The translations under genes and the position numbers were made by a program. A DNA stretch of 64,000 bases from Aliiroseovarius halocynthiae (lineage in GTDB: Bacteria > Pseudomonadota > Alphaproteobacteria > Rhodobacterales > Rhodobacteraceae): assembly GCF_007004645.1 (NCBI RefSeq), contig NZ_ML660021.1:62001-126000 (forward strand), given 5' to 3'. Positions 1-64,000 of the stretch are shown here, piece after piece (the first letter of the stretch is position 1; each line of letters begins with the position of its first letter). The notes beneath the pieces were generated by a model. It saw only the letters and a program-made list of their open reading frames with translations, was not told the origin of the DNA and made no database searches.

Positions 1-65
1 GCAGCATTGTTGCCTGTCACGCCCTTGAAGAAGGTCGGTTGGATGCGGACGCGCCCGGCCTCTAA
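1..65 (+). CDS. 3' end of an unidentified upstream gene (partial)
   Basis: Reading from base 3, an open frame encodes about 20 residues ending ...ADAPGL and stops at TAA 63-65. It stops 14 bases before the GTG of the LysR gene, the spacing expected of a co-transcribed upstream gene. Too little protein is present to name a family. The alternative is chance: a 20-codon open frame is not significant by itself, so support rests on position and a typical GC-rich codon pattern. Confidence 0.4.
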   Translation, partial: SIVACHALEEGRLDADAPGL

Positions 66-79
66 GGGCGAGCCGATCC

Positions 80-1042
80 GTGGACATAGTTTGGTTGAAA
101 GATTTTGAGGCCTTGGTCGCGTGTCGAAACTTTTCGCGCGCGGCTGAGGATCGCAATGTCAGCCAACCGGCGTTTTCGCGCCGAATCCGAGCGCTTGAGA
201 ATGATATCGGCGTACGCCTGATCAATCGCGAGACGTTGCCGTTAACATTGACCCCGGCAGGGGACGTATTCCTGTCGCAGGCGCGCCTTATGCTGCGGAC
301 CTATGAAGAAACGATCGAGCGCTGTCAGACCATTGATGCGGCCAAGGAAAACGTGATCCGGATTGCCGCGTCGCAGTCGCTTTACATGACGCATTACAAG
401 CAATTGATTGCGCCACTGGCGACCGAAGGCGGGGTTGAGACGGATCTGAATTCGACCTCGTGGGCGGCCGATCAGTTTGTGAGTGCGCTTCAACAGCATT
501 ATTGCGATGCGTTTCTGACCTATTGGCATCCGTCGATGGATTATCTTGGCCCGCTTGAGGTCGCCAATTTCGAGCACATGACACTTGCCCGTGACCGGTT
601 CGTGCCTGTGTCGCGCTGTAAGCCCGGTGGTAGTGCCGAGTTCACCTTCAGTAATACTGCCAAAGAAGCGATGCCGTTGCTGTCTTACGGTGCGGTGTCA
701 GCGCTGCGATCGGTGCAAGACTTTGTGGTCGAGCAGATTGTCAGCCCGCGCAAGGTGTTCGTCGTCAACCAAAATGCATTGGCCAACAGTGTGAAGGCGA
801 TGATCCTTGAGGGGTTCGGGATGGGGTGGCTTCCGCTCAGCCTGTGCCGATCCGAAATCGATGCCGGGATGCTTACCATCGTGGATAGTCGCCTGACCAC
901 GGATCTTGAGATCCGCATCTATCGCGATCCCAAAAATAGCAAGGGCACGTTAAACGGTCTTTGGGATCGGTTATCGGATTTGAATACAAACGCTGTGCCG
1001 TTCTCGTCGGTTGCTGCGCAACAGAGCGTTCGGACTGGTTAA
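80..1042 (+). CDS. LysR-family transcriptional regulator, HypT/YjiE-like
   Basis: 320-residue LysR-type regulator, normal length, with an N-terminal winged helix-turn-helix (about residues 3-62) and a LysR substrate-binding fold after residue 90. The start is GTG at 80. The recognition segment CRNFSRAAEDRNVSQPAFSR followed by RIRALE closely resembles E. coli HypT (YjiE), the hypochlorite-responsive LysR member, more than generic LysR proteins. HypT works through methionine oxidation; whether that applies here is not visible. The gene is followed after 98 bases by the spike-like cassette, with no evidence that it regulates it. Family assignment is sure; the HypT subfamily is inferred from the N-terminus. 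Confidence 0.9.
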   Translation: MDIVWLKDFEALVACRNFSRAAEDRNVSQPAFSRRIRALENDIGVRLINRETLPLTLTPAGDVFLSQARLMLRTYEETIERCQTIDAAKENVIRIAASQSLYMTHYKQLIAPLATEGGVETDLNSTSWAADQFVSALQQHYCDAFLTYWHPSMDYLGPLEVANFEHMTLARDRFVPVSRCKPGGSAEFTFSNTAKEAMPLLSYGAVSALRSVQDFVVEQIVSPRKVFVVNQNALANSVKAMILEGFGMGWLPLSLCRSEIDAGMLTIVDSRLTTDLEIRIYRDPKNSKGTLNGLWDRLSDLNTNAVPFSSVAAQQSVRTG

Positions 1043-1140
1043 GGCTTCTTCAACCTCTCTGCTTAGAAAGCTCGACATCCCATCACGTGGGGTGACCGTC
1101 TCTGGTTGCCTGATGCGTGTGAACTTGCCAGGAGCTTGCT

Positions 1141-1407
1141 ATGTCCAACCCCTTCGAGAACCGCTCGCCATCCCTGCGCGGCCCTGCCACCGATATCGAG
1201 CCGGTCTTGCCGTCCGATGTGACTGATCTGCCTAATGTTGCCGTGTCGCTTTATGTTGAAGCTGGCGGTGTGATCACGTTTGAAAGCGTGGTGGGCGCGA
1301 CGCGTTCCGTAACGGTTGCAGATAACTCGATTTTGCCAGTTGGCGTGCGAAAAGTGCTGTCAACCGGAACTACCGCATCGGGCATCCACGCGTTTGTACT
1401 TGTCTGA
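1141..1407 (+). CDS. GTA/phage spike base protein (RCAP_Rcc01079-like)
   Basis: 88-residue protein starting MSNPFENRSPSL, with a short proline-rich N-terminus and a compact beta-rich remainder containing ADNSILPVGVRKVLSTGTT. I recognise this as the small spike base family typified by R. capsulatus rcc01079, a gene-transfer-agent head spike component encoded away from the main GTA cluster. A CAGGAG ribosome-binding site lies just upstream of the ATG. The stop overlaps the next start by one base (TGATG), so the three genes to 2614 look translationally coupled. No capsid, portal or terminase gene is in the window, so this is an isolated cassette, not a prophage. The family call comes from memory of sequence patterns, not a search. 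Confidence 0.7.
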   Translation: MSNPFENRSPSLRGPATDIEPVLPSDVTDLPNVAVSLYVEAGGVITFESVVGATRSVTVADNSILPVGVRKVLSTGTTASGIHAFVLV

Positions 1408-2225
1408 TGCTTAGTTATGGATTCGAGTTACCGGCGGTGGCCCTGCGACCAGCAGGGGCGTCGTCGTCATCGCCACCGGCATTCTCACCCTTGCAATTAG
1501 CGCCGTCGGCTATGTTCGATCCGGCAGATACTGCAAAATTGTACCAAGATTCAGCCGGCGCGACCCCTGTGATTGGAGACAACCAGCCCGTGGGGCTTTG
1601 GCAGGATGAAACGACAAATGGTCTGGATTTGCGTCAGGCAGTGAGTGCCGCCCGTCCAAGTTACCGTACAGATGGCGCACATCACTGGATTGAGATGGAT
1701 GGTGTGGACGATAGTTTGGCTACGGACCCGATTCTGAAGCTGGGAAACCCTCTGACCATTGTTATTGGGTATCAAATGATTTCTGCGATCGGTACGCAAC
1801 GCGTTAATTTTGTTGAGATCAGCAAAGATAATAAGAATGCGACTTCTTTCGGGGCACAGCCACTTAATGATCGGCTGCAGTTCTTTAGCCGTATTGATGA
1901 TCAAGGGGTGGGCATTAGCCACATCAAAGCTCTTGGCGCGTTGGGGGGGCACACAAGGCACGTTGCCACGCTTCAGGCGACATCAGGTCAGGTTGTCATT
2001 CGTCTGGATGGAACCGTTGTTCAGCAAAGCACGCAGATTTTGGCCGGCGAGTTCTTGGATGCGCAGGCGATGCGTGTTGGGTTGGGGGTGAGCACTGCCA
2101 GCATTCCGGGGGCATTCCGTTTGTATGGGATGCAGGTTTGGGACGGGGCAGAGACGCAGCCCGACACCGCCCAGATCGAGCAACTAGAAGGCTGGATGGC
2201 CGAGCAAATCGGAGTAACGATATGA
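1407..2225 (+). CDS. LamG/concanavalin-like spike protein of the GTA-like cassette
   Basis: 272 residues. After a proline/serine-rich linker (about 15-35) comes the pattern seen in phage and GTA structural proteins with a lectin-like jelly roll: MFDPADTAKLYQDSAG, then VGLWQDETTNGLDLRQA, then a WIEMDGVDDSL strand. The C-terminus (VWDGAETQPDTAQIEQLEGW) matches the helix that usually closes these domains. Likely role: carbohydrate-binding part of a spike that contacts the recipient surface. Its ATG overlaps the previous stop by one base and its stop overlaps the next start by four (ATGA). No signal peptide. The jelly-roll fold is inferred from pattern; a phage tail protein without GTA function is the main alternative. 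Confidence 0.55.
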   Translation: MLSYGFELPAVALRPAGASSSSPPAFSPLQLAPSAMFDPADTAKLYQDSAGATPVIGDNQPVGLWQDETTNGLDLRQAVSAARPSYRTDGAHHWIEMDGVDDSLATDPILKLGNPLTIVIGYQMISAIGTQRVNFVEISKDNKNATSFGAQPLNDRLQFFSRIDDQGVGISHIKALGALGGHTRHVATLQATSGQVVIRLDGTVVQQSTQILAGEFLDAQAMRVGLGVSTASIPGAFRLYGMQVWDGAETQPDTAQIEQLEGWMAEQIGVTI

Positions 2226-2614
2226 CATTGCGCATCACCATTATTTGCCCAGAAAACATGATTGACGACGCCAATCAGTTTGCACTGTGCGTGGGGAACA
2301 TCATGGACGACGCGCAGACGTTTCGAAGCGCTGGGTGGGAGGATGCAGGCGGAATGAAGTTCGCTTTAGCATCCCTGTTGTCATCAGATGATTTTCCACT
2401 GGTAGCTTCGAGTTCGCTGAATGCGCCAGCGCATGCGCCTACTGCTGACCTGGCGGCTGCAATGCGCGCGCAGTCCGTGCTTGAGACATGGTCACCTCTG
2501 ATGTCGCCGTTGCCTCCTGCACCTGATCCGGGAAAGCTGTTGGCCATCATCGGGGTCGAGCCGCGGAATGTGATCCCTTTGCTGGGACTGAGCCCCATCC
2601 CGATTGAAGAATGA
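2222..2614 (+). CDS. Hypothetical protein, third gene of the spike-like cassette
   Basis: 130 residues, ATG at 2222 inside the ATGA overlap with the preceding gene. The longer open frame beginning at 2138 is rejected because it would lie almost wholly inside that gene. I do not recognise the family. Visible features: an N-terminal beta segment (MTLRITIICPENMI), a central region describing an ordered alpha/beta domain, then a proline-rich stretch (LMSPLPPAPDPGKLL). No signal peptide or transmembrane segment. Tight coupling suggests it assembles with, or is needed to make, the spike-like protein. Confidence 0.6.
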   Translation: MTLRITIICPENMIDDANQFALCVGNIMDDAQTFRSAGWEDAGGMKFALASLLSSDDFPLVASSSLNAPAHAPTADLAAAMRAQSVLETWSPLMSPLPPAPDPGKLLAIIGVEPRNVIPLLGLSPIPIEE

Positions 2615-2660
2615 TCATAGCCAGCCCGAGTATGGTGGGTGTTTCTTTTGATGAGGGGGA

Positions 2661-3680
2661 TCAGACTTTGTAATAGTCGCGATACCACGCCACGAATTGG
2701 TTTACTCCGTCGCGGAAGTCCGTCGCGGGGCGGTATCCGGTCAAGCGGTGCAGCAATGTTGCATCTGCCCATGTGGCAGGCACGTCGCCCTTCTGCATTT
2801 CCATATAGTTCCGCAGCGCCTTCTTTCCCAAGGCGTCCTCGATCGCCTCGACGAAATCCATCAAACGTACCTTGTCTGAATTCCCCACATTCACCACGCG
2901 ATAAGGCGCGGCGGGGGACAGGCTGTCGCCTTCTTCAATGTCGTCTTTGCTTTCGGGGCGCACCGGTGGGCTGTCGATCAACAGTCGGATGCCGCGGACC
3001 AGATCCTCGACATAGGTGAAGTCGCGGAACATGTCGCCGTTGTTGTAGATGTCGATGGGCGTGCCGTCGATGATCCCCTTCGTGAACTTGAACAGTGCCA
3101 TGTCGGGCCGCCCCCACGGGCCATAAACGGTGAAGAAGCGAAACATCGTCGATGGGATGTTCCACAGATGCGCATAGCTGTGTGCCATGCTTTCATTCGC
3201 CTTCTTGGTGGCCGCATAGATGGTCAGCTGGGTGTCCGCCTTTTCCGTTTCCGTAAACGGCATTTCATCATTCGCGCCATAGACCGAGCTGGTCGAGGCC
3301 ATCAGCAGGTGGTCTACCTTGTGACGGCGAGCTGCCTCCATCACGTTGAACGTGCCGACAACGTTTGAATCGATATAGGCCCGCGGGTTCTCAAGGCTGT
3401 AACGCACGCCCGCCTGAGCGGCCAAATGCACGATGATGTCAGGCGCGAAATCATCCGCCATCTGGTCGAACAGCTCTAGATCCTCAAGCATCCCTTCGGT
3501 GGCGGTGAACCCTTCGTTCTGCAACAGCATCTGATGACGGCGCTGTTTTAGGGTGACGTCGTAGTAATCCGTCATCCCGTCGAAGCCGTGCACACGAAAG
3601 CCGTCTTCCAGCAGAAGTTTTGACAAGTGATAGCCGATAAATCCGGCCGAACCCGTCACAAGAACCTTACGTTTTCCCAT
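2661..3680 (-). CDS. NAD-dependent epimerase, UDP-glucuronate 4-epimerase type
   Basis: 339-residue extended short-chain dehydrogenase. The N-terminal Rossmann motif is TGSAGFIG (residues 9-16) and the catalytic Tyr-Lys pair is YAATKK. Sequence around LLEDGFRVHGFDGMTDYYDV and a length near 340 fit the bacterial UDP-glucuronate/UDP-galacturonate 4-epimerase group (LpsL/CapI-like), which supplies galacturonate for lipopolysaccharide or capsule. The reaction is reversible inversion at C4 through a bound NAD+ ketone intermediate in the cytoplasm. It stands alone, divergent from ilvD, with no glycosyltransferases nearby, so the target polysaccharide is unknown. Confidence 0.85.
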   Translation of the reverse strand: MGKRKVLVTGSAGFIGYHLSKLLLEDGFRVHGFDGMTDYYDVTLKQRRHQMLLQNEGFTATEGMLEDLELFDQMADDFAPDIIVHLAAQAGVRYSLENPRAYIDSNVVGTFNVMEAARRHKVDHLLMASTSSVYGANDEMPFTETEKADTQLTIYAATKKANESMAHSYAHLWNIPSTMFRFFTVYGPWGRPDMALFKFTKGIIDGTPIDIYNNGDMFRDFTYVEDLVRGIRLLIDSPPVRPESKDDIEEGDSLSPAAPYRVVNVGNSDKVRLMDFVEAIEDALGKKALRNYMEMQKGDVPATWADATLLHRLTGYRPATDFRDGVNQFVAWYRDYYKV

Positions 3681-3866
3681 TAAAAATGACCTTTTATGAA
3701 ATCGTCAGTTACACTTCTAAACACCGCAATCGCATGCGCCAAGTGTCTTGGCCAGCGCATGGTGACAAGGTGTAAACCCGCCGCGAATGTCAATCTGCTC
3801 TGGTTTCAACGCGCACGAGGTGGTAATCGCTGCCAGATAGGAAATTCCAGACAAGGTGGGGGCCAC

Positions 3867-5702
3867 ATGCCTGCTTACAGATCCAGAACTTCGACACACG
3901 GGCGCAATATGGCGGGTGCGCGCGGGCTTTGGCGCGCGACTGGCATGAAAGATGGGGATTTTGGCAAGCCGATTATTGCCATCGTCAACAGCTTCACGCA
4001 GTTCGTGCCGGGTCACGTTCACCTGAAGGATCTGGGCCAGATGGTCGCCCGCGAGGTTGAAGCCGCTGGCGGTGTTGCCAAGGAGTTTAACACCATTGCT
4101 GTCGATGACGGGATCGCGATGGGCCATGATGGGATGCTCTATTCGCTGCCGTCGCGCGAAGTGATCGCGGACAGCGTGGAATACATGGTCAACGCGCACT
4201 GTGCGGATGCAATGGTCTGCATCTCGAACTGCGACAAGATCACGCCGGGTATGCTGATGGCCGCGATGCGCCTGAACATCCCCGTAATCTTCGTGTCTGG
4301 CGGTCCGATGGAAGCGGGCAAGATCGACATTGCCGATTTGGATGCCAAGAAGATCGACCTTGTCGACGCGATGGTTGCTGCTGCCGACGACAAATACACC
4401 GACGAGCAGGTCCAGCATATCGAAGAGAACGCTTGCCCGACCTGTGGGTCGTGCTCGGGTATGTTCACCGCGAACTCGATGAACTGTCTGGCCGAGGCGC
4501 TGGGTTTGGCGCTGCCGGGCAACGGTTCGACGCTGGCGACCCACTCGGACCGTAAGGGTCTGTTTTTGGAAGCGGGCCGCAAGATCGTCGACATCACCAA
4601 GCGTCACTATGTGGACGAGGAAAAAGGTCTGCTCCCGCGCGAGATCGCGACGTTTAAAGCCTTTGAAAACGCCATGTCGCTGGATATCGCGATGGGTGGT
4701 TCAACGAATACTGTGTTGCACCTTCTAGCCATCGCTCACGAGGGCGAGGTTGATTTCAACATGACCCATATGGATCAGCTAAGCCGCAAAGTGCCCTGCC
4801 TGTGCAAGGTCGCGCCGAACACGGCCAACGTCCATATGGAAGATGTGCACCGTGCGGGTGGCATCTTCTCGATCCTTGGTGAACTGTCGCGCGCGGGGCT
4901 TCTGCACAATGATTGCTCGACCGTACACAGCTCGACCATGGGCGAGGCGATTGCCAAATGGGACATCAAGGTTGCCAACAACCCCGAGGCTGAAAGCCTG
5001 TTCAAAGCAGCCCCCGGGGGCGTACGCACCACGCAGGCGTTTTCGCAGTCCAACCGCTTTAAGGAACTGGACACGGACCGCGAAGGTGGCGTGATCCGTT
5101 CGGCAGAGCATGCGTTCTCGAAGGACGGTGGTCTAGCAGTTCTGTTCGGTAACATCGCTGAAGACGGCTGTATCGTGAAAACCGCAGGTGTGGATGAAAG
5201 CATCCTGACTTTCACCGGCACCGCGCATGTCTGCGAAAGCCAAGACGCTGCCGTGAACAACATCCTGACCGGCAAGGTCAAGGAAGGCGACGTGGTTGTC
5301 ATCCGTTATGAAGGCCCGCGCGGTGGTCCGGGGATGCAGGAAATGCTGTACCCGACCAGCTATCTGAAATCGAAAGGTCTGGGCAAAGCCTGTGCTCTGC
5401 TGACCGATGGCCGTTTCTCGGGTGGGACCTCGGGTCTGTCGATCGGCCACGCCTCGCCGGAAGCGGCTGAAGGTGGCGCAATTGGTCTGGTTCAGGATGG
5501 CGACAAGATCGAGATCGACATTCCGAACCGCACCATCAACCTGATGATCGCGGACGAAGAAATGGCGGCCCGCCGCGCTGCGCAGGATGAAAAGGGCTGG
5601 ACCCCTGCCGAGCCACGCAAGCGAAAGGTCTCGAAAGCGCTAAAGGCCTATGCGATGCTGGCCTCATCCGCAGCGAAAGGCGCTGTACGCGTCATCGACT
5701 AA
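3867..5702 (+). CDS. ilvD: Dihydroxy-acid dehydratase
   Basis: 611 residues, close to the usual 610-620. Converts 2,3-dihydroxyisovalerate and 2,3-dihydroxy-3-methylvalerate to the 2-oxo acids, the third step of valine/isoleucine (and pantothenate precursor) synthesis. Iron-sulfur ligands are visible in NCDK and in [10 protein letters not shown]. The ATG at 3867 ([12 protein letters not shown]) is chosen because it has a GGTGGGG ribosome-binding site and matches the family N-terminus; the frame continues 57 codons upstream without homology. Monocistronic, ending in a strong hairpin terminator. Confidence 0.97.
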
Positions 5703-5710
5703 GTTTAGAA

Positions 5711-5737
5711 ACGGCCCGCAATGCGCGGGCCGTTTTT
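5711..5737 (+). terminator. Rho-independent terminator after ilvD
   Basis: A perfect 9-bp stem ACGGCCCGC / GCGGGCCGT (5711-5719 and 5725-5733) with a five-base loop AATGC is followed by TTTTT. It begins 8 bases after the ilvD stop codon. The T-run touches the stop codon of the convergent serine hydrolase gene. Confidence 0.9.
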
Positions 5738-6819
5738 CATTCTGCATAGGCCGTCAGAAGCGCGCGGAGCAGGTCTTCGATGGGGTCTCCATCAGGTCGG
5801 TTTGTTGCTGCGACAAAAACGCGATTGTCCGACGGGCGCAGCACCAGATTTGCGTACCAAGCTGTATTGGACCCGTTATGCCAGACCAAAAGGCCTTCTG
5901 GACTGTCCGTCAGCACCCAGCCCAATCCGTAACTATCCGTTGCAGCTGTCTGCATCACAAGGCAGCTTTCCATGCTTAGAAAAGCGGGCATCTTGCCCTG
6001 ACAGGCGCTAAGATGTGCTTGCCCCCAACGGGCAAGATCCCGCAGGTTCATGTGAATGGTGCCCGCAGGTCCCACCCAAGGCGGATTATCCGAAACCTCG
6101 CCCAGTGCCGCGACGGGGACATGGCGGAACAATGACCTTCTGTGCCCCCAAGCTGAACCCTTCGCCGTAGGTGCACCGAACCCAAGCGAGGTCAGACCAA
6201 GCGGCGCAGCGATCTGTTGCTGCACCAGATGCTCCCAACCCTTCCCGGTCACAGTCTCAAGCACATAGCCTGCAAGGACATAGCCGGTGTTGGAATAGTC
6301 GAAACTGCCTTGACCTGCCGGGATCGGAGCAGTCCACAGCCCTTGCAGGATTTGGCGCCGAACTTCGTGCAGGTCTTTGGCGGTTCTCACCATGAATGTG
6401 TCGTCGGGTGGGTTGGGGGGCAGGCCCGCAGTATGGGACAATAACTGCCGAAGCGTCAGATTTTTCCAGTCTGCATGCATATCGGTTTCATGCGGCAGGT
6501 ATGTGCCAATAGGGGTGTCCAGCGAAAGCCTGCCGCGATCAACGAGCTGAAGAACCAGCGTGGCGGTGAAGGTTTTGGTGATCGACCCAATATGCCACGG
6601 CGCGTCGGGTGCAACGGGCGCATCAAGCTTTCTGCTTTGCGGCCCGAATGTCAGCGTTTCAGGCTCTTGCCCGTCGACGCCCATTGCAACACCCAGCGCA
6701 TAGCGTGGTGCGGATCGATATGTTTCGTCGGAAAGCTGAGACAGCGGATCGGCACTGGCAACGCTGCCTGTGCCCGCAACCACGGCTGTGATGAAGCCAA
6801 ATATCTTTGGGAATGTCAT
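5737..6819 (-). CDS. Secreted serine hydrolase, beta-lactamase/penicillin-binding family
   Basis: 360 residues. An N-terminal signal peptide (about 1-23, ending SVASA) sends it to the periplasm. Active-site motifs of the class C beta-lactamase / D-alanyl-D-alanine carboxypeptidase superfamily are all present: SITK (Ser-x-x-Lys) in HIGSITKTF, YSN in DYSNTGYVL, and HNG (equivalent to KTG) in VWHNGSNTAW. Likely substrates are peptidoglycan-type D-Ala peptides or small esters; resistance function should not be assumed. It stands alone between ilvD (convergent) and the dehalogenase gene (divergent). Confidence 0.85.
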   Translation of the reverse strand: MTFPKIFGFITAVVAGTGSVASADPLSQLSDETYRSAPRYALGVAMGVDGQEPETLTFGPQSRKLDAPVAPDAPWHIGSITKTFTATLVLQLVDRGRLSLDTPIGTYLPHETDMHADWKNLTLRQLLSHTAGLPPNPPDDTFMVRTAKDLHEVRRQILQGLWTAPIPAGQGSFDYSNTGYVLAGYVLETVTGKGWEHLVQQQIAAPLGLTSLGFGAPTAKGSAWGHRRSLFRHVPVAALGEVSDNPPWVGPAGTIHMNLRDLARWGQAHLSACQGKMPAFLSMESCLVMQTAATDSYGLGWVLTDSPEGLLVWHNGSNTAWYANLVLRPSDNRVFVAATNRPDGDPIEDLLRALLTAYAE

Positions 6820-6936
6820 GGGTCGGGTGCATCCTTTGGAGTATTAACATCAGATTACGCACAAGATATGCCTGTGTTTAGGGACTTAAACAGCCCAGCG
6901 GCAAAACTGTGTCCTCGCCGAACAGAAAGGAACCCT

Positions 6937-7620
6937 ATGCCCATCAAAGCCATCGCGTTTGACGCTTACGGAACGCTTCTGGACGTCTACTCTGTAGGCG
7001 CATTGGCGGAAGAATTCTTTCCCGGTAAAGGGGCGACCATCGCAGCCATGTGGCGCGACAAGCAAATCGAATACACGCGATTGCGTACCATGTGCGATCG
7101 CTATGCGGATTTCTGGCAGGTGACGGGGGACGGGTTGGACTATGCCTGTGAGTTTCACAAGGTGGTTTTGACCGTCGATCAACGTGCGGCGCTGATGGGC
7201 GCATATGAAACGCTAACCGCGTTTGACGAAAATCACGCACAGATGACCCGCCTGAAAGCTGCCGGGGTTCCGATGGCAATCCTGTCCAATGGGACGCGCG
7301 CAATGATCGACAGTGCGCTGCAGGCGGCGGGGCTAGAGGATTTATTGGATCATGTTTTGTCCGTCGACACGGTCGGTAAATTCAAAACCGCGCCCGAGGC
7401 CTATCAGATGGGGTCGGACGCATTCGGTTGTGACGCGTCCGAAATCCTGTTCGTCTCGTCCAACTGCTGGGACATCTGCGGGGCCACGTGGTTTGGCTAT
7501 CACACCATATGGCTGAACCGAGCGGGCTTGCCGATCGAGCGGCTTGGGGTGGAGCCGATGGCGCGTGCCGCCAGCCTTCACGATGTGGCCGATTACGCGC
7601 TTGCGTCATTCTCGGGGTAA
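6937..7620 (+). CDS. L-2-haloacid dehalogenase, type II (HAD superfamily)
   Basis: 227 residues, typical for type II (S)-2-haloacid dehalogenases. HAD motif I is FDAYGTLLD with the nucleophilic Asp at residue 9 of MPIKAIAFD; motif II is ILSNGT; the later Lys/Asp region reads KFKTAPEAY and FVSSNCWD, characteristic of this subfamily. Hydrolyses short 2-halo acids to 2-hydroxy acids. The ATG at 6937 has an AGAAAGGAA ribosome-binding site 5 bases away; a frame continuing to 6475 is antisense to the hydrolase gene and is rejected. Its 3' end overlaps the convergent sulfatase gene by 28 bases. Confidence 0.88.
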   Translation: MPIKAIAFDAYGTLLDVYSVGALAEEFFPGKGATIAAMWRDKQIEYTRLRTMCDRYADFWQVTGDGLDYACEFHKVVLTVDQRAALMGAYETLTAFDENHAQMTRLKAAGVPMAILSNGTRAMIDSALQAAGLEDLLDHVLSVDTVGKFKTAPEAYQMGSDAFGCDASEILFVSSNCWDICGATWFGYHTIWLNRAGLPIERLGVEPMARAASLHDVADYALASFSG

Positions 7621-9128
7621 CGCGGTGCGCGTTTTGGCCCCTGTTCGGTGATCATGTCATACGACAGCGTGTGGTCCATGTTCCGCATTCTGTGGCGTAG
7701 CATTTGGCGGGTTAGGCGGGCCAAATCTGTCGCGAAGGCTGGGTTTTCGGCGACATTCTGAAGCTCTCCCTGTTCGTCGTGATCGAACAGCAAAGGCGGC
7801 AGATCGGCGGCGAACTCGATCAGTGTGAACCGTTCATCCCGTAGGATGCCAACGCACGAGGTGCTGGCATCGGTTCCAAGCTCTTTTTGCCACAGGGTCG
7901 GTGTGACCGGGTCTCCGAAATCCAGTTCCGAGAAGGAATAGTCGCGCCATTCGTCAGGCGTGTTGCCTAACAGGAATGGCAGCAAAGACCGCCCATCCAT
8001 CGCGTTCGGCACCTCTTGCCCGACCCAAGACAGAATGGTGGGCGTCAGGTCGATGCTTTCGGTCGGTACATCTACCACGTGCCCCGCATCACAGCCCGGC
8101 GCATGGATGATCAGCGGCGTGTGATAGGCCGCGTCATAGACCGAGTGTTTGCCCCATGCATGGTGATCGCCCAGCATCTCGCCATGGTCGGCGGTTACGA
8201 CCAGAAGCGTATCGTCCCATTGGCCGCTGTCTTTCAGGAAGGCGACAACGCGGCCGATATGATGGTCGACCTCGGTCGCCAGTCCCAGATAGACCGCGCG
8301 CAGGGTTTGCAGCGTCTCGTCGCTGTCGTCAGCCTTTGCGCCCAGCACAAAGTTGGCAGCTTTTTCATTCGCCAATGCCGGATCGAAGAAGGGATGCACC
8401 GCGGCTTCGTCCTGACGCGAGCCAACGCGAGCGGGTGCGGGCAGGGTGGCCGGGTCGTACATGTCGTTATAGGGCACTGGCGCGACCAGTGGCGGGTGCG
8501 GGCGGATATAGGTCAGATGTGCAAACCAGCTTTGGTCGGCATAGGCGGGCATCCGGTCAAGGAACTGATTGGTCAGGAAAGCTGTATCGCTGTCTTCGGC
8601 TGAATATACGGCGGGGGCGTTCAGGGACGAGCCATCGCCGCCCGGCATATGCAGTTGCCAGTAGTTGTTCCAGCTATGCCCCTTGCTCATCAGGTATGAT
8701 CGCCACGGGTACGACATCTCAAGCCGCATCTCGACCTGCTCGACAAAGCCGGACATGGCCTGCTCATAGGTCTGCACGGCCGGGTCGGTCGGCGCAAAGA
8801 CGCGGGGATCTTGCGAGGTATCGGTATAGCCAAACAGCATCGGCAAATAGCCCGCCTTGCGCATCTCGCTGGCGATGGTGGGGATGTCGTGACGCAAGGG
8901 GGTGCCGTTGCGGACCGAGCGGTGGTTCATCGCATACTGTCCCGTCAGGATCGACGCCCGCGATGGTCCACACGGGTTAACGACCGAGAAGTGGCGCTTG
9001 AACGTGACACTCTCGTCCATCAGCGCACGCAGATTGGGCAGGTCCACATGATCCGCCAACGCCCCATGCAGGCAATCCGCCCGCAGTTGGTCGATAATGA
9101 TAAACAGCACGTTTTTCTTGGCGGTCAT
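7593..9128 (-). CDS. Sulfatase-fold phosphonate monoester hydrolase / phosphodiesterase
   Basis: 511 residues. The sulfatase maturation motif C-G-P-S-R lies at residues 53-57, so Cys53 should become the formylglycine nucleophile. Metal-binding residues are visible in IIIDQLRAD and VTADHGEMLGDHHAWGKH. Length and text such as NPCGPSRASILTGQYAMNHR, IRPHPPLVAPVPYNDMY and LRDERFTLIEFA track the Rhizobium and Burkholderia phosphonate monoester hydrolases (about 514 residues) more closely than arylsulfatases. Those enzymes are promiscuous on phosphonate monoesters, phosphodiesters and sulfate esters. No signal peptide, so cytoplasmic. tmpAB, another phosphonate system, is 3 kb away. Confidence 0.8.
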   Translation of the reverse strand: MTAKKNVLFIIIDQLRADCLHGALADHVDLPNLRALMDESVTFKRHFSVVNPCGPSRASILTGQYAMNHRSVRNGTPLRHDIPTIASEMRKAGYLPMLFGYTDTSQDPRVFAPTDPAVQTYEQAMSGFVEQVEMRLEMSYPWRSYLMSKGHSWNNYWQLHMPGGDGSSLNAPAVYSAEDSDTAFLTNQFLDRMPAYADQSWFAHLTYIRPHPPLVAPVPYNDMYDPATLPAPARVGSRQDEAAVHPFFDPALANEKAANFVLGAKADDSDETLQTLRAVYLGLATEVDHHIGRVVAFLKDSGQWDDTLLVVTADHGEMLGDHHAWGKHSVYDAAYHTPLIIHAPGCDAGHVVDVPTESIDLTPTILSWVGQEVPNAMDGRSLLPFLLGNTPDEWRDYSFSELDFGDPVTPTLWQKELGTDASTSCVGILRDERFTLIEFAADLPPLLFDHDEQGELQNVAENPAFATDLARLTRQMLRHRMRNMDHTLSYDMITEQGPKRAPRYPENDASA

Positions 9129-9233
9129 CGTGGATCCCTCCCCTTATTCGAAATTGATAGGGCATGGATTTTCTTTGGGTCCAGCAGAAGTTTCTCTGGA
9201 GCGTGAGAAAACATCAAACTGGTATGGTCGCAC

Positions 9234-9268
9234 AAAAAAGCCGCAGCGCGCGGGGCGGCTGCGGCTTT
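9234..9268 (-). terminator. Rho-independent terminator of the bioMNY operon
   Basis: Stem AAAGCCGCAGC (9237-9247) pairs with GCTGCGGCTTT (9258-9268). On the minus strand the hairpin is followed by a T-run (complement of AAAAAA at 9234-9239). It lies about 23 bases after the bioY stop. Confidence 0.85.
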
Positions 9269-9290
9269 GGCCCGAGAGGGCGGCTTTAGA

Positions 9291-9842
9291 TCAGGCTTGG
9301 GCGCGCGACAGCACGCTTGCAGGGCGCACTTTGACCAGTGCTGCGGTCAGCATGCCGGCAAGGGCTGCTTTGATCAGGTCGCCCGGAATAAAGGCGGTGA
9401 TCAGGCCAGTGGCTTCGATCAGTGACTTGTCCAGCACGATCGCCATGCCGGGGATGCCGAAGGCGTAAAGCACGATGATGCCGCCGATGACGGCAGCCAC
9501 GCCAGCGCTCAGCCAGACGGGCCCGGCGGTCCATTTCTCAGTAATCAGGCCGGTGACGAAGGCTGCGATCGGGAAGCCGATCAGGAAGCCGGCAGTGGGG
9601 CTTGCAAAGAGGCCAAGGCCTCCGCGTCCGCCTGCAAGAAGCGGCAGGCCGATGGCGACCAGCAGCAGGAACAGCAGCACGGCCAGTGCCCCGCGCTTAG
9701 CGCCCAGAATGGTGCCGCACAGCATGATGCCAAGGCTTTGGGCGGTGATCGGAACGCCAAAGAACAGGTCAATCTTGGGGATCAGGCCGAGGGCTGCGAT
9801 CAGCGCTGCGAACAGCGCGATAAGGGTTACGTTCTTTTCCAT
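9291..9842 (-). CDS. bioY: Biotin ECF transporter substrate-binding S component BioY
   Basis: 183-residue hydrophobic protein with about six membrane segments. The N-terminal IDLFFGVPITAQSLGIMLCG and the central GLPLLAGGRGGLGLFASPTAGFL are BioY signatures. BioY is the biotin-capturing membrane subunit; with BioM and BioN it forms the tripartite energy-coupling-factor importer. Last gene of bioM-bioN-bioY, 4 bases after the bioN stop. Confidence 0.95.
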   Translation of the reverse strand: MEKNVTLIALFAALIAALGLIPKIDLFFGVPITAQSLGIMLCGTILGAKRGALAVLLFLLLVAIGLPLLAGGRGGLGLFASPTAGFLIGFPIAAFVTGLITEKWTAGPVWLSAGVAAVIGGIIVLYAFGIPGMAIVLDKSLIEATGLITAFIPGDLIKAALAGMLTAALVKVRPASVLSRAQA

Positions 9843-9846
9843 TGAA

Positions 9847-10461
9847 TTAAGATTCCTTCATGGCATCAAAACCGCCGCGTGCACGCAGCGCGTCGGCAAT
9901 GTGGTCTGCGTCGTCTAACGCAAGAACCGTGAATGGCAGGATAACACGCCAGCCGGGACGGCGGGCAGACCGGGCGCGCCATGCCTCGGTCAGGTGGGTG
10001 CCCTTGGCAAGAAGCTCGGGCGTGAAACGGATGACCAGCGCGATGGCGGTCTCAAGATATTCGGTACGCAGCCCCAGCCCACGCAAGGGCGTTGCCAGCC
10101 ACCGGACCACGGCGATCATGTCGGTCAGGCGCGTTGTCATGGTGACCAGGTTGGCCAGCCCGACTGCGGTCAACATGCGTAGGATGATTACCATCCCGTC
10201 GAGTGGGCTGCGTGTGATGAAGTGATAGATCCCGACCAGAAGCACGAAAGGCCACAGCACTTTCAGCGACCGCAGCCCGGCGCGCAGGAAGCTTTGGCCG
10301 GGCAGGGCGTAAAGCGTCAGCGTGGCCGCGAAGGCAACCATGTGGAACCACAGGCTTTGCATCTGAAACAGGACGATCGTTACGGCGCATAGCCCGGCCA
10401 GCTTCAGACCGGCGGGCCAGCCGTGTGCGCGGGTCTCAATCGGAGAGGTCAGAGATATCAT
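9847..10461 (-). CDS. bioN: Biotin ECF transporter transmembrane T component BioN
   Basis: 204-residue EcfT-type membrane protein. The C-terminal cytoplasmic coupling region with an Ala-Arg-Gly-type motif appears as EAWRARSARRPGW and, near the end, ADALRARGGFD; these helices dock on the ATPase. BioN scaffolds BioM and BioY. Its start overlaps the bioM 3' end by 26 bases, implying translational coupling. Confidence 0.93.
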   Translation of the reverse strand: MISLTSPIETRAHGWPAGLKLAGLCAVTIVLFQMQSLWFHMVAFAATLTLYALPGQSFLRAGLRSLKVLWPFVLLVGIYHFITRSPLDGMVIILRMLTAVGLANLVTMTTRLTDMIAVVRWLATPLRGLGLRTEYLETAIALVIRFTPELLAKGTHLTEAWRARSARRPGWRVILPFTVLALDDADHIADALRARGGFDAMKES

Positions 10462-11167
10462 CGCTCTCTCCTTGCTGTTTCATTTGGGCGGAAAAGGCGG
10501 GCAGCACGTCGGCGGGCAGGCCTTGTTGCGCCAGTTTACCGGCTTCGATCCAGATTACGTGATCATAATCTGTCAGATCGCTGGGATCATGGGTGACATG
10601 GACCAGCGTGCCTTCGTACTGATCAAGATAGCGGCCAAGCTGCATCCGCGTGGGGATGTCCAGCCCGGCGAAAGGCTCGTCCAGCACCAGAATGCGCGGA
10701 GCCATCGCAAGCACCGCCATCAGGCAGACCAATTGCTTCTGCCCCTGAGACAACCCGTGCACGTGGCTTTCCGCCCAGTGGCTTTTGCCGAAGCGTTCCA
10801 ATTGGGCGCGGGCTGCGGCTTCGGGATCGTCCAACCCAAGCTGGCGGAGGCCAAAGGTCAGCTCTTCTACCACTGTGGGGAAGATGATCTGATGATCAGG
10901 GTTCTGGAATAGGATGCCGACCAACGACAGCGCTGCGCGGCGATCTTTGGCGGGATCTATTCCGTCGATCCGAACCGTGCCCGCGCTGGGCGCGACCAGA
11001 CCGGACAGAAGCCGCGCGAAGCTGGTCTTGCCCGATCCGTTGCGTCCGATGATACCAATGCGTTTACCGGTCAGGTCCACCGTCAAGTCCGACAGAATCC
11101 GACGCTCGGCCACCGCAAAGCTGGCAGCACTAAATTCGATCCGCGCGGGTTTCATCTGACTGTCCAT
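10436..11167 (-). CDS. bioM: Biotin ECF transporter ATP-binding protein BioM
   Basis: 243-residue ABC ATPase. Walker A is GRNGSGKT (residues 41-48), the Q-loop is in LFQNPDHQIIFPTV (typical ECF ATPase text), the signature is LSQGQKQ and Walker B is ILVLDEPFAG. ATG at 11167 is preceded by GGAAAGGG. Drives biotin import with BioN and BioY. First gene of the operon; I found no convincing BioR-like palindrome in the 132 bases upstream. Confidence 0.93.
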   Translation of the reverse strand: MDSQMKPARIEFSAASFAVAERRILSDLTVDLTGKRIGIIGRNGSGKTSFARLLSGLVAPSAGTVRIDGIDPAKDRRAALSLVGILFQNPDHQIIFPTVVEELTFGLRQLGLDDPEAAARAQLERFGKSHWAESHVHGLSQGQKQLVCLMAVLAMAPRILVLDEPFAGLDIPTRMQLGRYLDQYEGTLVHVTHDPSDLTDYDHVIWIEAGKLAQQGLPADVLPAFSAQMKQQGESDDISDLSD

Positions 11168-11299
11168 ACGCCCTTTCCAAGGCCCGAAGTTTGCAGGTGT
11201 TTGCCGGGCCTTTTAACGGGACGCAACCGGAAATACTGCAAGAAAATGCAGAAAACGTAGTTCTACCGCATCGCATTTCGACCGTCGAATTTGATCAGA

Positions 11300-13989
<2,690 letters not shown>

Positions 13990-14109
13990 TGCGCATCCAC
14001 GCGGGAAGACTAGGTGGCTGTCCGCGTGGATGCCTGAAGTTTATCAACAACCTTGCGACGAAGGTCGAAATTTGCTTTGTATGACGCAACTTATTGATGA
14101 GAGGTTAAA

Positions 14110-16335
14110 ATGTGCCTGAACTGCGGTAATATGTATCATATAGCTGATGATGAAAACGACGCGGTCGGCCTCGTCGGTGGTGGGGCTGTTGCAGCAGCTC
14201 TTCCAACTTATTCGCCCCATCAGGTAGCGAATTATCTGACTAACGGGTATTGGCAGGATGTAAATTTTCAACCTCATAAGTTTGATGTTTCCACTGGCGG
14301 TACGATTACCTATTCGCTGACAGGGATCGAGGACGCAGGGAAATGGTTTGCTCGTAAAGCATTTGAAGCCTGGAGCGCGGTGACAGGTCTCAATTTCGTC
14401 GAGCAAAATAGTGCAAGTTCTGACATTATCTTTCAGGATCATAGACCTGGTGCATTTGCCGGGGTGAGTCTGAAAGCGCCAGGGATAATTAGTCAGGCCA
14501 CCGTGAATATTTCTACCAGTTGGTATGCCGGTGATGAGAACGACCTGCACAGTTACTCTTTTCAGACCTATCTGCACGAAATCGGCCATGCTTTGGGACT
14601 GGGACATGCTGGGAACTACAACGGAACGGTCAGTTCTGATGACCTCGTATTTGCCAACGACAGTTGGCAGATGTCGGTTATGTCGTATCTTTCCCAGACC
14701 GAGAACTCGAATGTGAACGCGGACCTTGCGTACACGTTAACGCCTATGATTGCTGATATTCTGGCCGTTCAGAAGATGTATGGTAAGCCGACAAATGTGA
14801 ATGGTGGCAATACAGTCTGGGGCTTTGGGTCAAATGCCCAAGGTCCGGCAAGCAAGTTTACAGAGCTTTCCGGGGGATCGATTGGCTCTGCGATGACCGT
14901 GTTTGACACTGGTGGCGTTGACACATTCGATTTTTCTAACTCAAGCGCCCATCAGCGGATTGATCTGCGTCAGGGCGCGATTTCCAACGTGCTTGACTAT
15001 AATAAGGGAAACCTCGTCGTTGGCTATAAGGGAAACCTCGTCGTTGCGTTTGGCACGTTGATCGAGAATGCCAAAGGTGGGTCGGGGAACGACGTACTGA
15101 TCGGGAACCTAAAGGGAAACCACCTGAGCGGTGGAAACGGCAACGATGTGCTGAATGGCGGCGACGGATTCGATCGGTTGGTTGGTGGCAACGGGAATGA
15201 TCGTTTGCTGGGTGGCAATGGGAATGATGAACTCACCGGAGGCGCTGGTGCGGATACTCTGATCGGTGGTTTCGGATTTGATACAGCATTCTATAAGTCG
15301 ACGACCACCAGAGTTGACATTGATTTGCTTACCAACAGAGCGGCAGGTGCCGCTTTGGGGGATAAACTTTCGGGTATTGAGGGCCTTGTTGGTGGATCCG
15401 GACATGATTTGCTCAGGGGGAATGGCGCGGCCAACAAACTGGTCGGGAATAATGGGAATGACTTGTTGGTCGGGCGCGGCGGCAACGACAACCTGTTTGG
15501 CGGATTGGGCAACGACAGTCTTCACGGAGAAGTTGGTAATGACCGGCTTTTTGGGGGAATCGGCAATGACAAGCTGAATGGCGGCTTTGGGGCTGACAAG
15601 TTGTATGGCGATATGGGGAGCGACGTGCTTGATGGAGGCGCAGGAAACGACTGGTTGGTTGGTGGTTTGGGGGATGACAAACTCACCGGCGGTGTTGGTG
15701 CTGACCATCTGAACGGTGGTGCTGGGATCGACACAGCGTACTATTCAACGGCTACCACCAGAGTTGATATTGATTTGCTTGCCAACAGAACGGCAGGCGC
15801 CGCTTCGGGGGATACGCTTCTGGATATTGAAGGCCTTGTTGGCGGATCCGGACATGATTTGCTTCGAGGAGATGGCGGGGCCAACAAACTAGTCGGCAAC
15901 AATGGGAATGACTTGTTGGTCGGGCGTGGCGGAAATGACGTCTTGTATGGCGGATTCGCCCATGACAGCCTTCACGGAGAGATTGGTAATGACCGACTTT
16001 TCGGTGGGAATGGAATTGACAAGCTGTATGGCGGTCTTGGTGCGGATTGGTTGTATGGTGGCCAGCAAAATGACATCTTGATTGGCGGCGGGGGTCAGGA
16101 CCGCTTCTATTTTGACGATGGAAAGGATGTCATTAAAGATTTCCGCGCCGGAGAGGGTGACAGTATCTATATTGATGACGTGCTTACTGGTGGCAAGTCC
16201 GTTAGGGAGCTGTTGAGCTCGAAAGCCAGCGTCGTCAACGGCGATGTCCACATTGATTTCGGAAATGGCGACAAGCTGATCATCGAGGACGTCTCGGACA
16301 AAATGAGCCTTGTGGACGACATTCTGTTCTACTGA
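14110..16335 (+). CDS. Serralysin-like zinc metalloprotease with RTX calcium-binding repeats
   Basis: 741 residues. The metzincin zinc site [11 protein letters not shown] is at 156-166 and the Met-turn SVMSY at 189-193. From about residue 325 to 700 there are many GGxGxDxLxGG-type calcium-binding nonapeptides ([19 protein letters not shown]), followed by a non-repetitive C-terminal tail ending in hydrophobic residues, typical of uncleaved type I secretion signals. No Sec signal peptide. Two blocks of the repeat region are near copies, 150 residues apart. No type I exporter is in the window. Composition is visibly more AT-rich than the neighbours, compatible with transfer. Extracellular protease function is likely; the target is unknown. 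Confidence 0.92.
15241..16060 (+). repeat. Two 450-bp-spaced tandem blocks inside the RTX gene
   Basis: The segment beginning ACCACCAGAGTTGACATTGA near 15304 recurs at 15754 with an exact 450-base (150-codon) offset, and similarity extends from about 15250 to 15600 versus 15700 to 16050. Both copies encode [17 protein letters not shown], then [15 protein letters not shown] and [19 protein letters not shown]. Differences are mostly third-position changes, so the duplication is old enough to have diverged, or is being partly homogenised. Confidence 0.85.
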
Positions 16336-16827
16336 TCACCCGCTTGGTGGATGAACTAATACCGGATCGGCAAAGCGGAATTCTTCTAAGTTTTCGCCGC
16401 CTCCGATCCGGTCAACAACCGCATACAGACCTTGCGCGGCAATGGGTGCTAACACGCCGTGCCACGTTCCCTTGTGCAGATTGACGGCCTGATCTGGGCG
16501 CATGATGAAGGCGTGTGGAGTGCCGGGTGCTCCGTCTTTGTCGGGGCAGACGCTGACCAGAAGCGGCACGCCGTTCATTGGAATAAAAGCCTGTGATCCC
16601 AGCGGGTGGCGCTCGACCATGTCCAGCGCATAAGGAAAGTGGCGCGCCTTGCCGTCAAACAGGCTGATCCCGGCACGCCCTTCACCAAAATCCAGTTGCG
16701 CCAAGTCATGATGGCGCTGGCACATGCCTGCGTTGATGGTCAGGCTGTCCCGGTCTGTCAGCTCCAAGACATCTCCGAACGGGGCGAAGGCTCCGGCGGT
16801 CAGAGGTTGGGCGGTAATTTCGGTCAT
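16336..16827 (-). CDS. allA: Ureidoglycolate lyase
   Basis: 163 residues, the usual AllA size. Start at 16827 (MTEITAQPLT) overlaps the stop of the preceding allantoinase fusion gene by two bases. AllA-type features are FAPFGDVLE near the N-terminus, the cupin-like strands HFPYALDMVERHPLGSQAF and NLHKGTWHGVL. Splits (S)-ureidoglycolate to glyoxylate and urea, the last step of ureide catabolism. Its stop directly abuts the convergent protease gene. Confidence 0.92.
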   Translation of the reverse strand: MTEITAQPLTAGAFAPFGDVLELTDRDSLTINAGMCQRHHDLAQLDFGEGRAGISLFDGKARHFPYALDMVERHPLGSQAFIPMNGVPLLVSVCPDKDGAPGTPHAFIMRPDQAVNLHKGTWHGVLAPIAAQGLYAVVDRIGGGENLEEFRFADPVLVHPPSG

Positions 16828-18245
16828 GGCAGCAGGTCCATCAGGCGAAACTCGGCAATGCGTTCGACTTGTCGGCAAGCTTCGGCAAACTCGGTGTCGC
16901 GGTCATTGTGAATACGCCTTTTGAACGCTGCAAGTATCGACGCCTTGTCATGATCGCGCACGGCAATGATGAAGGGAAAGCCGTGCTTGTCGACATATTC
17001 AGTGTTCAACTGGGTAAAGGTCGCGCGTTCATGATCTGTCAGCAAATCCAATCCGGCCCCCGCCTGTTCCAGGGTGCTTTCTGTCGTCAATCGACCTGCT
17101 GCGGCCAGCTTGCCAGCCAGATCCGGGTGTGCGCGTAAGACCCCAAGCCGGTCATCCCCGCTTGCGGATCGGAAGGCACGGCAAAGCGCGTTATGCAACC
17201 CAACCGCGCTGTCATGTGCCGGGCCAAGTTCCAACGCATGCGCGCGTTCGGCGACCCATGCCGAATGTTCGAAGATGCCCCCGTACAATTCCACAAAACG
17301 GTCGCGGTTCATCTGGCTGGGACGCTCGATGCGGGTGTGGGGGTGCTGTGTTGCCCAGTGATCGGCAATCTCGATCCGGCGCGGACACCAGACGTCATCG
17401 TGGCGTTGGATATGGTCGATAAAGCGACGCAGGCCTGCGATCTTACCGGGGCGACCGATCAGGCGGCAATGAAGGCCGACCGACATCATCGCGGGGCGGT
17501 CACCGGCCTGCCCTTCGGCATAGAGCGTGTCGAAAGCGTCAATCAAATAGCGACCAAAATCGTCCCCGGTAATCCAACCGGGCGCCGTGGAAAACCGCAT
17601 ATCATTGGCTTCGAGCGTATAGGGGATGATCAGTTGATCGCGATCACCTATTTCGGCCCAATAGGGCAAATCATCGTCGTAAGTGTCTGAAATATAGCTA
17701 AACCCTCCGTGTTCGGCGACCAGCCGCACGGTGTTCTCAGAACAACGCCCTGTGTACCATCCGCGTGGAGGTGTGCCCACGACCTCGGTATGCAGGCGCA
17801 CAGCTTCGGCGATCGCGGCACGTTCTGCGTTTTCGGGCATATCCTTGTGCTCGACCCATTTCAGGCCATGACTTGCGATCTCCCATCCGGCGGATTTCAT
17901 CGCTGCGACCTGTTCGGGGCTTCGCGCAAGGGCCGTGGCGACACCATAGATCGTGATGGGGATATCCGCGCCCGTAAACAGGCGGTGCAGCCGCCAGAAC
18001 CCGGCCCGTGCACCGTATTCATAGATGCTTTCCATGTTCCAGTGCCGCTGACCTGGCCATTGCGCGGCACCGGGAATGTCGGACAGAAATGCCTCGGATC
18101 CGGCATCGCCGTGCAGCACGCAGTTCTCGCCACCTTCCTCATAATTCAGAACAAACTGAACGGCGATTTTGGCATCATTTGGCCAGTTCGGGTTGGGCGG
18201 TGTCGGACCGTGGCCGCGCATATCGCGTGAGTATCTGTCGGGCAT
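16824..18245 (-). CDS. Fused allantoinase (PuuE) and OHCU decarboxylase (UraD)
   Basis: 473 residues. Residues 1 to about 300 are a polysaccharide-deacetylase-fold allantoinase (PuuE): VQFVLNYEEGGENCVLHGD, EIASHGLKW and PPRGWYTGRCSENT. From about 305 to the end is a 2-oxo-4-hydroxy-4-carboxy-5-ureidoimidazoline decarboxylase: FVELYGGIFEHSAWVAERA and the HPDL motif in LRAHPDLAGKLA. The fusion joins the step that makes (S)-allantoin with the step that opens its ring. Start at 18245 (MPDRYSRDM) matches the PuuE N-terminus; the 12 codons upstream are excluded. Divergent from uraH, coupled to allA. Confidence 0.93.
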   Translation of the reverse strand: MPDRYSRDMRGHGPTPPNPNWPNDAKIAVQFVLNYEEGGENCVLHGDAGSEAFLSDIPGAAQWPGQRHWNMESIYEYGARAGFWRLHRLFTGADIPITIYGVATALARSPEQVAAMKSAGWEIASHGLKWVEHKDMPENAERAAIAEAVRLHTEVVGTPPRGWYTGRCSENTVRLVAEHGGFSYISDTYDDDLPYWAEIGDRDQLIIPYTLEANDMRFSTAPGWITGDDFGRYLIDAFDTLYAEGQAGDRPAMMSVGLHCRLIGRPGKIAGLRRFIDHIQRHDDVWCPRRIEIADHWATQHPHTRIERPSQMNRDRFVELYGGIFEHSAWVAERAHALELGPAHDSAVGLHNALCRAFRSASGDDRLGVLRAHPDLAGKLAAAGRLTTESTLEQAGAGLDLLTDHERATFTQLNTEYVDKHGFPFIIAVRDHDKASILAAFKRRIHNDRDTEFAEACRQVERIAEFRLMDLLP

Positions 18246-18357
18246 GGGTTCCCTCTGCTTTGTTCCGCACCACCCTTCCAAGGAACGGCCATGACGTCAA
18301 ATAGGATTGCACGTCGGCACGGTTCCCCCAATAGTGGGGCCAATGAAAGGACATATC

Positions 18358-18711
18358 ATGACCGGATATCTGACCACCCATGTTCTGGACACGGCACGCG
18401 GCTGCCCTGCGCAGGGGCTGCGCATTGATCTGTATCGGATCGAAGGCGACACGCGCGCGTTGGTGAAATCGCTTGTGACCAATGACGATGGCCGGACAGA
18501 TGAACAGATCCTGCCCTCGGATGTGTTCGAAATCGGAACCTACGAGCTGGTTTTCCACGCGGGCAACTATCTGCGCGCAACCGGTCAAGACGGTGAAAAC
18601 CCTCTGTTCTTAGATGTTGTTCCGATCCGGTTTGGAATGTCCGAACAGGCGCATTATCACGTGCCGCTTCTGCTGTCGCCTTATGGGTATTCGACATATC
18701 GCGGAAGTTAA
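18358..18711 (+). CDS. uraH: 5-hydroxyisourate hydrolase (transthyretin-like)
   Basis: 117 residues, ending in the family signature YRGS. Other conserved parts are [17 protein letters not shown], the [10 protein letters not shown] segment, and [20 protein letters not shown]. Hydrolyses 5-hydroxyisourate, the urate oxidation product, to OHCU, which is the substrate of the UraD half of the divergent gene. ATG at 18358 is chosen for its AAAGGA ribosome-binding site; upstream in-frame ATGs at 18307 and 18343 are weaker. No signal peptide, so cytoplasmic. Confidence 0.93.
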
Positions 18712-18839
18712 TTCGCTTTCAAAACAATTGCTTGAAGATTTAGCGACCTTTGCCGCCGCGAATGCGACCATGCGCCGACCGTGCTTTCGCTTGACTCGTC
18801 CCTGCCAGTTCTGACATTCAAAGCCAGCGATCGGTTTCG

Positions 18840-19016
18840 CGTGTGCAGAGGCACCGCGGAAGTAATAGGGAATACGGTGAGGTGTAGCCATAAGGCGCCA
18901 AGACCGTAACTGCCCCCGCAACTGTAAGCGGCGAGCAACGCTGAACATGCCACTGGGGTCATCCCGGGAAGGCCAGCCGCGCGACGACCCGCAAGTCAGG
19001 AGACCTGCCGGACGCT
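18840..19016 (+). ncRNA. Cobalamin (B12) riboswitch
   Basis: All conserved blocks are present in order: GGGAATACGGTGAGG (from 18868), CCGTAACTGCCCCCGCAACTGTAAGC (18904-18929), GCCACTG (18949-18955), GGGAAGGC (18966-18973) and the B12 box GCAAGTCAGGAGACCTGCC (18991-19009). A downstream hairpin with arms GACGCT (19011) and AGCGTC (19050) could be the expression platform. It precedes the cobalt importer genes, so cobalamin should repress cobalt uptake. Confidence 0.97.
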
Positions 19017-19148
19017 GGGCAATTGCCCATTTCCACCGGACGCCGGGGTGAGCGTCTGGCCCGGCGGTCCAAAGACCCTTCCGTGCCAATATACCCCGTT
19101 CGTTCATTCCTGATTGCAGGTTTCCCTGCGACGTCGAATGAGGACGAT

Positions 19149-19934
19149 ATGAAAAAAACTATTCTGGCCGCTACTCTGGCCGCATTTGTTCCTGTTTCTG
19201 CACAGGCGCATTTCCTGCTGCATCACACCGATGAGGTGTTGATCGAAAAGCCCGGCGATGTGCCGATGGGCTTGATCTTTTGGCACCCGATGGAGAACGG
19301 GCACGCCATGGATATGGCCACTCCGCAGGAATTCTTCATGATCCATAACGGTGAAAAAACCGACCTGATGGATCACGTGGCCCCTGCGACATTCAAGGGT
19401 AAGCACAATGAATCTGCGGCCTTTACCGCGTCAGTGCCGGTCAAGCGCTCGGGCGACTATGTGGTCGTGACCGTGCCTGCGCCATATTATGAAGAAAGCG
19501 AAGACATCTTCATCCAGCAGATCACCAAAAGCATGCTGAACCGCAACGGTCTTCCCACTGATTGGGATCAGCCTGCCGGTCTTCCGACCGAGATCCTGCC
19601 GCTGAACAAACCCTACAACGTTGTTGTCGGCTCGACCTTCTCGGGCGTGGTGCTGGCTGATGGTAAACCCGTTCCGGGCGCTGAGATCGAGATCGAATAC
19701 ATGGCCGCCGAACCAGATCTGACCGCCTTCGCAGCCACTGACAACACAGTGGGTGCGATGCCCGGCGGCACCATCGTGGCCCTGACTGACGCGAACGGCG
19801 TTTTCACCTTCGGTATTCCGAAAGCGGGCAACTGGGGCTTCGCAGCCTTGGGGTCAGGTCCGTCGAAAGAACACGAGGGCAAAGAGCTGAGCCAAGACGC
19901 TGTTCTGTGGATCAACGCCACCGAACTGAAGTAA
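19149..19934 (+). CDS. DUF4198-family periplasmic cobalt/nickel uptake accessory protein
   Basis: 261 residues with a clear signal peptide (MKKTILAATLAAFVPVSAQA). The mature protein begins HFLLHHTD, a histidine-rich start that could bind metal, and continues with beta-rich DUF4198 sequence (GSTFSGVVLADGKPVPGAEI; LTDANGVFTFGIPKAGNWGF). DUF4198 proteins are known from Ni/Co ECF transporter operons (NikK-like) as periplasmic helpers. It is the first gene after the B12 riboswitch and 10 bases before cbiM, so cobalt is the likely metal. ATG at 19149; the in-frame extension to 19023 runs into the riboswitch and is excluded. Confidence 0.82.
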   Translation: MKKTILAATLAAFVPVSAQAHFLLHHTDEVLIEKPGDVPMGLIFWHPMENGHAMDMATPQEFFMIHNGEKTDLMDHVAPATFKGKHNESAAFTASVPVKRSGDYVVVTVPAPYYEESEDIFIQQITKSMLNRNGLPTDWDQPAGLPTEILPLNKPYNVVVGSTFSGVVLADGKPVPGAEIEIEYMAAEPDLTAFAATDNTVGAMPGGTIVALTDANGVFTFGIPKAGNWGFAALGSGPSKEHEGKELSQDAVLWINATELK

Positions 19935-19944
19935 GGACCGCGCG

Positions 19945-20562
19945 ATGCACATTGTAGATGGAGCCCTGTCAAATCCCGTGCTGATCGGCGGCGCGGCTTT
20001 GGCTGTGGGCGGTATCGCGATGGGCCTGAAGAAGCTGCCGCTGGAACGTATTCCGGCGGCAGGCGTGCTGTCGGCAAGCTTCTTCGTGGCCTCGCTGATC
20101 CACGTGCCAATCGGGCCCAGCTCGGTCCATCTGATCCTGAACGGGTTGGCGGGGCTGGTTCTGGGTTGGGCGGCGTTTCCGGCGCTGTTTGTCGGGCTGT
20201 TGTTGCAGGCCGTGTTCTTCGGCTTTGGCGGGTTGACCGTGCTGGGCGTGAACGCGGTGAATATTGCGCTGCCAGCGGTCTTGGCCGGCTTGATCTTTGG
20301 GCGGCTGATTGCCCGAGGCAGCCCGATGCAGGGCGCCATCTGGGGCGGGATCGGCGGCGGTTTTGCCATCGCCGCCACGACGGTCGCGGTTGCATTCTCG
20401 CTTGCTTTGTCGGGGGACGAGTTCATCCCCGCAGCCAAGCTGGTATTCGTGGCGCATATTCCTGTTATCATCATCGAAGCGCTTCTATCCGGCGCGGCCA
20501 TCTTCTTGGCCCGCCGCGTAAAGCCCGAGCTTTTCGTAGGCTCGAAAGGAGGATGGGCATGA
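19945..20562 (+). CDS. cbiM: Cobalt ECF transporter substrate-specific component CbiM
   Basis: 205 residues, mostly hydrophobic. The N-terminus MHIVDGALSNPVL matches the MHIxDG motif whose first residues and His2 bind the metal after loss of nothing but the start residue in this family. SSVHLILNGLAGLVLGWAAF and FGGLTVLGVNAVNIALPAV are CbiM signatures. Second gene of the B12-controlled operon and overlapping the next start by four bases. Confidence 0.94.
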   Translation: MHIVDGALSNPVLIGGAALAVGGIAMGLKKLPLERIPAAGVLSASFFVASLIHVPIGPSSVHLILNGLAGLVLGWAAFPALFVGLLLQAVFFGFGGLTVLGVNAVNIALPAVLAGLIFGRLIARGSPMQGAIWGGIGGGFAIAATTVAVAFSLALSGDEFIPAAKLVFVAHIPVIIIEALLSGAAIFLARRVKPELFVGSKGGWA

Positions 20563-21143
20563 TCCGATCCCTAGTTCTGATCCTCGCCTTGGCGACCCCT
20601 GTGCCAGCCTTGGCGCACAACGTGATCTCGTCCGTCTTCCCATCGGGGTCGGACATCGAGGGCGAGATCGGTTTTTCCAGCGGCGATATGGCCACCGATT
20701 TGCTGATCGAGGTTTTTGACGAATCTGGCAATAAGCTGGGCGAGACGAAGACCGATGCCGACGGATTTTTTATCTATACGCCCTCGCAACCTGTCACCCA
20801 CATCTTCCGCGGTGATCTGGGTGCGGGACACGTGGCCGAGGTCATAATGCCCGCGTCCGAGGTCGCTGCACTGATGGGGCAGGACGCTGCCCAATCGTCT
20901 GCATCTGCCTCTGTCGGGATACCCGCCTCGTCCCGGGCAGACCTGACCGGTCTGTCCGATCAGACCCGCGCCGAGCTTGCGACAATGATCCGGACCGAGC
21001 TGCGCCCCCTACGTCAAGAAATCAGCGCCTATAAGAACAAGAACGATCTGCAGACTGTTTTGGGCGGGCTGGGCTATATCGCGGGGCTCTTTGGTTTGGG
21101 CTTCTACATCGCGGCCCGCCGCAAGATGGGGGGCGACGCGTGA
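20559..21143 (+). CDS. CbiN/NikL-like accessory membrane protein of the cobalt transporter
   Basis: 194 residues: signal peptide (to LATPVPALA), a periplasmic carboxypeptidase-regulatory-like beta domain (about 20-90), a Ser/Ala linker, a short helical part and one C-terminal membrane helix (VLGGLGYIAGLFGLGFYIAARRK). This is the NikL-type layout, taking the place of CbiN. ATG 20559 is favoured over 20553 because AAAGGAGG lies 6 bases before it; it overlaps the cbiM stop. Its stop overlaps the next GTG start. Function inferred from operon position and domain layout. Confidence 0.75.
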   Translation: MIRSLVLILALATPVPALAHNVISSVFPSGSDIEGEIGFSSGDMATDLLIEVFDESGNKLGETKTDADGFFIYTPSQPVTHIFRGDLGAGHVAEVIMPASEVAALMGQDAAQSSASASVGIPASSRADLTGLSDQTRAELATMIRTELRPLRQEISAYKNKNDLQTVLGGLGYIAGLFGLGFYIAARRKMGGDA

Positions 21144-21928
21144 CATATGTCCTAACATCGGACGAAAAGCCGCTTACCGGCTTTGGCGCGCTTCGGGCAG
21201 CGGTATCGTCACTTGATCCCCGGATGCGGATCGTGATGACCGTGATCTATGCGATCACCGTGGTGGCCTTGGATGATCTGCGGGTGCTGTCAGGCGCGTT
21301 GATCCTGTCCATGTGGCTTCTGGCGATCTCGGGTCTGCCGTTTCAGAAGACGCTGAAACGCATGGCCATGATGGACGGGTTCATCATCTTCACCCTGATC
21401 CTGTTGCCCTTCACCATGCCCGGCACGCCGATGTTTTCCGTCTTCGGCTTTGACGCCACATGGGAAGGCCTGTGGCGCGCGACTGAAATTGCGTTGACCG
21501 CCAATGCCGTCATTCTGGCCGTCATGACGCTGGTCGGGTCGATGGAGCCGGTGACGATGGGCCACGCCCTGTTTGCGCTGAAAACGCCCGAACGGCTGGT
21601 CCATCTGATGATGTTCACCATCCGCTATATTGACGTGCTGCGCGAGGAATACATGCGTCTGCGCACCTCGATGAAGTTGCGCGGGTTTCGTCCGGGCACG
21701 AACTGGCACACCTATCGCAGCTATGGCTATCTGGTGGGTATGATGCTGGTGCGCGCGATTGAACGTTCGGAACGTATTCTGGCCGCGATGAAGTGCCGGG
21801 GGTTCTCGGGCCGGATCGTGCTCTTGGAAGAGTTCCGCCTGACCCGGTCGGATGTGGTGTTTGTCAGCGCGATGCTGCTTGCTTTGTCTGCCCTGATCTG
21901 GGCCGAGGTCGCTTATGCCCTTGCTTGA
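21140..21928 (+). CDS. cbiQ: Cobalt ECF transporter transmembrane component CbiQ
   Basis: 262 residues with several membrane segments and EcfT coupling motifs: RTSMKLRGFRPG and, later, ILAAMKCRGFSGR. Starts with GTG at 21140, overlapping the previous stop (GTGA). CbiQ links the CbiM core to the ATPase CbiO. The length is near the usual 225-270. Confidence 0.92.
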   Translation: MTYVLTSDEKPLTGFGALRAAVSSLDPRMRIVMTVIYAITVVALDDLRVLSGALILSMWLLAISGLPFQKTLKRMAMMDGFIIFTLILLPFTMPGTPMFSVFGFDATWEGLWRATEIALTANAVILAVMTLVGSMEPVTMGHALFALKTPERLVHLMMFTIRYIDVLREEYMRLRTSMKLRGFRPGTNWHTYRSYGYLVGMMLVRAIERSERILAAMKCRGFSGRIVLLEEFRLTRSDVVFVSAMLLALSALIWAEVAYALA

Positions 21929-22565
21929 GCTTTCCGATATCCATTTCGCCTATCCGGGACTGGATCCAGTTCTGGAAAGCGCGTCCATGCAGATGCAGCC
22001 GGGCGAACGCCTGTCGATCGTTGGGCCGAATGGCGCGGGAAAATCCACGCTTCTGAAGATCATCATGGGGCTGTTGGTGCCCGATACCGGGACCGTCCAC
22101 GCCTTCGGCAAGCCGCGCGCCGAGGAAGCCGATTTTCACGAGGTCCGCCGCCGTATCGGTTTTGTCTTTCAGGATGCGGATGACCAACTGTTCTGCCCCA
22201 CCGTGGCCGAGGACGTGGCCTTTGGCCCGCTGAACCTCGGTAAGTCCAAGGACGAGGCGCTGGCGATTGTCGATCAGGTTCTCAGCCGCCTTAGCTTGAT
22301 GCATCTGCGCGACCGGATCACACATAAACTGTCTGGCGGCGAGAAACGTCTGGTGACGCTGGCCACCGTGCTGGCGATGGAGCCAGAAGTGCTGATCTTG
22401 GACGAGCCAACCAATGCGCTGGACCCCGACAATTACAGCCGCTTGATCGAGATCCTGAACGGGCTGGATCAGGCGATCCTGCTGGTCAGCCACGCCCCGG
22501 ACTTCCGCGCTGAAATCGCGCCCGAAGGCTATCGGTTGGAGCATCGGAAACTGGTGCGAATCTAG
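21915..22565 (+). CDS. cbiO: Cobalt ECF transporter ATP-binding protein CbiO
   Basis: 216-residue ABC ATPase. Walker A GPNGAGKST, Q-loop FQDADDQLFCPTVAEDVAFG (the DDQLF form is typical of CbiO), signature LSGGEKR and Walker B VLILDEPTNALD. Somewhat short because it lacks the usual C-terminal extension. ATG at 21915 lies 14 bases inside the cbiQ 3' end. Last gene of the riboswitch operon. Confidence 0.93.
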   Translation: MPLLELSDIHFAYPGLDPVLESASMQMQPGERLSIVGPNGAGKSTLLKIIMGLLVPDTGTVHAFGKPRAEEADFHEVRRRIGFVFQDADDQLFCPTVAEDVAFGPLNLGKSKDEALAIVDQVLSRLSLMHLRDRITHKLSGGEKRLVTLATVLAMEPEVLILDEPTNALDPDNYSRLIEILNGLDQAILLVSHAPDFRAEIAPEGYRLEHRKLVRI

Positions 22566-22580
22566 CATTCCGCCCTAGCG

Positions 22581-23213
22581 TCACCCCAACCGCACAACCT
22601 CGCCGCCCGCTGCATCCGCGTCTTCTTGGTCATGGGTCACCATCAGAACAGGCAAAGCGCGGGCGCGGGCGTGTCGAAAGACGAGATCGCGCACCTGCCC
22701 GCGCAATTCGGCGTCGAGACCTGAGAACGGCTCGTCCAGCAGCAGCGCATTAGGTGCGGACAGAAGCATGCGCATCAAAGCGACCCGCGCTCGCTGCCCG
22801 CCTGACAGGGTTTCTGGATCACGGTCTGCAAAACCTTCCAGCCCCACTTCGGCCAGCGCGGTGTCAATCTTCGCGCGGCGTTCCGCGCGGGTGCCGCCTT
22901 TGGTCAGACCAAAGGCCAGATTGGCCCCAACGCTGAGATGCGGGAACAGAAGCGCGTCTTGGAAGAGGATCCCGACGCAGCGATCCTCGGGCGGCAGGGG
23001 CAGCAGGTCGCGGCCCTCTAGGCGGACGTGACCTTGCAGTTCAAACGCAGGGGGCAACGTGCCGATGATCGCCGACAGCAGCGTTGACTTCCCCACGCCG
23101 CTTGGGCCCATGATGGTCAGCACCGATCCGGGCGCGACATGGGTATCGATCTCGATCAGCGGTGCGCCGTCTTTCAGGATGCGGACCTGATCCAGATGCA
23201 ATCCGTTAGCCAT
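22581..23213 (-). CDS. ynjD: ABC transporter ATP-binding protein, YnjD/ThiQ-like
   Basis: 210 residues. Walker A GPSGVGKST, Q-loop LFQDALLFPHLSVGANLAFG, signature LSGGQRA, Walker B ALLLDEPFSGLD and His-loop VTHDQEDA are all intact. Belongs with the permease and binding protein immediately upstream; together they match the E. coli YnjBCD importer of unknown substrate, a relative of the thiamine transporter ThiBPQ. Start overlaps the permease stop by eight bases. Confidence 0.85.
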   Translation of the reverse strand: MANGLHLDQVRILKDGAPLIEIDTHVAPGSVLTIMGPSGVGKSTLLSAIIGTLPPAFELQGHVRLEGRDLLPLPPEDRCVGILFQDALLFPHLSVGANLAFGLTKGGTRAERRAKIDTALAEVGLEGFADRDPETLSGGQRARVALMRMLLSAPNALLLDEPFSGLDAELRGQVRDLVFRHARARALPVLMVTHDQEDADAAGGEVVRLG

Positions 23214-24900
23214 TCAAAAGCCCCTTTCGGTTGCGCCATACCAAAGCTGGCAGCGCCAAGGCCAGCGCGAAGGGTAGCATCGCGGCGGCAGTTTGCATCA
23301 GGCCGAAAACTCCGATGGCGCGGCGATCCCCGCCGGATGCAAGCGCGACGGCTTCGGTGGTCAGGGTTTCAACCCGGCCTCCGCCCGCCAGAAGCGTGGG
23401 TAGGTATTGCCCGACGGACACGGCGACACCCACGGCGGTCGCGGTCAGAAGTGGAGCCAGAAGCATGGGCAGGCGCACACGCCACAGCACTTGGTTCGGC
23501 GTGGCCCCCAACGCTTTGGCGACGGTGGCTTGGCGCTTGTCCCAAGACTGCCAGGGCCCTTCCAGCGACAGGCGCAGATAGGGCAGGACAAAGACCAGAT
23601 GGGCCAAAATGACGGGCAGACGTCCCATGCCCAGCCCGAGGTTTAAAAGCAGCGTTTGCAGCCCAGGTAGGAAGGCGGTTTGCGGCAGGATCAGCGGCAG
23701 ATAGATCAGCCACATACCGCGCTGGGTCAGGCGCAGGCCCAGACGTTCCTCGGTCTCGAGGCAGCCGATGGTCAGGATCATTCCGATCGTGACTGAGACA
23801 CCTGCGATCAACGCGGTTTCCCCCAGTGCGTCCAGACTGCCCGTGCGGTGGCGCATCCAGCTGCGCAGAGTGAACTGGTCGGGCAGCAGGTCAGGGAAGC
23901 TCCAGAACCCTGCAAAGGACCAGATGATCAGGCCGAGGAAACCCAAAAGCAGGGACAGCGAGACGGTGGTGCCAAGAGCAAACCCCGCGACGCGCAGGGG
24001 GGTGTTGCTGCGTCCGCGTCGTCCGGTTTGGACATGGCGGCGGGCAAGGCGGGCAATCAGATGTTCGCCCAGAAACCACAGGCCGACGCCCGCGATGACC
24101 AACACAAGCTGCCACAGCGCGGCGGCGGCGGCCAGCAGGCGAAAGCCAATGTCCGGGTCGGACATCCAGCGCACGATTTGCACGGATAGCGTTGGCGGCG
24201 TCGATGGCCCAAGGATCACCGCCACATCGACCACCGACATAGCCCATGTCAGGACCACCAAAATGGGCAGGCGGATGCGGGCGTAAAGGGCGGGGAAGAT
24301 GGCGATCATCCACGCCTTGATGCGGCCGTATCCCATGCTTTGGCTTAACGCCATGCGGCGGCGTCCGTCGATTTGGCCCAAGGCCGCGATGGACATGAGC
24401 AGCAGGAACGGCACCTCTTTCACCACCATGCCTGCGATCAGCGAAAGCCCCCAAGGGTCGTTCAGGATCAACAGGTCTGGCGGACGCTCCCACCCGGTTA
24501 GCCACGGGGAAAACAGACGTGCGATCCAGCCTGATGGCGCGATCAGAAAGGTCAATCCGAAGGCGGCGGCAGCATGGGGGACAGACAGGAAAGGCGAGAG
24601 TAGACGCTCCAGCACGCGAAACCCGCGCGTGCCGGTCCAGCCTGCAAGGATCAATGCGGTGATGGCCAAAGATAGAAGCGCCGAGACGATGCCCGTGACA
24701 AGTGATAGGCGCGTTGCAGCGGACAATCCGGGCCAGTCAAACAGCGTGCGAAATGCCTCTAGCGAAGGGCCGTAGTGTCCGCCAGCAGGGAAATGCCCGA
24801 AGGCTGGCAGGATCGTTCCCCACAGCCCTGCCACTAACGGACCCAGCAAAAACAGGACCGTCAGTAATGGAAACAGGGGAAGGCGGGGGAGGTATTTCAT
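23206..24900 (-). CDS. ynjC: Fused two-domain ABC permease, YnjC-like
   Basis: 564 residues, about 12 membrane segments in two homologous halves, each with an inner-membrane permease loop (ALSQSMGYGRIKAWMIAIFP in the first half, VAKALGATPNQVLWRVRLP in the second). Double-length permeases are typical of the ThiP/YnjC/iron(III) group. Start at 24900 (MKYLPRLPLFP) rather than the upstream ATG in frame, because membrane sequence begins there. Confidence 0.87.
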   Translation of the reverse strand: MKYLPRLPLFPLLTVLFLLGPLVAGLWGTILPAFGHFPAGGHYGPSLEAFRTLFDWPGLSAATRLSLVTGIVSALLSLAITALILAGWTGTRGFRVLERLLSPFLSVPHAAAAFGLTFLIAPSGWIARLFSPWLTGWERPPDLLILNDPWGLSLIAGMVVKEVPFLLLMSIAALGQIDGRRRMALSQSMGYGRIKAWMIAIFPALYARIRLPILVVLTWAMSVVDVAVILGPSTPPTLSVQIVRWMSDPDIGFRLLAAAAALWQLVLVIAGVGLWFLGEHLIARLARRHVQTGRRGRSNTPLRVAGFALGTTVSLSLLLGFLGLIIWSFAGFWSFPDLLPDQFTLRSWMRHRTGSLDALGETALIAGVSVTIGMILTIGCLETEERLGLRLTQRGMWLIYLPLILPQTAFLPGLQTLLLNLGLGMGRLPVILAHLVFVLPYLRLSLEGPWQSWDKRQATVAKALGATPNQVLWRVRLPMLLAPLLTATAVGVAVSVGQYLPTLLAGGGRVETLTTEAVALASGGDRRAIGVFGLMQTAAAMLPFALALALPALVWRNRKGLLNG

Positions 24901-24945
24901 AGGAGAGTATTGCCCCGCACGCGATGCGCGGGGCAATGGTACTTC

Positions 24946-26154
24946 TTACTGAACGCCGTAGCGCGATTGCCAGTCTTCGGCGATGCGGGTCATCCAGCTG
25001 GGATGCGGTTCATCCTGCACGCGGCCAAGCTGGGCGGGCGTTAGGGTTGCGATGCCCAGATCCAGTGCGTCAAATCGGGCGCGGTCGTCGTCTGACAGCG
25101 CAGCCATGTTCAACACCGTGCCGTATCCCAGCACGTTCGGGTCTTGCGCATGGGCCTGCGCCTCGGGCGACATCAGGAAGTCGGCCAGCACCATCGCGCC
25201 TGCTTTCGATCCCGAGTTATAGGGGATCGCCACGAAGGACGCGTTGCCGATCGTGCCCTTGTCCAGAACGAAGGTGCGCACGGTGTCGGGCAGTTCGAAG
25301 TTTGCAATCGCGGTCGAGGCGGCGCTGGGGCTGAAGGACACAGCCATATCCAGCTCTCCGTCATTGATCAGCTGGATCTGACGGGTGCCGTTGGGCGGAT
25401 AGGCGCGGCCTTCGCGCCACAGGGCTGGGGTCAGCTCTTCCAGATAATCCCACAGCGGTGTGGTTACCTCGACATAGTTTTCATCTGACACCGGTTCAGC
25501 CAGCACGGATGGATCCTCCAGCAGTTCGACCAGCATTTGCTTGAGGAATGTCGTGCCTAGGAAGTCAGGTGGCTGGGGATAGGTGAAACGGCCGGGATGG
25601 GCTTTGGCCCATTCAAGGATCGCCGCGGCGGAAGGGAGCGGTTCGGCAATGTCTGCAGTATCGTACATGAACACCACCTGCGCCATAGCCCACGGGGCTT
25701 CATAGCCTTCGACCGGAACGGTGAAATCGGAGCGGACAGTTTTGCCTTCAGCATCGACGAACTGCCAGTTTGGAAGATCCTCGGCGAACGGGCCAAACAG
25801 CAATCCGTTGTCCTTCATAGACGCGAAATTCGCCCCATTAATCCAGATCATGTCGATCGCACCGTCGTCATCCTGACCGGCCTGTTTTTCGGATAGAACG
25901 CGGGTCACGGCATCGGCGGTGTCGGTCAGCTTCACATGCTCCAGTGTCACGCCATAGCGGTCTTTGATTTGGTCGCCCGCCCATTCAATAAAGGCGTTTG
26001 TGGTGGGCGACCCACCCCATGCGTTCCAATAGACGGTCTGGCCCTTGGCTTCGTCTAGAACTGTATCCCAATTCGCGGGATCGGGGTCGGCAAAGCTGGT
26101 CGTTGGCAGAAGGGTCGACGCCAGCAGGCTGGCGGCAAGTGCAAGATGTTTCAT
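24946..26154 (-). CDS. ynjB: ABC transporter substrate-binding protein, YnjB-like
   Basis: 402 residues with a signal peptide (MKHLALAASLLASTLLPTTSFA) and then QTVYWNAWGGSPTTNAFIEW, a sequence typical of the YnjB binding-protein family. No lipobox. The start at 26154 overlaps the stop of the phosphatidyltransferase gene (ATGA), so the four genes from 26786 to 22581 form one operon. The ligand is not known for this family; a thiamine-like or small organic ligand is possible. Confidence 0.85.
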   Translation of the reverse strand: MKHLALAASLLASTLLPTTSFADPDPANWDTVLDEAKGQTVYWNAWGGSPTTNAFIEWAGDQIKDRYGVTLEHVKLTDTADAVTRVLSEKQAGQDDDGAIDMIWINGANFASMKDNGLLFGPFAEDLPNWQFVDAEGKTVRSDFTVPVEGYEAPWAMAQVVFMYDTADIAEPLPSAAAILEWAKAHPGRFTYPQPPDFLGTTFLKQMLVELLEDPSVLAEPVSDENYVEVTTPLWDYLEELTPALWREGRAYPPNGTRQIQLINDGELDMAVSFSPSAASTAIANFELPDTVRTFVLDKGTIGNASFVAIPYNSGSKAGAMVLADFLMSPEAQAHAQDPNVLGYGTVLNMAALSDDDRARFDALDLGIATLTPAQLGRVQDEPHPSWMTRIAEDWQSRYGVQ

Positions 26155-26786
26155 TTGGGCTCCTGTTGGTCGGAAAGGATGGGGCCAAAGGCCTGATACG
26201 CGCCCCAGACGCGCAAGATGGCCGTGGCAAAGCAGACGATGGCAAACAGCCACGCCAGCGGCATGAAAAAACGGGGGAGAAGGCAGAGAAGGACGAAGAA
26301 TAGGATCGTTTCGGTGCCTTCCAGAATGCCGTTGGAATAGTAAAGCGACTTGATGCCCTGCGCGCGGGTCTGAAGCCCTTTCTTTTCCGCAAGTATCGCA
26401 TAGCCCAGAAAGCTGGCGCCGTTCACATAGAAGCTTAGCAGCAGAAATGCGCCTGCGATCCCATTGGTTGCCGGATCGTACAGAACGAACGCAAAAGGAA
26501 TGGCACCGTAGAATGCGAAATCGGCGGTGATGTCCAAATAACCGCCGAAATCACTGCGGGTGCTGGCGCGGGCCACCGCCCCGTCCAGCCCATCCGCGAG
26601 GCGCGAGGCAAGCAGCAACCATAGGCCCAATGTGAAATGTTCCGTGGTAATGCTGATCGCGGCCAAAAGCCCAATCCCCAGCCCGATCAGCGTCACCAAA
26701 TTGGCGCTGACGCCCGCGCGGGCCAACAGGCCGCCGACCCGATCCAGCGGCGGGTCAATCAGTTTACGTGCATAAGCGTCCAGCAT
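26151..26786 (-). CDS. CDP-alcohol phosphatidyltransferase family membrane protein, YnjF-like
   Basis: 211 residues with about six membrane segments. The family active-site motif is recognisable as DGAVARASTRSDFGGYLD plus ITAD, but only seven residues separate AR from the first motif Gly where eight is usual. Such enzymes join a CDP-activated lipid to a small alcohol. E. coli carries a comparable gene, ynjF, in its ynj cluster, so the association with YnjBCD recurs in distant bacteria. Start at 26786; 33 codons of upstream open frame have no family similarity. Confidence 0.8.
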   Translation of the reverse strand: MLDAYARKLIDPPLDRVGGLLARAGVSANLVTLIGLGIGLLAAISITTEHFTLGLWLLLASRLADGLDGAVARASTRSDFGGYLDITADFAFYGAIPFAFVLYDPATNGIAGAFLLLSFYVNGASFLGYAILAEKKGLQTRAQGIKSLYYSNGILEGTETILFFVLLCLLPRFFMPLAWLFAIVCFATAILRVWGAYQAFGPILSDQQEPK

Positions 26787-26962
26787 GACGCGCCCTTTCC
26801 CATTGCCGCAATGGTACGGCGTTTGATGCGATACTTGGACCAGATCGGCCTGCCGCGTCCATGCGGCATACGAAAACGTGAGCATTCGTCATGAAATCAG
26901 TGCGAAAATCCTTGGCGGAGGGGGCAGGTTGCGATTGAATGGGGCGTCAATCGGAGGCCCTG

Positions 26963-27790
26963 ATGAAGAAACCGACTTACTATTCGCCCGAAGGTGGCTT
27001 GCCACCCCAGACGCAGCTGCTGACGGATCGTGCGGTGTTTACCGATGCTTATGCGGTGATTCCTAAGGGGACGTTATCGGACATCACGACCTCGGCCTTG
27101 CCGCATTGGAATGCGGCGCGGTTTTGGGTCTTGGCGCGCCCCTTGTCGGGCTTTGCCGAAACATTCTCGCATTACATCGCCGAGGTCGCACCGGGTGGTG
27201 GCAGTGACCGGCCCGAGGAGAACGCGCAGGCCGAAGCCGTGCTGTTTGTGGTCGCGGGTGCGATGGAGCTGACGCTTGATGGCGTCACCCATCAGATGCA
27301 AACGGGTGGCTATGCATTTATACCAGCGGGCACGTCATGGACGTTGGTGAATACCTCGGACGCGCCGGTTAGCTTTCACTGGATCCGCAAGCGCTTTCAA
27401 CCGGTTGACGGCATCGACGCCCCCACGGCGTTTGTCACGAATGAAGCGGACCATGACCCGATTCCGATGCCGGATACAGATGATGCTTGGGCGACCACGC
27501 GATTCGTCGATCCCACGGATCTGCGCCACGATATGCATGTGAATATCGTGACCTTCCAACCGGGCGGGGTCATCCCGTTTGCCGAAACCCATGTGATGGA
27601 GCATGGGCTTTACGTGCTGGAAGGCAAAGCCGTCTACCGCCTGAATCAAGATTGGGTCGAGGTCGAAGCCGGCGATTATATGTGGCTACGTGCCTTCTGT
27701 CCGCAGGCTTGTTACGCGGGCGGACCGGGGCCGTTTCGCTATCTTCTCTATAAGGACGTAAACCGCCACATGCCGCTGAGCGGTTTTTGA
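26963..27790 (+). CDS. allE: (S)-ureidoglycine aminohydrolase, bicupin
   Basis: 275 residues, two cupin domains (about 60-140 and 190-265). The second cupin carries the metal ligands E..H..E in FAETHVMEHGLYVLEG and a later region AFCPQACYAGG. MKKPTYYSPEGGLPPQTQLLTDRAVFTD is a characteristic N-terminus of the family. Converts (S)-ureidoglycine to (S)-ureidoglycolate and ammonia, feeding AllA, whose gene is 10 kb upstream. ATG at 26963 has CGGAGG 5 bases before it. Divergent from the ynj-type operon. Confidence 0.93.
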   Translation: MKKPTYYSPEGGLPPQTQLLTDRAVFTDAYAVIPKGTLSDITTSALPHWNAARFWVLARPLSGFAETFSHYIAEVAPGGGSDRPEENAQAEAVLFVVAGAMELTLDGVTHQMQTGGYAFIPAGTSWTLVNTSDAPVSFHWIRKRFQPVDGIDAPTAFVTNEADHDPIPMPDTDDAWATTRFVDPTDLRHDMHVNIVTFQPGGVIPFAETHVMEHGLYVLEGKAVYRLNQDWVEVEAGDYMWLRAFCPQACYAGGPGPFRYLLYKDVNRHMPLSGF

Positions 27791-27857
27791 TCAAAAGGCT
27801 TGAACCTTCTGCGCGTTTCCCCTTCTGTGGCTGTGACACAAGCGCGAGGGATCAACG

Positions 27858-28847
27858 ATGTCACAGAAGATTCGTATCGGATTGAACGGGTTCGGTCGCA
27901 TTGGCCGGTCCATTCTGCGAATATTGGCGCAAGATGCAGGCCCGTTTGACGTGGTCTTTATCAACGATATCGAAAGCTTGGATACCTGCGCTTATCTGTT
28001 CAAATATGACAGCGTGTTTGGCCCGTTTCCGGGCGAGATTACGACGGCCGATCAGGCGCTGGTGATCAATGGGCAGAGCATCCCGTTCTATGCCATCCCA
28101 GACATCAGCACGATGGATCTGTCCGATGTGGATGTTGTGCTGGAATGCACGGGCATGGCAGGCAAGCGCGCGGTGGCCGAGCGTGGTCTGGCGGCAGGTG
28201 CGCGTAATGTTCTGATCTCTGGTCCGTCATCCGAGGCCGACGTGACCGTGGTTCTGGGCGCGAATGAAGATCAGTTGGCGGGGCAGCGAATTGTCTCGAA
28301 CGCGTCATGCACCACCAACGCATTGGCCCCGCTTTTGAAACTTCTGGACGATCGGCTGGGCGTGATTGGCGGACATATGACCACTGTCCATTGCTATACC
28401 GGCAGTCAGCCCACCGTCGACAAACCGCGCGCCAATCCGGCGCGATCACGGGCGGCGGCGTTGTCGATGGTGCCCACCACCACCAGCGCGCATAAGCTGG
28501 TGGGCGATGTGCTGCCGCAACTGGCGGGCAAGGTCGAGGCGCGGGCGATCCGAGTTCCCACCGCGTCTGTATCCTGTATCGATCTGAGCGTGCGGGTCAC
28601 CAAAGAGGTGGACGAAGATCAGGCCCGCGCCATCCTGCAAAAGGGCGCAACGGGCGATGTGCTGGGCTGGACCGAGGAGCCTCTTGTGTCCTCGGACCTG
28701 CGCATGCGGCCCGAAAGCCTTGTGATTTCCGGCCCCGAAACCTCGGTGTCTGAGGGCGGCTTGCTTCGGGTCTTCGGCTGGTATGATAACGAATGGGGCT
28801 TTTCCCACCGCATGCTGGACGTCGCCCGCTTAATGGCGCGTGGCTAA
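27858..28847 (+). CDS. gap: Glyceraldehyde-3-phosphate dehydrogenase, type I-like
   Basis: 329 residues. NAD-binding GLNGFGRIGR (8-17) and catalytic Cys151 in SNASCTTN with His178 in TTVHCYTG. The C-terminal WYDNEWGFSHRMLD is standard. Some normally strict segments differ (VVLECTGM for ESTG; SGPSSEADVTVVLGAN for the AP..GVN segment), suggesting a paralogue rather than the main glycolytic copy. It follows allE by 67 bases on the same strand and converges with tupA with a gap of two bases. Erythrose-4-phosphate or another aldehyde phosphate is a possible alternative substrate. Confidence 0.88.
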   Translation: MSQKIRIGLNGFGRIGRSILRILAQDAGPFDVVFINDIESLDTCAYLFKYDSVFGPFPGEITTADQALVINGQSIPFYAIPDISTMDLSDVDVVLECTGMAGKRAVAERGLAAGARNVLISGPSSEADVTVVLGANEDQLAGQRIVSNASCTTNALAPLLKLLDDRLGVIGGHMTTVHCYTGSQPTVDKPRANPARSRAAALSMVPTTTSAHKLVGDVLPQLAGKVEARAIRVPTASVSCIDLSVRVTKEVDEDQARAILQKGATGDVLGWTEEPLVSSDLRMRPESLVISGPETSVSEGGLLRVFGWYDNEWGFSHRMLDVARLMARG

Positions 28848-28849
28848 GC

Positions 28850-29644
28850 CTATTCCGCGTTGAAGGTGAACAGCGTTTCGCCGTTGATCTCGTACCCGTC
28901 GATCAGCGCCTTGGCGGTGCCCGAGGTTAGCCAGTCTTCCAACGTCTGTGCCAGATCAGCTTTGACATGCGGATGTTTGGCCGGGTTCACTGGCAGGAAG
29001 GCGTATTGGTTGAACAGCACGGGATCGCCTGCAAACAGCAGCGCCAGCCCGTCCTTGTTGCCGAAATTCAGCCAACTGGCCCGGTCGGAAATCACATAAG
29101 CAGGCATGCCTGATGCGATGTTCAGCGTGGCCCCCATGCCTGCGCCGACCTTCCGATACCAGTTCCCAGCCGGTGTAAGATCGGCAGCGGCCCAAAGCTT
29201 CAGCTCGGCCTTATGTGTGCCGCTGTCATCGCCCCGGCTGACAAAGGGGGATTTGGCGTCTGCGATCTTGGCCAGAGCCACGCTGGCGGTGTCTGCTGCT
29301 TTGATATCAGCGGGGTCCGTGTCGGGGCCGATGAAAACGAAATCGTTATACATGATTTCGCGCCGGTGGGTGCCATAGCCCGCGGCGACGAATGCCTCCT
29401 CTGCCGTGCGCGAATGCACCAGAATGGCGTCTACATCGCCTGCTTCACTTAGGCGAAGCGCCTGCCCAGTCCCGACGACCAGAAGCTGCACATCAATGCC
29501 CGTGTCTTCCTTGATTGCGGGCAGCAAAACATCCGCCAGACCCGAGTTCTGGAAGGACGTGGTGACGGCCAGTTTCATGTCATCCGCAAAGGCGGCGCTG
29601 CTTGTGGCAAGGGCGACCCAAAGTCCGGTCAGCAGGGATTTCAT
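28850..29644 (-). CDS. tupA: Tungstate ABC transporter substrate-binding protein TupA
   Basis: 264 residues with a signal peptide (to SAAFA). The mature N-terminus KLAVTTSFQNSGLADVLLPA carries the TTS-type oxyanion motif, and VVGTGQALRLSEAGDVDAILVHS and FVSRGDDSGTHKAE are TupA/WtpA hallmarks. Binds tungstate in the periplasm. Final gene of tupBCA, overlapping tupC by four bases. Confidence 0.92.
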   Translation of the reverse strand: MKSLLTGLWVALATSSAAFADDMKLAVTTSFQNSGLADVLLPAIKEDTGIDVQLLVVGTGQALRLSEAGDVDAILVHSRTAEEAFVAAGYGTHRREIMYNDFVFIGPDTDPADIKAADTASVALAKIADAKSPFVSRGDDSGTHKAELKLWAAADLTPAGNWYRKVGAGMGATLNIASGMPAYVISDRASWLNFGNKDGLALLFAGDPVLFNQYAFLPVNPAKHPHVKADLAQTLEDWLTSGTAKALIDGYEINGETLFTFNAE

Positions 29645-30354
29645 TCGACGATGTCTCCGTTCAGGAAGGCTGCAGCCTCGGCGGTCTGCGGTTGGTCAAA
29701 AAACAGGGGGGTCGGCGCGTGCTCGTGGATATGCCCTTTCAGAAGGAACAACACATCATCTGCCAGTCGGCGCGCCTGCCCCATGTCATGTGTAGACATG
29801 ATCAGCCGGGTGCCCGAGGTGGCAGCTTGCCGCAGGATCTCTTCAATCTCGCGGGTGGCGCGGCCATCCAGCGACGCGCAAGGTTCGTCCAGAAACAGCA
29901 GCGCGGGCTTGGTGATCAGCGCACGCGCAATGGCCAGTTTCTGCCGTTCGCCACCAGACAGGAAGGTGGCGGGGCGATCCAGCATGGGGCCAAGCCCGAC
30001 CCGAGTACCTGCCGTGTCTGCCTGTGCGCGTGCCATGGCTTTCGCGATGCCGCGCAGACGCAGCGGATAGGCGATATTGTCGCGTACCGACCTGCGCAGC
30101 AGAATGGGTTGCTGGAAGACGAAGGATTGCGCGGCATGCGCAGTGTCCAGATCACAACCCCAGTTGATCGCACCATCGGACAGACGCGCAATCCCGTGCA
30201 TCATCCGCAGAAGTGATGTCTTCCCCGCGCCGTTTGGCCCGATCACAATCGTGATGCCCTGATCTTGCAGCGTCAGGTCAATCGGCCCGACTAACCGCTT
30301 GCCTTTGCGGCGGATCGTGGCCCCGGTCAGAGTTAAAGGGAACAGACTGCGCAT
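29641..30354 (-). CDS. tupC: Tungstate ABC transporter ATP-binding protein TupC
   Basis: 237 residues. Walker A GPNGAGKTS, Q-loop FVFQQPILLRRSVRDNIAYPL (as in TupC), signature LSGGERQK, Walker B LLFLDEPCASLD, His-loop STHDMGQA. Start at 30354 overlaps the tupB stop by one base; the longer open frame to 30681 is the shadow of tupB and is rejected. Confidence 0.92.
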   Translation of the reverse strand: MRSLFPLTLTGATIRRKGKRLVGPIDLTLQDQGITIVIGPNGAGKTSLLRMMHGIARLSDGAINWGCDLDTAHAAQSFVFQQPILLRRSVRDNIAYPLRLRGIAKAMARAQADTAGTRVGLGPMLDRPATFLSGGERQKLAIARALITKPALLFLDEPCASLDGRATREIEEILRQAATSGTRLIMSTHDMGQARRLADDVLFLLKGHIHEHAPTPLFFDQPQTAEAAAFLNGDIVE

Positions 30355-31058
30355 CACCAGCGTCCCTCTTGTTCGGTGCGGCCAATGATGTGGATCGCAA
30401 GGTTCACGGCAATCGCCAGCAGGATCAGCACAAAGCCCAGACCCAGCGCCATGGCAAAGTCGCCTTTGCCGGTTTCCAGCGCGATGGCTGTGGTCAGCAC
30501 GCGGGTGTGATGATCGATATTGCCACCGACGATCATGATCGCGCCGACTTCTCCTATTGCGCGGCCAAACCCTGCCAGCGCGGCGGTTAGAAGCGCGCGG
30601 CGTCCGTCCCACAGAAGGGCGGCCATACGCTGGCGCTGCGTTGTGTTCAGCGAGATCAGAAGGTCGTGATAATCCGACCACAGTTCACGCAAGGCCTGAT
30701 GGGCGATGGAGGAGATGAGCGGCACGATGATGACCACTTGCGCGATGATCATGGCGGTCGGGGTGAAGATCAGTCCCATAACCCCAAACGGCCCCGAGCG
30801 GCTGAGCAGCACATAGACGATCAGCCCGACCACAACGGGCGGCAGGCCCATCAACGCGTTCAGAAGCGCGATGGTGAAACGGCGCGCGCGGAAACGGCGG
30901 ACGGCCAGAAAGGCCCCGATTGGCAGGGCGATGGCGCAGGCAATGACCAATGCCGTCAACGTCACGCGCAGCGAACGCAGCGTGATTTCTACCAGATCCG
31001 CGTCCAGCGTCACCAGAAGCCAGAGCGCCTGGCCTATTCCTTCCCACAGATCCGACAT
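30354..31058 (-). CDS. tupB: Tungstate ABC transporter permease TupB
   Basis: 234 residues, about five membrane segments. The permease loop is AALAGFGRAIGEVGAIMIVGGN, the form conserved in molybdate/tungstate permeases. AAAGGCGG precedes the ATG at 31058. First gene of tupB-tupC-tupA. It is downstream of selO on the same strand, separated by 118 bases that contain a 13-bp inverted repeat. Confidence 0.92.
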   Translation of the reverse strand: MSDLWEGIGQALWLLVTLDADLVEITLRSLRVTLTALVIACAIALPIGAFLAVRRFRARRFTIALLNALMGLPPVVVGLIVYVLLSRSGPFGVMGLIFTPTAMIIAQVVIIVPLISSIAHQALRELWSDYHDLLISLNTTQRQRMAALLWDGRRALLTAALAGFGRAIGEVGAIMIVGGNIDHHTRVLTTAIALETGKGDFAMALGLGFVLILLAIAVNLAIHIIGRTEQEGRW

Positions 31059-31149
31059 TTGCCGCCTTTAGCCCAGTACAGGCATCCCTGATACAGGCCC
31101 GTTCTGCCACAGCGCAAGCCGCGTTAAGCCATTGGAAATGGTCTGATAA

Positions 31150-31185
31150 GGCACCTAAACCGACATTTCTGCCGGTTTAGGTGCC
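31150..31185 (-). promoter_or_regulatory. Perfect 13-bp inverted repeat containing the selO stop codon
   Basis: GGCACCTAAACCG (31150-31162) pairs exactly with CGGTTTAGGTGCC (31173-31185) around a ten-base loop. The selO stop (31177-31179) falls within the arm. On the minus strand there is no T-run after the stem, so it may be a weak terminator, an mRNA 3'-end stabiliser, or an element acting on tupBCA 90 bases downstream. Confidence 0.6.
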
Positions 31186-32643
31186 ACAGAAGGTTGTATA
31201 GGGACCGAACCCGTCTGGTGCGGGCAGGGCGAAGGCCTCGGCCCCGTCCTGTTCGCGAAACGGGTCGGACAGAACCTGAAGCAACGTGTCAAAAGGGGCC
31301 ATGTCGCCATCAGATGCGGCGGACAGGGCTTCTTCGACCTTGTGATTGCGCGGGATATAGATAGGGTTCACGGCGTCCATCGCGTCGGGCCGCGCAAAGT
31401 TATCCTCGTCATGGCTGAGCCGGTGCAGATAGCGCGAGCTCCAATCCGCGGTGCCTTCGGCGATGACGATCCCATCCAGCGCGGACGCATCTCCGCCGGC
31501 CACACGCGACAGCGCGCGGAAGGTGCGGGTATAGTCGCTGCCCGCACCCTGCATCAGACTGTGCAAGTCGTTCGCCAGATCCAGATCCTCGTCACGCGCG
31601 GTGAACAGGCCAAGCTTTTTGCGCATCCCATCCAGCCAATGCTGCTGATAAAGCGCCGGGAATTCTTCAAGCACTTGCATCAGCTCCGCGATGGCTGCGT
31701 CTTGGTCGTCTGGGTTGATCAGCAAGACCAGCGTTTCGGCAAACCGCGCAAGGTTCCACTGCGCCAGATTGGGTTGGTTTCCAAAGGCATAGCGCCCCTG
31801 TCGGTCAATAGACGAAAACACTGCGTCCGGGCTGTAGGCATCGATGAAGGCGCAGGGGCCATAGTCAATCGTCTCGCCCGAAATCGTCATATTGTCGGTG
31901 TTCATCACCCCATGGACAAAGCCCACATGAACCCATTGCGCAATCAGTGCGGCTTGGCGGGCCTGCACCTGTCGGAACAGTTCCAGATAGCGGTTTTCGG
32001 CACCCTCGATGTCGGGATAGTGGCGCGCAATGGCGTAGTCGGCCAGTTGCTTGACCCGTGCGTGATCACCGCGCGCGGCAAAGAACTGGAACGTGCCCAC
32101 CCGCAGGTGCGAGGCCGCGACCCGCGCCAGCACAGCGCCCTGTTCAGGGCCGTTCTGGCGTAGCACCGGTTCCCCAGTGGTCGAGGCCGCAAGCGCGCGG
32201 GTGGTCGGGATGCCAAGGGCGTGCATCGCCTCGCCCATCAGATATTCGCGCAGCACGGGGCCAAGCACGGCCTTCCCGTCGCCGCCGCGCGAAAATGGCG
32301 TCTTGCCCGAGCCTTTCAGATGCAGGTCACGGCGGTTGCCGTTCGTGTCGAGAAACTCGCCAATTAACAGGGCACGACCATCGCCCAACTGGGGCGAGAA
32401 GCCCCCGAACTGGTGGCCTGCATAGGCCATCGCAACCGAGCTGCCACCGTCGGGAATGCGCATGCCGACCAATTCCTCGGCGCCTTCGCGCGTCTCAAGA
32501 TAATCGGCATCCAGCCCAAGTTCGTCCGCCAAGGGGCGGTTCAGGCGCAGCACGTTTGGGTCGGGGACTTGCGCCCCCTTCCACTCGACATAAAAGCCTT
32601 GCAGCTCGCGGACGAAGCTGTTGTCAAAATCTGGATGAGCCAT
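31177..32643 (-). CDS. selO: SelO/YdiU pseudokinase-fold protein adenylyltransferase
   Basis: 488 residues, usual length. Typical bacterial SelO text includes GGSSVAMAYAGHQFGGFSPQLGDGRA, the ATP-binding segment DLHLKGSGKTPFSRGGDGKAVLG split here around KGSGKTPFSR, and VHGVMNTDNM in the catalytic loop. The C-terminus YTTFCGT is the Cys-containing end usual in bacteria. SelO transfers AMP to Ser/Thr/Tyr of proteins under redox stress. Start at 32643; the frame upstream to 32685 overlaps msrA and is excluded. Next to two methionine sulfoxide reductases, a fitting redox context. Confidence 0.92.
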   Translation of the reverse strand: MAHPDFDNSFVRELQGFYVEWKGAQVPDPNVLRLNRPLADELGLDADYLETREGAEELVGMRIPDGGSSVAMAYAGHQFGGFSPQLGDGRALLIGEFLDTNGNRRDLHLKGSGKTPFSRGGDGKAVLGPVLREYLMGEAMHALGIPTTRALAASTTGEPVLRQNGPEQGAVLARVAASHLRVGTFQFFAARGDHARVKQLADYAIARHYPDIEGAENRYLELFRQVQARQAALIAQWVHVGFVHGVMNTDNMTISGETIDYGPCAFIDAYSPDAVFSSIDRQGRYAFGNQPNLAQWNLARFAETLVLLINPDDQDAAIAELMQVLEEFPALYQQHWLDGMRKKLGLFTARDEDLDLANDLHSLMQGAGSDYTRTFRALSRVAGGDASALDGIVIAEGTADWSSRYLHRLSHDEDNFARPDAMDAVNPIYIPRNHKVEEALSAASDGDMAPFDTLLQVLSDPFREQDGAEAFALPAPDGFGPYTTFCGT

Positions 32644-32651
32644 ACCGGATT

Positions 32652-33158
32652 TTACTCGGCCGCGCCGCGTTTGGGCAGAACCCAATCGGGGCGGGCGAAG
32701 TGGCAGGTATAGCCGTTGGGTAGACGCTCCAGATAATCCTGATGCTCGGGTTCTGCTTCCCAGAAATCACCGGCGGGTTTCACCTCGGTCACGACTTTGC
32801 CGGGCCACAGCCCGCTGGCGTCGACATCGGCGATGGTGTCCAGCGCGGTCGCTTTCTGTTCGTCCGACAAATAGTAAATGCCCGAGCGATAGCTGGTGCC
32901 AAGGTCGTTGCCCTGACGGTTTACCGTGGTCGGATCATGGATCTGAAAGAAGAACTCAAGCAGCGTGCGATAGCTGATCTTGGCCGGATCAAACCAGATC
33001 TCTATCCCTTCGGCATGGGTGCCGTGATTGCGATAGGTCGCGTTGGGAACGTCCCCACCGGTGTATCCCACACGGGTTTTCGTCACGCCGGGCATCTTGC
33101 GGATCAGATCCTGCATGCCCCAGAAGCAGCCACCGGCCAGAATTGCGCGTTCAGTCAT
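32652..33158 (-). CDS. msrA: Peptide-methionine (S)-S-oxide reductase MsrA
   Basis: 168 residues. Catalytic Cys11 in GGCFWGMQD, with [27 protein letters not shown]-type family sequence after it and [19 protein letters not shown] at the C-terminal side. Start at 33158 overlaps the msrB stop by four bases. Repairs the S diastereomer of methionine sulfoxide in the cytoplasm. Confidence 0.95.
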
Positions 33159-33601
33159 TGGTTTCCCTCCACAAGGTGAAGATAGTCGCCATAGCCTTCG
33201 GCTTCCATCTGGTCTTTCGGCACAAATCGCAGCGAAGCCGAGTTGATGCAATAGCGCAGCCCGCCGGTTTCGCGCGGGCCGTCCGGGAACACGTGACCCA
33301 GATGGCTGTCGCCATGGGTGGACCGGACTTCAACTCGCTCCATCCCGAACGTGCTGTCGCGGTGTTCAGTCACGTGGGCGGCTTCGATCGGGGTCGAAAA
33401 CGCGGGCCAGCCACAGCCTGAGTTGAACTTGGTGGATGACGAAAACAACGGCTCGCCCGAGACGACATCTACATAGATCCCGGGTTCATAATGCTTGTCA
33501 TACTCGCCCGTGAACGCCCGCTCGGTCCCGTTTTCTTGGGTGACCCGGTATTCTTCCGGGGTCAGGCGATCAATGGCGTCTTGGGATTTTTGATAGCGCA
33601 T
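33155..33601 (-). CDS. msrB: Peptide-methionine (R)-S-oxide reductase MsrB, zinc-less form
   Basis: 148 residues. Catalytic Cys118 in [11 protein letters not shown] and a second Cys63 in [10 protein letters not shown], which may be the resolving cysteine. The four zinc cysteines of common MsrB proteins are missing: the first pair is replaced by VDVVSGE and the second by [14 protein letters not shown]. This is a known but minority variant. First gene of msrB-msrA, upstream of selO. Confidence 0.94.
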
Positions 33602-33703
33602 GCGGTCCTCCTTCGGGTTGAGGCAAGAATATGGGGTCTGTAGGCCAAATTGGAAGCGTCCGGTGAAGCACGTTGACGTGAGTGATCTGTAACGAATTGG
33701 GCC

Positions 33704-34942
33704 TTAGAACCGCGTGGGGGCAAACGGATCCAGCGCCAGTTCCGGCGTCGCGCCAAGCGCCAGATCTGCGACCAGTTCCGCTGTGCCCGCCGATTGGGTC
33801 AGGCCAAGATGGCCATGTCCGAACGCATAAACCACCCGCGCGTCTTGCGGAGAGCGCCCGATGACGGGCAGCGTGTCAGGCAGGGACGGGCGGTACCCCA
33901 TCCATTGCTTGCCGCCCTCGGTGTTCAGCCCTGGCAGGAAATCCCGTGCCTTCTTCAGCAAGATATCGGCGCGTTTGAAGTTTGGGGGGAGCTTCAGCCC
34001 GCCAAGTTCTACCGCGCCGCCGACGCGCACACCGCCATTGATCATCGAGACCACGAAACCGTGTTGGCTGAAGGTCAGATGGGTGCGCAGGTCGAAGGCA
34101 CCGGGGGGCAAGGTGGTATTATAGCCGCGCTCGGTTTCCAGCGGTATCTTGTCGCCCAGACGGCGCGCCAGATGGTGGGACCATGCGCCTGCGGCGATGA
34201 TCAGCTTCTGGGTCTCAATTTGGCTGTCACTTGTTTGCACGCGCATACAGCTCTCGGCGGGGGTGATGCTGTGAACGTCAGTGATCTTGATGTCGCCACC
34301 CGCGTCGCGCAGCGCTTGCGCCACGGTTTCGGTCCACAGCTTCGGGTCCACGGTGTTGAACCAGTTCGGGGTGAACGCGCCGTGGGTGAACCGCGGATGC
34401 AGGCCCGGCTGGTATTCCGCGATTGCCTCGGGGCTGGTCAGGTGGATTGCGTCAAAGCCGTGCTGTTTCTTCAATTCCCATGCGGGCAGGGTGCTCAGGT
34501 AAGCTTTTTCGCCCTCGTACAGCGCCATTTGACCTTTGCGCTGGATCAGGTCCTCGCCCTTGATATGCGCGACCTGCCGTTCGAAGGCGGCCTTCGCCAC
34601 GTGCATCAGCTGGGCCTGCGCTTTCATCGAACCTTCATAACGATCCCGCCAACTGGCCCTCCACAACCGCAGCATCCACGGCGCGATTTGCAGCGCATAG
34701 GCGGGCGGGACTGACAGAGGCCCCAATGGGTCCAATAGCCATTTTGGGGCTTGTTTCATGATGCCGGGTTTGGCCAGCGGCTCGATTTCCTGAAACGCAA
34801 AGGCGCCAGCATTTCCGGCCGAGGTTTCACCCGCGACGCCCTTACGGTCCAGAACGCGGACCTTTTGGCCACGGCGGGCAAGCTCCAGCCCGATGCTGAT
34901 GCCGGTGATGCCGGCGCCGATGATTGTGATGTCGTCAGCCAT
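33704..34942 (-). CDS. FAD-dependent D-amino-acid dehydrogenase family oxidase (DadA-like)
   Basis: 412 residues. N-terminal FAD-binding motif IIGAGITGISIGLELARRG (residues 6-24) and the C-terminal FAD contact GHGHLGLTQSAGTAELVADL. Related to DadA and to D-hydroxyproline dehydrogenases. The adjacent upstream remnant of a proline racemase/hydroxyproline epimerase favours oxidation of D-hydroxyproline or a D-proline derivative, coupled to quinone, though general D-amino acids are equally possible. 102 bases separate it from msrB. Confidence 0.82.
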   Translation of the reverse strand: MADDITIIGAGITGISIGLELARRGQKVRVLDRKGVAGETSAGNAGAFAFQEIEPLAKPGIMKQAPKWLLDPLGPLSVPPAYALQIAPWMLRLWRASWRDRYEGSMKAQAQLMHVAKAAFERQVAHIKGEDLIQRKGQMALYEGEKAYLSTLPAWELKKQHGFDAIHLTSPEAIAEYQPGLHPRFTHGAFTPNWFNTVDPKLWTETVAQALRDAGGDIKITDVHSITPAESCMRVQTSDSQIETQKLIIAAGAWSHHLARRLGDKIPLETERGYNTTLPPGAFDLRTHLTFSQHGFVVSMINGGVRVGGAVELGGLKLPPNFKRADILLKKARDFLPGLNTEGGKQWMGYRPSLPDTLPVIGRSPQDARVVYAFGHGHLGLTQSAGTAELVADLALGATPELALDPFAPTRF

Positions 34943-34966
34943 GTCGAACCTTGCAGGAAAAGTGGA

Positions 34967-35230
34967 TCAGGTCCCGATACCATTCCTGAAAGGATCGGCC
35001 GGGTCAAAGATCAATCGCGCTTCGGCCATGATAAAAGCTTGGCCCGTGATTGATGGGATCACGCCCCCGTTCGGGCTCGGCGTACAGGATAGGCGATAGG
35101 GGCTGCCGATGACGCTTTCCGATGGGAGCAGATCTGCCAGACCGACCGCACCCAATTGGAGTATGAAATGTACCTGGGTGACGGCCGGATCTGGGTCGAG
35201 GTCATCGAATCGGATTCGATGCGCAGACAC
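34967..35230 (-). pseudogene. Remnant of a proline racemase / 4-hydroxyproline epimerase gene
   Basis: The minus strand encodes SESVIGSPYRL, then GGVIPSITGQAFIMAEARLI and FDPADPFRNGIGT before TGA at 34967-34969. This matches the C-terminal part of proline racemase-family proteins (E-S-[IV]-I-G-S ... I-P-x-I-[TS]-G-x-A-[FW]-[IV] ... D-P-x-D-P-F-x-x-G). Upstream of about 35200 I cannot find the catalytic CGTGT segment or the N-terminal catalytic Cys region in any frame, so only the last 60-85 residues survive. It ends 24 bases before the DadA-like gene, in the same orientation, as in hydroxyproline operons. Confidence 0.6.
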
Positions 35231-35641
35231 GCATTCAAGTTGCGTTCGACACCTCCCGTCATCGGAGCGTCAGTGAAACTGTATTGCCGCGTCCCTGGGG
35301 GTGGACTGCGCAGCGCATTCTCTTTGATGGATTTGTGTGTTGCTCAATCGGTGGTGTGCCGATTGCCCTTCAGACATCAGAAGATGGTGAAGTGAAGGGG
35401 CGAGCGCTCCATAGTGTGAAATGTCCTGTTTCAGCGACGACCCTTCTGGGAGGTCGGATTGTCCGCGAGTGGTGATTGCACCATATTGAGCATTGGATCC
35501 AAAAATCCAGAGAAAAAATGAGGACGTCGGGTAAGTTCAAGTGTGGGTTGATGAATCTTTATCTGGCAAAGCCGTTTTGCTTCTTTGTGGTGCAATACCT
35601 GCCGCCGCCTGAAGCTCATGCAAGTGCTGTGGTGAATTGGC
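35231..35641. other. Gene-poor stretch upstream of the racemase remnant
   Basis: About 410 bases without a convincing gene. Composition is more AT-rich than the surroundings. A 63-codon plus-strand frame (35284-35475, ending LLGGRIVREW) has no ribosome-binding site and no family I recognise. No clear inverted repeats or transposase remnants are visible. It is probably decayed sequence left by the deletion that truncated the racemase gene. Confidence 0.5.
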
Positions 35642-36541
35642 TCAGCTTGGGCCACCGCCGCTGCTGCTTTGGCCAAACTTGCGAAACAATTTTGTGCGGT
35701 CGAAGGCCTCTTCCAGCTCGTCCGTGCGTGCTTTGACGCTGTCCCAAAGGCGTTCCTGAACCTCGGCCACTGCGCATTCCAGCAGGACCAGCAGAGCTGA
35801 CATCGAATCCCACGCCGAAGGAACGGCAATACGGGCGCTGAACGTGTGGCGCGCCAGCCGGTGAATGGGCGAACGCCATTGGTCCGTGAACAGCACAATC
35901 TCGGCCTCGCGTTCATGGGCCAATTGCCCGATCACAAGTGTCGTATTTTCATAGCGCCGGACGTCCAGCGCAATCAGAATATCCCCTTTGCGAATGTCCA
36001 GCAGCTCGTGTGTCCACGAGGCCGAAAAGGGCAACAGACGCACATCCGGGCGGATCATCTGAAGGTGCAGATAAAGGTATTGCGCCAAGGTTCCTGTGAT
36101 GCGGCCTCCGGTGATGAAGATCCGCCGGTTCGGATCGCAGATCAGCTTGCACAGCGCGTCGAACTCGTCGGGGTCCACTTCGTCCAGACTGCGCTTTTGG
36201 TTCTCAAGCGCTTGCCGGGAATAGCGGTTCAGCGTGTGTTCTTCCGGCAGATCCGTCTTCCACACATCGCGCTTGGCGACTGGGTCCGAGATCATCTCTT
36301 TCAGCTCGCGCCGCAGTGCTGCCTGAAACTGTGGGTAGCCGTTGAACCCGGTTTTCTGCAGAAGTCGCGCGACAGTAGTCGTGGACACCGCCGCCGCCGC
36401 GGCCAATTCCGTAATGCTGCCCAGCCCTGACAGCGGATAGTCATCCAGAATGGCGTTCATAAGCTGACGCTCGGAAGGTGTCATGTCTTCGCGATGTTGT
36501 AAAAGCTGATCGGTTACGCGCACAGGCAACATCCTTTGCAT
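35642..36541 (-). CDS. MurR/RpiR-family transcriptional regulator
   Basis: 299 residues. N-terminal HTH_6 domain (about 1-80: TPSERQLMNAILDDYPLSGLGS and ELAAAAAVSTTTVARLLQKTGFNGY) and a C-terminal sugar-isomerase (SIS) domain (about 125-260: RRIFITGGRITGTLAQYLYL, GDILIALDVRRYENTT). Regulators of this kind bind a phosphorylated sugar or other small ligand. It is divergent from the amidohydrolase-TRAP-glutamine-synthetase gene run and most likely controls it. The C-terminus ends in a Ser/Gly tail. Confidence 0.88.
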   Translation of the reverse strand: MQRMLPVRVTDQLLQHREDMTPSERQLMNAILDDYPLSGLGSITELAAAAAVSTTTVARLLQKTGFNGYPQFQAALRRELKEMISDPVAKRDVWKTDLPEEHTLNRYSRQALENQKRSLDEVDPDEFDALCKLICDPNRRIFITGGRITGTLAQYLYLHLQMIRPDVRLLPFSASWTHELLDIRKGDILIALDVRRYENTTLVIGQLAHEREAEIVLFTDQWRSPIHRLARHTFSARIAVPSAWDSMSALLVLLECAVAEVQERLWDSVKARTDELEEAFDRTKLFRKFGQSSSGGGPS

Positions 36542-36555
36542 TGAATTTCACTATT

Positions 36556-36643
36556 CTGTCAAAATATCGACAGGGAAATCAAGGGTGGTTAATTTGCTAC
36601 GGAAAAATATTGACACAGTTAAAGAAGCTGTGGAAGTTTTTCC
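36556..36643. promoter_or_regulatory. Divergent promoter region with inverted repeats (candidate RpiR operators)
   Basis: Between the divergent starts are CTGTC (36556) with GACAG (36569), CACAG (36614) with CTGTG (36628), and a wider 7-bp pair GGAAAAA (36601-36607) with TTTTTCC (36637-36643). GGAAA/TTTCC half-sites are common in RpiR-family operators. A TTGACA at 36610-36615 could be a -35 element. The pairing is exact but short; function is inferred. Confidence 0.4.
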
Positions 36644-36645
36644 GC

Positions 36646-37422
36646 ATGGAATCGCAGACGTTGAAATCAGCATTCGGTCCGGCCGTGCATGTGGACCAGA
36701 TGGCCGATGCGCCCTCGGTGATCGTGGTGTGTGAACATGCCTCGAACCGGGTGCCCGCGCATCTGAAGGGTTTGGGGCTGGATGCCGACACATTGACCCA
36801 GCATATCGCTTGGGATCCCGGCGCGTTGCCCGTGGCCAAAGGGATTGCGCGCCGTCTGAACGCGGTACTGGTTTACGGTGGAATTTCGCGTCTGGTGTAT
36901 GACTGCAACCGCCCACCCAATGCGCCAGACGCAATTCCGTCCCGCAGCGAGGTATTCGAGATCCCCGGCAACACTGATCTAAGCGACGCCAACCGCGCCG
37001 CACGGGTGGACCAAGTTCATCGCCCGTTTTCAACAACACTCACGGAACAGATCGGTGTGCACCGGGCTCATCTTCGGATGATGGTCACGGTCCACAGTTT
37101 TACACCTGTCTATCGTGGTCAGACGCGTGATGTGCAGATCGGCGTTTTGCATGGCGACGATGACCGGTTGGCGCATGCGATGATGCAGACGATACCCGCA
37201 GATCTGGGTATGGAGGTTCAGCTGAATGAGCCATATGCGGCGTCAGATGGTGTTGCACATACGCTGAACAAACACGCGGTGCCGTACGGTTTGCCGAACG
37301 TGATGATCGAAATCCGCAATGACCTGATCGAAACCGAAGCGCAGCAGGCAGCGATTGCTGGTGCGTTGGCGGCTTGGGTTGCTCAGGCCGAGGCCCATTT
37401 GACCGAAAGGAGCACCGCATGA
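36646..37422 (+). CDS. N-formylglutamate amidohydrolase-family enzyme
   Basis: 258 residues. Family text includes VIVVCEHASNRVPAHLKGL, ISRLVYDCNRPPNAPDAIP and the late NVMIEIRNDLI. The family's characterised member HutG removes formate from N-formylglutamate, but no hut genes are nearby. As first gene of a run containing a glutamine-synthetase-like ligase, an alternative role as hydrolase of a gamma-glutamyl amide is attractive (inference). ATG at 36646 has GGAAG upstream; codons before it overlap the RpiR promoter. Its stop overlaps dctQ (ATGA). Confidence 0.82.
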   Translation: MESQTLKSAFGPAVHVDQMADAPSVIVVCEHASNRVPAHLKGLGLDADTLTQHIAWDPGALPVAKGIARRLNAVLVYGGISRLVYDCNRPPNAPDAIPSRSEVFEIPGNTDLSDANRAARVDQVHRPFSTTLTEQIGVHRAHLRMMVTVHSFTPVYRGQTRDVQIGVLHGDDDRLAHAMMQTIPADLGMEVQLNEPYAASDGVAHTLNKHAVPYGLPNVMIEIRNDLIETEAQQAAIAGALAAWVAQAEAHLTERSTA

Positions 37423-38003
37423 CTGCTCTGATGACTGGGTATGTACGTGTCGTTGATGCCGTGAATTACCGCATCGGTCGCGTGATGATGTGGGGGCTTT
37501 TCGTCATGATGGGGATCCTTTTGTGGTCCTCGATCTCGAAGACGTTTTTTGTGCCTTCGCTTTGGACGCTGGAAATGGCGCAGTTTGCCATGGTGACCTA
37601 TTACATCATGGGTGGGCCGTATTCGCTTCAGATGGGGTCGAATGTGCGGATGGACTTGTTTTATCACAATTGGAACGACCGCAAGAAAGCGTGGTTCGAC
37701 GCGTTCACAGTGTTCTTTTTGCTGATCTATCTGGGCGTGCTGGTTTGGGGTGGTGTCGGATCGACCGCCTATTCTCTGGGATATTGGGGCGATGCGCCGT
37801 TTTCGTATTTCTGGGGGCTGATCACCGGGGCGGAAGAGGTCGGGCGGCTTGAGCGCTCGTCCACCGCGTGGCGCCCCTATGCCTGGCCCATCAAATCCAT
37901 CATGGTCGTCGGCTTCTTCCTGATGCTGCTTCAGGCCATTTCCGAACTGTTCAAAGACATCGCCCGCATCCGCGGCAACGAGATTGGTGTGACACGCGCA
38001 TGA
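37419..38003 (+). CDS. dctQ: TRAP transporter small permease (DctQ)
   Basis: 194 residues with four membrane segments (VMMWGLFVMMGILLWSSI; FAMVTYYIMGGPYSLQMGSNVRMDL; FDAFTVFFLLIYLGVLVWGG; a C-terminal one near VVGFFLMLLQAISEL). The SNVRMDLFY segment is usual in DctQ proteins. Somewhat longer than the common 160-180. Pairs with the DctM protein encoded next, overlapping it by four bases. Confidence 0.92.
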   Translation: MTALMTGYVRVVDAVNYRIGRVMMWGLFVMMGILLWSSISKTFFVPSLWTLEMAQFAMVTYYIMGGPYSLQMGSNVRMDLFYHNWNDRKKAWFDAFTVFFLLIYLGVLVWGGVGSTAYSLGYWGDAPFSYFWGLITGAEEVGRLERSSTAWRPYAWPIKSIMVVGFFLMLLQAISELFKDIARIRGNEIGVTRA

Positions 38004-39319
38004 GCCAAGAATATATCGCCATTTTCATGTTCGCATCGATGATGCTGATGCTGTTCACCGGCCAGCGCGTGTTCGGTGCGATCGGGGCCGTGGGTGCCAT
38101 TGCCGCGCTTGCCCTTTGGGGCGTGGGCGGGCAGGACATTCCGTTCTCGGCCGCGATGAAGCTGATGAAATGGTATCCGCTTCTGACCCTGCCGATGTTT
38201 ATCTTCATGGGTTATGTCCTGAGCGAAAGTCGCTTGGCTGATGACCTGTATCGCATGTTCCACGTCTGGATGGGTCCGGTGAACGGAGGCCTTGCGATAG
38301 GCACCATCGGCCTGATGGTTCTGGTGTCCGCCATGAATGGTCTGAGCGTCGCAGGCATGGCAATTGGCGCGACGATTGCCCTGCCCGAACTTCTGCGCCG
38401 GGGCTATGACAAAATCATGGTCACAGGGGTGATCCAAGCCGGGTCCAGTCTGGGCATCCTTGTGCCGCCTTCGGTCGTGTTGGTGCTCTACGCGATGATC
38501 GCGCGCCAGCCCGTGGGACAGCTGTGGCTGGCGGGCGTTCTGCCAGGGCTGATGATGGCGTCACTGTTCATCATCTACATCTGGCTGCGCTGCAAAATCC
38601 AACCGCATCTTGGCCCGGCGATGGAAGATGCGCATCAGGTCTCGCGCGCTGAAAAGATCCGCTTGCTGGGTGCGGGTATCCTGCCGCTAGCGATCTTCGC
38701 CGCGATGATGGTGCCTTTCGTGAACGGCTGGACCTCGCTGGTCGAAAGCTCGGCCATTGGCGCGCTGACGGCCTTGTTCGCCTCGGTCGCCAAGCGCCGC
38801 ATGACGTGGCAGATATTCGAGACCTGTACCAAGCAGACCTTACTGATTTCCTGCATGTTCATGTGGATTATTCTGGCGGCGCTGGGCTTTGGCGCTGTCT
38901 TCGACGGGTTGGGCGCGGTCAAGGCCATCGACAACCTGTTTACCGAACAGCTTGGGCTGAATCCGTGGGTCATTTTGATCCTGATGCAGCTAAGCTTTAT
39001 CATCATGGGTACGTTTCTGGACGATACCGCGATGCTGGTCATCGTGGCGCCGCTTTACGTGCCCTTGGTCAAAGTGCTGGGCTTCGACCTGATCTGGTAT
39101 GGGGTGCTTTACACCATCACCACCCAGATCGCGTATATGACGCCGCCCTTTGGCTATAACCTGTTTCTTATGAGGGCCATGGCACCGCCAGAAATTGGGC
39201 TGGGGGACATTTACCGTTCGATCGTGCCATTCGTCCTTATCATGGTGATGGCCTTGGCAATCATCATGACCTTCCCCCAAATCGCTCTGTGGCTGCCCAA
39301 TTACGTTTACGGAAAATAA
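38000..39319 (+). CDS. dctM: TRAP transporter large permease (DctM)
   Basis: 439 residues, about 12 membrane segments. MFIFMGYVLSESRLADDLYRM, VIQAGSSLGILVPPSVVLVLYAM and TPPFGYNLFLMRAMAP are hallmarks of DctM. Moves substrate with sodium ions after delivery by the binding protein. ATG at 38000 overlaps the dctQ stop. Confidence 0.95.
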   Translation: MSQEYIAIFMFASMMLMLFTGQRVFGAIGAVGAIAALALWGVGGQDIPFSAAMKLMKWYPLLTLPMFIFMGYVLSESRLADDLYRMFHVWMGPVNGGLAIGTIGLMVLVSAMNGLSVAGMAIGATIALPELLRRGYDKIMVTGVIQAGSSLGILVPPSVVLVLYAMIARQPVGQLWLAGVLPGLMMASLFIIYIWLRCKIQPHLGPAMEDAHQVSRAEKIRLLGAGILPLAIFAAMMVPFVNGWTSLVESSAIGALTALFASVAKRRMTWQIFETCTKQTLLISCMFMWIILAALGFGAVFDGLGAVKAIDNLFTEQLGLNPWVILILMQLSFIIMGTFLDDTAMLVIVAPLYVPLVKVLGFDLIWYGVLYTITTQIAYMTPPFGYNLFLMRAMAPPEIGLGDIYRSIVPFVLIMVMALAIIMTFPQIALWLPNYVYGK

Positions 39320-39352
39320 CGATAATAAATTCAACCAACTAGGAGAGAAGAA

Positions 39353-40387
39353 ATGACGACAAGACGTAAGTTCTTAACTACCGCCGGGGTTGGCATGGCC
39401 GCCGCCCCATTGGCGACACCCGCACTTGCACAAAGCACGATCAAATGGCGCATGCAGACCTATGCAGGCCCCGCGCTGGCAGCCCACGTGATCGATCCGG
39501 CAATCAAGATGTTCAACCAGATCGCAGGCGATCGCATGCAGATCGAACTGTTCTATGCGGACCAGTTGGTCCCAACAGGCGAGCTGTTCCGCGCTATGCA
39601 GAAGGGCACGATTGATGCGGTGCAGTCGGATGATGACTCGATGGCGTCGCCCACGGATGTGACCGTGTTCGGCGGCTATTTCCCCTTCGCCTCGCGCTAT
39701 TCGCTGGACGTGCCGGTCCTGTTCAACCAGTACGGCCTGAATGAGATCTGGGACGAGGAATACTCGGCCGTTGGCATCAAACACGTCAGCGCCGGATCGT
39801 GGGACCCGTGCCACTTTGCCACCAAGGATCCGATCAATTCGCTGGCCGATCTGAAGGGAAAGCGCGTCTTCACCTTCCCAACTGCAGGTCGCTTCCTGTC
39901 GCAGTTCGGCGTGGTCCCCGTGACCCTGCCGTGGGAAGACATCGAGGTCGCTGTACAAACAGGCGAACTGGACGGCGTGGCGTGGTCGGGCATCACGGAA
40001 GACTACACCGTGGGCTGGGCAGACGTGACTGACTATTTCCTGACCAACAACATCTCGGGCGCATGGGCTGGGTCGTTCTTCACCAACTTGGATCGTTGGA
40101 ACGAGTTGCCGGAAGATCTGCAAACCCTGTTCCGCGTTTGCTGTGACCAGTCGCACTATTATCGCCAGTGGTGGTATTGGGGCGGAGAAGCCAGCCTGCG
40201 CGTCAACGGCGACAAGATGAAGCTGACCACCATCCCGGATGAAGAATGGGCGCAGGTCGAACAGGCCGCCGTCGCCTTCTGGGACGAGATCGCTGCAGAA
40301 AGCCCGACCAAGGCCAAAGTGGTCGAGATCTTCCGCAAGTATAACGCCGACATGCAGAAGGCTGGACGGCCCTATCGCTATGGCTAA
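39353..40387 (+). CDS. dctP: TRAP transporter substrate-binding protein (DctP)
   Basis: 344 residues. The N-terminus MTTRRKFLTTAGVGMAAAPLATPALA resembles a twin-arginine signal. The mature protein belongs to the DctP family: the carboxylate-binding Arg region is in KRVFTFPTAGRFLSQFG, and VQTGELDGVAWSGITEDYTVGW is a typical binding-cleft segment. Ligand unknown; TRAP systems favour carboxylates, sulfonates and related acids. AGGAGAG lies before the ATG. Confidence 0.92.
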   Translation: MTTRRKFLTTAGVGMAAAPLATPALAQSTIKWRMQTYAGPALAAHVIDPAIKMFNQIAGDRMQIELFYADQLVPTGELFRAMQKGTIDAVQSDDDSMASPTDVTVFGGYFPFASRYSLDVPVLFNQYGLNEIWDEEYSAVGIKHVSAGSWDPCHFATKDPINSLADLKGKRVFTFPTAGRFLSQFGVVPVTLPWEDIEVAVQTGELDGVAWSGITEDYTVGWADVTDYFLTNNISGAWAGSFFTNLDRWNELPEDLQTLFRVCCDQSHYYRQWWYWGGEASLRVNGDKMKLTTIPDEEWAQVEQAAVAFWDEIAAESPTKAKVVEIFRKYNADMQKAGRPYRYG

Positions 40388-40401
40388 GGTGTAAGCAATC
40401 C

Positions 40402-40429
40402 GGCAGAGCTCTGACCTTAGGGCTCTGCC
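40402..40429 (+). terminator. Hairpin after the TRAP binding-protein gene
   Basis: GGCAGAGC (40402-40409) pairs with GCTCTGCC (40422-40429) around a 12-base loop. No T-run follows, so it more likely stabilises the upstream mRNA or reduces read-through to the distal genes than ends transcription fully. Confidence 0.5.
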
Positions 40430-40450
40430 AACCTAACTGAAAGACAACTG

Positions 40451-40975
40451 ATGTTTCCTTGGCTACGAACAGCATTTAAGCGCGGCTGCTTTTTGGTGGT
40501 AGCGATTTCGACAACGCTTGGTTGGGCGACCGTCCCTTTGGCGGCCCAAGCAGCAGATAGCTGTCCAGATTACAGATGGTCGGGTTTCACAAATCCCGGT
40601 CCCCAGGAGTTCAAAGTCGTAGACGCCTATCCCACTTCGCGGGGCCGCGAAGTGCATGAAGTACTTTTCGGACCACTCAAAGGGAAATACGCGAAAGCAT
40701 ACCTATTCGCTGAGTTCGAGGGCGATTGCTTGATGCGAGTGGTGTCTATCGGTTCCTATGCTCTGACAGCGATGGGTCTCGATGGTGAGGGCTCCACAGG
40801 TGATGACAGGCTTTATCATGCCGATCTGTATGAACCTAATAGCCATGCCACTCTTGGTTTCTACGAGGGCAAGCCAAATCTGGATGAGATGCGAGCACTG
40901 GCGATGTCGGTATTCTCTGAGCAGCCTGTAGAACCTGTAAGCCAAACGGAGTTGCCAAATGGCACCGGAGAATGA
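40451..40975 (+). CDS. Hypothetical secreted protein inside the operon
   Basis: 174 residues. A long N-terminal signal sequence (MFPWLRTAFKRGCFLVVAIS ... ending AAQAA) predicts export. The mature part begins DSCPDYRWSGFTNPGPQEF and has three aromatic-rich stretches, including GKYAKAYLFAEFEGDCLMR. Two mature cysteines could form a disulfide. I do not recognise the family. It sits between dctP and the ligase gene; its 3' end overlaps the ligase start by 17 bases. Codons are less GC-biased than those of its neighbours, hinting at later insertion. Confidence 0.7.
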   Translation: MFPWLRTAFKRGCFLVVAISTTLGWATVPLAAQAADSCPDYRWSGFTNPGPQEFKVVDAYPTSRGREVHEVLFGPLKGKYAKAYLFAEFEGDCLMRVVSIGSYALTAMGLDGEGSTGDDRLYHADLYEPNSHATLGFYEGKPNLDEMRALAMSVFSEQPVEPVSQTELPNGTGE

Positions 40976-42338
40976 AAGTGAAAGCATGCTGAGTTTCGAA
41001 GATCTTAAGGCGCAAGTGGCAGACGGAAGCATCGACACGGTGCTGGTTTGTTTGGTGGATATGCAGGGGCGTCTGATGGGCAAGCGCTTCCATGCCGGCC
41101 ATTTTGTGGCTGGTGCATATGAGGAAACCCATTGCTGCAATTACCTGCTGGCCACAGACCTAGAGATGGGTACGCCGGAAGGCTATGCCTCGACTTCGTG
41201 GGAAAATGGGTATGGCGACTATGTGATGAAGCCTGATCTGTCGACCCTGCGCCCGGTGCCGTGGCTTGAGGGGACGGCGTTGGTGTTGTGCGACATCCTT
41301 GATCACCATACGCATGCCGAGGTGCCTCATTCCCCGCGTGCGATCCTGAAGCGTCAGGTGGCGCGTTTGTCCGAGCTGGGCTTCGACGCCATGACCGCGA
41401 CCGAGCTGGAGTTCTTTCTGTTCGAGAAGAGCTTTGACGAGATCAGCAAAGGCGGCTTCCGCGATTTGACCCCGATCTCGGGCTATAACGAAGATTACCA
41501 CATTCTGCAGACCACCAAGGAAGAACACGTGATGCGGCCGATCCGTAATCACTTGTGGAACGCCGGTCTGCCGATCGAAAACTCGAAGGGCGAGGCTGAG
41601 ACTGGTCAGGAAGAGCTGAACATCAAATACGCCCCCGCGATGGACAATGCCGAGTATCACACGATTGCCAAACACGCGGTGAAGGAGATCGCATGGCAGC
41701 AGGGGCATGCCGCGACCTTCCTGCCTAAATGGCACCATGACAAGGTGGGCTCGTCCAGCCATGTGCATCAGTCGCTGTGGAAGGATGGGGCAAACGTGTT
41801 CTACGACGCGGATGACGCGCTGGGTATGTCAGCCCTGATGAAGTCCTACATGGCGGGTCTTTTGAAATACGCGCCGGATTACACCTATTTCATGGCGCCC
41901 TATATCAACTCGTATAAGCGCTTCATGAAGGGCACCTTTGCCCCCACCCGGATCATCTGGTCCGTGGACAACCGGACGGCGGGCTTCCGTCTGTGCGGCG
42001 ATGGCACCAAGGCCGTGCGCGTGGAATGCCGCATCCCTGGATCGGACATGAACCCCTATCTGGCCATAGCCGGAATGCTGGCCGCAGGTATTGCTGGTAT
42101 TGAAGAAGGTTTGGAGCTTCAGGCCCCAACCACTGGCGATGTCTATCAGGGGGAAACCGGAATGATCCCAGGCAATCTACGCGAAGCACGCGATGCAATG
42201 CACGGATCAACGATGCTACGGGCCGCGATGGGCGATGATGTGGTGGATCACTACACGCGCGCTGCGGAAGTCGAGATTGAAGAGTTTGACCGCGTCGTGA
42301 CCGATTGGGAAATCGCACGTGGGTTCGAACGGGCGTAA
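40959..42338 (+). CDS. Glutamine-synthetase-family gamma-glutamyl ligase
   Basis: 459 residues. N-terminal beta-grasp domain (LVCLVDMQGRLMGKRF) and catalytic domain with metal-binding ELEFFLFEKS, KWHHDKVGSSSHVHQSLW and the late NRTAGFRLCGDGTKAVRVECR. It lacks the adenylylation-site sequence of housekeeping GlnA, so it belongs to the type that joins glutamate to an amine (PuuA, GMAS, IpuC relatives). ATG 40959 has GGAG at good spacing; ATG 40986 (MLSFEDLK) is an alternative. Followed by aldehyde and alcohol dehydrogenases, which suggests its amine carries a hydroxyl group. Confidence 0.85.
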   Translation: MAPENESESMLSFEDLKAQVADGSIDTVLVCLVDMQGRLMGKRFHAGHFVAGAYEETHCCNYLLATDLEMGTPEGYASTSWENGYGDYVMKPDLSTLRPVPWLEGTALVLCDILDHHTHAEVPHSPRAILKRQVARLSELGFDAMTATELEFFLFEKSFDEISKGGFRDLTPISGYNEDYHILQTTKEEHVMRPIRNHLWNAGLPIENSKGEAETGQEELNIKYAPAMDNAEYHTIAKHAVKEIAWQQGHAATFLPKWHHDKVGSSSHVHQSLWKDGANVFYDADDALGMSALMKSYMAGLLKYAPDYTYFMAPYINSYKRFMKGTFAPTRIIWSVDNRTAGFRLCGDGTKAVRVECRIPGSDMNPYLAIAGMLAAGIAGIEEGLELQAPTTGDVYQGETGMIPGNLREARDAMHGSTMLRAAMGDDVVDHYTRAAEVEIEEFDRVVTDWEIARGFERA

Positions 42339-42348
42339 CGGAATCAGG

Positions 42349-42390
42349 CTGGGGGCTAGCCCCCAGACCCCCAGGATATTTGTGACAAGA
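42349..42390 (+). repeat. REP-like intergenic palindrome
   Basis: CTGGGGGCTAGCCCCCAG (42349-42366) is a perfect 18-base palindrome followed by ACCCCCAGGATATTTGTG. From general acquaintance with Rhodobacteraceae genomes, a G-run/C-run palindrome followed by CCCCC(A/G)AGG(A/T)TATTT is a frequent intergenic element. This is the only copy I see here. It could reduce transcription into the aldehyde dehydrogenase gene. Confidence 0.55.
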
Positions 42391-42427
42391 AAAAGGGATT
42401 TGATCCCTTAGAGAATGGAGACATGGC

Positions 42428-43810
42428 ATGGGCCAGATGTTGAAATGTATCTCGCCGATCGATGGATCGGTCTTTGCCGAGCGCGAGGTGCTGTCGCTGG
42501 GCGCGGCGCAAGAGGTCGTAGCGCGTGCCCGCAGCGCACAGGCAGACTGGGCAGCGCGCCCATTGGCCGAGCGGGTCGAGCTGGTGATGGCGGGCGTTGC
42601 CGCCGTTGGCGCATTGAATGACGAGATTGTGCCGGAACTGGCCCAGATGATGGGCCGCCCGGTGCGCTATGGCGGAGAGTTCGGCGGGTTCAATGAGCGC
42701 GCCAGCCACATGGCGTCGATCGCGGCAGACAGTCTGGCTGATATCGAGGTGGGCGAGGATGCGACCTTCAAGCGCTATATCAAACGCGTGCCGCATGGCG
42801 TGGTCTTTGTCGTTGCCCCATGGAATTATCCCTACATGACCGCGATCAACACCGTCGCGCCTGCGCTGATTGCTGGCAATGCGGTGGTGTTGAAGCACGC
42901 GACGCAGACCCTGTTGGTGGGCGAGCGGATGGCGGCCGCATTTGCCTCGGCCGGGGTTCCCGCCGATGTGTTCCAGAATGTCTTCCTGTCGCATGACGTG
43001 ACCAATGATCTGATCGCGGGCAACGCTTTTGATTTCGTGAACTTCACCGGATCGGTTGGTGGCGGTCAGGCGATGGAGCGCGCGGCTGCGGGCACCTTTA
43101 CCGGTGTCGGAACCGAGCTGGGCGGCAAGGATCCGGGCTATGTCATGGAAGACGCTGATCTGGACGCAGCGGTCGACACGCTAATCGACGGTGCCATGTT
43201 CAACGCGGGTCAGTGTTGCTGTGGGATCGAACGGATTTACGTGCATGAAAGCCTGTATGATGATTTCGTCGCCAAGGCTGTTGAGATCGTGAAGGGCTAT
43301 AAGCTGGGCAACCCGCTGGACCCTGAGACCACGATGGGGCCGATGGCGAATGTGCGTTTTGCGCAAGAGGTCCGGGCCCAGATCACAGAAGCGGTCGAAC
43401 AGGGGGCGACGGCGCATATTGCCTCGTTTGCGAGCGACAATGGTGGCGCGTATCTGACGCCTCAGATCCTGACCAATGTGACCCATGCTATGCGCGTGAT
43501 GCGGGACGAAAGCTTTGGACCCGTTGTGGGTATCATGAAGGTATCCAGCGATGATGAAGCCATCGCGCTGATGAATGACAGCGAGTTCGGTCTGACGGCG
43601 AGCCTGTGGACCAGCGACGTGGATCGTGCCGCGCGCGTGGGCGATCAGGTCGAAACCGGGACAGTTTTCATGAACCGTGCCGACTATCTTGATCCTGGCC
43701 TGTGCTGGACCGGCTGCAAAAACACTGGGCGCGGAGGGGGGCTGTCCGTGATCGGCTTCCACAACCTGACACGCCCGAAATCCTACCATCTGAAGAAGGT
43801 GACATCATGA
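42428..43810 (+). CDS. NAD(P)-dependent aldehyde dehydrogenase
   Basis: 460 residues. Catalytic Cys in FNAGQCCCGIERIYVHE, general-base Glu in TELGGKDPGYV, cofactor site in FTGSVGGG and VAPWNYPY. Oxidises an aldehyde to its acid. Overlaps the iron alcohol dehydrogenase start by four bases, so the two enzymes very likely act in sequence (alcohol to aldehyde to acid) on the product of the ligase. Confidence 0.92.
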   Translation: MGQMLKCISPIDGSVFAEREVLSLGAAQEVVARARSAQADWAARPLAERVELVMAGVAAVGALNDEIVPELAQMMGRPVRYGGEFGGFNERASHMASIAADSLADIEVGEDATFKRYIKRVPHGVVFVVAPWNYPYMTAINTVAPALIAGNAVVLKHATQTLLVGERMAAAFASAGVPADVFQNVFLSHDVTNDLIAGNAFDFVNFTGSVGGGQAMERAAAGTFTGVGTELGGKDPGYVMEDADLDAAVDTLIDGAMFNAGQCCCGIERIYVHESLYDDFVAKAVEIVKGYKLGNPLDPETTMGPMANVRFAQEVRAQITEAVEQGATAHIASFASDNGGAYLTPQILTNVTHAMRVMRDESFGPVVGIMKVSSDDEAIALMNDSEFGLTASLWTSDVDRAARVGDQVETGTVFMNRADYLDPGLCWTGCKNTGRGGGLSVIGFHNLTRPKSYHLKKVTS

Positions 43811-44952
43811 GCCTTGTTGGAAACTGGTCCTATCCGACCGCTATGAAATTCGGCGCAGGCCGTATCAAGGAATTGCCCGAGGCCTGTGCGCAGGCGGGCA
43901 TGAAGCGCCCGCTTCTGGTGACCGACAAAGGCTTGGCAGATCTGCCGATCACGAAGGCCACGTTGGACATTATGGAGGCCGCCGGTCTGGGCCGTGGCAT
44001 GTTCAGCGACGTGGATCCGAACCCCTCCGAGATCAATCTGCATGCGGGTGTCGAAGCCTATAAGGCGGGCGGCCACGATGGTGTGATCGCTTTCGGGGGC
44101 GGCTCGGGGCTGGATCTGGGCAAGATGGTTGCGTTCTACGCAGGCCAGACACGTCCGATTTGGGATTTCGAAGATATTGGCGACTGGTGGACTCGTGCGG
44201 ATTCAGATGCGATTGCGCCGATCATCGCGGTGCCGACCACGGCGGGGACGGGCTCGGAAGTGGGTCGTGCCTCGATCATCACGAATTCTGAGACGCATGA
44301 GAAGAAAGTCATCTTCCACCCCAAGGTTTTGCCAGCCGTCGTGATTGCTGATCCTGAGCTAACCGTGGGAATGCCGAAATTCATCACCGCAGGCACAGGT
44401 TTGGATGCGTTTGCCCATTGTGTCGAGGCCTTCAGCAGCCCGCACTATCACCCGATGAGCCAAGGCATCGCGCTGGAAGGCATGCGGCTGGTCATCGACT
44501 ATTTGCCGCGCGCCTATGCAGATGGCACCGACCTTGAGGCACGGGCCAACATGATGTCCGCCGCCGCGATGGGCGCGACTGCGTTCCAAAAGGGCTTGGG
44601 CGCAATTCATGCGTTATCCCACCCTGTCGGAGCTATTTTCAACACCCACCACGGGACCACGAATGCGGTCTGTATGCCTGCCGTGCTGGAGTTCAACACG
44701 GGTGAAATCGCCGATCGGTTCGACCGTGCTGCGGGCTATCTGGGCATCGACGGCGGCTTCAAAGGTTTCCAAAGCTTCGTGCAGGATTTCAATGATAGTT
44801 TCGAAATCCCCCGCAAGCTTTCCGAGATGGGCGTGAGCGCCGATCAGATGGATGCACTGGTCGAAGGGGCTATTAAGGATCCCAGCTGTGGCGGTAACCC
44901 GGTCGAACTGACGCGTGAAAATCTGCGCCAACTGTTTGAAGATGTGATCTGA
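43807..44952 (+). CDS. Iron-containing alcohol dehydrogenase
   Basis: 381 residues, group III. NAD-binding FGGGSGLDLGK, then PTTAGTGSEV; metal-binding Asp and His are in GTGLDAFAHCVEAFSS and HALSHPVGAIFNTHHG. Start at 43807 (MSLVGNWSYPTAMKFGAGRI) matches the family; the frame upstream is inside the aldehyde dehydrogenase gene. Probably oxidises a terminal hydroxyl in the pathway of this operon. Confidence 0.93.
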   Translation: MSLVGNWSYPTAMKFGAGRIKELPEACAQAGMKRPLLVTDKGLADLPITKATLDIMEAAGLGRGMFSDVDPNPSEINLHAGVEAYKAGGHDGVIAFGGGSGLDLGKMVAFYAGQTRPIWDFEDIGDWWTRADSDAIAPIIAVPTTAGTGSEVGRASIITNSETHEKKVIFHPKVLPAVVIADPELTVGMPKFITAGTGLDAFAHCVEAFSSPHYHPMSQGIALEGMRLVIDYLPRAYADGTDLEARANMMSAAAMGATAFQKGLGAIHALSHPVGAIFNTHHGTTNAVCMPAVLEFNTGEIADRFDRAAGYLGIDGGFKGFQSFVQDFNDSFEIPRKLSEMGVSADQMDALVEGAIKDPSCGGNPVELTRENLRQLFEDVI

Positions 44953-44956
44953 CTCG

Positions 44957-45796
44957 ATGACCACGGGCATTGTCCTGATCATCCTGTCGGCGGCGTTGCT
45001 GCACGCCACATGGAATACCATCGTGAAAACGGCGGGGGATCGGACAGCCACATTGGGTTTGGTGGCTCTGGGCCACGTGATCCCCGGCCTGGTCATGGTG
45101 GCGGTGCTGCCATGGCCGTCAGCCGAAAGTTGGCCCTATCTGATCACGTCCACAGTGATCCATTTCGGCTATTTCTATATGCTGGGGCAGGCCTATAAGC
45201 ACGGAGACCTCAGCGTCGTCTATCCGATTGCGCGCGGTATTGTCCCCGCACTGGTGTCGCTTTGGGCGATGCTGTTCGTGGGCGAGGTTCTGCCCGCGCA
45301 AGCATGGTTCGGCATCGCGCTGATCGCGGTGGCCATACAGATTTCCAGCTGGGCAGCGCTTCGCCATGGGGTCGGACGGGCGGCGTTGATTTTCGCGCTT
45401 GGCACGGGGGTCTGCATTTCGGGCTATTCTCTGGTGGACGGGGTCGGCGTGCGCCTGTCGGGTGACACGCTGTCTTATTGGGCGTGGCATTCGGTTTTGC
45501 ATATCTTCATCACCGGTTTCGTGGCCATGCGCCGCAGAGGTGCGTTGCTTGCGCTGCCCAGGCGCACATGGATGATCGGCATACTGGGCGGTATGGTGTC
45601 GATGACCGCCTATGGTCTTGTCCTCTACGCCAAGAATTTCGCGCCTCTTGGGGCGGTGTCGGCCTTGCGTGAAACATCGGTCATCTTCGCCGCATTGATT
45701 GGGTTTGTTTTCTTGGGCGAAGGCAACTGGCACCGCAGGTTGCTGGCGGCTGTCCTGATGGCCGGGGGGGTGGCACTGATTGGTCTTTCGATCTGA
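44957..45796 (+). CDS. DMT-superfamily (EamA) transporter
   Basis: 279 residues in two EamA repeats, about ten membrane segments. The first half has LLHATWNTIVKTAGDRTA and YKHGDLSVVYPIARGIVPALVSLWAM; the second has NFAPLGAVSALRETSVIFAALIG. Starts 5 bases after the dehydrogenase stop, so part of the same operon. Such carriers often export amino acids or related metabolites; direction and ligand are unknown. Confidence 0.88.
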   Translation: MTTGIVLIILSAALLHATWNTIVKTAGDRTATLGLVALGHVIPGLVMVAVLPWPSAESWPYLITSTVIHFGYFYMLGQAYKHGDLSVVYPIARGIVPALVSLWAMLFVGEVLPAQAWFGIALIAVAIQISSWAALRHGVGRAALIFALGTGVCISGYSLVDGVGVRLSGDTLSYWAWHSVLHIFITGFVAMRRRGALLALPRRTWMIGILGGMVSMTAYGLVLYAKNFAPLGAVSALRETSVIFAALIGFVFLGEGNWHRRLLAAVLMAGGVALIGLSI

Positions 45797-46131
45797 TGAG
45801 GATTCGAATTGAGCTAGGTCTAAGCTGTTGACACATACCCCTTTCAAGGCGTTCACTTCTTATAGTGGTCGAGGAGTCGGTCCAGATGAAATCGAAGGGT
45901 GGGATGCTGATGTAGCCAGTTTTAATCTGGGTATATAGTAGTCTGAAAGCAAAGGAATAAATCAGTTTCAAAGCTGGGCCTGACGTCAGTTACTGCCCGG
46001 CATTTTGCCAAAAGCCCAAGCATTACATCAAAACTGGACCGAACAAGCGACAACAGCTGGCGCTATTGGTGCGCCGGATAATGAAAAAAACTGTCGCAAG
46101 ACAAAAAAGAAAAAACCAACGGGAGAAGAAA
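45797..46131. other. Intergenic region before the polyamine-type transporter operon
   Basis: 335 bases, AT-richer than the flanks, with no credible open frame and no strong hairpin. It must contain the promoter of the potD-like operon, whose ribosome-binding site GGGAGAAG lies at 46121-46128. The in-frame ATG at 46081 (preceding a lysine-rich stretch) is not supported as a start. Confidence 0.6.
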
Positions 46132-47265
46132 ATGACAACAGATAACAAGTTCAGTCGTCGTTCCGTGCTGAAAGGCGCGACCACGATGGGTGCCGCCGCA
46201 CTGGCGACGCCGCTCTACGTGAAGAACGCACTGGCGTCCTCGGGCGAGATCAACATCCTGATGTGGTCGGACTATCTGCCGCCCGAGTTCATCGCGGGCT
46301 TTGAGGGCGAGACCGGCATCAAGGTGAACTACACCGGCATCGGTTCGAACGAAGAAATCATCAACAAGATGAAAGCGACCAAAGGTCAAGGCTTCGACAT
46401 CGTATCGCCGACCAACAACCGTTCGCTGCAGTGGGAGCCGCTGGAGCTTCTGAAGCCCTTCGATCTGGCGAAAGTAAACATCGACGCGGTGAACCCGGCG
46501 ATGGCAAAGATCGGCACCGATGCATGGAACTTTGGCGACAGCGGCGCGCACTGGCTGCCGCATATCTGGGGCACCGAAGGCATTGCCTATCGTACCGATA
46601 AATGGCTGCCAGCGGGTGACGCACCCAGCTATGGCGACGTCTGGTCGGAAGAAAACGCTGGCAAGACCATGGGTCGCGCACACTCGATGATGCTGGGTGC
46701 TGGCCTGTACATGGAAGCCTCGGGCGAGATGGAGCCGGGCTCGGTTTGGGCCGCCTATAATGACGAAGACACCATGCGCAAAGTTTGGGGTCAGATCGCT
46801 GACTGGTGTATTGCGCGTAAGAACCGCATCAAGCTGATCTGGAACGATGCCGACACCCAGAAGAACGGTCTTCTGAACGAAGGCGTTGTGGTTGGTCAAA
46901 CTTGGGATGGTCCGCCGCTTGCTCTGAAATCGGCAGGCGAGCCAGTACACTATCAGGCGCCTGTTGAAGGTGCGATGGCGTGGGTTGACGGTATGTCTAT
47001 GCCTGTCGGCGCGTCGAATGAAGAGCAGGTCTATGCCTTCATCGAATACGCTTATCGTCAGCAGCCAGCTGGCGTTGCAATTGACAGCCACGGTTATAAC
47101 TCGCCGGTTCTGGGTGCCGATACCTATTCGGGTGACACCTATAAAAAGAACTTCTCGGAAGCCTATCCGGGTGAAAGCCTTGCCAATCTGAACCCATGGC
47201 CGGCTGAAGCGCCTTGGTATGCTGATGTGCGTACCGAGTTCGTCAACAAGTTCAAGAGCGCCTAA
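46132..47265 (+). CDS. Polyamine-type ABC transporter substrate-binding protein (PotD/PotF-like)
   Basis: 377 residues. Twin-arginine signal peptide: SRRSVLKGATTMGAAALATP. The mature protein begins EINILMWSDYLPPEFIAGFE, typical of the spermidine/putrescine-binding family. Residues normally contacting polyamine amines cannot be confirmed by eye. As the first gene of a full SBP-ATPase-permease-permease set directly after the gamma-glutamyl-ligase run, it may import that pathway's amine. Confidence 0.9.
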   Translation: MTTDNKFSRRSVLKGATTMGAAALATPLYVKNALASSGEINILMWSDYLPPEFIAGFEGETGIKVNYTGIGSNEEIINKMKATKGQGFDIVSPTNNRSLQWEPLELLKPFDLAKVNIDAVNPAMAKIGTDAWNFGDSGAHWLPHIWGTEGIAYRTDKWLPAGDAPSYGDVWSEENAGKTMGRAHSMMLGAGLYMEASGEMEPGSVWAAYNDEDTMRKVWGQIADWCIARKNRIKLIWNDADTQKNGLLNEGVVVGQTWDGPPLALKSAGEPVHYQAPVEGAMAWVDGMSMPVGASNEEQVYAFIEYAYRQQPAGVAIDSHGYNSPVLGADTYSGDTYKKNFSEAYPGESLANLNPWPAEAPWYADVRTEFVNKFKSA

Positions 47266-47276
47266 GCGACTTGAAA

Positions 47277-47307
47277 GCGCGTGCCTCCGCCAATGGGCGG
47301 GGGCGCC
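47277..47307 (+). promoter_or_regulatory. GC-rich intercistronic hairpin after the binding-protein gene
   Basis: GCGCGTGCCTCCGCC and GGCGGGGGCGC can fold around AATG just after the stop codon at 47265. Such hairpins between a binding-protein gene and its transporter genes usually protect the upstream mRNA so the periplasmic protein is made in excess. Confidence 0.5.
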
Positions 47308-47392
47308 TTACCAAACTGACTGAAACGTCTGGAAAACACGGTCGCACGCCTGAGATCAGCGCGTGAACGACCCGTCTATGGGGAGAGACCAT

Positions 47393-48505
47393 ATGAGTGC
47401 CGGAGTAGGCGTCGATCTTGAAAACCTCTGGATCCGCTTTGGAGATTTCGTCGCTGTGCGCGACGCGAATGTGCACATCAAGGGGGGCGACTTCTTCTCG
47501 TTCCTGGGGCCATCGGGCTGTGGCAAGACCACGATCCTGCGTGCCGTTTCGGGCTTTCTTGAGCCCAGCGAAGGTAATGTGCTGATTGGCGGCAACAACA
47601 TGAAGGGCATCGGGCCGAACAAGCGCCCAACCGCGCTGATCTTCCAGAACCTAGCCCTGTTTCCCCTAATGAAAGTCTGGGAAAACATCACGTTCTCGAT
47701 GGAGATCGCTGGGGCCTCGGCCCGTGATCGTCGCAAACGTGCGGACGAGCTGTTGGACATGATCGCGCTGCCCGGTCAGGGTGACAAGCTGCCCAGCGAA
47801 TTGTCAGGTGGTCAGCGTCAGCGTGTGGCGATTGCCCGTGCGCTGTGCGCCGAACCTGATGTGCTGCTATTGGACGAACCGCTTTCCGCGCTTGACCTGA
47901 AGCTGCGCCAGCACATGCGCACAGAGCTGCGTGAAATTCAGAAACGCGTCGGCATTACCTTCATCTATATCACGCACGACCAAGGCGAAGCGCTGACCAT
48001 GTCAGACGATATCGCCGTGATGCGGGCAGGCGTGATCGACCAGATCGCTGATGGCAAAACCATCTACAACGATCCGGCAACCGCTTTTGCTGCCAGTTTT
48101 GTGGGTGAAAACAACGTCTTCCGCGGCAAGGTGTTAGAGGTTCGCGGTGATCAGGCCCTCATCCGAACCAACCGTTCGGGCGATCTGCTGTCGCGGATCT
48201 CGACCGCCAATCAGGGCAAGATGAATGTGGGCGATGATGCCATGATGTTCATCCGTCCCGAGGCATTGTCCTTGGCGCCCACCGGCACGCAGGGCGATCA
48301 TTTCGTCACCGCTAAGGTCAACCACGAAGAATTCGAAGGCAACTCGTTCAACATCTTCATGGAAGGCGACGGCGGGAAAGAGCTGAAGGTTGCAATCCCG
48401 AACCACGGCCAGTCGTTCGATGACCACTCGGGTCAGGACATGACGCTGGAATATGACGTGAACAACGCCGTTGCGGTTCCCGCCGGCGAATTGGCCGCGG
48501 AATAA
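47393..48505 (+). CDS. Polyamine-type ABC transporter ATP-binding protein (PotA-like)
   Basis: 370 residues. Walker A GPSGCGKTT, Q-loop IFQNLALFPLMKVWENITF, signature LSGGQRQRV, Walker B VLLLDEPLSALDLK, His-loop ITHDQGEAL; a C-terminal TOBE domain from about residue 270. ATG at 47393 with GGGGAGAG is preferred over GTG at 47363. Confidence 0.93.
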   Translation: MSAGVGVDLENLWIRFGDFVAVRDANVHIKGGDFFSFLGPSGCGKTTILRAVSGFLEPSEGNVLIGGNNMKGIGPNKRPTALIFQNLALFPLMKVWENITFSMEIAGASARDRRKRADELLDMIALPGQGDKLPSELSGGQRQRVAIARALCAEPDVLLLDEPLSALDLKLRQHMRTELREIQKRVGITFIYITHDQGEALTMSDDIAVMRAGVIDQIADGKTIYNDPATAFAASFVGENNVFRGKVLEVRGDQALIRTNRSGDLLSRISTANQGKMNVGDDAMMFIRPEALSLAPTGTQGDHFVTAKVNHEEFEGNSFNIFMEGDGGKELKVAIPNHGQSFDDHSGQDMTLEYDVNNAVAVPAGELAAE

Positions 48506-48516
48506 GGAGTGGAGCG

Positions 48517-49437
48517 ATGCCAGGTTTCCTGAAGGAATTCTTCAACCGGAACGGCACGCTGATGGGATCCTTGATGCTGGGTCTGGTCCTTTTCTGGACC
48601 GTTGGCCTGATTATCTTGCCTCAGCTGTCGATGCTCGACTTTTCGTTCCGTCCGAACCTTCCCCCGCCCGAGATCGGTGGGCCGAAGGACGTCTATACAC
48701 TCGAAAACTATAAATATCTGATCTATGGCCCAGAAGGCGGGTCGCAGGATTATAACGCGGTGGATTTGAAAGTCTTCTTCCGCACGTTGGTGGCGGCCGT
48801 CTGTGTGACGATCTTCAACCTGATCCTGTGCTATCCGATTGCCTATTATCTGGGTCAGACCAAGGGCAATCACATCCGTGTTTTCGCGCTGATGCTGATC
48901 ATCCCCTATTGGATTAACGAGATCCTGCGCGCTTTCGCGTTGCGGATCATCTTTGGCGAAAGCGGGGTGTTGAACACGCTGCTTGTGGGGTCTGGGATAT
49001 TCGACACACCCTTTGACTTCATCCGCAACGACATCGCGCTCTATGCGGGTCTTGGGTACGCCTATATCCTTCTGATGATCTTCCCGATCTACAACGTGAT
49101 CGAAAGCCTTGATCACAACCAGATCGAGGCCGCGCGTGACCTTGGCGCCCCGTGGTGGCGCATTCACAAGCGGGTGGTCATTCCCTATGCCAAGCCGGGC
49201 ATCAGTTCGGGCTGTACGATGGTGTTCATGCTGTCTGCAGGTGCTCTGGCCGCGCCCCAAATCCTTGGGGGTCCGTCCAGCCTGTGGTTCACGCAGCTGA
49301 TCTATCAGCAGTTCAACGACAACTCTGATTGGCCGCAAGGCGCTGCCTACGCAATCGTTCTGCTTGTCACCTGTATCCTGCTGGTGCTGGCTGTGATGCG
49401 CCTGTTCAAGGTGAACATGGGGGATATTGGCAAATGA
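48517..49437 (+). CDS. Polyamine-type ABC transporter permease (PotB-like)
   Basis: 306 residues, six membrane segments, permease loop IEAARDLGAPWWRIHKRVVIP. Twelve bases after the ATPase gene and overlapping the next permease by four bases. Confidence 0.92.
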   Translation: MPGFLKEFFNRNGTLMGSLMLGLVLFWTVGLIILPQLSMLDFSFRPNLPPPEIGGPKDVYTLENYKYLIYGPEGGSQDYNAVDLKVFFRTLVAAVCVTIFNLILCYPIAYYLGQTKGNHIRVFALMLIIPYWINEILRAFALRIIFGESGVLNTLLVGSGIFDTPFDFIRNDIALYAGLGYAYILLMIFPIYNVIESLDHNQIEAARDLGAPWWRIHKRVVIPYAKPGISSGCTMVFMLSAGALAAPQILGGPSSLWFTQLIYQQFNDNSDWPQGAAYAIVLLVTCILLVLAVMRLFKVNMGDIGK

Positions 49438-50711
49438 CAACTGATAAAATCATTCGCGTATCCATCTGGGTCTATCTGGGAATCTTTTTCGCCTATCTGC
49501 TTGGTCCGCTGATCATCATGTCGGTGACGGCGTTCAACTCGCCTAGCTTCCCGCGCATGACACCGTGGGAGTGCCTGACCTTCAACTGGTTTGGCGAGCT
49601 GTTTAGGGACGAGCGCATTCTGAATGGGATCTGGAATTCGATCCTTGTCGGGTTTGGCACGGTAATCCTTTCGGTGTCGATGGGTCTGGCGGGGGCTCTG
49701 ATGCTCACACAGATCTGGCCCAAGCTGCGGGCGACCTATTACACGATCATCATTGCGCCCATCCTTATTCCGGGCGTAGTGATCGGCATCTCAACGCTGG
49801 TGTTCTGGGATCGGATCAACCGGATGCTTGGACTGGGCGCGGACAGCTTCCTGTCAAACGGGTTGTTCCTGACCATCATCGGTCAGTCCACCTTCATCGC
49901 CAGCTATTGTATGCTAGTGCTGGTGGCCCGCCTTCAGCGCTATGACATTGCGCTGACCGAGGCTGCGTTGGACTTGGGTGCCACCCATGCTCAGGCATTC
50001 CGCAAGGTGCTGATGCCCTTCATGATGCCCGCGCTTTTGTCGGCGTCGGTGCTGGCGTTCTTGGCCTCGTTCGAGAACTACAACACCACCACGTTTACGT
50101 TCGGCGAATATCCAACCCTGACGATCGAGCTGGCGCAGAAAGTGCGTTACGGGATTACGCCGGCGATTTCAGCTTTGGCGTTCATGATCGTGGCGCTGAC
50201 GGTGTTCTTTGCCTTGATCAACGAAGCGAACATCAAGCGTAAGAAGATGATCGCGGATGCCCGCAAGGATGCCACTGTTGGTGAATTGGCTGGTAAGATC
50301 GAGGTGCCCGGCATCATCAGCCGCAATCCAGCCGCGATTGCCTTGATCGTGTTGGTGATAGGTGTGGTGTCGGTGACGGCGTCGGCCATGGCTTACAGCC
50401 CCGATCAGTGCATCGCCAACGTGCAGGAACAAAAGCGCCTCGAGACAGAGAAGCGTATTCAGGAACTGCGTGACCGCCGTGCCAAAGAAGCTGCAGAAAA
50501 AGCTGCTGCTGAAGGTGCGGAAGGTGGGGCAACTCAGACAGCGCCTAAGCCGTCCAATAACTCGGGCTTCGGTGGGGTGTTCGCTCCGAACACGCTGAAT
50601 AACGAGGGGGCGGACGAAGGTGCATCGGATGAGGGGGCCGATGGGACGTCGAACAACTCGGGTTTCGGGAATGTGTTTGCCCCGAATTCCCTTGGGACTG
50701 ACGACAACTGA
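49434..50711 (+). CDS. Polyamine-type ABC permease (PotC-like) with an unusual C-terminal extension
   Basis: 425 residues against about 260-290 for PotC. Residues 1-265 are a normal permease with loop LTEAALDLGATHAQAFRKVL. Beyond the usual end come a linker, an additional membrane helix (about 299-320, AIALIVLVIGVVSVTASAMA), a charged helical stretch likely to form a coiled coil (about 328-362), and an Asn/Gly/acidic tail with two near-identical 14-residue repeats, NNSGFGGVFAPNTL (375-388) and NNSGFGNVFAPNSL (407-420). With one additional helix the tail should be periplasmic. No frameshift is visible: the extension is in frame and in normal codon style. Confidence 0.9.
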   Translation: MTTDKIIRVSIWVYLGIFFAYLLGPLIIMSVTAFNSPSFPRMTPWECLTFNWFGELFRDERILNGIWNSILVGFGTVILSVSMGLAGALMLTQIWPKLRATYYTIIIAPILIPGVVIGISTLVFWDRINRMLGLGADSFLSNGLFLTIIGQSTFIASYCMLVLVARLQRYDIALTEAALDLGATHAQAFRKVLMPFMMPALLSASVLAFLASFENYNTTTFTFGEYPTLTIELAQKVRYGITPAISALAFMIVALTVFFALINEANIKRKKMIADARKDATVGELAGKIEVPGIISRNPAAIALIVLVIGVVSVTASAMAYSPDQCIANVQEQKRLETEKRIQELRDRRAKEAAEKAAAEGAEGGATQTAPKPSNNSGFGGVFAPNTLNNEGADEGASDEGADGTSNNSGFGNVFAPNSLGTDDN

Positions 50712-50733
50712 TCGTTCCGCTGCTTGAAAACGG

Positions 50734-50764
50734 AAAGGCCCGGCATTGCGCCGGGCCTTTTCAT
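50734..50764 (+). terminator. Rho-independent terminator of the polyamine-type operon
   Basis: AAAGGCCCGGC (50734-50744) pairs with GCCGGGCCTTT (50750-50760) around ATTGC, followed by a short T-run. The convergent cytochrome b561 gene ends 11 bases later, so it may serve both strands. Confidence 0.9.
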
Positions 50765-50774
50765 TTGTGGTGGG

Positions 50775-51347
50775 TTATTTGCCCCAAGTCATGCGTTTCA
50801 GCACATCGTCTTTGTGATGGACATGATGCCACAGCGCAGCACCTGCATGGCCCAACAACAGGGCCCCAAGGGCAATGGCGGAATAGAAATGCACCTGTGC
50901 AAAGAAGGTCGACAGGGCTTCGCTTCCCGGCACGAAAGGGTCGTACATCTCGAACCAATTGAAGACTTTGTTCTTCACGCCAAATCGATCCTGCAAAGGC
51001 GAGGCCGAGGCCATCAACCACCCCGAAAGCGGCATGATGAACATCAACGCGTAAAGCCCAAGATGGCCCAGCTTTGCCGCCATTTTTTCCAATGGATGCA
51101 TATGCGCCGGAAGGTCCGGGGCGCTTCGATTGAGCAGTCGCCAGATCACGCGGATCACAGCCAGCACGAACACCACAAACCCCCAGCTTTTATGGGTCTG
51201 AATCAATGGAAACTGCGCCAAAGCATCGGTCACGAACTGCGTCATCCAGACGCCCATCCCCAATTGATACAGGATGATCCCCGCAATCGCCCAGTGCAGG
51301 AGGCGCGCAAGCGCGCCCCAGCTTTGTGTCGTGTTCGTCAGGCGCAT
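50775..51347 (-). CDS. Cytochrome b561
   Basis: 190 residues, four membrane helices. Candidate haem ligands are in RLLHWAIAG, IQTHKSWGFVVF, KLGHLGLYALMF and VHFYSAIALGALLLGH. Bacterial b561 proteins pass electrons between quinone and periplasmic partners. Three bases after the yceI stop, so the pair is an operon; the YceI/b561 pairing is common. Confidence 0.92.
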   Translation of the reverse strand: MRLTNTTQSWGALARLLHWAIAGIILYQLGMGVWMTQFVTDALAQFPLIQTHKSWGFVVFVLAVIRVIWRLLNRSAPDLPAHMHPLEKMAAKLGHLGLYALMFIMPLSGWLMASASPLQDRFGVKNKVFNWFEMYDPFVPGSEALSTFFAQVHFYSAIALGALLLGHAGAALWHHVHHKDDVLKRMTWGK

Positions 51348-51350
51348 GGA

Positions 51351-51950
51351 TTATTCCCAGCCGCCCGCGCGCATCTCGGCCGAGATTTCCAGACGGACTT
51401 CGTCGGATGTCACGGGCGCGAACATGCCCACGCCATAGTCCGAGCGCAGCATGTCACCTGTGCCCTGAACGCCGATCCATTCGCCTTGGTAATAGTCAAA
51501 GAATTCGCCCAGCGGGTGCGGACCATTGTGGTTCAGGGTGAAGTTCATGGTGATCGGCTTGGTGTTGTCCTTGATCGTCAGGTCACCCACCAAAGTGATC
51601 ATGGTGTCGGATGTCTGCTCGACCCCGGTCGAGGTAAACGTGATCTCGGGGAAGTTTTCGACGTCAAAGAAGTCGGCACTTTTCAGGTGATCATCCAGCG
51701 GGCCAACGCCGGTGTCGATGCTGGCCGGGTCCACGGTCACAGTCACTTTGGTGGCGGCGACATTCGCCGGGTCAAAGTCAACTTCACCACCGATCACTTT
51801 CCACTGGCCGGACTGCTCGGACAGGCCTGCATGGTTATAGTAGAAGCGGATTTCGGTGTGGCCGGGATCGAACTTATAGATCTCGGCAGTGGCGGTTCCA
51901 GCAGCGGCAAGGCCCAGTCCAAGGGCAGCGGCGGTCAGAAGAGGTTTCAT
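51351..51950 (-). CDS. yceI: YceI-family periplasmic lipid-binding-fold protein
   Basis: 199 residues with a signal peptide (MKPLLTAAALGLGLAAAGTATA). The mature part is the YceI barrel: YKFDPGHTEIRFYYNHAGLS, LKSADFFDVENFPEITFTS, IKDNTKPITMNFTLNHNG. YceI proteins bind isoprenoid quinones or similar lipids. Divergent from a MarR gene across a 22-base palindrome. Confidence 0.93.
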   Translation of the reverse strand: MKPLLTAAALGLGLAAAGTATAEIYKFDPGHTEIRFYYNHAGLSEQSGQWKVIGGEVDFDPANVAATKVTVTVDPASIDTGVGPLDDHLKSADFFDVENFPEITFTSTGVEQTSDTMITLVGDLTIKDNTKPITMNFTLNHNGPHPLGEFFDYYQGEWIGVQGTGDMLRSDYGVGMFAPVTSDEVRLEISAEMRAGGWE

Positions 51951-51997
51951 TGTGACAGCTCCTTTGTCATGTTGCGGGGCAACGTGGGATGGATTAA

Positions 51998-52019
51998 TAG
52001 ATGCATGTGCATGTATCTA
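51998..52019. promoter_or_regulatory. 22-base palindrome, candidate MarR operator
   Basis: TAGATGCATGTGCATGTATC (then TA) matches its own reverse complement at 18 of 22 positions, with perfect outer arms TAGAT and ATCTA. It lies 48 bases before yceI on one side and 51 before the MarR gene on the other. Size and symmetry suit a MarR dimer site that would control both genes. Confidence 0.6.
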
Positions 52020-52070
52020 AATGCGCGGCGCTAGGGAAGGCGTTGATGGGCTTGGTAACGGGAATGTGAG

Positions 52071-52562
52071 ATGGACAAGAAGCCAAATGATCAGACAACA
52101 GCGATATGGGTGCTTCTGAACATTGCGCATAAACGGGTGACGCAAACATTCGAGGCCGAGCTGAAACGCGCCCGGCTGCCGTCGGCAGCGTGGTACGATA
52201 TTTTGTGGGCGCTTGAACGGGCCAAGGACGGGATGCGCCAGAACCAACTTGAGAGCCAATCTTTGTTTGATCAGCCCAACCTGTCGCGCACGATTAAGCG
52301 CATGGTGGATGATGGGCTGGTCACACAATGCCCCGCGCCAAGCGACCGGCGCGGTCGGGTCTTGCGGATTACGGATGATGGAAAGGCGCTGCGGGCCCAA
52401 ATGTGGGAAGTCTATGGCCGCCTGATGCTGTCGCAAATCGAAGACAAAGTGCCCGACGCGCATATTTCAGGACTTATCGAAGGTCTGGCGTCGTTGATTC
52501 CTGAGAAAGACGAGAAACTTCAGGGCAAGTTGAATTCGGCACGCGACGGCGCTGAAAACTGA
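52071..52562 (+). CDS. MarR-family transcriptional regulator
   Basis: 163 residues with the winged helix of MarR proteins: LESQSLFDQPNLSRTIKRMVDDGLV as recognition region and APSDRRGRVLRITDDGKALR as the wing. Dimerisation helices at both ends. Probably represses itself and the divergent yceI-b561 operon through the palindrome between them; the ligand could be an oxidant or lipophilic compound. Confidence 0.9.
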   Translation: MDKKPNDQTTAIWVLLNIAHKRVTQTFEAELKRARLPSAAWYDILWALERAKDGMRQNQLESQSLFDQPNLSRTIKRMVDDGLVTQCPAPSDRRGRVLRITDDGKALRAQMWEVYGRLMLSQIEDKVPDAHISGLIEGLASLIPEKDEKLQGKLNSARDGAEN

Positions 52563-52645
52563 CCAAATTCCGGGCATTGAAAAACTCGTGAAGCATTTCG
52601 GTGGGATAATGCGACGCAACACACGGGAATCAGGAAAGGCGCGGC

Positions 52646-54271
52646 ATGTCCAAGGACTTTTTCAAGATGCTTGAAGAGATGGGGAAATCTGGCACGAACC
52701 CGATGGGGGCGTGGGCGGAAACATGGATGACCTATCAGCAGGATATGGCGAAGCTGTGGATGACCACTGCGCTTAAGGCGGGCGACGCGATCGCGCCGTC
52801 AAAGGATCATCGTTTCCGGGACGACGCGTGGAACGAAGGCATTTTCCCGCTTCTACGCCATTCCTATGAATTAACTGCCAAAGCTATGGTGGACATGGCT
52901 GACAATGCTGGTCTGTCGGATCACGAACAAGACAAGCTAAGCTTCTATGCCCGTGTGGCGGCAGACAATATGTCCCCGTCGAACTTTCTGGCCACTAACC
53001 CGGAAGCGCAGAAACTGGCGCAGGAAACCGGTGGGCAAAGCTTGATCGACGGCTGTCAGAATATGCTGGCTGATTTGGAAAAGGGCTATATCAGCACCAC
53101 GGATGAAAACGCATTTGAGGTGGGTAAGAACCTTGCCACAACGCCGGGGTCGGTTGTCTTCCGCAATGATCTGATCGAACTGATCCAATACACGCCGATG
53201 GCCGCAAAAACCCGCAAAGCGCCGATCCTGATCGTGCCGCCCTGCGTGAACAAGTTCTACATCTTCGATCTGAATGAAAAGAAGTCCATGGTCCGCTATC
53301 TGCTGGAGCAAGGGCAAAGCGTGTACATGATCGCATGGCGCAACCCTATGCCAGAAAGCGGTGACAAAGGATGGGATGACTATGTTGCAGGCGGAGTGTT
53401 CGAAGCGCTGACCGCGGTGTCCGATATCTCGAAATCCGATGCCGTGGATATGATGAGCTGGTGCAACGGCGGAACTATGTTGATCGCCGCGTTGGCCGTC
53501 ATGCCGGAGGACCTGAAAGCCAAGGTCGGCACCGCAACCTTCCTGTCATCCATGATCGATTTTTCAGATCCGGGGCAGGTCAAAGTCTTCATCGATGAAC
53601 CGCAGGTCGAAGCCTATAACCAGCGGCTGAAGTCTGAAAAAGTCGCGCTGGGGCGTGACATCGCAAACGCAATGGCGATGCTGCACGTGAATGAAAGCAT
53701 CTGGGGTTTTGTGGTTTCGAACTATCTGATGGGCAAAGCACCCGCGCCGTTTGATGTGCTTTACTGGAACGCCGACACGCAGAACCTGCCCGCCAAGTGG
53801 TACAGCTATTATGTGGAAGAGATGTATTTGGCGAACAAGCTGATGCAGCCGGGTGCGCTGACCATCTGTGGCACGCCGGTCGATACGCGAAACATCGACG
53901 TGCCGTGCTATTTCCTTGCTGCGGATGGCGACCACATCGTGCCGTGGAAAACCTCGTTCACGGCGACAGATCTGGTGTCGGGACCAACGGAATTTGTGCT
54001 GACCACAGGTGGTCACGTATCGGGTACGATCATCAATCACCCGGCCAAGACGCGACGCAAATACTGGGTTGCAGGTTCGGATAACTCCAGCGCGGAAAGC
54101 TGGCAGAGCAGCGCAACCCTGACTGACGGAAGCTGGTGGCCGCATTGGCTGGAGTGGCTGGACCAGAACAACCAGGCCGAACGCGCGGCGCCTGCAAAGA
54201 CGCTGGGCAACCGCAAATACAAGCGACTGGCAGACGCACCTGGCACCTATGTGCACGAGGGCGAGCGCTAA
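52646..54271 (+). CDS. phaC: Poly(3-hydroxyalkanoate) synthase, class I
   Basis: 541 residues. Catalytic triad visible: Cys273 in the lipase-like box SWCNGG, Asp429 in AADGDHIVPW, His457 in TTGGHVSG. The box begins with Ser rather than the usual Gly. N-terminal domain about 1-190, then an alpha/beta-hydrolase core (ILIVPPCVNKFYIFDLN). Polymerises hydroxyacyl-CoA into storage granules. The stop TAA shares its last base with the ATG of phaZ. Confidence 0.95.
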   Translation: MSKDFFKMLEEMGKSGTNPMGAWAETWMTYQQDMAKLWMTTALKAGDAIAPSKDHRFRDDAWNEGIFPLLRHSYELTAKAMVDMADNAGLSDHEQDKLSFYARVAADNMSPSNFLATNPEAQKLAQETGGQSLIDGCQNMLADLEKGYISTTDENAFEVGKNLATTPGSVVFRNDLIELIQYTPMAAKTRKAPILIVPPCVNKFYIFDLNEKKSMVRYLLEQGQSVYMIAWRNPMPESGDKGWDDYVAGGVFEALTAVSDISKSDAVDMMSWCNGGTMLIAALAVMPEDLKAKVGTATFLSSMIDFSDPGQVKVFIDEPQVEAYNQRLKSEKVALGRDIANAMAMLHVNESIWGFVVSNYLMGKAPAPFDVLYWNADTQNLPAKWYSYYVEEMYLANKLMQPGALTICGTPVDTRNIDVPCYFLAADGDHIVPWKTSFTATDLVSGPTEFVLTTGGHVSGTIINHPAKTRRKYWVAGSDNSSAESWQSSATLTDGSWWPHWLEWLDQNNQAERAAPAKTLGNRKYKRLADAPGTYVHEGER

Positions 54272-55104
54272 TGGGCGTGCAAGAAGTGATCGAGACCATC
54301 GACACATCCAAGTTCCACATGATCGAGGTGGATGGCGCGAAGATCCGCTATTTTCATCGGGTCGTGGACTCGGACCTGCCGCCGCTTTTGGTCTGCAACG
54401 GTCTTGCCCAATCCATCGAGGTGCTTTTGCCCCTGCTGGATCAGGTCGAGGGTCGCTGCCTGATCGCGATCGACATGCCCGGTACGGGGCGGTCGCATAT
54501 GATCGACGGCATCTCGACCATTCCAGATTATTCCGATTTCACGCTGCGGGTGCTGGATCAGATCGGGGTCGAGGATTTTGACATTCTTGGCATCTCTTGG
54601 GGCGGCGCCTTGGCCCAGCAAATCGCCCATACCGTTCCGGATCGGGTGGCGAAACTGGTTCTGGCCATCTGTTCAGCAGGTGGCCTTGGCAGTTGGTGGG
54701 GCACGCCTATCGCCCTGTCCGAAATCATGTTCCCGCTGCGCTTTACCAGTAAGGCCTATGGAGATTTTGTCGGCCCGTTGATGTATGGCGGCGAGGCGAT
54801 GTTTGCACCGGCCGAGTTCCGCGAATACTCGAAACACGCCATTCGCCCCAGCCCTGAAGGGTATTTCGCGCAAGTGCGGGCGATGCTTGGATGGACCAGC
54901 CTGCCGTGGTTACGGTCTTTGACCCAGCCCGCGCTGGTGATTGCAGGGCAATTCGATGGGCTGATCCCGATTGCCAATCAGATCCTGCTGGCCAACATGC
55001 TGCCCAACGCCAAGCTGCATGTATACCCTGCTGGGCATCTTCTGATGTACACCCAGCGACAGGACGTCGGGGCCGAGGTTACGGCCTTCTTGGGCAAAGA
55101 CTAA
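54271..55104 (+). CDS. phaZ: Intracellular PHA depolymerase (PhaZ-type alpha/beta hydrolase)
   Basis: 277 residues. Nucleophile elbow GISWGG, as in medium-chain-length PhaZ (GVSWGG), Asp in GQFDGLIPI and His in YPAGHLLMY. Directly coupled to phaC (TAATG), so synthesis and mobilisation of the polymer are co-expressed. No signal peptide. Its stop interlocks with that of the convergent sugar kinase (CTAA). Confidence 0.9.
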   Translation: MGVQEVIETIDTSKFHMIEVDGAKIRYFHRVVDSDLPPLLVCNGLAQSIEVLLPLLDQVEGRCLIAIDMPGTGRSHMIDGISTIPDYSDFTLRVLDQIGVEDFDILGISWGGALAQQIAHTVPDRVAKLVLAICSAGGLGSWWGTPIALSEIMFPLRFTSKAYGDFVGPLMYGGEAMFAPAEFREYSKHAIRPSPEGYFAQVRAMLGWTSLPWLRSLTQPALVIAGQFDGLIPIANQILLANMLPNAKLHVYPAGHLLMYTQRQDVGAEVTAFLGKD

Positions 55105-56033
55105 GCTTCCGCAAGCTCGTGCGCCCATGGGGGATTTGCCCCGGCGCGCGAGACGGTGATGGCTGCCACCCGCGCCGCTTTGGTCAGCGCGCGGGTCATC
55201 TGCATGTCCGTGATCCCGGCAAGCGCCGCCCGCGTCAGCAAACCGTCTTCATGCAGTTGTGCCAGAAGCCCGGCATTGAACGTATCACCCGCGCCGACCG
55301 TATCGACAACGGCAGCTTGTGCTGCTGGGGCACTGACCGTGCGCCCGGTTGGCAAGAGCGCCTCGGCGCCATCGGCCCCTTTTGTGATGACCACGACCCC
55401 CGGACCATCTGTCTGAAGCTGTGCGGCCTTCTGCGGAATTGGGACTTCGCCCGGCACCAGCCAATCCAAATCCTCGTCCGACAGTTTTACGATGTCTGCC
55501 CGCGCCATCATCCGCGCCAGACGCGCACGATAGGTGGCTTCGTCTCCAATAAATCCCTGACGGATGTTGGGGTCCATCATGACCACGCAATCCTCGGGCG
55601 CTTGGGTCAACAGGTTGGCATAGGTGTCGGCACAGGGTTCAACCGCAAGGCTGATCCCGCCGAAAAACATCGCGGAACAAGTATCAGGCAGGGCGGGCAG
55701 CTCCTCCGCTGTTAAAAGCCGCCCGGCAGTGTTCTCGTCATAAAAGGCATAGCGGGCCTGCCCGTCCACCAGCCGCACGAAGGCCAGTGTGGTGGGGCGG
55801 TCCACCCGCGCCAGATACCGCGTGTGAACCTTGCTGGCATCGGCTTCATCCACCAACAACTGGCCGAACATATCGGTCGAGACGCCCGATGTCAGTGCCG
55901 CCGGTACGCCCAAGCGACCCAGCGCGATTGAGGTGTTGAACACCGCACCGCCGGGATGAGGTGCGAAGGCAGATTTGCCACCCACGTCCACGGGCAACAT
56001 GTCGATCAGGGCTTCTCCGCAACAGATGATCAT
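55101..56033 (-). CDS. PfkB-family carbohydrate kinase, fructokinase-like
   Basis: 310 residues. N-terminal GEALIDMLPVD and PGGAVFNTSIALGRLG, and the C-terminal PfkB signature DTVGAGDTFNAGLL with catalytic Asp. Sequence of the N-terminal part favours the fructokinase branch; 2-keto-3-deoxygluconate kinase is possible. Start at 56033 (MIICCGEALID); the extension to 56105 overlaps the glycerate kinase gene. Expressed 16 bases after that gene. Confidence 0.87.
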   Translation of the reverse strand: MIICCGEALIDMLPVDVGGKSAFAPHPGGAVFNTSIALGRLGVPAALTSGVSTDMFGQLLVDEADASKVHTRYLARVDRPTTLAFVRLVDGQARYAFYDENTAGRLLTAEELPALPDTCSAMFFGGISLAVEPCADTYANLLTQAPEDCVVMMDPNIRQGFIGDEATYRARLARMMARADIVKLSDEDLDWLVPGEVPIPQKAAQLQTDGPGVVVITKGADGAEALLPTGRTVSAPAAQAAVVDTVGAGDTFNAGLLAQLHEDGLLTRAALAGITDMQMTRALTKAARVAAITVSRAGANPPWAHELAEA

Positions 56034-56049
56034 GTGCTGTCTTTCGTCG

Positions 56050-57330
56050 TCAGGGTTTCGAGATAATAAGGCACTGGATATCAGCGACATTGGTGCCAGT
56101 CGCACCGGTCATCAGCAGATCATCCGAGGCCGCAAGCGCTGCATAGCTGTCATTGTTGCTTAAAAGCGCCGCAGGATCTGCGCCCGCGCTGCGCATCCGT
56201 GCAAGGCTGGTTGCATCAACAATTCCGCCCGCCGCGTCGGTAGGGCCATCGCGCCCGTCTGTGCCGCCGCTAAGAAACGCCCAGTCACCAACCAACCCAC
56301 GTTTGTCCGCGCCTATCGCCACGTGCATTGCAAGCTCTTGGTTGCGCCCTCCGCGCCCGTTTCCGGTCAGATGCACAGTGGTCTCGCCGCCCGCCAGCAA
56401 CACCGTGGTGGTGCCTGACGGGGCAGAATTGGCTGCGTCCAAAAGCGTGGTGGCGGCGTTTTTGACATCACCGGTCAGCATGTCGAAGACAACCTGAACC
56501 GTACCAGCCTTCCGTGCTGCCACCTGTGCCGCGCGTAGGCTGTGACCGTTCGAGCCGATAAGAATATTCTGAACCGCTGAAAGAGGTGTCTCTTTGGGTT
56601 CGGCCTGCGACAGATGAATCTGTACCGCGGCTGGAAGATCGTCCCAGATCCCGGATTTTTTGCAAATCGCAAAGGCCTCTTCCCGGGTTCCAATCGGGCC
56701 TACGGTGGGCCCGCTGGCAATCGCACGCAGATCGTCGCCGATCACGTCTGACAAGATATAGGCGGACACGGGCGCTGGATGTGCGGCGTGTAACAGCCCG
56801 CCGCCTTTTAGTTGGCTAAGCTTCTGGCGCACAAGATTCATTTGGGTGATCTCGACGCCGGCGCCCAGAAGTGCTGCGCTGACCCGGCCCTTGTCTGCGA
56901 TCGAAATCCCCGGCACCGGAAGGGCCATCAGTGCTGAACCTCCGCCTGAAATCAGTGCGATCACCTGATCCGCATCCCCGGCCTGCGACAACAGATCTGC
57001 CACTGCCTGTCCCGCAGCCAGACTGGTTTCATCCGGCACCGGATGCGCGCCATAGATTACTCTTGCCCCGTCAACCGTGTCTCTGTTTTCGGGATGCGTG
57101 ACGCACAATGCGCTATATGCGCCATCAACGTGCTTCAACGCCTCTTGCATCATTGCTGGGGCAGCTTTGCCGATGCTGATCACGATGCTTTTTCCACCCG
57201 GACCCGGCGTTGGAAATGGCGCATGACGAACTGTGTGCTTGATGGCGCACGCGGGGTCAGCGGCTTCGATCGCTTTCATGAAGATCTGATGCGTGGCTTG
57301 GCGCAGCGCATCAACACAGAGGTCAGTCAT
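56050..57330 (-). CDS. Glycerate 2-kinase, DUF4147/MOFRL type
   Basis: 426 residues. N-terminal domain with SIGKAAPAMMQEAL and LISGGGSALMALPV; C-terminal MOFRL domain with GGRNQELAMHVAIGAD and SGGTDGRDGPTDAAGG. Phosphorylates glycerate to 2-phosphoglycerate. ATG at 57330 (MTDLCVDAL) is preferred; the open frame continues 46 codons upstream without similarity. Upstream of the fructokinase-like gene. Confidence 0.93.
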   Translation of the reverse strand: MTDLCVDALRQATHQIFMKAIEAADPACAIKHTVRHAPFPTPGPGGKSIVISIGKAAPAMMQEALKHVDGAYSALCVTHPENRDTVDGARVIYGAHPVPDETSLAAGQAVADLLSQAGDADQVIALISGGGSALMALPVPGISIADKGRVSAALLGAGVEITQMNLVRQKLSQLKGGGLLHAAHPAPVSAYILSDVIGDDLRAIASGPTVGPIGTREEAFAICKKSGIWDDLPAAVQIHLSQAEPKETPLSAVQNILIGSNGHSLRAAQVAARKAGTVQVVFDMLTGDVKNAATTLLDAANSAPSGTTTVLLAGGETTVHLTGNGRGGRNQELAMHVAIGADKRGLVGDWAFLSGGTDGRDGPTDAAGGIVDATSLARMRSAGADPAALLSNNDSYAALAASDDLLMTGATGTNVADIQCLIISKP

Positions 57331-57437
57331 CGTGGTCTCGGTCAAAGTGGCGCGGGTGCCAGCGATAGTATTCAGATGGATCCTGATAGGGCAAGTGCGG
57401 AATAGTCGACACCCCGTGCACGGAAGTTGCATACAAA

Positions 57438-57465
57438 AGACCCGCGAGAGAAAACTCGCGGGTCT
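57438..57465 (-). terminator. Terminator of the sugar ABC transporter operon
   Basis: AGACCCGCGAG (57438-57448) pairs exactly with CTCGCGGGTCT (57455-57465) around a six-base loop. On the minus strand the stem is followed by TTTT. It lies 34 bases after the ATPase stop and within the upstream region of the glycerate kinase gene. Confidence 0.88.
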
Positions 57466-57498
57466 CACATCTTCCTATCTAACCGTCGAACGTTGGGC

Positions 57499-58596
57499 TC
57501 AGTTCAACCGCTCACCGTTGTCAGGTGCGAAATAGGACACTTTGCCCAGATCAAAGGCCAGTGACAGGTTCTTGCCCGGCAGCGCGCTGGTTTCAGCGTG
57601 CAGACGCGCGGTGACCTGTTTGCCGCCCAGATGCGATACGACGAACGTGTCGGCGCCGGCGGGTTCGACCATTTCGATCATGCAGTCAGCGGTCTGCACG
57701 TCTTCGCCTGCGCGGAAGCCTGCCTCGGCAATGTCTTCCGGGCGCAGGCCAAGGATTACATCCTCGGGCAGGTCGTGCGCATGGGTGTCGGTCAGGACCA
57801 AAGGCTCGGCCCCTTCGCGGGTGATTTCGATCTGCGTGCCTGCACCGTTCTTGGTTGCACGCGCCGGGATCAGGTTCATCGCCGGGCTGCCCATGAAGTC
57901 TGCAACAAACAGGTTGGCCGGACGGTTATAGATCTCGGCAGGCGATCCGATCTGCTGCACCACGCCGCCCTTCAGGACCACAATTTTGGTGGCCAGCGTC
58001 ATGGCTTCGATTTGATCGTGCGTCACGTAGACCATCGAGGCATTCAGGTTCTGGTGCAGCTTCTTGATCTCGGTCCGCATCTCGACCCGCAGTTTGGCGT
58101 CGAGGTTCGACAGCGGCTCGTCGAAGAGGAACAGTTTGGGATCACGCACCAGCGCCCGGCCCATGGCGACACGCTGACGTTGGCCACCCGACAACTGACC
58201 GGGGCGACGATGCAACAGCTGTTCGATCTGCAGCTGTTGGGCCACTTCCTGAAGTTTCTGATCCTGCGTGGCCTGATCCACCCCACGCACTTTCATGCCG
58301 AAGGTGATGTTCTTGGCCACCGACATGGTGGGGTACAGTGCGTAGGACTGGAACACCATGGCGATGTCACGATCCTTTGGGCTGACCTCGGTCATGTTGC
58401 GGCCACCGATGTCGATTGACCCGCTGGTGATCGGCTCTAGCCCTGCGATGCAGTTCAGAAGCGTGGACTTGCCGCAGCCCGAGGGGCCGACCAGAACCAA
58501 GAAATCTCCGGGTTCGATGGCGACGTTGATGTCCTTGAGGATCTCGACGGACCCATAGTTCTTGTAGAGGTTCTTGATGTCCAGAATGGGGGCCAT
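57499..58596 (-). CDS. Sugar ABC transporter ATP-binding protein (UgpC/MalK type)
   Basis: 365 residues. Walker A GPSGCGKST, Q-loop VFQSYALYPTMSVAKNITFG, signature LSGGQRQRV, Walker B LFLFDEPLSNLDAK, His-loop VTHDQIEAMT; C-terminal MalK-type OB/TOBE region from about 240. Powers the two permeases encoded just upstream. Confidence 0.93.
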   Translation of the reverse strand: MAPILDIKNLYKNYGSVEILKDINVAIEPGDFLVLVGPSGCGKSTLLNCIAGLEPITSGSIDIGGRNMTEVSPKDRDIAMVFQSYALYPTMSVAKNITFGMKVRGVDQATQDQKLQEVAQQLQIEQLLHRRPGQLSGGQRQRVAMGRALVRDPKLFLFDEPLSNLDAKLRVEMRTEIKKLHQNLNASMVYVTHDQIEAMTLATKIVVLKGGVVQQIGSPAEIYNRPANLFVADFMGSPAMNLIPARATKNGAGTQIEITREGAEPLVLTDTHAHDLPEDVILGLRPEDIAEAGFRAGEDVQTADCMIEMVEPAGADTFVVSHLGGKQVTARLHAETSALPGKNLSLAFDLGKVSYFAPDNGERLN

Positions 58597-58600
58597 GGGA

Positions 58601-59497
58601 TTAACCTTTCACGGAACCCGCGGTCAGTCCGCGGATGAAATATTTGCCAGCGACGACATAGACAAGAAGCGTGGGAAGGGCGGCGATGATCGCTGCGGCC
58701 ATATCCACGTTGTATTCCTTCACGCCGGTGGTCGAGTTTACGATATTGTTCAGGGCCACGGTGATGGGCTGAGTGCCAGCCTGACTGAAGGACACACCGA
58801 ACAGGAAGTCGTTCCAGATCTGGGTGAACTGCCAGATGACAGTCACAACGATGATCGGCAGCGACAGGGGCAGGAAGATCGACCAGAAGATCCGGAAGAA
58901 CCCAGCGCCATCCACCTTTGCGGCTTTCACCAGCTCTTGTGGGATCGACACATAGTAGTTGCGGAAGAACAGCGTGGTGAACCCGATGCCATAAATCACG
59001 TGGACAAAGATCAGACCCGGAATGGTGCCGGCGATGCCCATGATGCCCAGCATACGTGCCATCGGAAGCAGCACCACCTGGAAGGGGATGAAGCAGCCAA
59101 ACAGCATCAGCGAGAAGATCAGGTTCGCACCTTTGAACTTCCACTGCGCAATTACATAGCCGTTGATCGCACCAAGAATGGTCGAGATTGCAACCGCCGG
59201 GATCGCAAGGATGACCGAGTTCCAGAAGTAAGGACGCAGGCCCTCGCACTGGATGCCGGTACAGGCGCCGGACCACGCGGTGCGCCAGGCCTCGAACGTG
59301 ACTTCACGGGGGAAGGCCACAAGGCTGCCGGTGCGGATTTCTTCCAGACTTTTCAGTGATGTGGTGACCATTACGAAAAGCGGCATCAGATAGAACAGGG
59401 CGAAGATGCCAAGCAAGGTGAACAGAAGCCAGCGCAGGGCAAGCTTCCCCCAATTGCGCGACGGGCCGTGAGTGGTGTTAAGCGCAATATCAGTCAT
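58601..59497 (-). CDS. Sugar ABC transporter permease (MalG/GtsC type)
   Basis: 298 residues, six membrane segments. Permease loop ELVKAAKVDGAGFFRIFWSI. The C-terminus IRGLTAGSVKG is the common end of MalG-type permeases. Overlaps the preceding permease gene by eight bases. Confidence 0.93.
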   Translation of the reverse strand: MTDIALNTTHGPSRNWGKLALRWLLFTLLGIFALFYLMPLFVMVTTSLKSLEEIRTGSLVAFPREVTFEAWRTAWSGACTGIQCEGLRPYFWNSVILAIPAVAISTILGAINGYVIAQWKFKGANLIFSLMLFGCFIPFQVVLLPMARMLGIMGIAGTIPGLIFVHVIYGIGFTTLFFRNYYVSIPQELVKAAKVDGAGFFRIFWSIFLPLSLPIIVVTVIWQFTQIWNDFLFGVSFSQAGTQPITVALNNIVNSTTGVKEYNVDMAAAIIAALPTLLVYVVAGKYFIRGLTAGSVKG

Positions 59498-60362
59498 GTT
59501 TCGTCCTCAGTTCAGAATAGAGGTAGGGAACGATGATCGCGAAGACGACAGCCATCATAACCATGGCCGAGCTGGCCGCCTGTCCGATGTCACCGCGCGA
59601 GAACGCCATGGCATACATGTAGGTGGCAGGCAGGTCGGTGGCATAGCCGGGACCGCCTCCGGTCAATGCGATGACAAGGTCAAAGCTTTTGATCGCAAGG
59701 TGCGCCAGCACAATGAAGGCTGACAGGAAAATCGGGGCCATCGACGGAATGATGATGGCAGAATAGATGCGCCAGCTGGGGATACCATCGACCTGTGCGG
59801 CCTTGATGATCTCTCCGTCCACACTGCGCAGACCGGCAAGGAACAGCGCCATGACAAAGCCCGAGGCCTGCCAGACACCGGCGATGACAACGGCATAGAT
59901 TGCCATGTCGGGATCAACGACCCAGTTGAACGAGAAGTTCTCGAACCCCCAGTCGCGAACCATCTTTTCGATGCCCAGTCCGGGGTTCATGATCCATTTC
60001 CATGCGGTACCGGTGACGATCATCGACAGCGCCATGGGGTAAAGATAGATCGTGCGCAACACGCCTTCGGTGCGGATTTTTTGATCCAGCAGGATGGCAA
60101 TCAGCAGGCCAAGAACCATCGAGATGATGATGAACAGCGTGCCGAAGATGAAAAGGTTCATCATTGCGGTGTCAAACCGGGGCGACGCGAACAGGCGCTC
60201 ATATTGGATGAGGCCATCAATCTCGTACTTTGGCAAAAGCCGCGAGCGGGTCAGCGATACCCAAGCAGTCCAGGCGATGAAGCCGTAAACGAAAACGAGG
60301 ATGGCGATGAAAGAGGGTGCAAGCACCATCTTGGGGATATGACGTTCAAGCCATTCGGTCAT
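59490..60362 (-). CDS. Sugar ABC transporter permease (MalF/GtsB type)
   Basis: 290 residues, six membrane segments. Permease loop EIIKAAQVDGIPSWRIYSAI. The start at 60362 (MTEWLERHIPKMV) is preferred to 60395, whose extra codons reach into the intercistronic hairpin. Confidence 0.92.
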   Translation of the reverse strand: MTEWLERHIPKMVLAPSFIAILVFVYGFIAWTAWVSLTRSRLLPKYEIDGLIQYERLFASPRFDTAMMNLFIFGTLFIIISMVLGLLIAILLDQKIRTEGVLRTIYLYPMALSMIVTGTAWKWIMNPGLGIEKMVRDWGFENFSFNWVVDPDMAIYAVVIAGVWQASGFVMALFLAGLRSVDGEIIKAAQVDGIPSWRIYSAIIIPSMAPIFLSAFIVLAHLAIKSFDLVIALTGGGPGYATDLPATYMYAMAFSRGDIGQAASSAMVMMAVVFAIIVPYLYSELRTKHD

Positions 60363-60385
60363 TGTAACGACCCCTGAATAAAAGA

Positions 60386-60416
60386 GGCCCCGCACCTGAA
60401 GGTCAGGCGCGGGGCC
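60386..60416 (-). promoter_or_regulatory. Intercistronic hairpin between sugar-binding protein and permease genes
   Basis: GGCCCCGC (60386-60393) pairs with GCGGGGCC (60409-60416), extended by CCT/AGG inside. It stands in the 62-base gap between the binding-protein gene and the first permease gene, without a strong T-run on the minus strand. Likely lets the binding protein be made in excess. Confidence 0.6.
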
Positions 60417-60424
60417 AGGGAGGT

Positions 60425-61669
60425 TTACATGGAGTTGGCGACAGCGTCGGCCAGCTGGTTCACGGCATCAGCCGAGGACATGTCCGAGTTGAAGTGCGCA
60501 GTCACCACATCGGTGATGGCACCCGACTGTGCGCCACGCAGCGCCATGCCGTGGGCATAGCTGGGCAGCAGCGAACCGTTGTCCGAGCTTTCGCTCATGT
60601 CCTTGGCGGACAGGTGGGCGCAGCTGTCGAACTCGTCCAGGGCAACGTCTACACGTGCTGGGATCGACCCTTTGTTCAGGTTGAACACTTTCTGGAAGTT
60701 CTGACCAACGATCAGCTTGGACAGAAGGTCCTGACCGGCTTTCTTATCGTCGCCGTCCACGTTGAACATGGCAAAGCTGTCAACGTTGTACAGGAAGCCA
60801 TCGCCGGGGACCGACGCACACAGGAAGTCTTCGCCGGGGGCTTTGCCAGCAGCGAGGAATTCACCCTTGGCCCAGTCGCCCATGATCTGGAAACCGGCTT
60901 CGCCGTTCATGACCATTGCGGTGGCAAGGTTCCAGTCACGACCCGAGAAGTTGTCATCAACATAGCCGCGCATTTTGCGCATCTGGTCAAAGACAGCGAC
61001 CATTTTGTCGGACTTCAGAGTGTCCATGTCCAGATCAACAAAGGCTTTCTTGAAGCCATCGGCGCCAAGGGTGCCCAAAGCAACAGCTTCGAACACGGTG
61101 GCGTCCTGCCAAGCCTGACCACCATGGGCCAGCGGGGTGATGCCTGCGGCTGCCAGCTTGTCAGCGGCGGCGTTGAACTCGTCCCATGTGGTGGGCATTT
61201 CGATGCCGTTGGCTTTCAGAACGTCAGCGTTGGCCCAGATCCAGTCCACGCGGTGAACGTTCACAGGGGCAGCACACCACGTACCTTCGCACATCATGTG
61301 ACCAGCGATCGATGCAGGCAGAACGTCTGCCCAGCCTTCAGCTTCGGCCACGGCCGAGATGTCAGCCAGAACGCCTTCTTCATACCATTCCTGAATGGCA
61401 GGGCCTTTCAGCTGAACGGCGGTCGGCGCGTTGCCCGACAGAACACGTGCGCGCAGTGCAGTCATGGCCGCGTCGCCGCCGCCGCCCGCAACCGGCATAT
61501 CGGTCCAGGTCCCGCCATTTTCGGCGAATTCGTTTTGCAGAACAGCGACGGACTTGGCTTCACCGCCAGATGTCCACCAGTGCAGAACTTCTGCCTGAGG
61601 CTCGGCCATTACCGGCAGGGCACAGCTCATCGCAACGGCCGAGACGGCCGCGTATACGGATTTCTTCAT
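60425..61669 (-). CDS. Glucose-type ABC transporter substrate-binding protein (GtsA-like)
   Basis: 414 residues with a signal peptide (to LPVMA). The mature sequence VLHWWTSGGEAKSVAVLQNE and the later DMPVAGGGGDAAMTALRARV and VQLKGPAIQEW are close to the Pseudomonas glucose-binding protein. Start at 61669 has GGAGG upstream; the frame upstream is excluded. First gene of the operon, divergent from the two-component system. Mannose or other aldohexoses are alternative ligands. Confidence 0.88.
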   Translation of the reverse strand: MKKSVYAAVSAVAMSCALPVMAEPQAEVLHWWTSGGEAKSVAVLQNEFAENGGTWTDMPVAGGGGDAAMTALRARVLSGNAPTAVQLKGPAIQEWYEEGVLADISAVAEAEGWADVLPASIAGHMMCEGTWCAAPVNVHRVDWIWANADVLKANGIEMPTTWDEFNAAADKLAAAGITPLAHGGQAWQDATVFEAVALGTLGADGFKKAFVDLDMDTLKSDKMVAVFDQMRKMRGYVDDNFSGRDWNLATAMVMNGEAGFQIMGDWAKGEFLAAGKAPGEDFLCASVPGDGFLYNVDSFAMFNVDGDDKKAGQDLLSKLIVGQNFQKVFNLNKGSIPARVDVALDEFDSCAHLSAKDMSESSDNGSLLPSYAHGMALRGAQSGAITDVVTAHFNSDMSSADAVNQLADAVANSM

Positions 61670-61792
61670 AATTTCCTCCCATAGATCACCGCTTGGATAG
61701 CGGCGCTTCAGAAACATTGCCGACCCAACCCCCGTCTGTGCAATGCTGCAAATCGATTGGAATGGGGCGTCGCGTCGGAAAGTTGGCAGTTT

Positions 61793-61838
61793 TGTTACGT
61801 GATGTTACGCAAGACTTGATTTTGTTGCACGCTGTTAC
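61793..61838. promoter_or_regulatory. Helically phased TGTTAC direct repeats, candidate response-regulator sites
   Basis: TGTTACG at 61793, TGTTACG at 61803, TGTTGCA at 61823 and TGTTACA at 61833 start at multiples of ten bases from each other. Head-to-tail half-sites with one-turn spacing are the usual target of OmpR/PhoB-type regulators. The array lies between the glucose-type importer and the response regulator gene, closer to the latter. Confidence 0.6.
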
Positions 61839-61891
61839 AATCAGATGAATTGTGACGTGGCGGGGCATCCGCCACATGGGAGGCACATGAC

Positions 61892-62629
61892 ATGGCGATT
61901 CCTCGACTTCTGGTCGTTGATGATGACGTTGAGACTCGGGGCATGATGACCCAGTTCCTGCATCAAAGCGGGTTTATTGCGCTGCCGTGTGACAGCGAAC
62001 ACAGCATTCGCGCCCAACTGGACGCTGGGCGCGTGGATTTGATCTTGCTGGATGTCATGCTGGGGGACGAAAACGGCGTCGAGATCTGTGAACGTCTGCG
62101 GCGCGAACAGGATGTGCCGGTCATTCTTGTGTCAGCCCTGTCGGCAGATCATCACCGGATGGCGGGCTATCAGGTCGGCGCGGATGACTATATCGCCAAG
62201 CCTTTTAACCCAGAGCTTTTGCTGGCCCGCGTGCGCGCAGTGCTGCATCGTGCCCAGCGAAGCGCATCGCTTGTTTATCGCCGCAGCGTCTCGACCTTTC
62301 GGTTCGCAGGCTGGTCCTATGACGCCAAGCTGGATGAGGTGACGTCGCCCCAAGGCTATCAAGTCGCGCTGTCGCGCAAGGAAACCGCGCTGTTGAAAGT
62401 GCTGCTGGCCAATCCGCATATCCCGCTAACGCGCGAAGAAATCGCGACCTCGCTGGACGTGACTGGCGAAGGACAAGGGGCCGAGGCCTCGGGGCGGGCC
62501 ATCGACGTGCTGGTGGGGCGTCTGCGCGGTAAGATCGAAAACGATCCCAAACATCCCGAGATGCTGCGCACCGAACGCGGAACCGGTTATGTGTTTACCG
62601 CCGATGTGCAGACCGAAGAGGCATCATGA
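61892..62629 (+). CDS. OmpR-family response regulator
   Basis: 245 residues. Receiver domain with acidic cluster VVDDD (8-12), phosphoacceptor Asp54 in LILLDVMLGDENG, and Lys in DYIAKPF; C-terminal winged helix (about 140-238) ending RTERGTGYVFTADV. Divergent from a glucose-type importer, a position comparable to GltR/GtrS near gts genes in Pseudomonas, so sugar-responsive control is likely. Overlaps the kinase gene by four bases. Confidence 0.93.
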   Translation: MAIPRLLVVDDDVETRGMMTQFLHQSGFIALPCDSEHSIRAQLDAGRVDLILLDVMLGDENGVEICERLRREQDVPVILVSALSADHHRMAGYQVGADDYIAKPFNPELLLARVRAVLHRAQRSASLVYRRSVSTFRFAGWSYDAKLDEVTSPQGYQVALSRKETALLKVLLANPHIPLTREEIATSLDVTGEGQGAEASGRAIDVLVGRLRGKIENDPKHPEMLRTERGTGYVFTADVQTEEAS

Positions 62630-64000
62630 GCCGAGGTCTGTCGATCCGGTCACTTGGGTTTCTTCTGATCCTTGGGTGCTTCACTGCCGCATTTGCGGCA
62701 GGGTGGATGTGGTTTTCTTCGGCCAAAGCCTGGCAGGATCGCCTGACCCGCAGCTATGTCACGGGCATTGCGCTGTATGAAGCGCTGCGGGTTGGGGGTG
62801 AGCCGCCTGCCGGCATCCACATCGCGCCGTTGGATCAGGACCAGTCCGATTTGGCCACGCAAGGTGCGTTTTCGCAGCTGACCCGTATTCCCATGCCTGC
62901 GCTGGTTACGAATATCTCGATCATCGGACCGGGGCGCGATCCGCTGTCAGGCTCGTCCTTGAGTGTGGGGATTGTGTCCAACAAGCTGCAATATTCCGTA
63001 TCCGAGCTTGTGTCTGATGAGGGGCAGGCGACCGCGCAGAAGTTCGGTAACGTCACACGTCTTTTGGCCACGTATTGCGGTGATCCGGTGCTGTTTGCAC
63101 GGATGGGCGGGCAGCCATGGTTGCGGATTGACGGGCAAGATATCTGGGGCTGTGCCACCGCCCCCACAGATCTGCGGCTGGCCGCTGTGCTGCTGGCATT
63201 GGTGGCGGCTGCGATCCTGTCGACGCTGGTTCTGGATACCTCGTCCTATTTCGATCGTTTCGCCAGCGCGCTGCGTGATCGCGGGCGTTTGGGCGGGCCG
63301 GAAAGCTATGCGGTGCAAGGCCCGGCGGAATTGCGCGAGACGGTTCTGGCGGTAAACGCCTATCTGGAACAGGAACGCGCGCAGATTTCCCAACGGGCGA
63401 TGGTGCTGTCAGGGGTCAGTCATGACCTTGGCACACCTGCCACACGCCTGCGCCTGCGCACCGCGCTGATCAAGGAAAAGGACCTGCGCCAGAAGCTTGA
63501 GGCGGATATCGACAGCATGACCGAGATGATCGAAAGCGTGCTGACCTATACCCGTGCCGAATTGAATGAGGAAACGCCGCGCAAACTGTCGCTGACCTCG
63601 CTGGTGGATGCATTGGTGGCGGATTATCAGGATATGGAGCGCCCGGTTTCTCTGATCGCGCAGGAACGTCCCAGTGTGGAAGCGGGGCGGTCGGTCTTCG
63701 CCACAACCTCGGGTCTTGGATCTTTGCCCGACCAGCAGCGCATCCTGATTACAGCGCGTCCGATCTCGCTGAAACGCGCGATTTCGAACCTGATCGACAA
63801 TGCGCTGAAATATGGGCGGCGGGCGTCGGTGCAACTGACGGCCACACCGGGTCACGCCACCATCGTGGTCGAGGATGAAGGGTCCGGCATGTCATCTGCG
63901 GATGTCGAGGCCGTCGTCGCCCCTTTCAAACGCGGTGACAACACGCGCGCGATTGATGGTTTCGGGCTTGGCCTGACCATTGTGGCGACAGTGGCCGAGC
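62626..64000 (+). CDS. Sensor histidine kinase (partial, runs off the window)
   Basis: At least 458 residues, open to the last base. Membrane helix 1 about 8-30 (LGFLLILGCFTAAFAAGWMWF), a periplasmic sensor part to about 185, helix 2 about 186-206 (LRLAAVLLALVAAAILSTLVL) and a HAMP-like linker. Phosphoacceptor His266 in GVSHDLGTPATRLRL, N-box SNLIDNALKYG, G-boxes DEGSGMS and GFGLGLTIV. Partner of the preceding response regulator by overlap (ATGA). Confidence 0.92.
   Translation, partial: MSRGLSIRSLGFLLILGCFTAAFAAGWMWFSSAKAWQDRLTRSYVTGIALYEALRVGGEPPAGIHIAPLDQDQSDLATQGAFSQLTRIPMPALVTNISIIGPGRDPLSGSSLSVGIVSNKLQYSVSELVSDEGQATAQKFGNVTRLLATYCGDPVLFARMGGQPWLRIDGQDIWGCATAPTDLRLAAVLLALVAAAILSTLVLDTSSYFDRFASALRDRGRLGGPESYAVQGPAELRETVLAVNAYLEQERAQISQRAMVLSGVSHDLGTPATRLRLRTALIKEKDLRQKLEADIDSMTEMIESVLTYTRAELNEETPRKLSLTSLVDALVADYQDMERPVSLIAQERPSVEAGRSVFATTSGLGSLPDQQRILITARPISLKRAISNLIDNALKYGRRASVQLTATPGHATIVVEDEGSGMSSADVEAVVAPFKRGDNTRAIDGFGLGLTIVATVAE

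Follow-up and report, generated by a model that had tools for sequence, protein, structure and literature searches.

A probable ethanolamine-to-glycine operon of the EtoVWX/GGAH type in Aliiroseovarius halocynthiae

Which substrate is served by a gene run that combines a glutamine-synthetase-like ligase with two dehydrogenases, an amidohydrolase and a TRAP transporter, and is the encoded route a new one? The run lies in a 64,000-nucleotide stretch of the Aliiroseovarius halocynthiae genome (contig NZ_ML660021.1, positions 62,001 to 126,000; hereafter the window), and the original prediction read it as an undescribed gamma-glutamylation route for an amino alcohol. The positions and strands of the open reading frames, together with the Pfam scores, bear out the gene run itself. 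Each named gene was found at its given place and strand with a score above the Pfam cut-off of its named family, and the RpiR gene is divergent from the co-directional hydrolase, TRAP, ligase, aldehyde dehydrogenase, iron alcohol dehydrogenase and EamA genes. The features, in window coordinates, are as follows.

33704-34942, minus strand: DAO-family protein, outside the run
35642..36541, minus strand: RpiR/MurR-family regulator (HTH_6 PF01418 and SIS PF01380); counterpart of MED193_10021
36610..36643, plus strand: candidate promoter/RpiR operator, a TTGACA box followed by the inverted repeat GGAAGTTTTTCC at 36632-36643
36646..37422, plus strand: FGase-family enzyme (PF05013), predicted gamma-glutamylglycine amidohydrolase (GGAH); counterpart of MED193_10026
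37419..38003, plus strand: EtoV, TRAP small permease (DctQ PF04290, 66.0 bits)
38000..39319, plus strand: EtoW, TRAP large permease (DctM PF06808, 214.7 bits)
39353..40387, plus strand: EtoX, predicted TRAP ethanolamine-binding protein (DctP, 76.5 bits; 629 bits to 4uab)
40451..40975, plus strand: extra 174-residue ORF between the EtoX and ligase genes, not listed in the original prediction
40959..42338, plus strand: glutamine-synthetase-like ligase (PF00120), putative ethanolamine gamma-glutamylase
42428..43810, plus strand: aldehyde dehydrogenase (Aldedh PF00171, 381.3 bits), putative GAADDH for gamma-glutamyl aldehyde oxidation; counterpart of MED193_10051
43807..44952, plus strand: iron-type alcohol dehydrogenase (PF00465, PF25137; Fe-ADH 161.1 bits in Pfam), putative gamma-glutamylethanolamide dehydrogenase (GETADH); counterpart of MED193_10056
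44957..45796, plus strand: EamA-family carrier (PF00892, 63.0 bits), accessory

Based on sequence comparison with known systems, the locus is an ethanolamine-to-glycine operon of the EtoVWX/GGAH type with a probability of roughly 0.93. In the proposed pathway, EtoVWX would import ethanolamine, the binding of which has been shown for homologues, and the ligase would use ATP to join ethanolamine and glutamate into gamma-glutamylethanolamide. Oxidation of the hydroxyl group by the iron alcohol dehydrogenase and the aldehyde dehydrogenase would then yield gamma-glutamylglycine, which the FGase-family amidohydrolase is predicted to cleave to glycine with return of the glutamate. The glutamate cap would keep free aminoacetaldehyde from forming, and the divergent RpiR protein probably regulates the operon. 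The Eut ethanolamine ammonia-lyase route was rejected because no PF06751 (EutB) match was found across the whole genome, while the E. coli control was positive. In a genome that lacks EutB, the route could let the organism draw on lipid head groups for nitrogen and glycine.

The ethanolamine gamma-glutamylation pathway is already known. The proposed capping, oxidation and cleavage are probably right, as the homologues fit the ethanolamine route, but the claim that the pathway is undescribed was rejected because the route has been published or predicted for ethanolamine (Westermann et al.; PMC10132767; Krysenko et al. 2019, PMC6529630). In Phaeobacter sp. MED193, the ethanolamine operon (MED193_10021-10056) reads RpiR, GGAH, EtoV, EtoW, EtoX, ETAGA, GAADDH and GETADH according to PMC10132767. 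The gene classes and order of the window match the Fig. 5 legend of that paper, with the RpiR gene beside GGAH in both, and three other Phaeobacter loci (L044, L058, L080) have the MED193-type order. Two genes set the window apart from MED193: the extra ORF that separates etoX from the ligase gene, and the EamA gene that follows the alcohol dehydrogenase gene and is unlisted in that legend. According to PMC10132767, five MED193 proteins (the binding protein, the ligase, the two dehydrogenases and the hydrolase) become more abundant on phosphorylethanolamine, and EtoX of that strain binds ethanolamine with a Kd of 7.9 uM. This binding appears to be the only step measured directly there; support for the enzyme steps comes from proteomics and from an earlier study, in which the enzyme functions were predicted in silico according to PMC6529630 and demonstrated according to PMC10132767. 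The window is also likened, through sequence matches of EtoX, the ligase and the hydrolase, to the system cited as reference 32 in PMC10132767, that of Csal_0678 in Chromohalobacter salexigens with its counterpart in Agrobacterium C58. The likeness to the GlnA4 ethanolamine route of Streptomyces coelicolor, a member of another phylum, is one of predicted chemistry, as the route predicted by Krysenko et al. includes a gamma-glutamylglycine hydrolase of the formylglutamate-amidohydrolase family (SCO1615; PMC6529630).

The co-occurrence of ligase, dehydrogenases and amidohydrolase that the original prediction proposed to search for is present in related genomes. Eighty loci, the best 80 of 585 confirmed ligase matches, were compared, and 16 of these were set aside for short flanks. 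All eight genes from RpiR to the alcohol dehydrogenase occur in identical order and orientation in 47 of the remaining 64 loci, with a divergent RpiR match in 50, and the full ordered set indicates that the gene run is not due to chance. These counts do not come from independent genomes, since each of the 80 loci has 76% identity or more and most carry titles of Rhodobacteraceae-type bacteria, and the thresholds behind the 64-locus counts, like the E-value cut-offs of the genome draw that follows, were chosen in this analysis. Among 142 genomes drawn from the class, 15 carry EtoX, 15 the ligase and 9 both (own genome included), compared to about 1.6 expected if the two were independent. At these cut-offs EtoX occurs alone in six genomes and the ligase alone in another six, the two are non-adjacent in four of the nine genomes having both, and two of the EtoX matches contain a stop codon.

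As originally predicted, no PuuB- or PuuD-type gene is present in the run: a tblastn search of the window with E. coli PuuB and PuuD found nothing at E 1e-3, and BLASTP with PuuB gave one weak local match outside the run (37% over 43 residues, E 3e-4) in the DAO-family protein. In the Puu putrescine route of E. coli, glutamate capping is likewise followed by oxidation and cleavage, and the PuuB oxidase acts on an amine, not a hydroxyl. The window, too, would cap, oxidize and cleave, and its aldehyde dehydrogenase shares 33% identity with PuuC over 340 residues; membership in the Puu system was nevertheless rejected on the failure of PuuB and PuuD to match by tblastn.

The original prediction left the substrate open as an amino alcohol, and EtoX points to ethanolamine as that amino alcohol. 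The window protein scores 629 bits against 4uab and only 76 bits against the next solved TRAP protein, and 4UAB is the structure of Csal_0678 solved with ethanolamine (PMC12410723; PMC4646407 for ligand data). Glu216 of the window protein aligns with chain position 217 of 4uab and is probably the counterpart of Glu220 of Csal_0678, while Phe173 stands at the usual position of the TRAP arginine (an alignment column chosen in this analysis), which is absent from the protein. Of 62 EtoX proteins, those with at least 300 aligned residues in the best 80 of 585 loci, all retain the presumed ligand-holding Glu, and at the position of the usual carboxylate-binding Arg 55 have Phe and 7 have Tyr. The loss of this Arg together with retention of the Glu fits an amine ligand (PMC4646407). 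Might the operon instead serve another small amino alcohol, such as alaninol, 3-aminopropanol or serinol? Some ligases of the glutamine-synthetase fold accept amines broadly, and 8 of the 62 compared EtoX proteins are just 63-65% identical to that of the window, such that their ligand might differ. This alternative is left with a slim chance, however, as the window EtoX closely resembles the protein solved with bound ethanolamine, and in MED193 phosphorylethanolamine induces an operon of identical gene order (PMC10132767).

In the ethanolamine operon, the final cleavage would fall to the FGase-family hydrolase (PF05013, 139.8 bits). Its score against 2odf is 249 bits, and this structure is labelled Atu2144, by name presumably a gene of the Agrobacterium strain cited in PMC10132767. 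PF05013 membership would equally suit a plain HutG N-formylglutamate deformylase located beside the operon, with another enzyme cleaving the gamma-glutamyl bond, and a full-length C26 (PuuD-family) match does occur elsewhere in the genome (G000:C1:1544382-1545038, 202 bits), from a family also detected in 14 of 14 control genomes. Such an arrangement is quite improbable, as the hydrolase accompanies the ligase in 57 of the 64 well-flanked loci from the best 80 of 585, its MED193 counterpart rises on phosphorylethanolamine (PMC10132767), and the matched stretches of two further PF05013 hits in the genome have no significant BLASTP similarity to it (best E 3.5). Where the hydrolase gene is carried among the best 80 of 585 loci, the protein is 44-59% identical in all but three.

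The ligase scores 802 bits against 5dm3, which from its organism we take to go with the Csal_0678 system (Chromohalobacter salexigens / Agrobacterium C58 counterpart), and 565 bits against 11zs, with 325.5 bits for Gln-synt_C. In GlnA, the flap residue Glu327 (E. coli numbering) has a role with ammonia and Asp50 belongs to the ammonia site. The Glu327 position is Phe in the window and in 80 of 80 relatives (best 80 of 585), and an ordinary glutamine synthetase was rejected on this basis, while E129, E131, E212, E220, H269, R321, R339, R344, E357 and R359 of GlnA are kept. At the D50 position, where the N-terminal alignment is unsure, the window has Glu and the best 80 of 585 loci have Asp (70), Glu (8) or Ser (2), which may mean that not every ammonia-site position is altered. 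Although the family is common to all of these enzymes and the ligase shares 28% identity with PuuA and 30% with GlnA, the notion that it acts on ammonia as an ordinary glutamine synthetase, or on methylamine or putrescine as a GMAS/PuuA enzyme, is barely credible given the Phe substitution, the failure of PuuB and PuuD to match in the window by tblastn, and scores that fall short of the NCBIfam thresholds: 251 bits where GlnA requires 429, 236 where type III requires 470, and 195 where gamma-glutamylputrescine synthetase requires 650. The GMAS route was judged unlikely on the ligase alone, based on the type III cut-off and a score of 153 bits against 9qur, a glutamate-methylamine ligase.

Outside the window, 13 of the 64 related loci (from the best 80 of 585) are without the ethanolamine TRAP. 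A HisN/IMPase-like phosphatase gene lies just upstream in 9 of these 13 compared to 0 of the 51 TRAP-bearing loci from the same best 80 of 585 (Fisher p 2.6e-8 with relatedness ignored). Supported branches of a quick tree, in which 16 of 78 inner branches are starred, yielded four independent pairs and a non-significant sign test (median p 0.25), and the label was no more clustered on this tree than in 144 of 500 shuffles. L035, which was set aside for its short flanks, also carries the phosphatase gene, and etoX is missing from the short stretch available. GGAH was matched in 7 of the 9 phosphatase loci (from the best 80 of 585), several of the loci carry a Na/Pi-symporter-family carrier, and a few carry a PehA-like esterase and a DeoR regulator. 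Tentatively, and with the odds somewhat against it, the glycine-forming core (the ligase, usually with both dehydrogenases and GGAH) may be a swappable cassette in which a phosphoester module replaces the ethanolamine TRAP in some relatives. Phosphoethanolamine or glycerophosphoethanolamine would be taken up and cleaved inside the cell, feeding ethanolamine to the core. A HisN-like enzyme fits the phosphoethanolamine role because histidinol phosphate is also a phosphate ester of an amino alcohol. The L067 phosphatase locus shows neither dehydrogenase nor GGAH, which counts against a shared pathway there. As a candidate phosphoethanolamine version, these loci are more novel than the window operon, and the module could be the Pho-independent phosphorylethanolamine route left open by Westermann et al. 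No description of such a variant was found in the titles and abstract openings surfacing in a literature search, which does not establish its absence from print.

The EamA gene starts 4 bases past the alcohol dehydrogenase gene, and an EamA gene is downstream of the alcohol dehydrogenase in 12 of the best 80 of 585 loci, some of the 80 ending too early to show whether one follows. The extra ORF, which has a signal-peptide-like start by eye, has no family match in Pfam or NCBIfam and no tblastn match at 1e-8 in any of the best 80 of 585 loci; it is lineage-restricted, being present in this genome and one more among the 21 of the genus, where it occupies the identical slot. TTGACA occurs in 59 of 59 compared regions from related genomes, the window among them (shuffled mean 3.08), and GGAA-N2..6-TTTTCC in 14 of 59 (shuffled mean 0.07), with shuffles that preserve base composition only. 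A perfect palindrome with 7-base arms common to the divergent promoters was not found, one of the 11 displayed regions of the 59 having one, and the TTGACA box with the inverted repeat is a candidate promoter/RpiR operator. Thirty bases separate TTGACA from the hydrolase ATG at 36646; an alternative ATG at 36700 makes this start site uncertain. The ligase ATG at 40959 overlaps the extra ORF, and a start at 40986 is also possible.

The genome that contains the window comprises 3,388,200 bases on 29 contigs. The gene run of the original prediction and its divergent RpiR regulator are all present, each at its predicted place and on its predicted strand, and adjacent genes of the run either overlap or have at most 89 bases between them. 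The features of interest are as follows:

7593-9128, minus strand, PehA-like sulfatase/phosphodiesterase-family gene, adjoining a HAD-family hydrolase gene
35642-36541, minus strand, RpiR-family regulator, divergent from the run
36646-45796, plus strand, co-directional run: FGase-family hydrolase, DctQ, DctM, DctP, 174-aa ORF, glutamine-synthetase-like ligase, aldehyde dehydrogenase, iron alcohol dehydrogenase, EamA carrier
40451-40975, plus strand, the 174-aa ORF inserted within the operon; no family match, signal-peptide-like start judged by eye
46066-50711, plus strand, spermidine/putrescine-type ABC transporter, next after the operon
50724-52034, plus strand, 436-aa ORF

The window operon is a system already known. 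The gene list in the Figure 5 legend of Westermann et al. 2023 (PMC10132767) for Phaeobacter MED193 reads RpiR, GGAH (gamma-glutamylglycine amidohydrolase), EtoV, EtoW, EtoX, ETAGA (ethanolamine gamma-glutamylase), GAADDH and GETADH, and at the level of this legend the gene classes and their order are identical to those of the window. According to the accessible portion of the same paper, MED193 EtoX binds ethanolamine with a Kd of 7.9 uM, phosphorylethanolamine raises five of the operon proteins, and earlier work on Chromohalobacter salexigens and Agrobacterium C58 is credited (PMC10132767). For Streptomyces, Krysenko et al. 2019 (PMC6529630) predicted the same steps, the hydrolase again coming from the formylglutamate amidohydrolase family. 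The C. salexigens pathway is described as an in silico prediction in PMC6529630 and as demonstrated in PMC10132767, in the sections available. Because the MED193 operon carries GGAH and the Streptomyces prediction a formylglutamate-amidohydrolase-family enzyme, the replacement of PuuD by a HutG-like enzyme, originally put forward as undescribed, was already in print (PMC6529630, PMC10132767). The mechanism envisaged with it (cap, oxidise, cleave) is probably right.

The window hydrolase scores 249 bits against its structural match, Atu2144. PF05013 has two further matches elsewhere in the genome; in BLASTP of the matched stretches, neither shows significant similarity to the window hydrolase. 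EutB was not found in the whole genome, and a competing Eut route is therefore ruled out.

The window EtoX scores 629 bits against 4uab, with the runner-up solved TRAP protein at 76 bits. The 4UAB structure is that of Csal_0678 with ethanolamine coordinated by Glu220, as stated in the part of PMC12410723 available. The closest Glu in the 4uab alignment is at chain position 217, matching window Glu216, and this position is Glu in 62/62 compared loci (out of the best 80 of 585 ligase matches). Csal_0678 is also described, in the available text, as lacking the carboxylate-binding arginine of TRAP proteins (PMC4646407). At that position, in an analyst-chosen column of the solved-structure alignments of EtoX, the window has Phe and its relatives Phe (55/62) or Tyr (7/62). 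Eight loci (L021, L027, L041, L046, L060, L063, L064 and L075) encode an EtoX at 63–65% identity to that of the window, and seven of these proteins have the Tyr; the ligand of this group might differ from that of the window EtoX.

Compared with solved structures, the window ligase reaches 802 bits with 5dm3 and 565 bits with 11zs. The E. coli GlnA residues E129, E131, E212, E220, H269, R321, R339, R344, E357 and R359 are kept in the window ligase and in 80/80 relatives (best 80 of 585), and the position of the flap residue Glu327 is Phe in all of them and Tyr in PuuA. Where GlnA has Asp50, in an N-terminal stretch whose alignment is uncertain, the window ligase has Glu and the 80 relatives have Asp (70), Glu (8) or Ser (2). 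The nearest ligases among the best 80 are from Aliiroseovarius (93% identity), and the ligase is found in 18/21 genomes of the genus.

Conservation was counted in the 64 loci with sufficient flank among the best 80 of 585 ligase matches. All eight genes occur in order in 47 of the 64. Taken one by one, 63 of these loci have the alcohol dehydrogenase, 60 the aldehyde dehydrogenase, 57 the hydrolase, 51 each of the TRAP genes and 50 RpiR. Among 142 genomes drawn from the class, with analyst-chosen cut-offs, EtoX and the ligase are each present in 15 genomes and both in 9 (own genome counted) vs approximately 1.6 expected, and they lie side by side in 5 of the 9. The predicted co-occurrence thus holds, though not invariably.

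The loci without etoX (13 of the 64) suggest a variant. In 9 of these 13 vs 0/51 etoX-bearing loci, an inositol-monophosphatase-family gene is found upstream of the ligase gene, no more than 5 kb away. These nine HisN/IMPase-like phosphatase loci (L010, L026, L030, L032, L033, L038, L049, L067 and L074) are possibly a phosphoethanolamine version of the pathway. A Na/Pi-symporter-family gene is also present in 5/9, but GGAH is matched in only 7/9, L067 is without a dehydrogenase match, on a quick and weak tree the variant label is dispersed, with 8 changes of which 3 or more are forced, and a pairwise test was not significant, with too few pairs. The top NCBIfam score of the L032 phosphatase is HisN, at 236 bits under a cut-off of 275. 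Anywhere in the best 80 loci, at E 1e-15, a PehA-like esterase is matched in 5 and a DeoR regulator in 8, some of the latter just 29–35% identical or downstream; some of the nine phosphatase loci combine symporter, esterase and regulator genes with the phosphatase. Growth of phoX and phoB mutants on head groups persists, by a route described in the accessible text as yet to be determined (Westermann et al., PMC10132767). In the window's own genome, IMPase matches are distant only (best 37%), and a search run without a positive control gave no match to the Na/Pi carrier of the variant loci. The window PehA-like gene has 69% identity to its counterpart in the TRAP-less locus L010 and scores 454 bits against NF045661, under the cut-off of 900.

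The 30 bases between TTGACA and the ATG at 36646 are so few that the true start may be at 36700, unless the transcript is leaderless. TTGACA is found in the divergent promoter in 59/59 compared regions and GGAA-N2..6-TTTTCC in 14/59, and the divergent-promoter motif is a candidate RpiR operator.

The 436-aa ORF gave no match to NCBIfam at 1e-3 or Pfam at 1e-5. The binding-protein and ATPase genes of the ABC transporter recur at >80% identity downstream of the alcohol dehydrogenase gene in 6/80 loci (L004, L005, L010, L030, L033 and L040; best 80 of 585). The 174-aa ORF has no counterpart in the best 80 loci and is found in 2/21 genus genomes (own counted), the other copy being 82% identical and in the same slot. 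In seven Ruegeria loci (L013, L017, L020, L028, L034, L039 and L042), the slot between etoX and the ligase gene holds a 561-aa Na/Pi-symporter-family gene.
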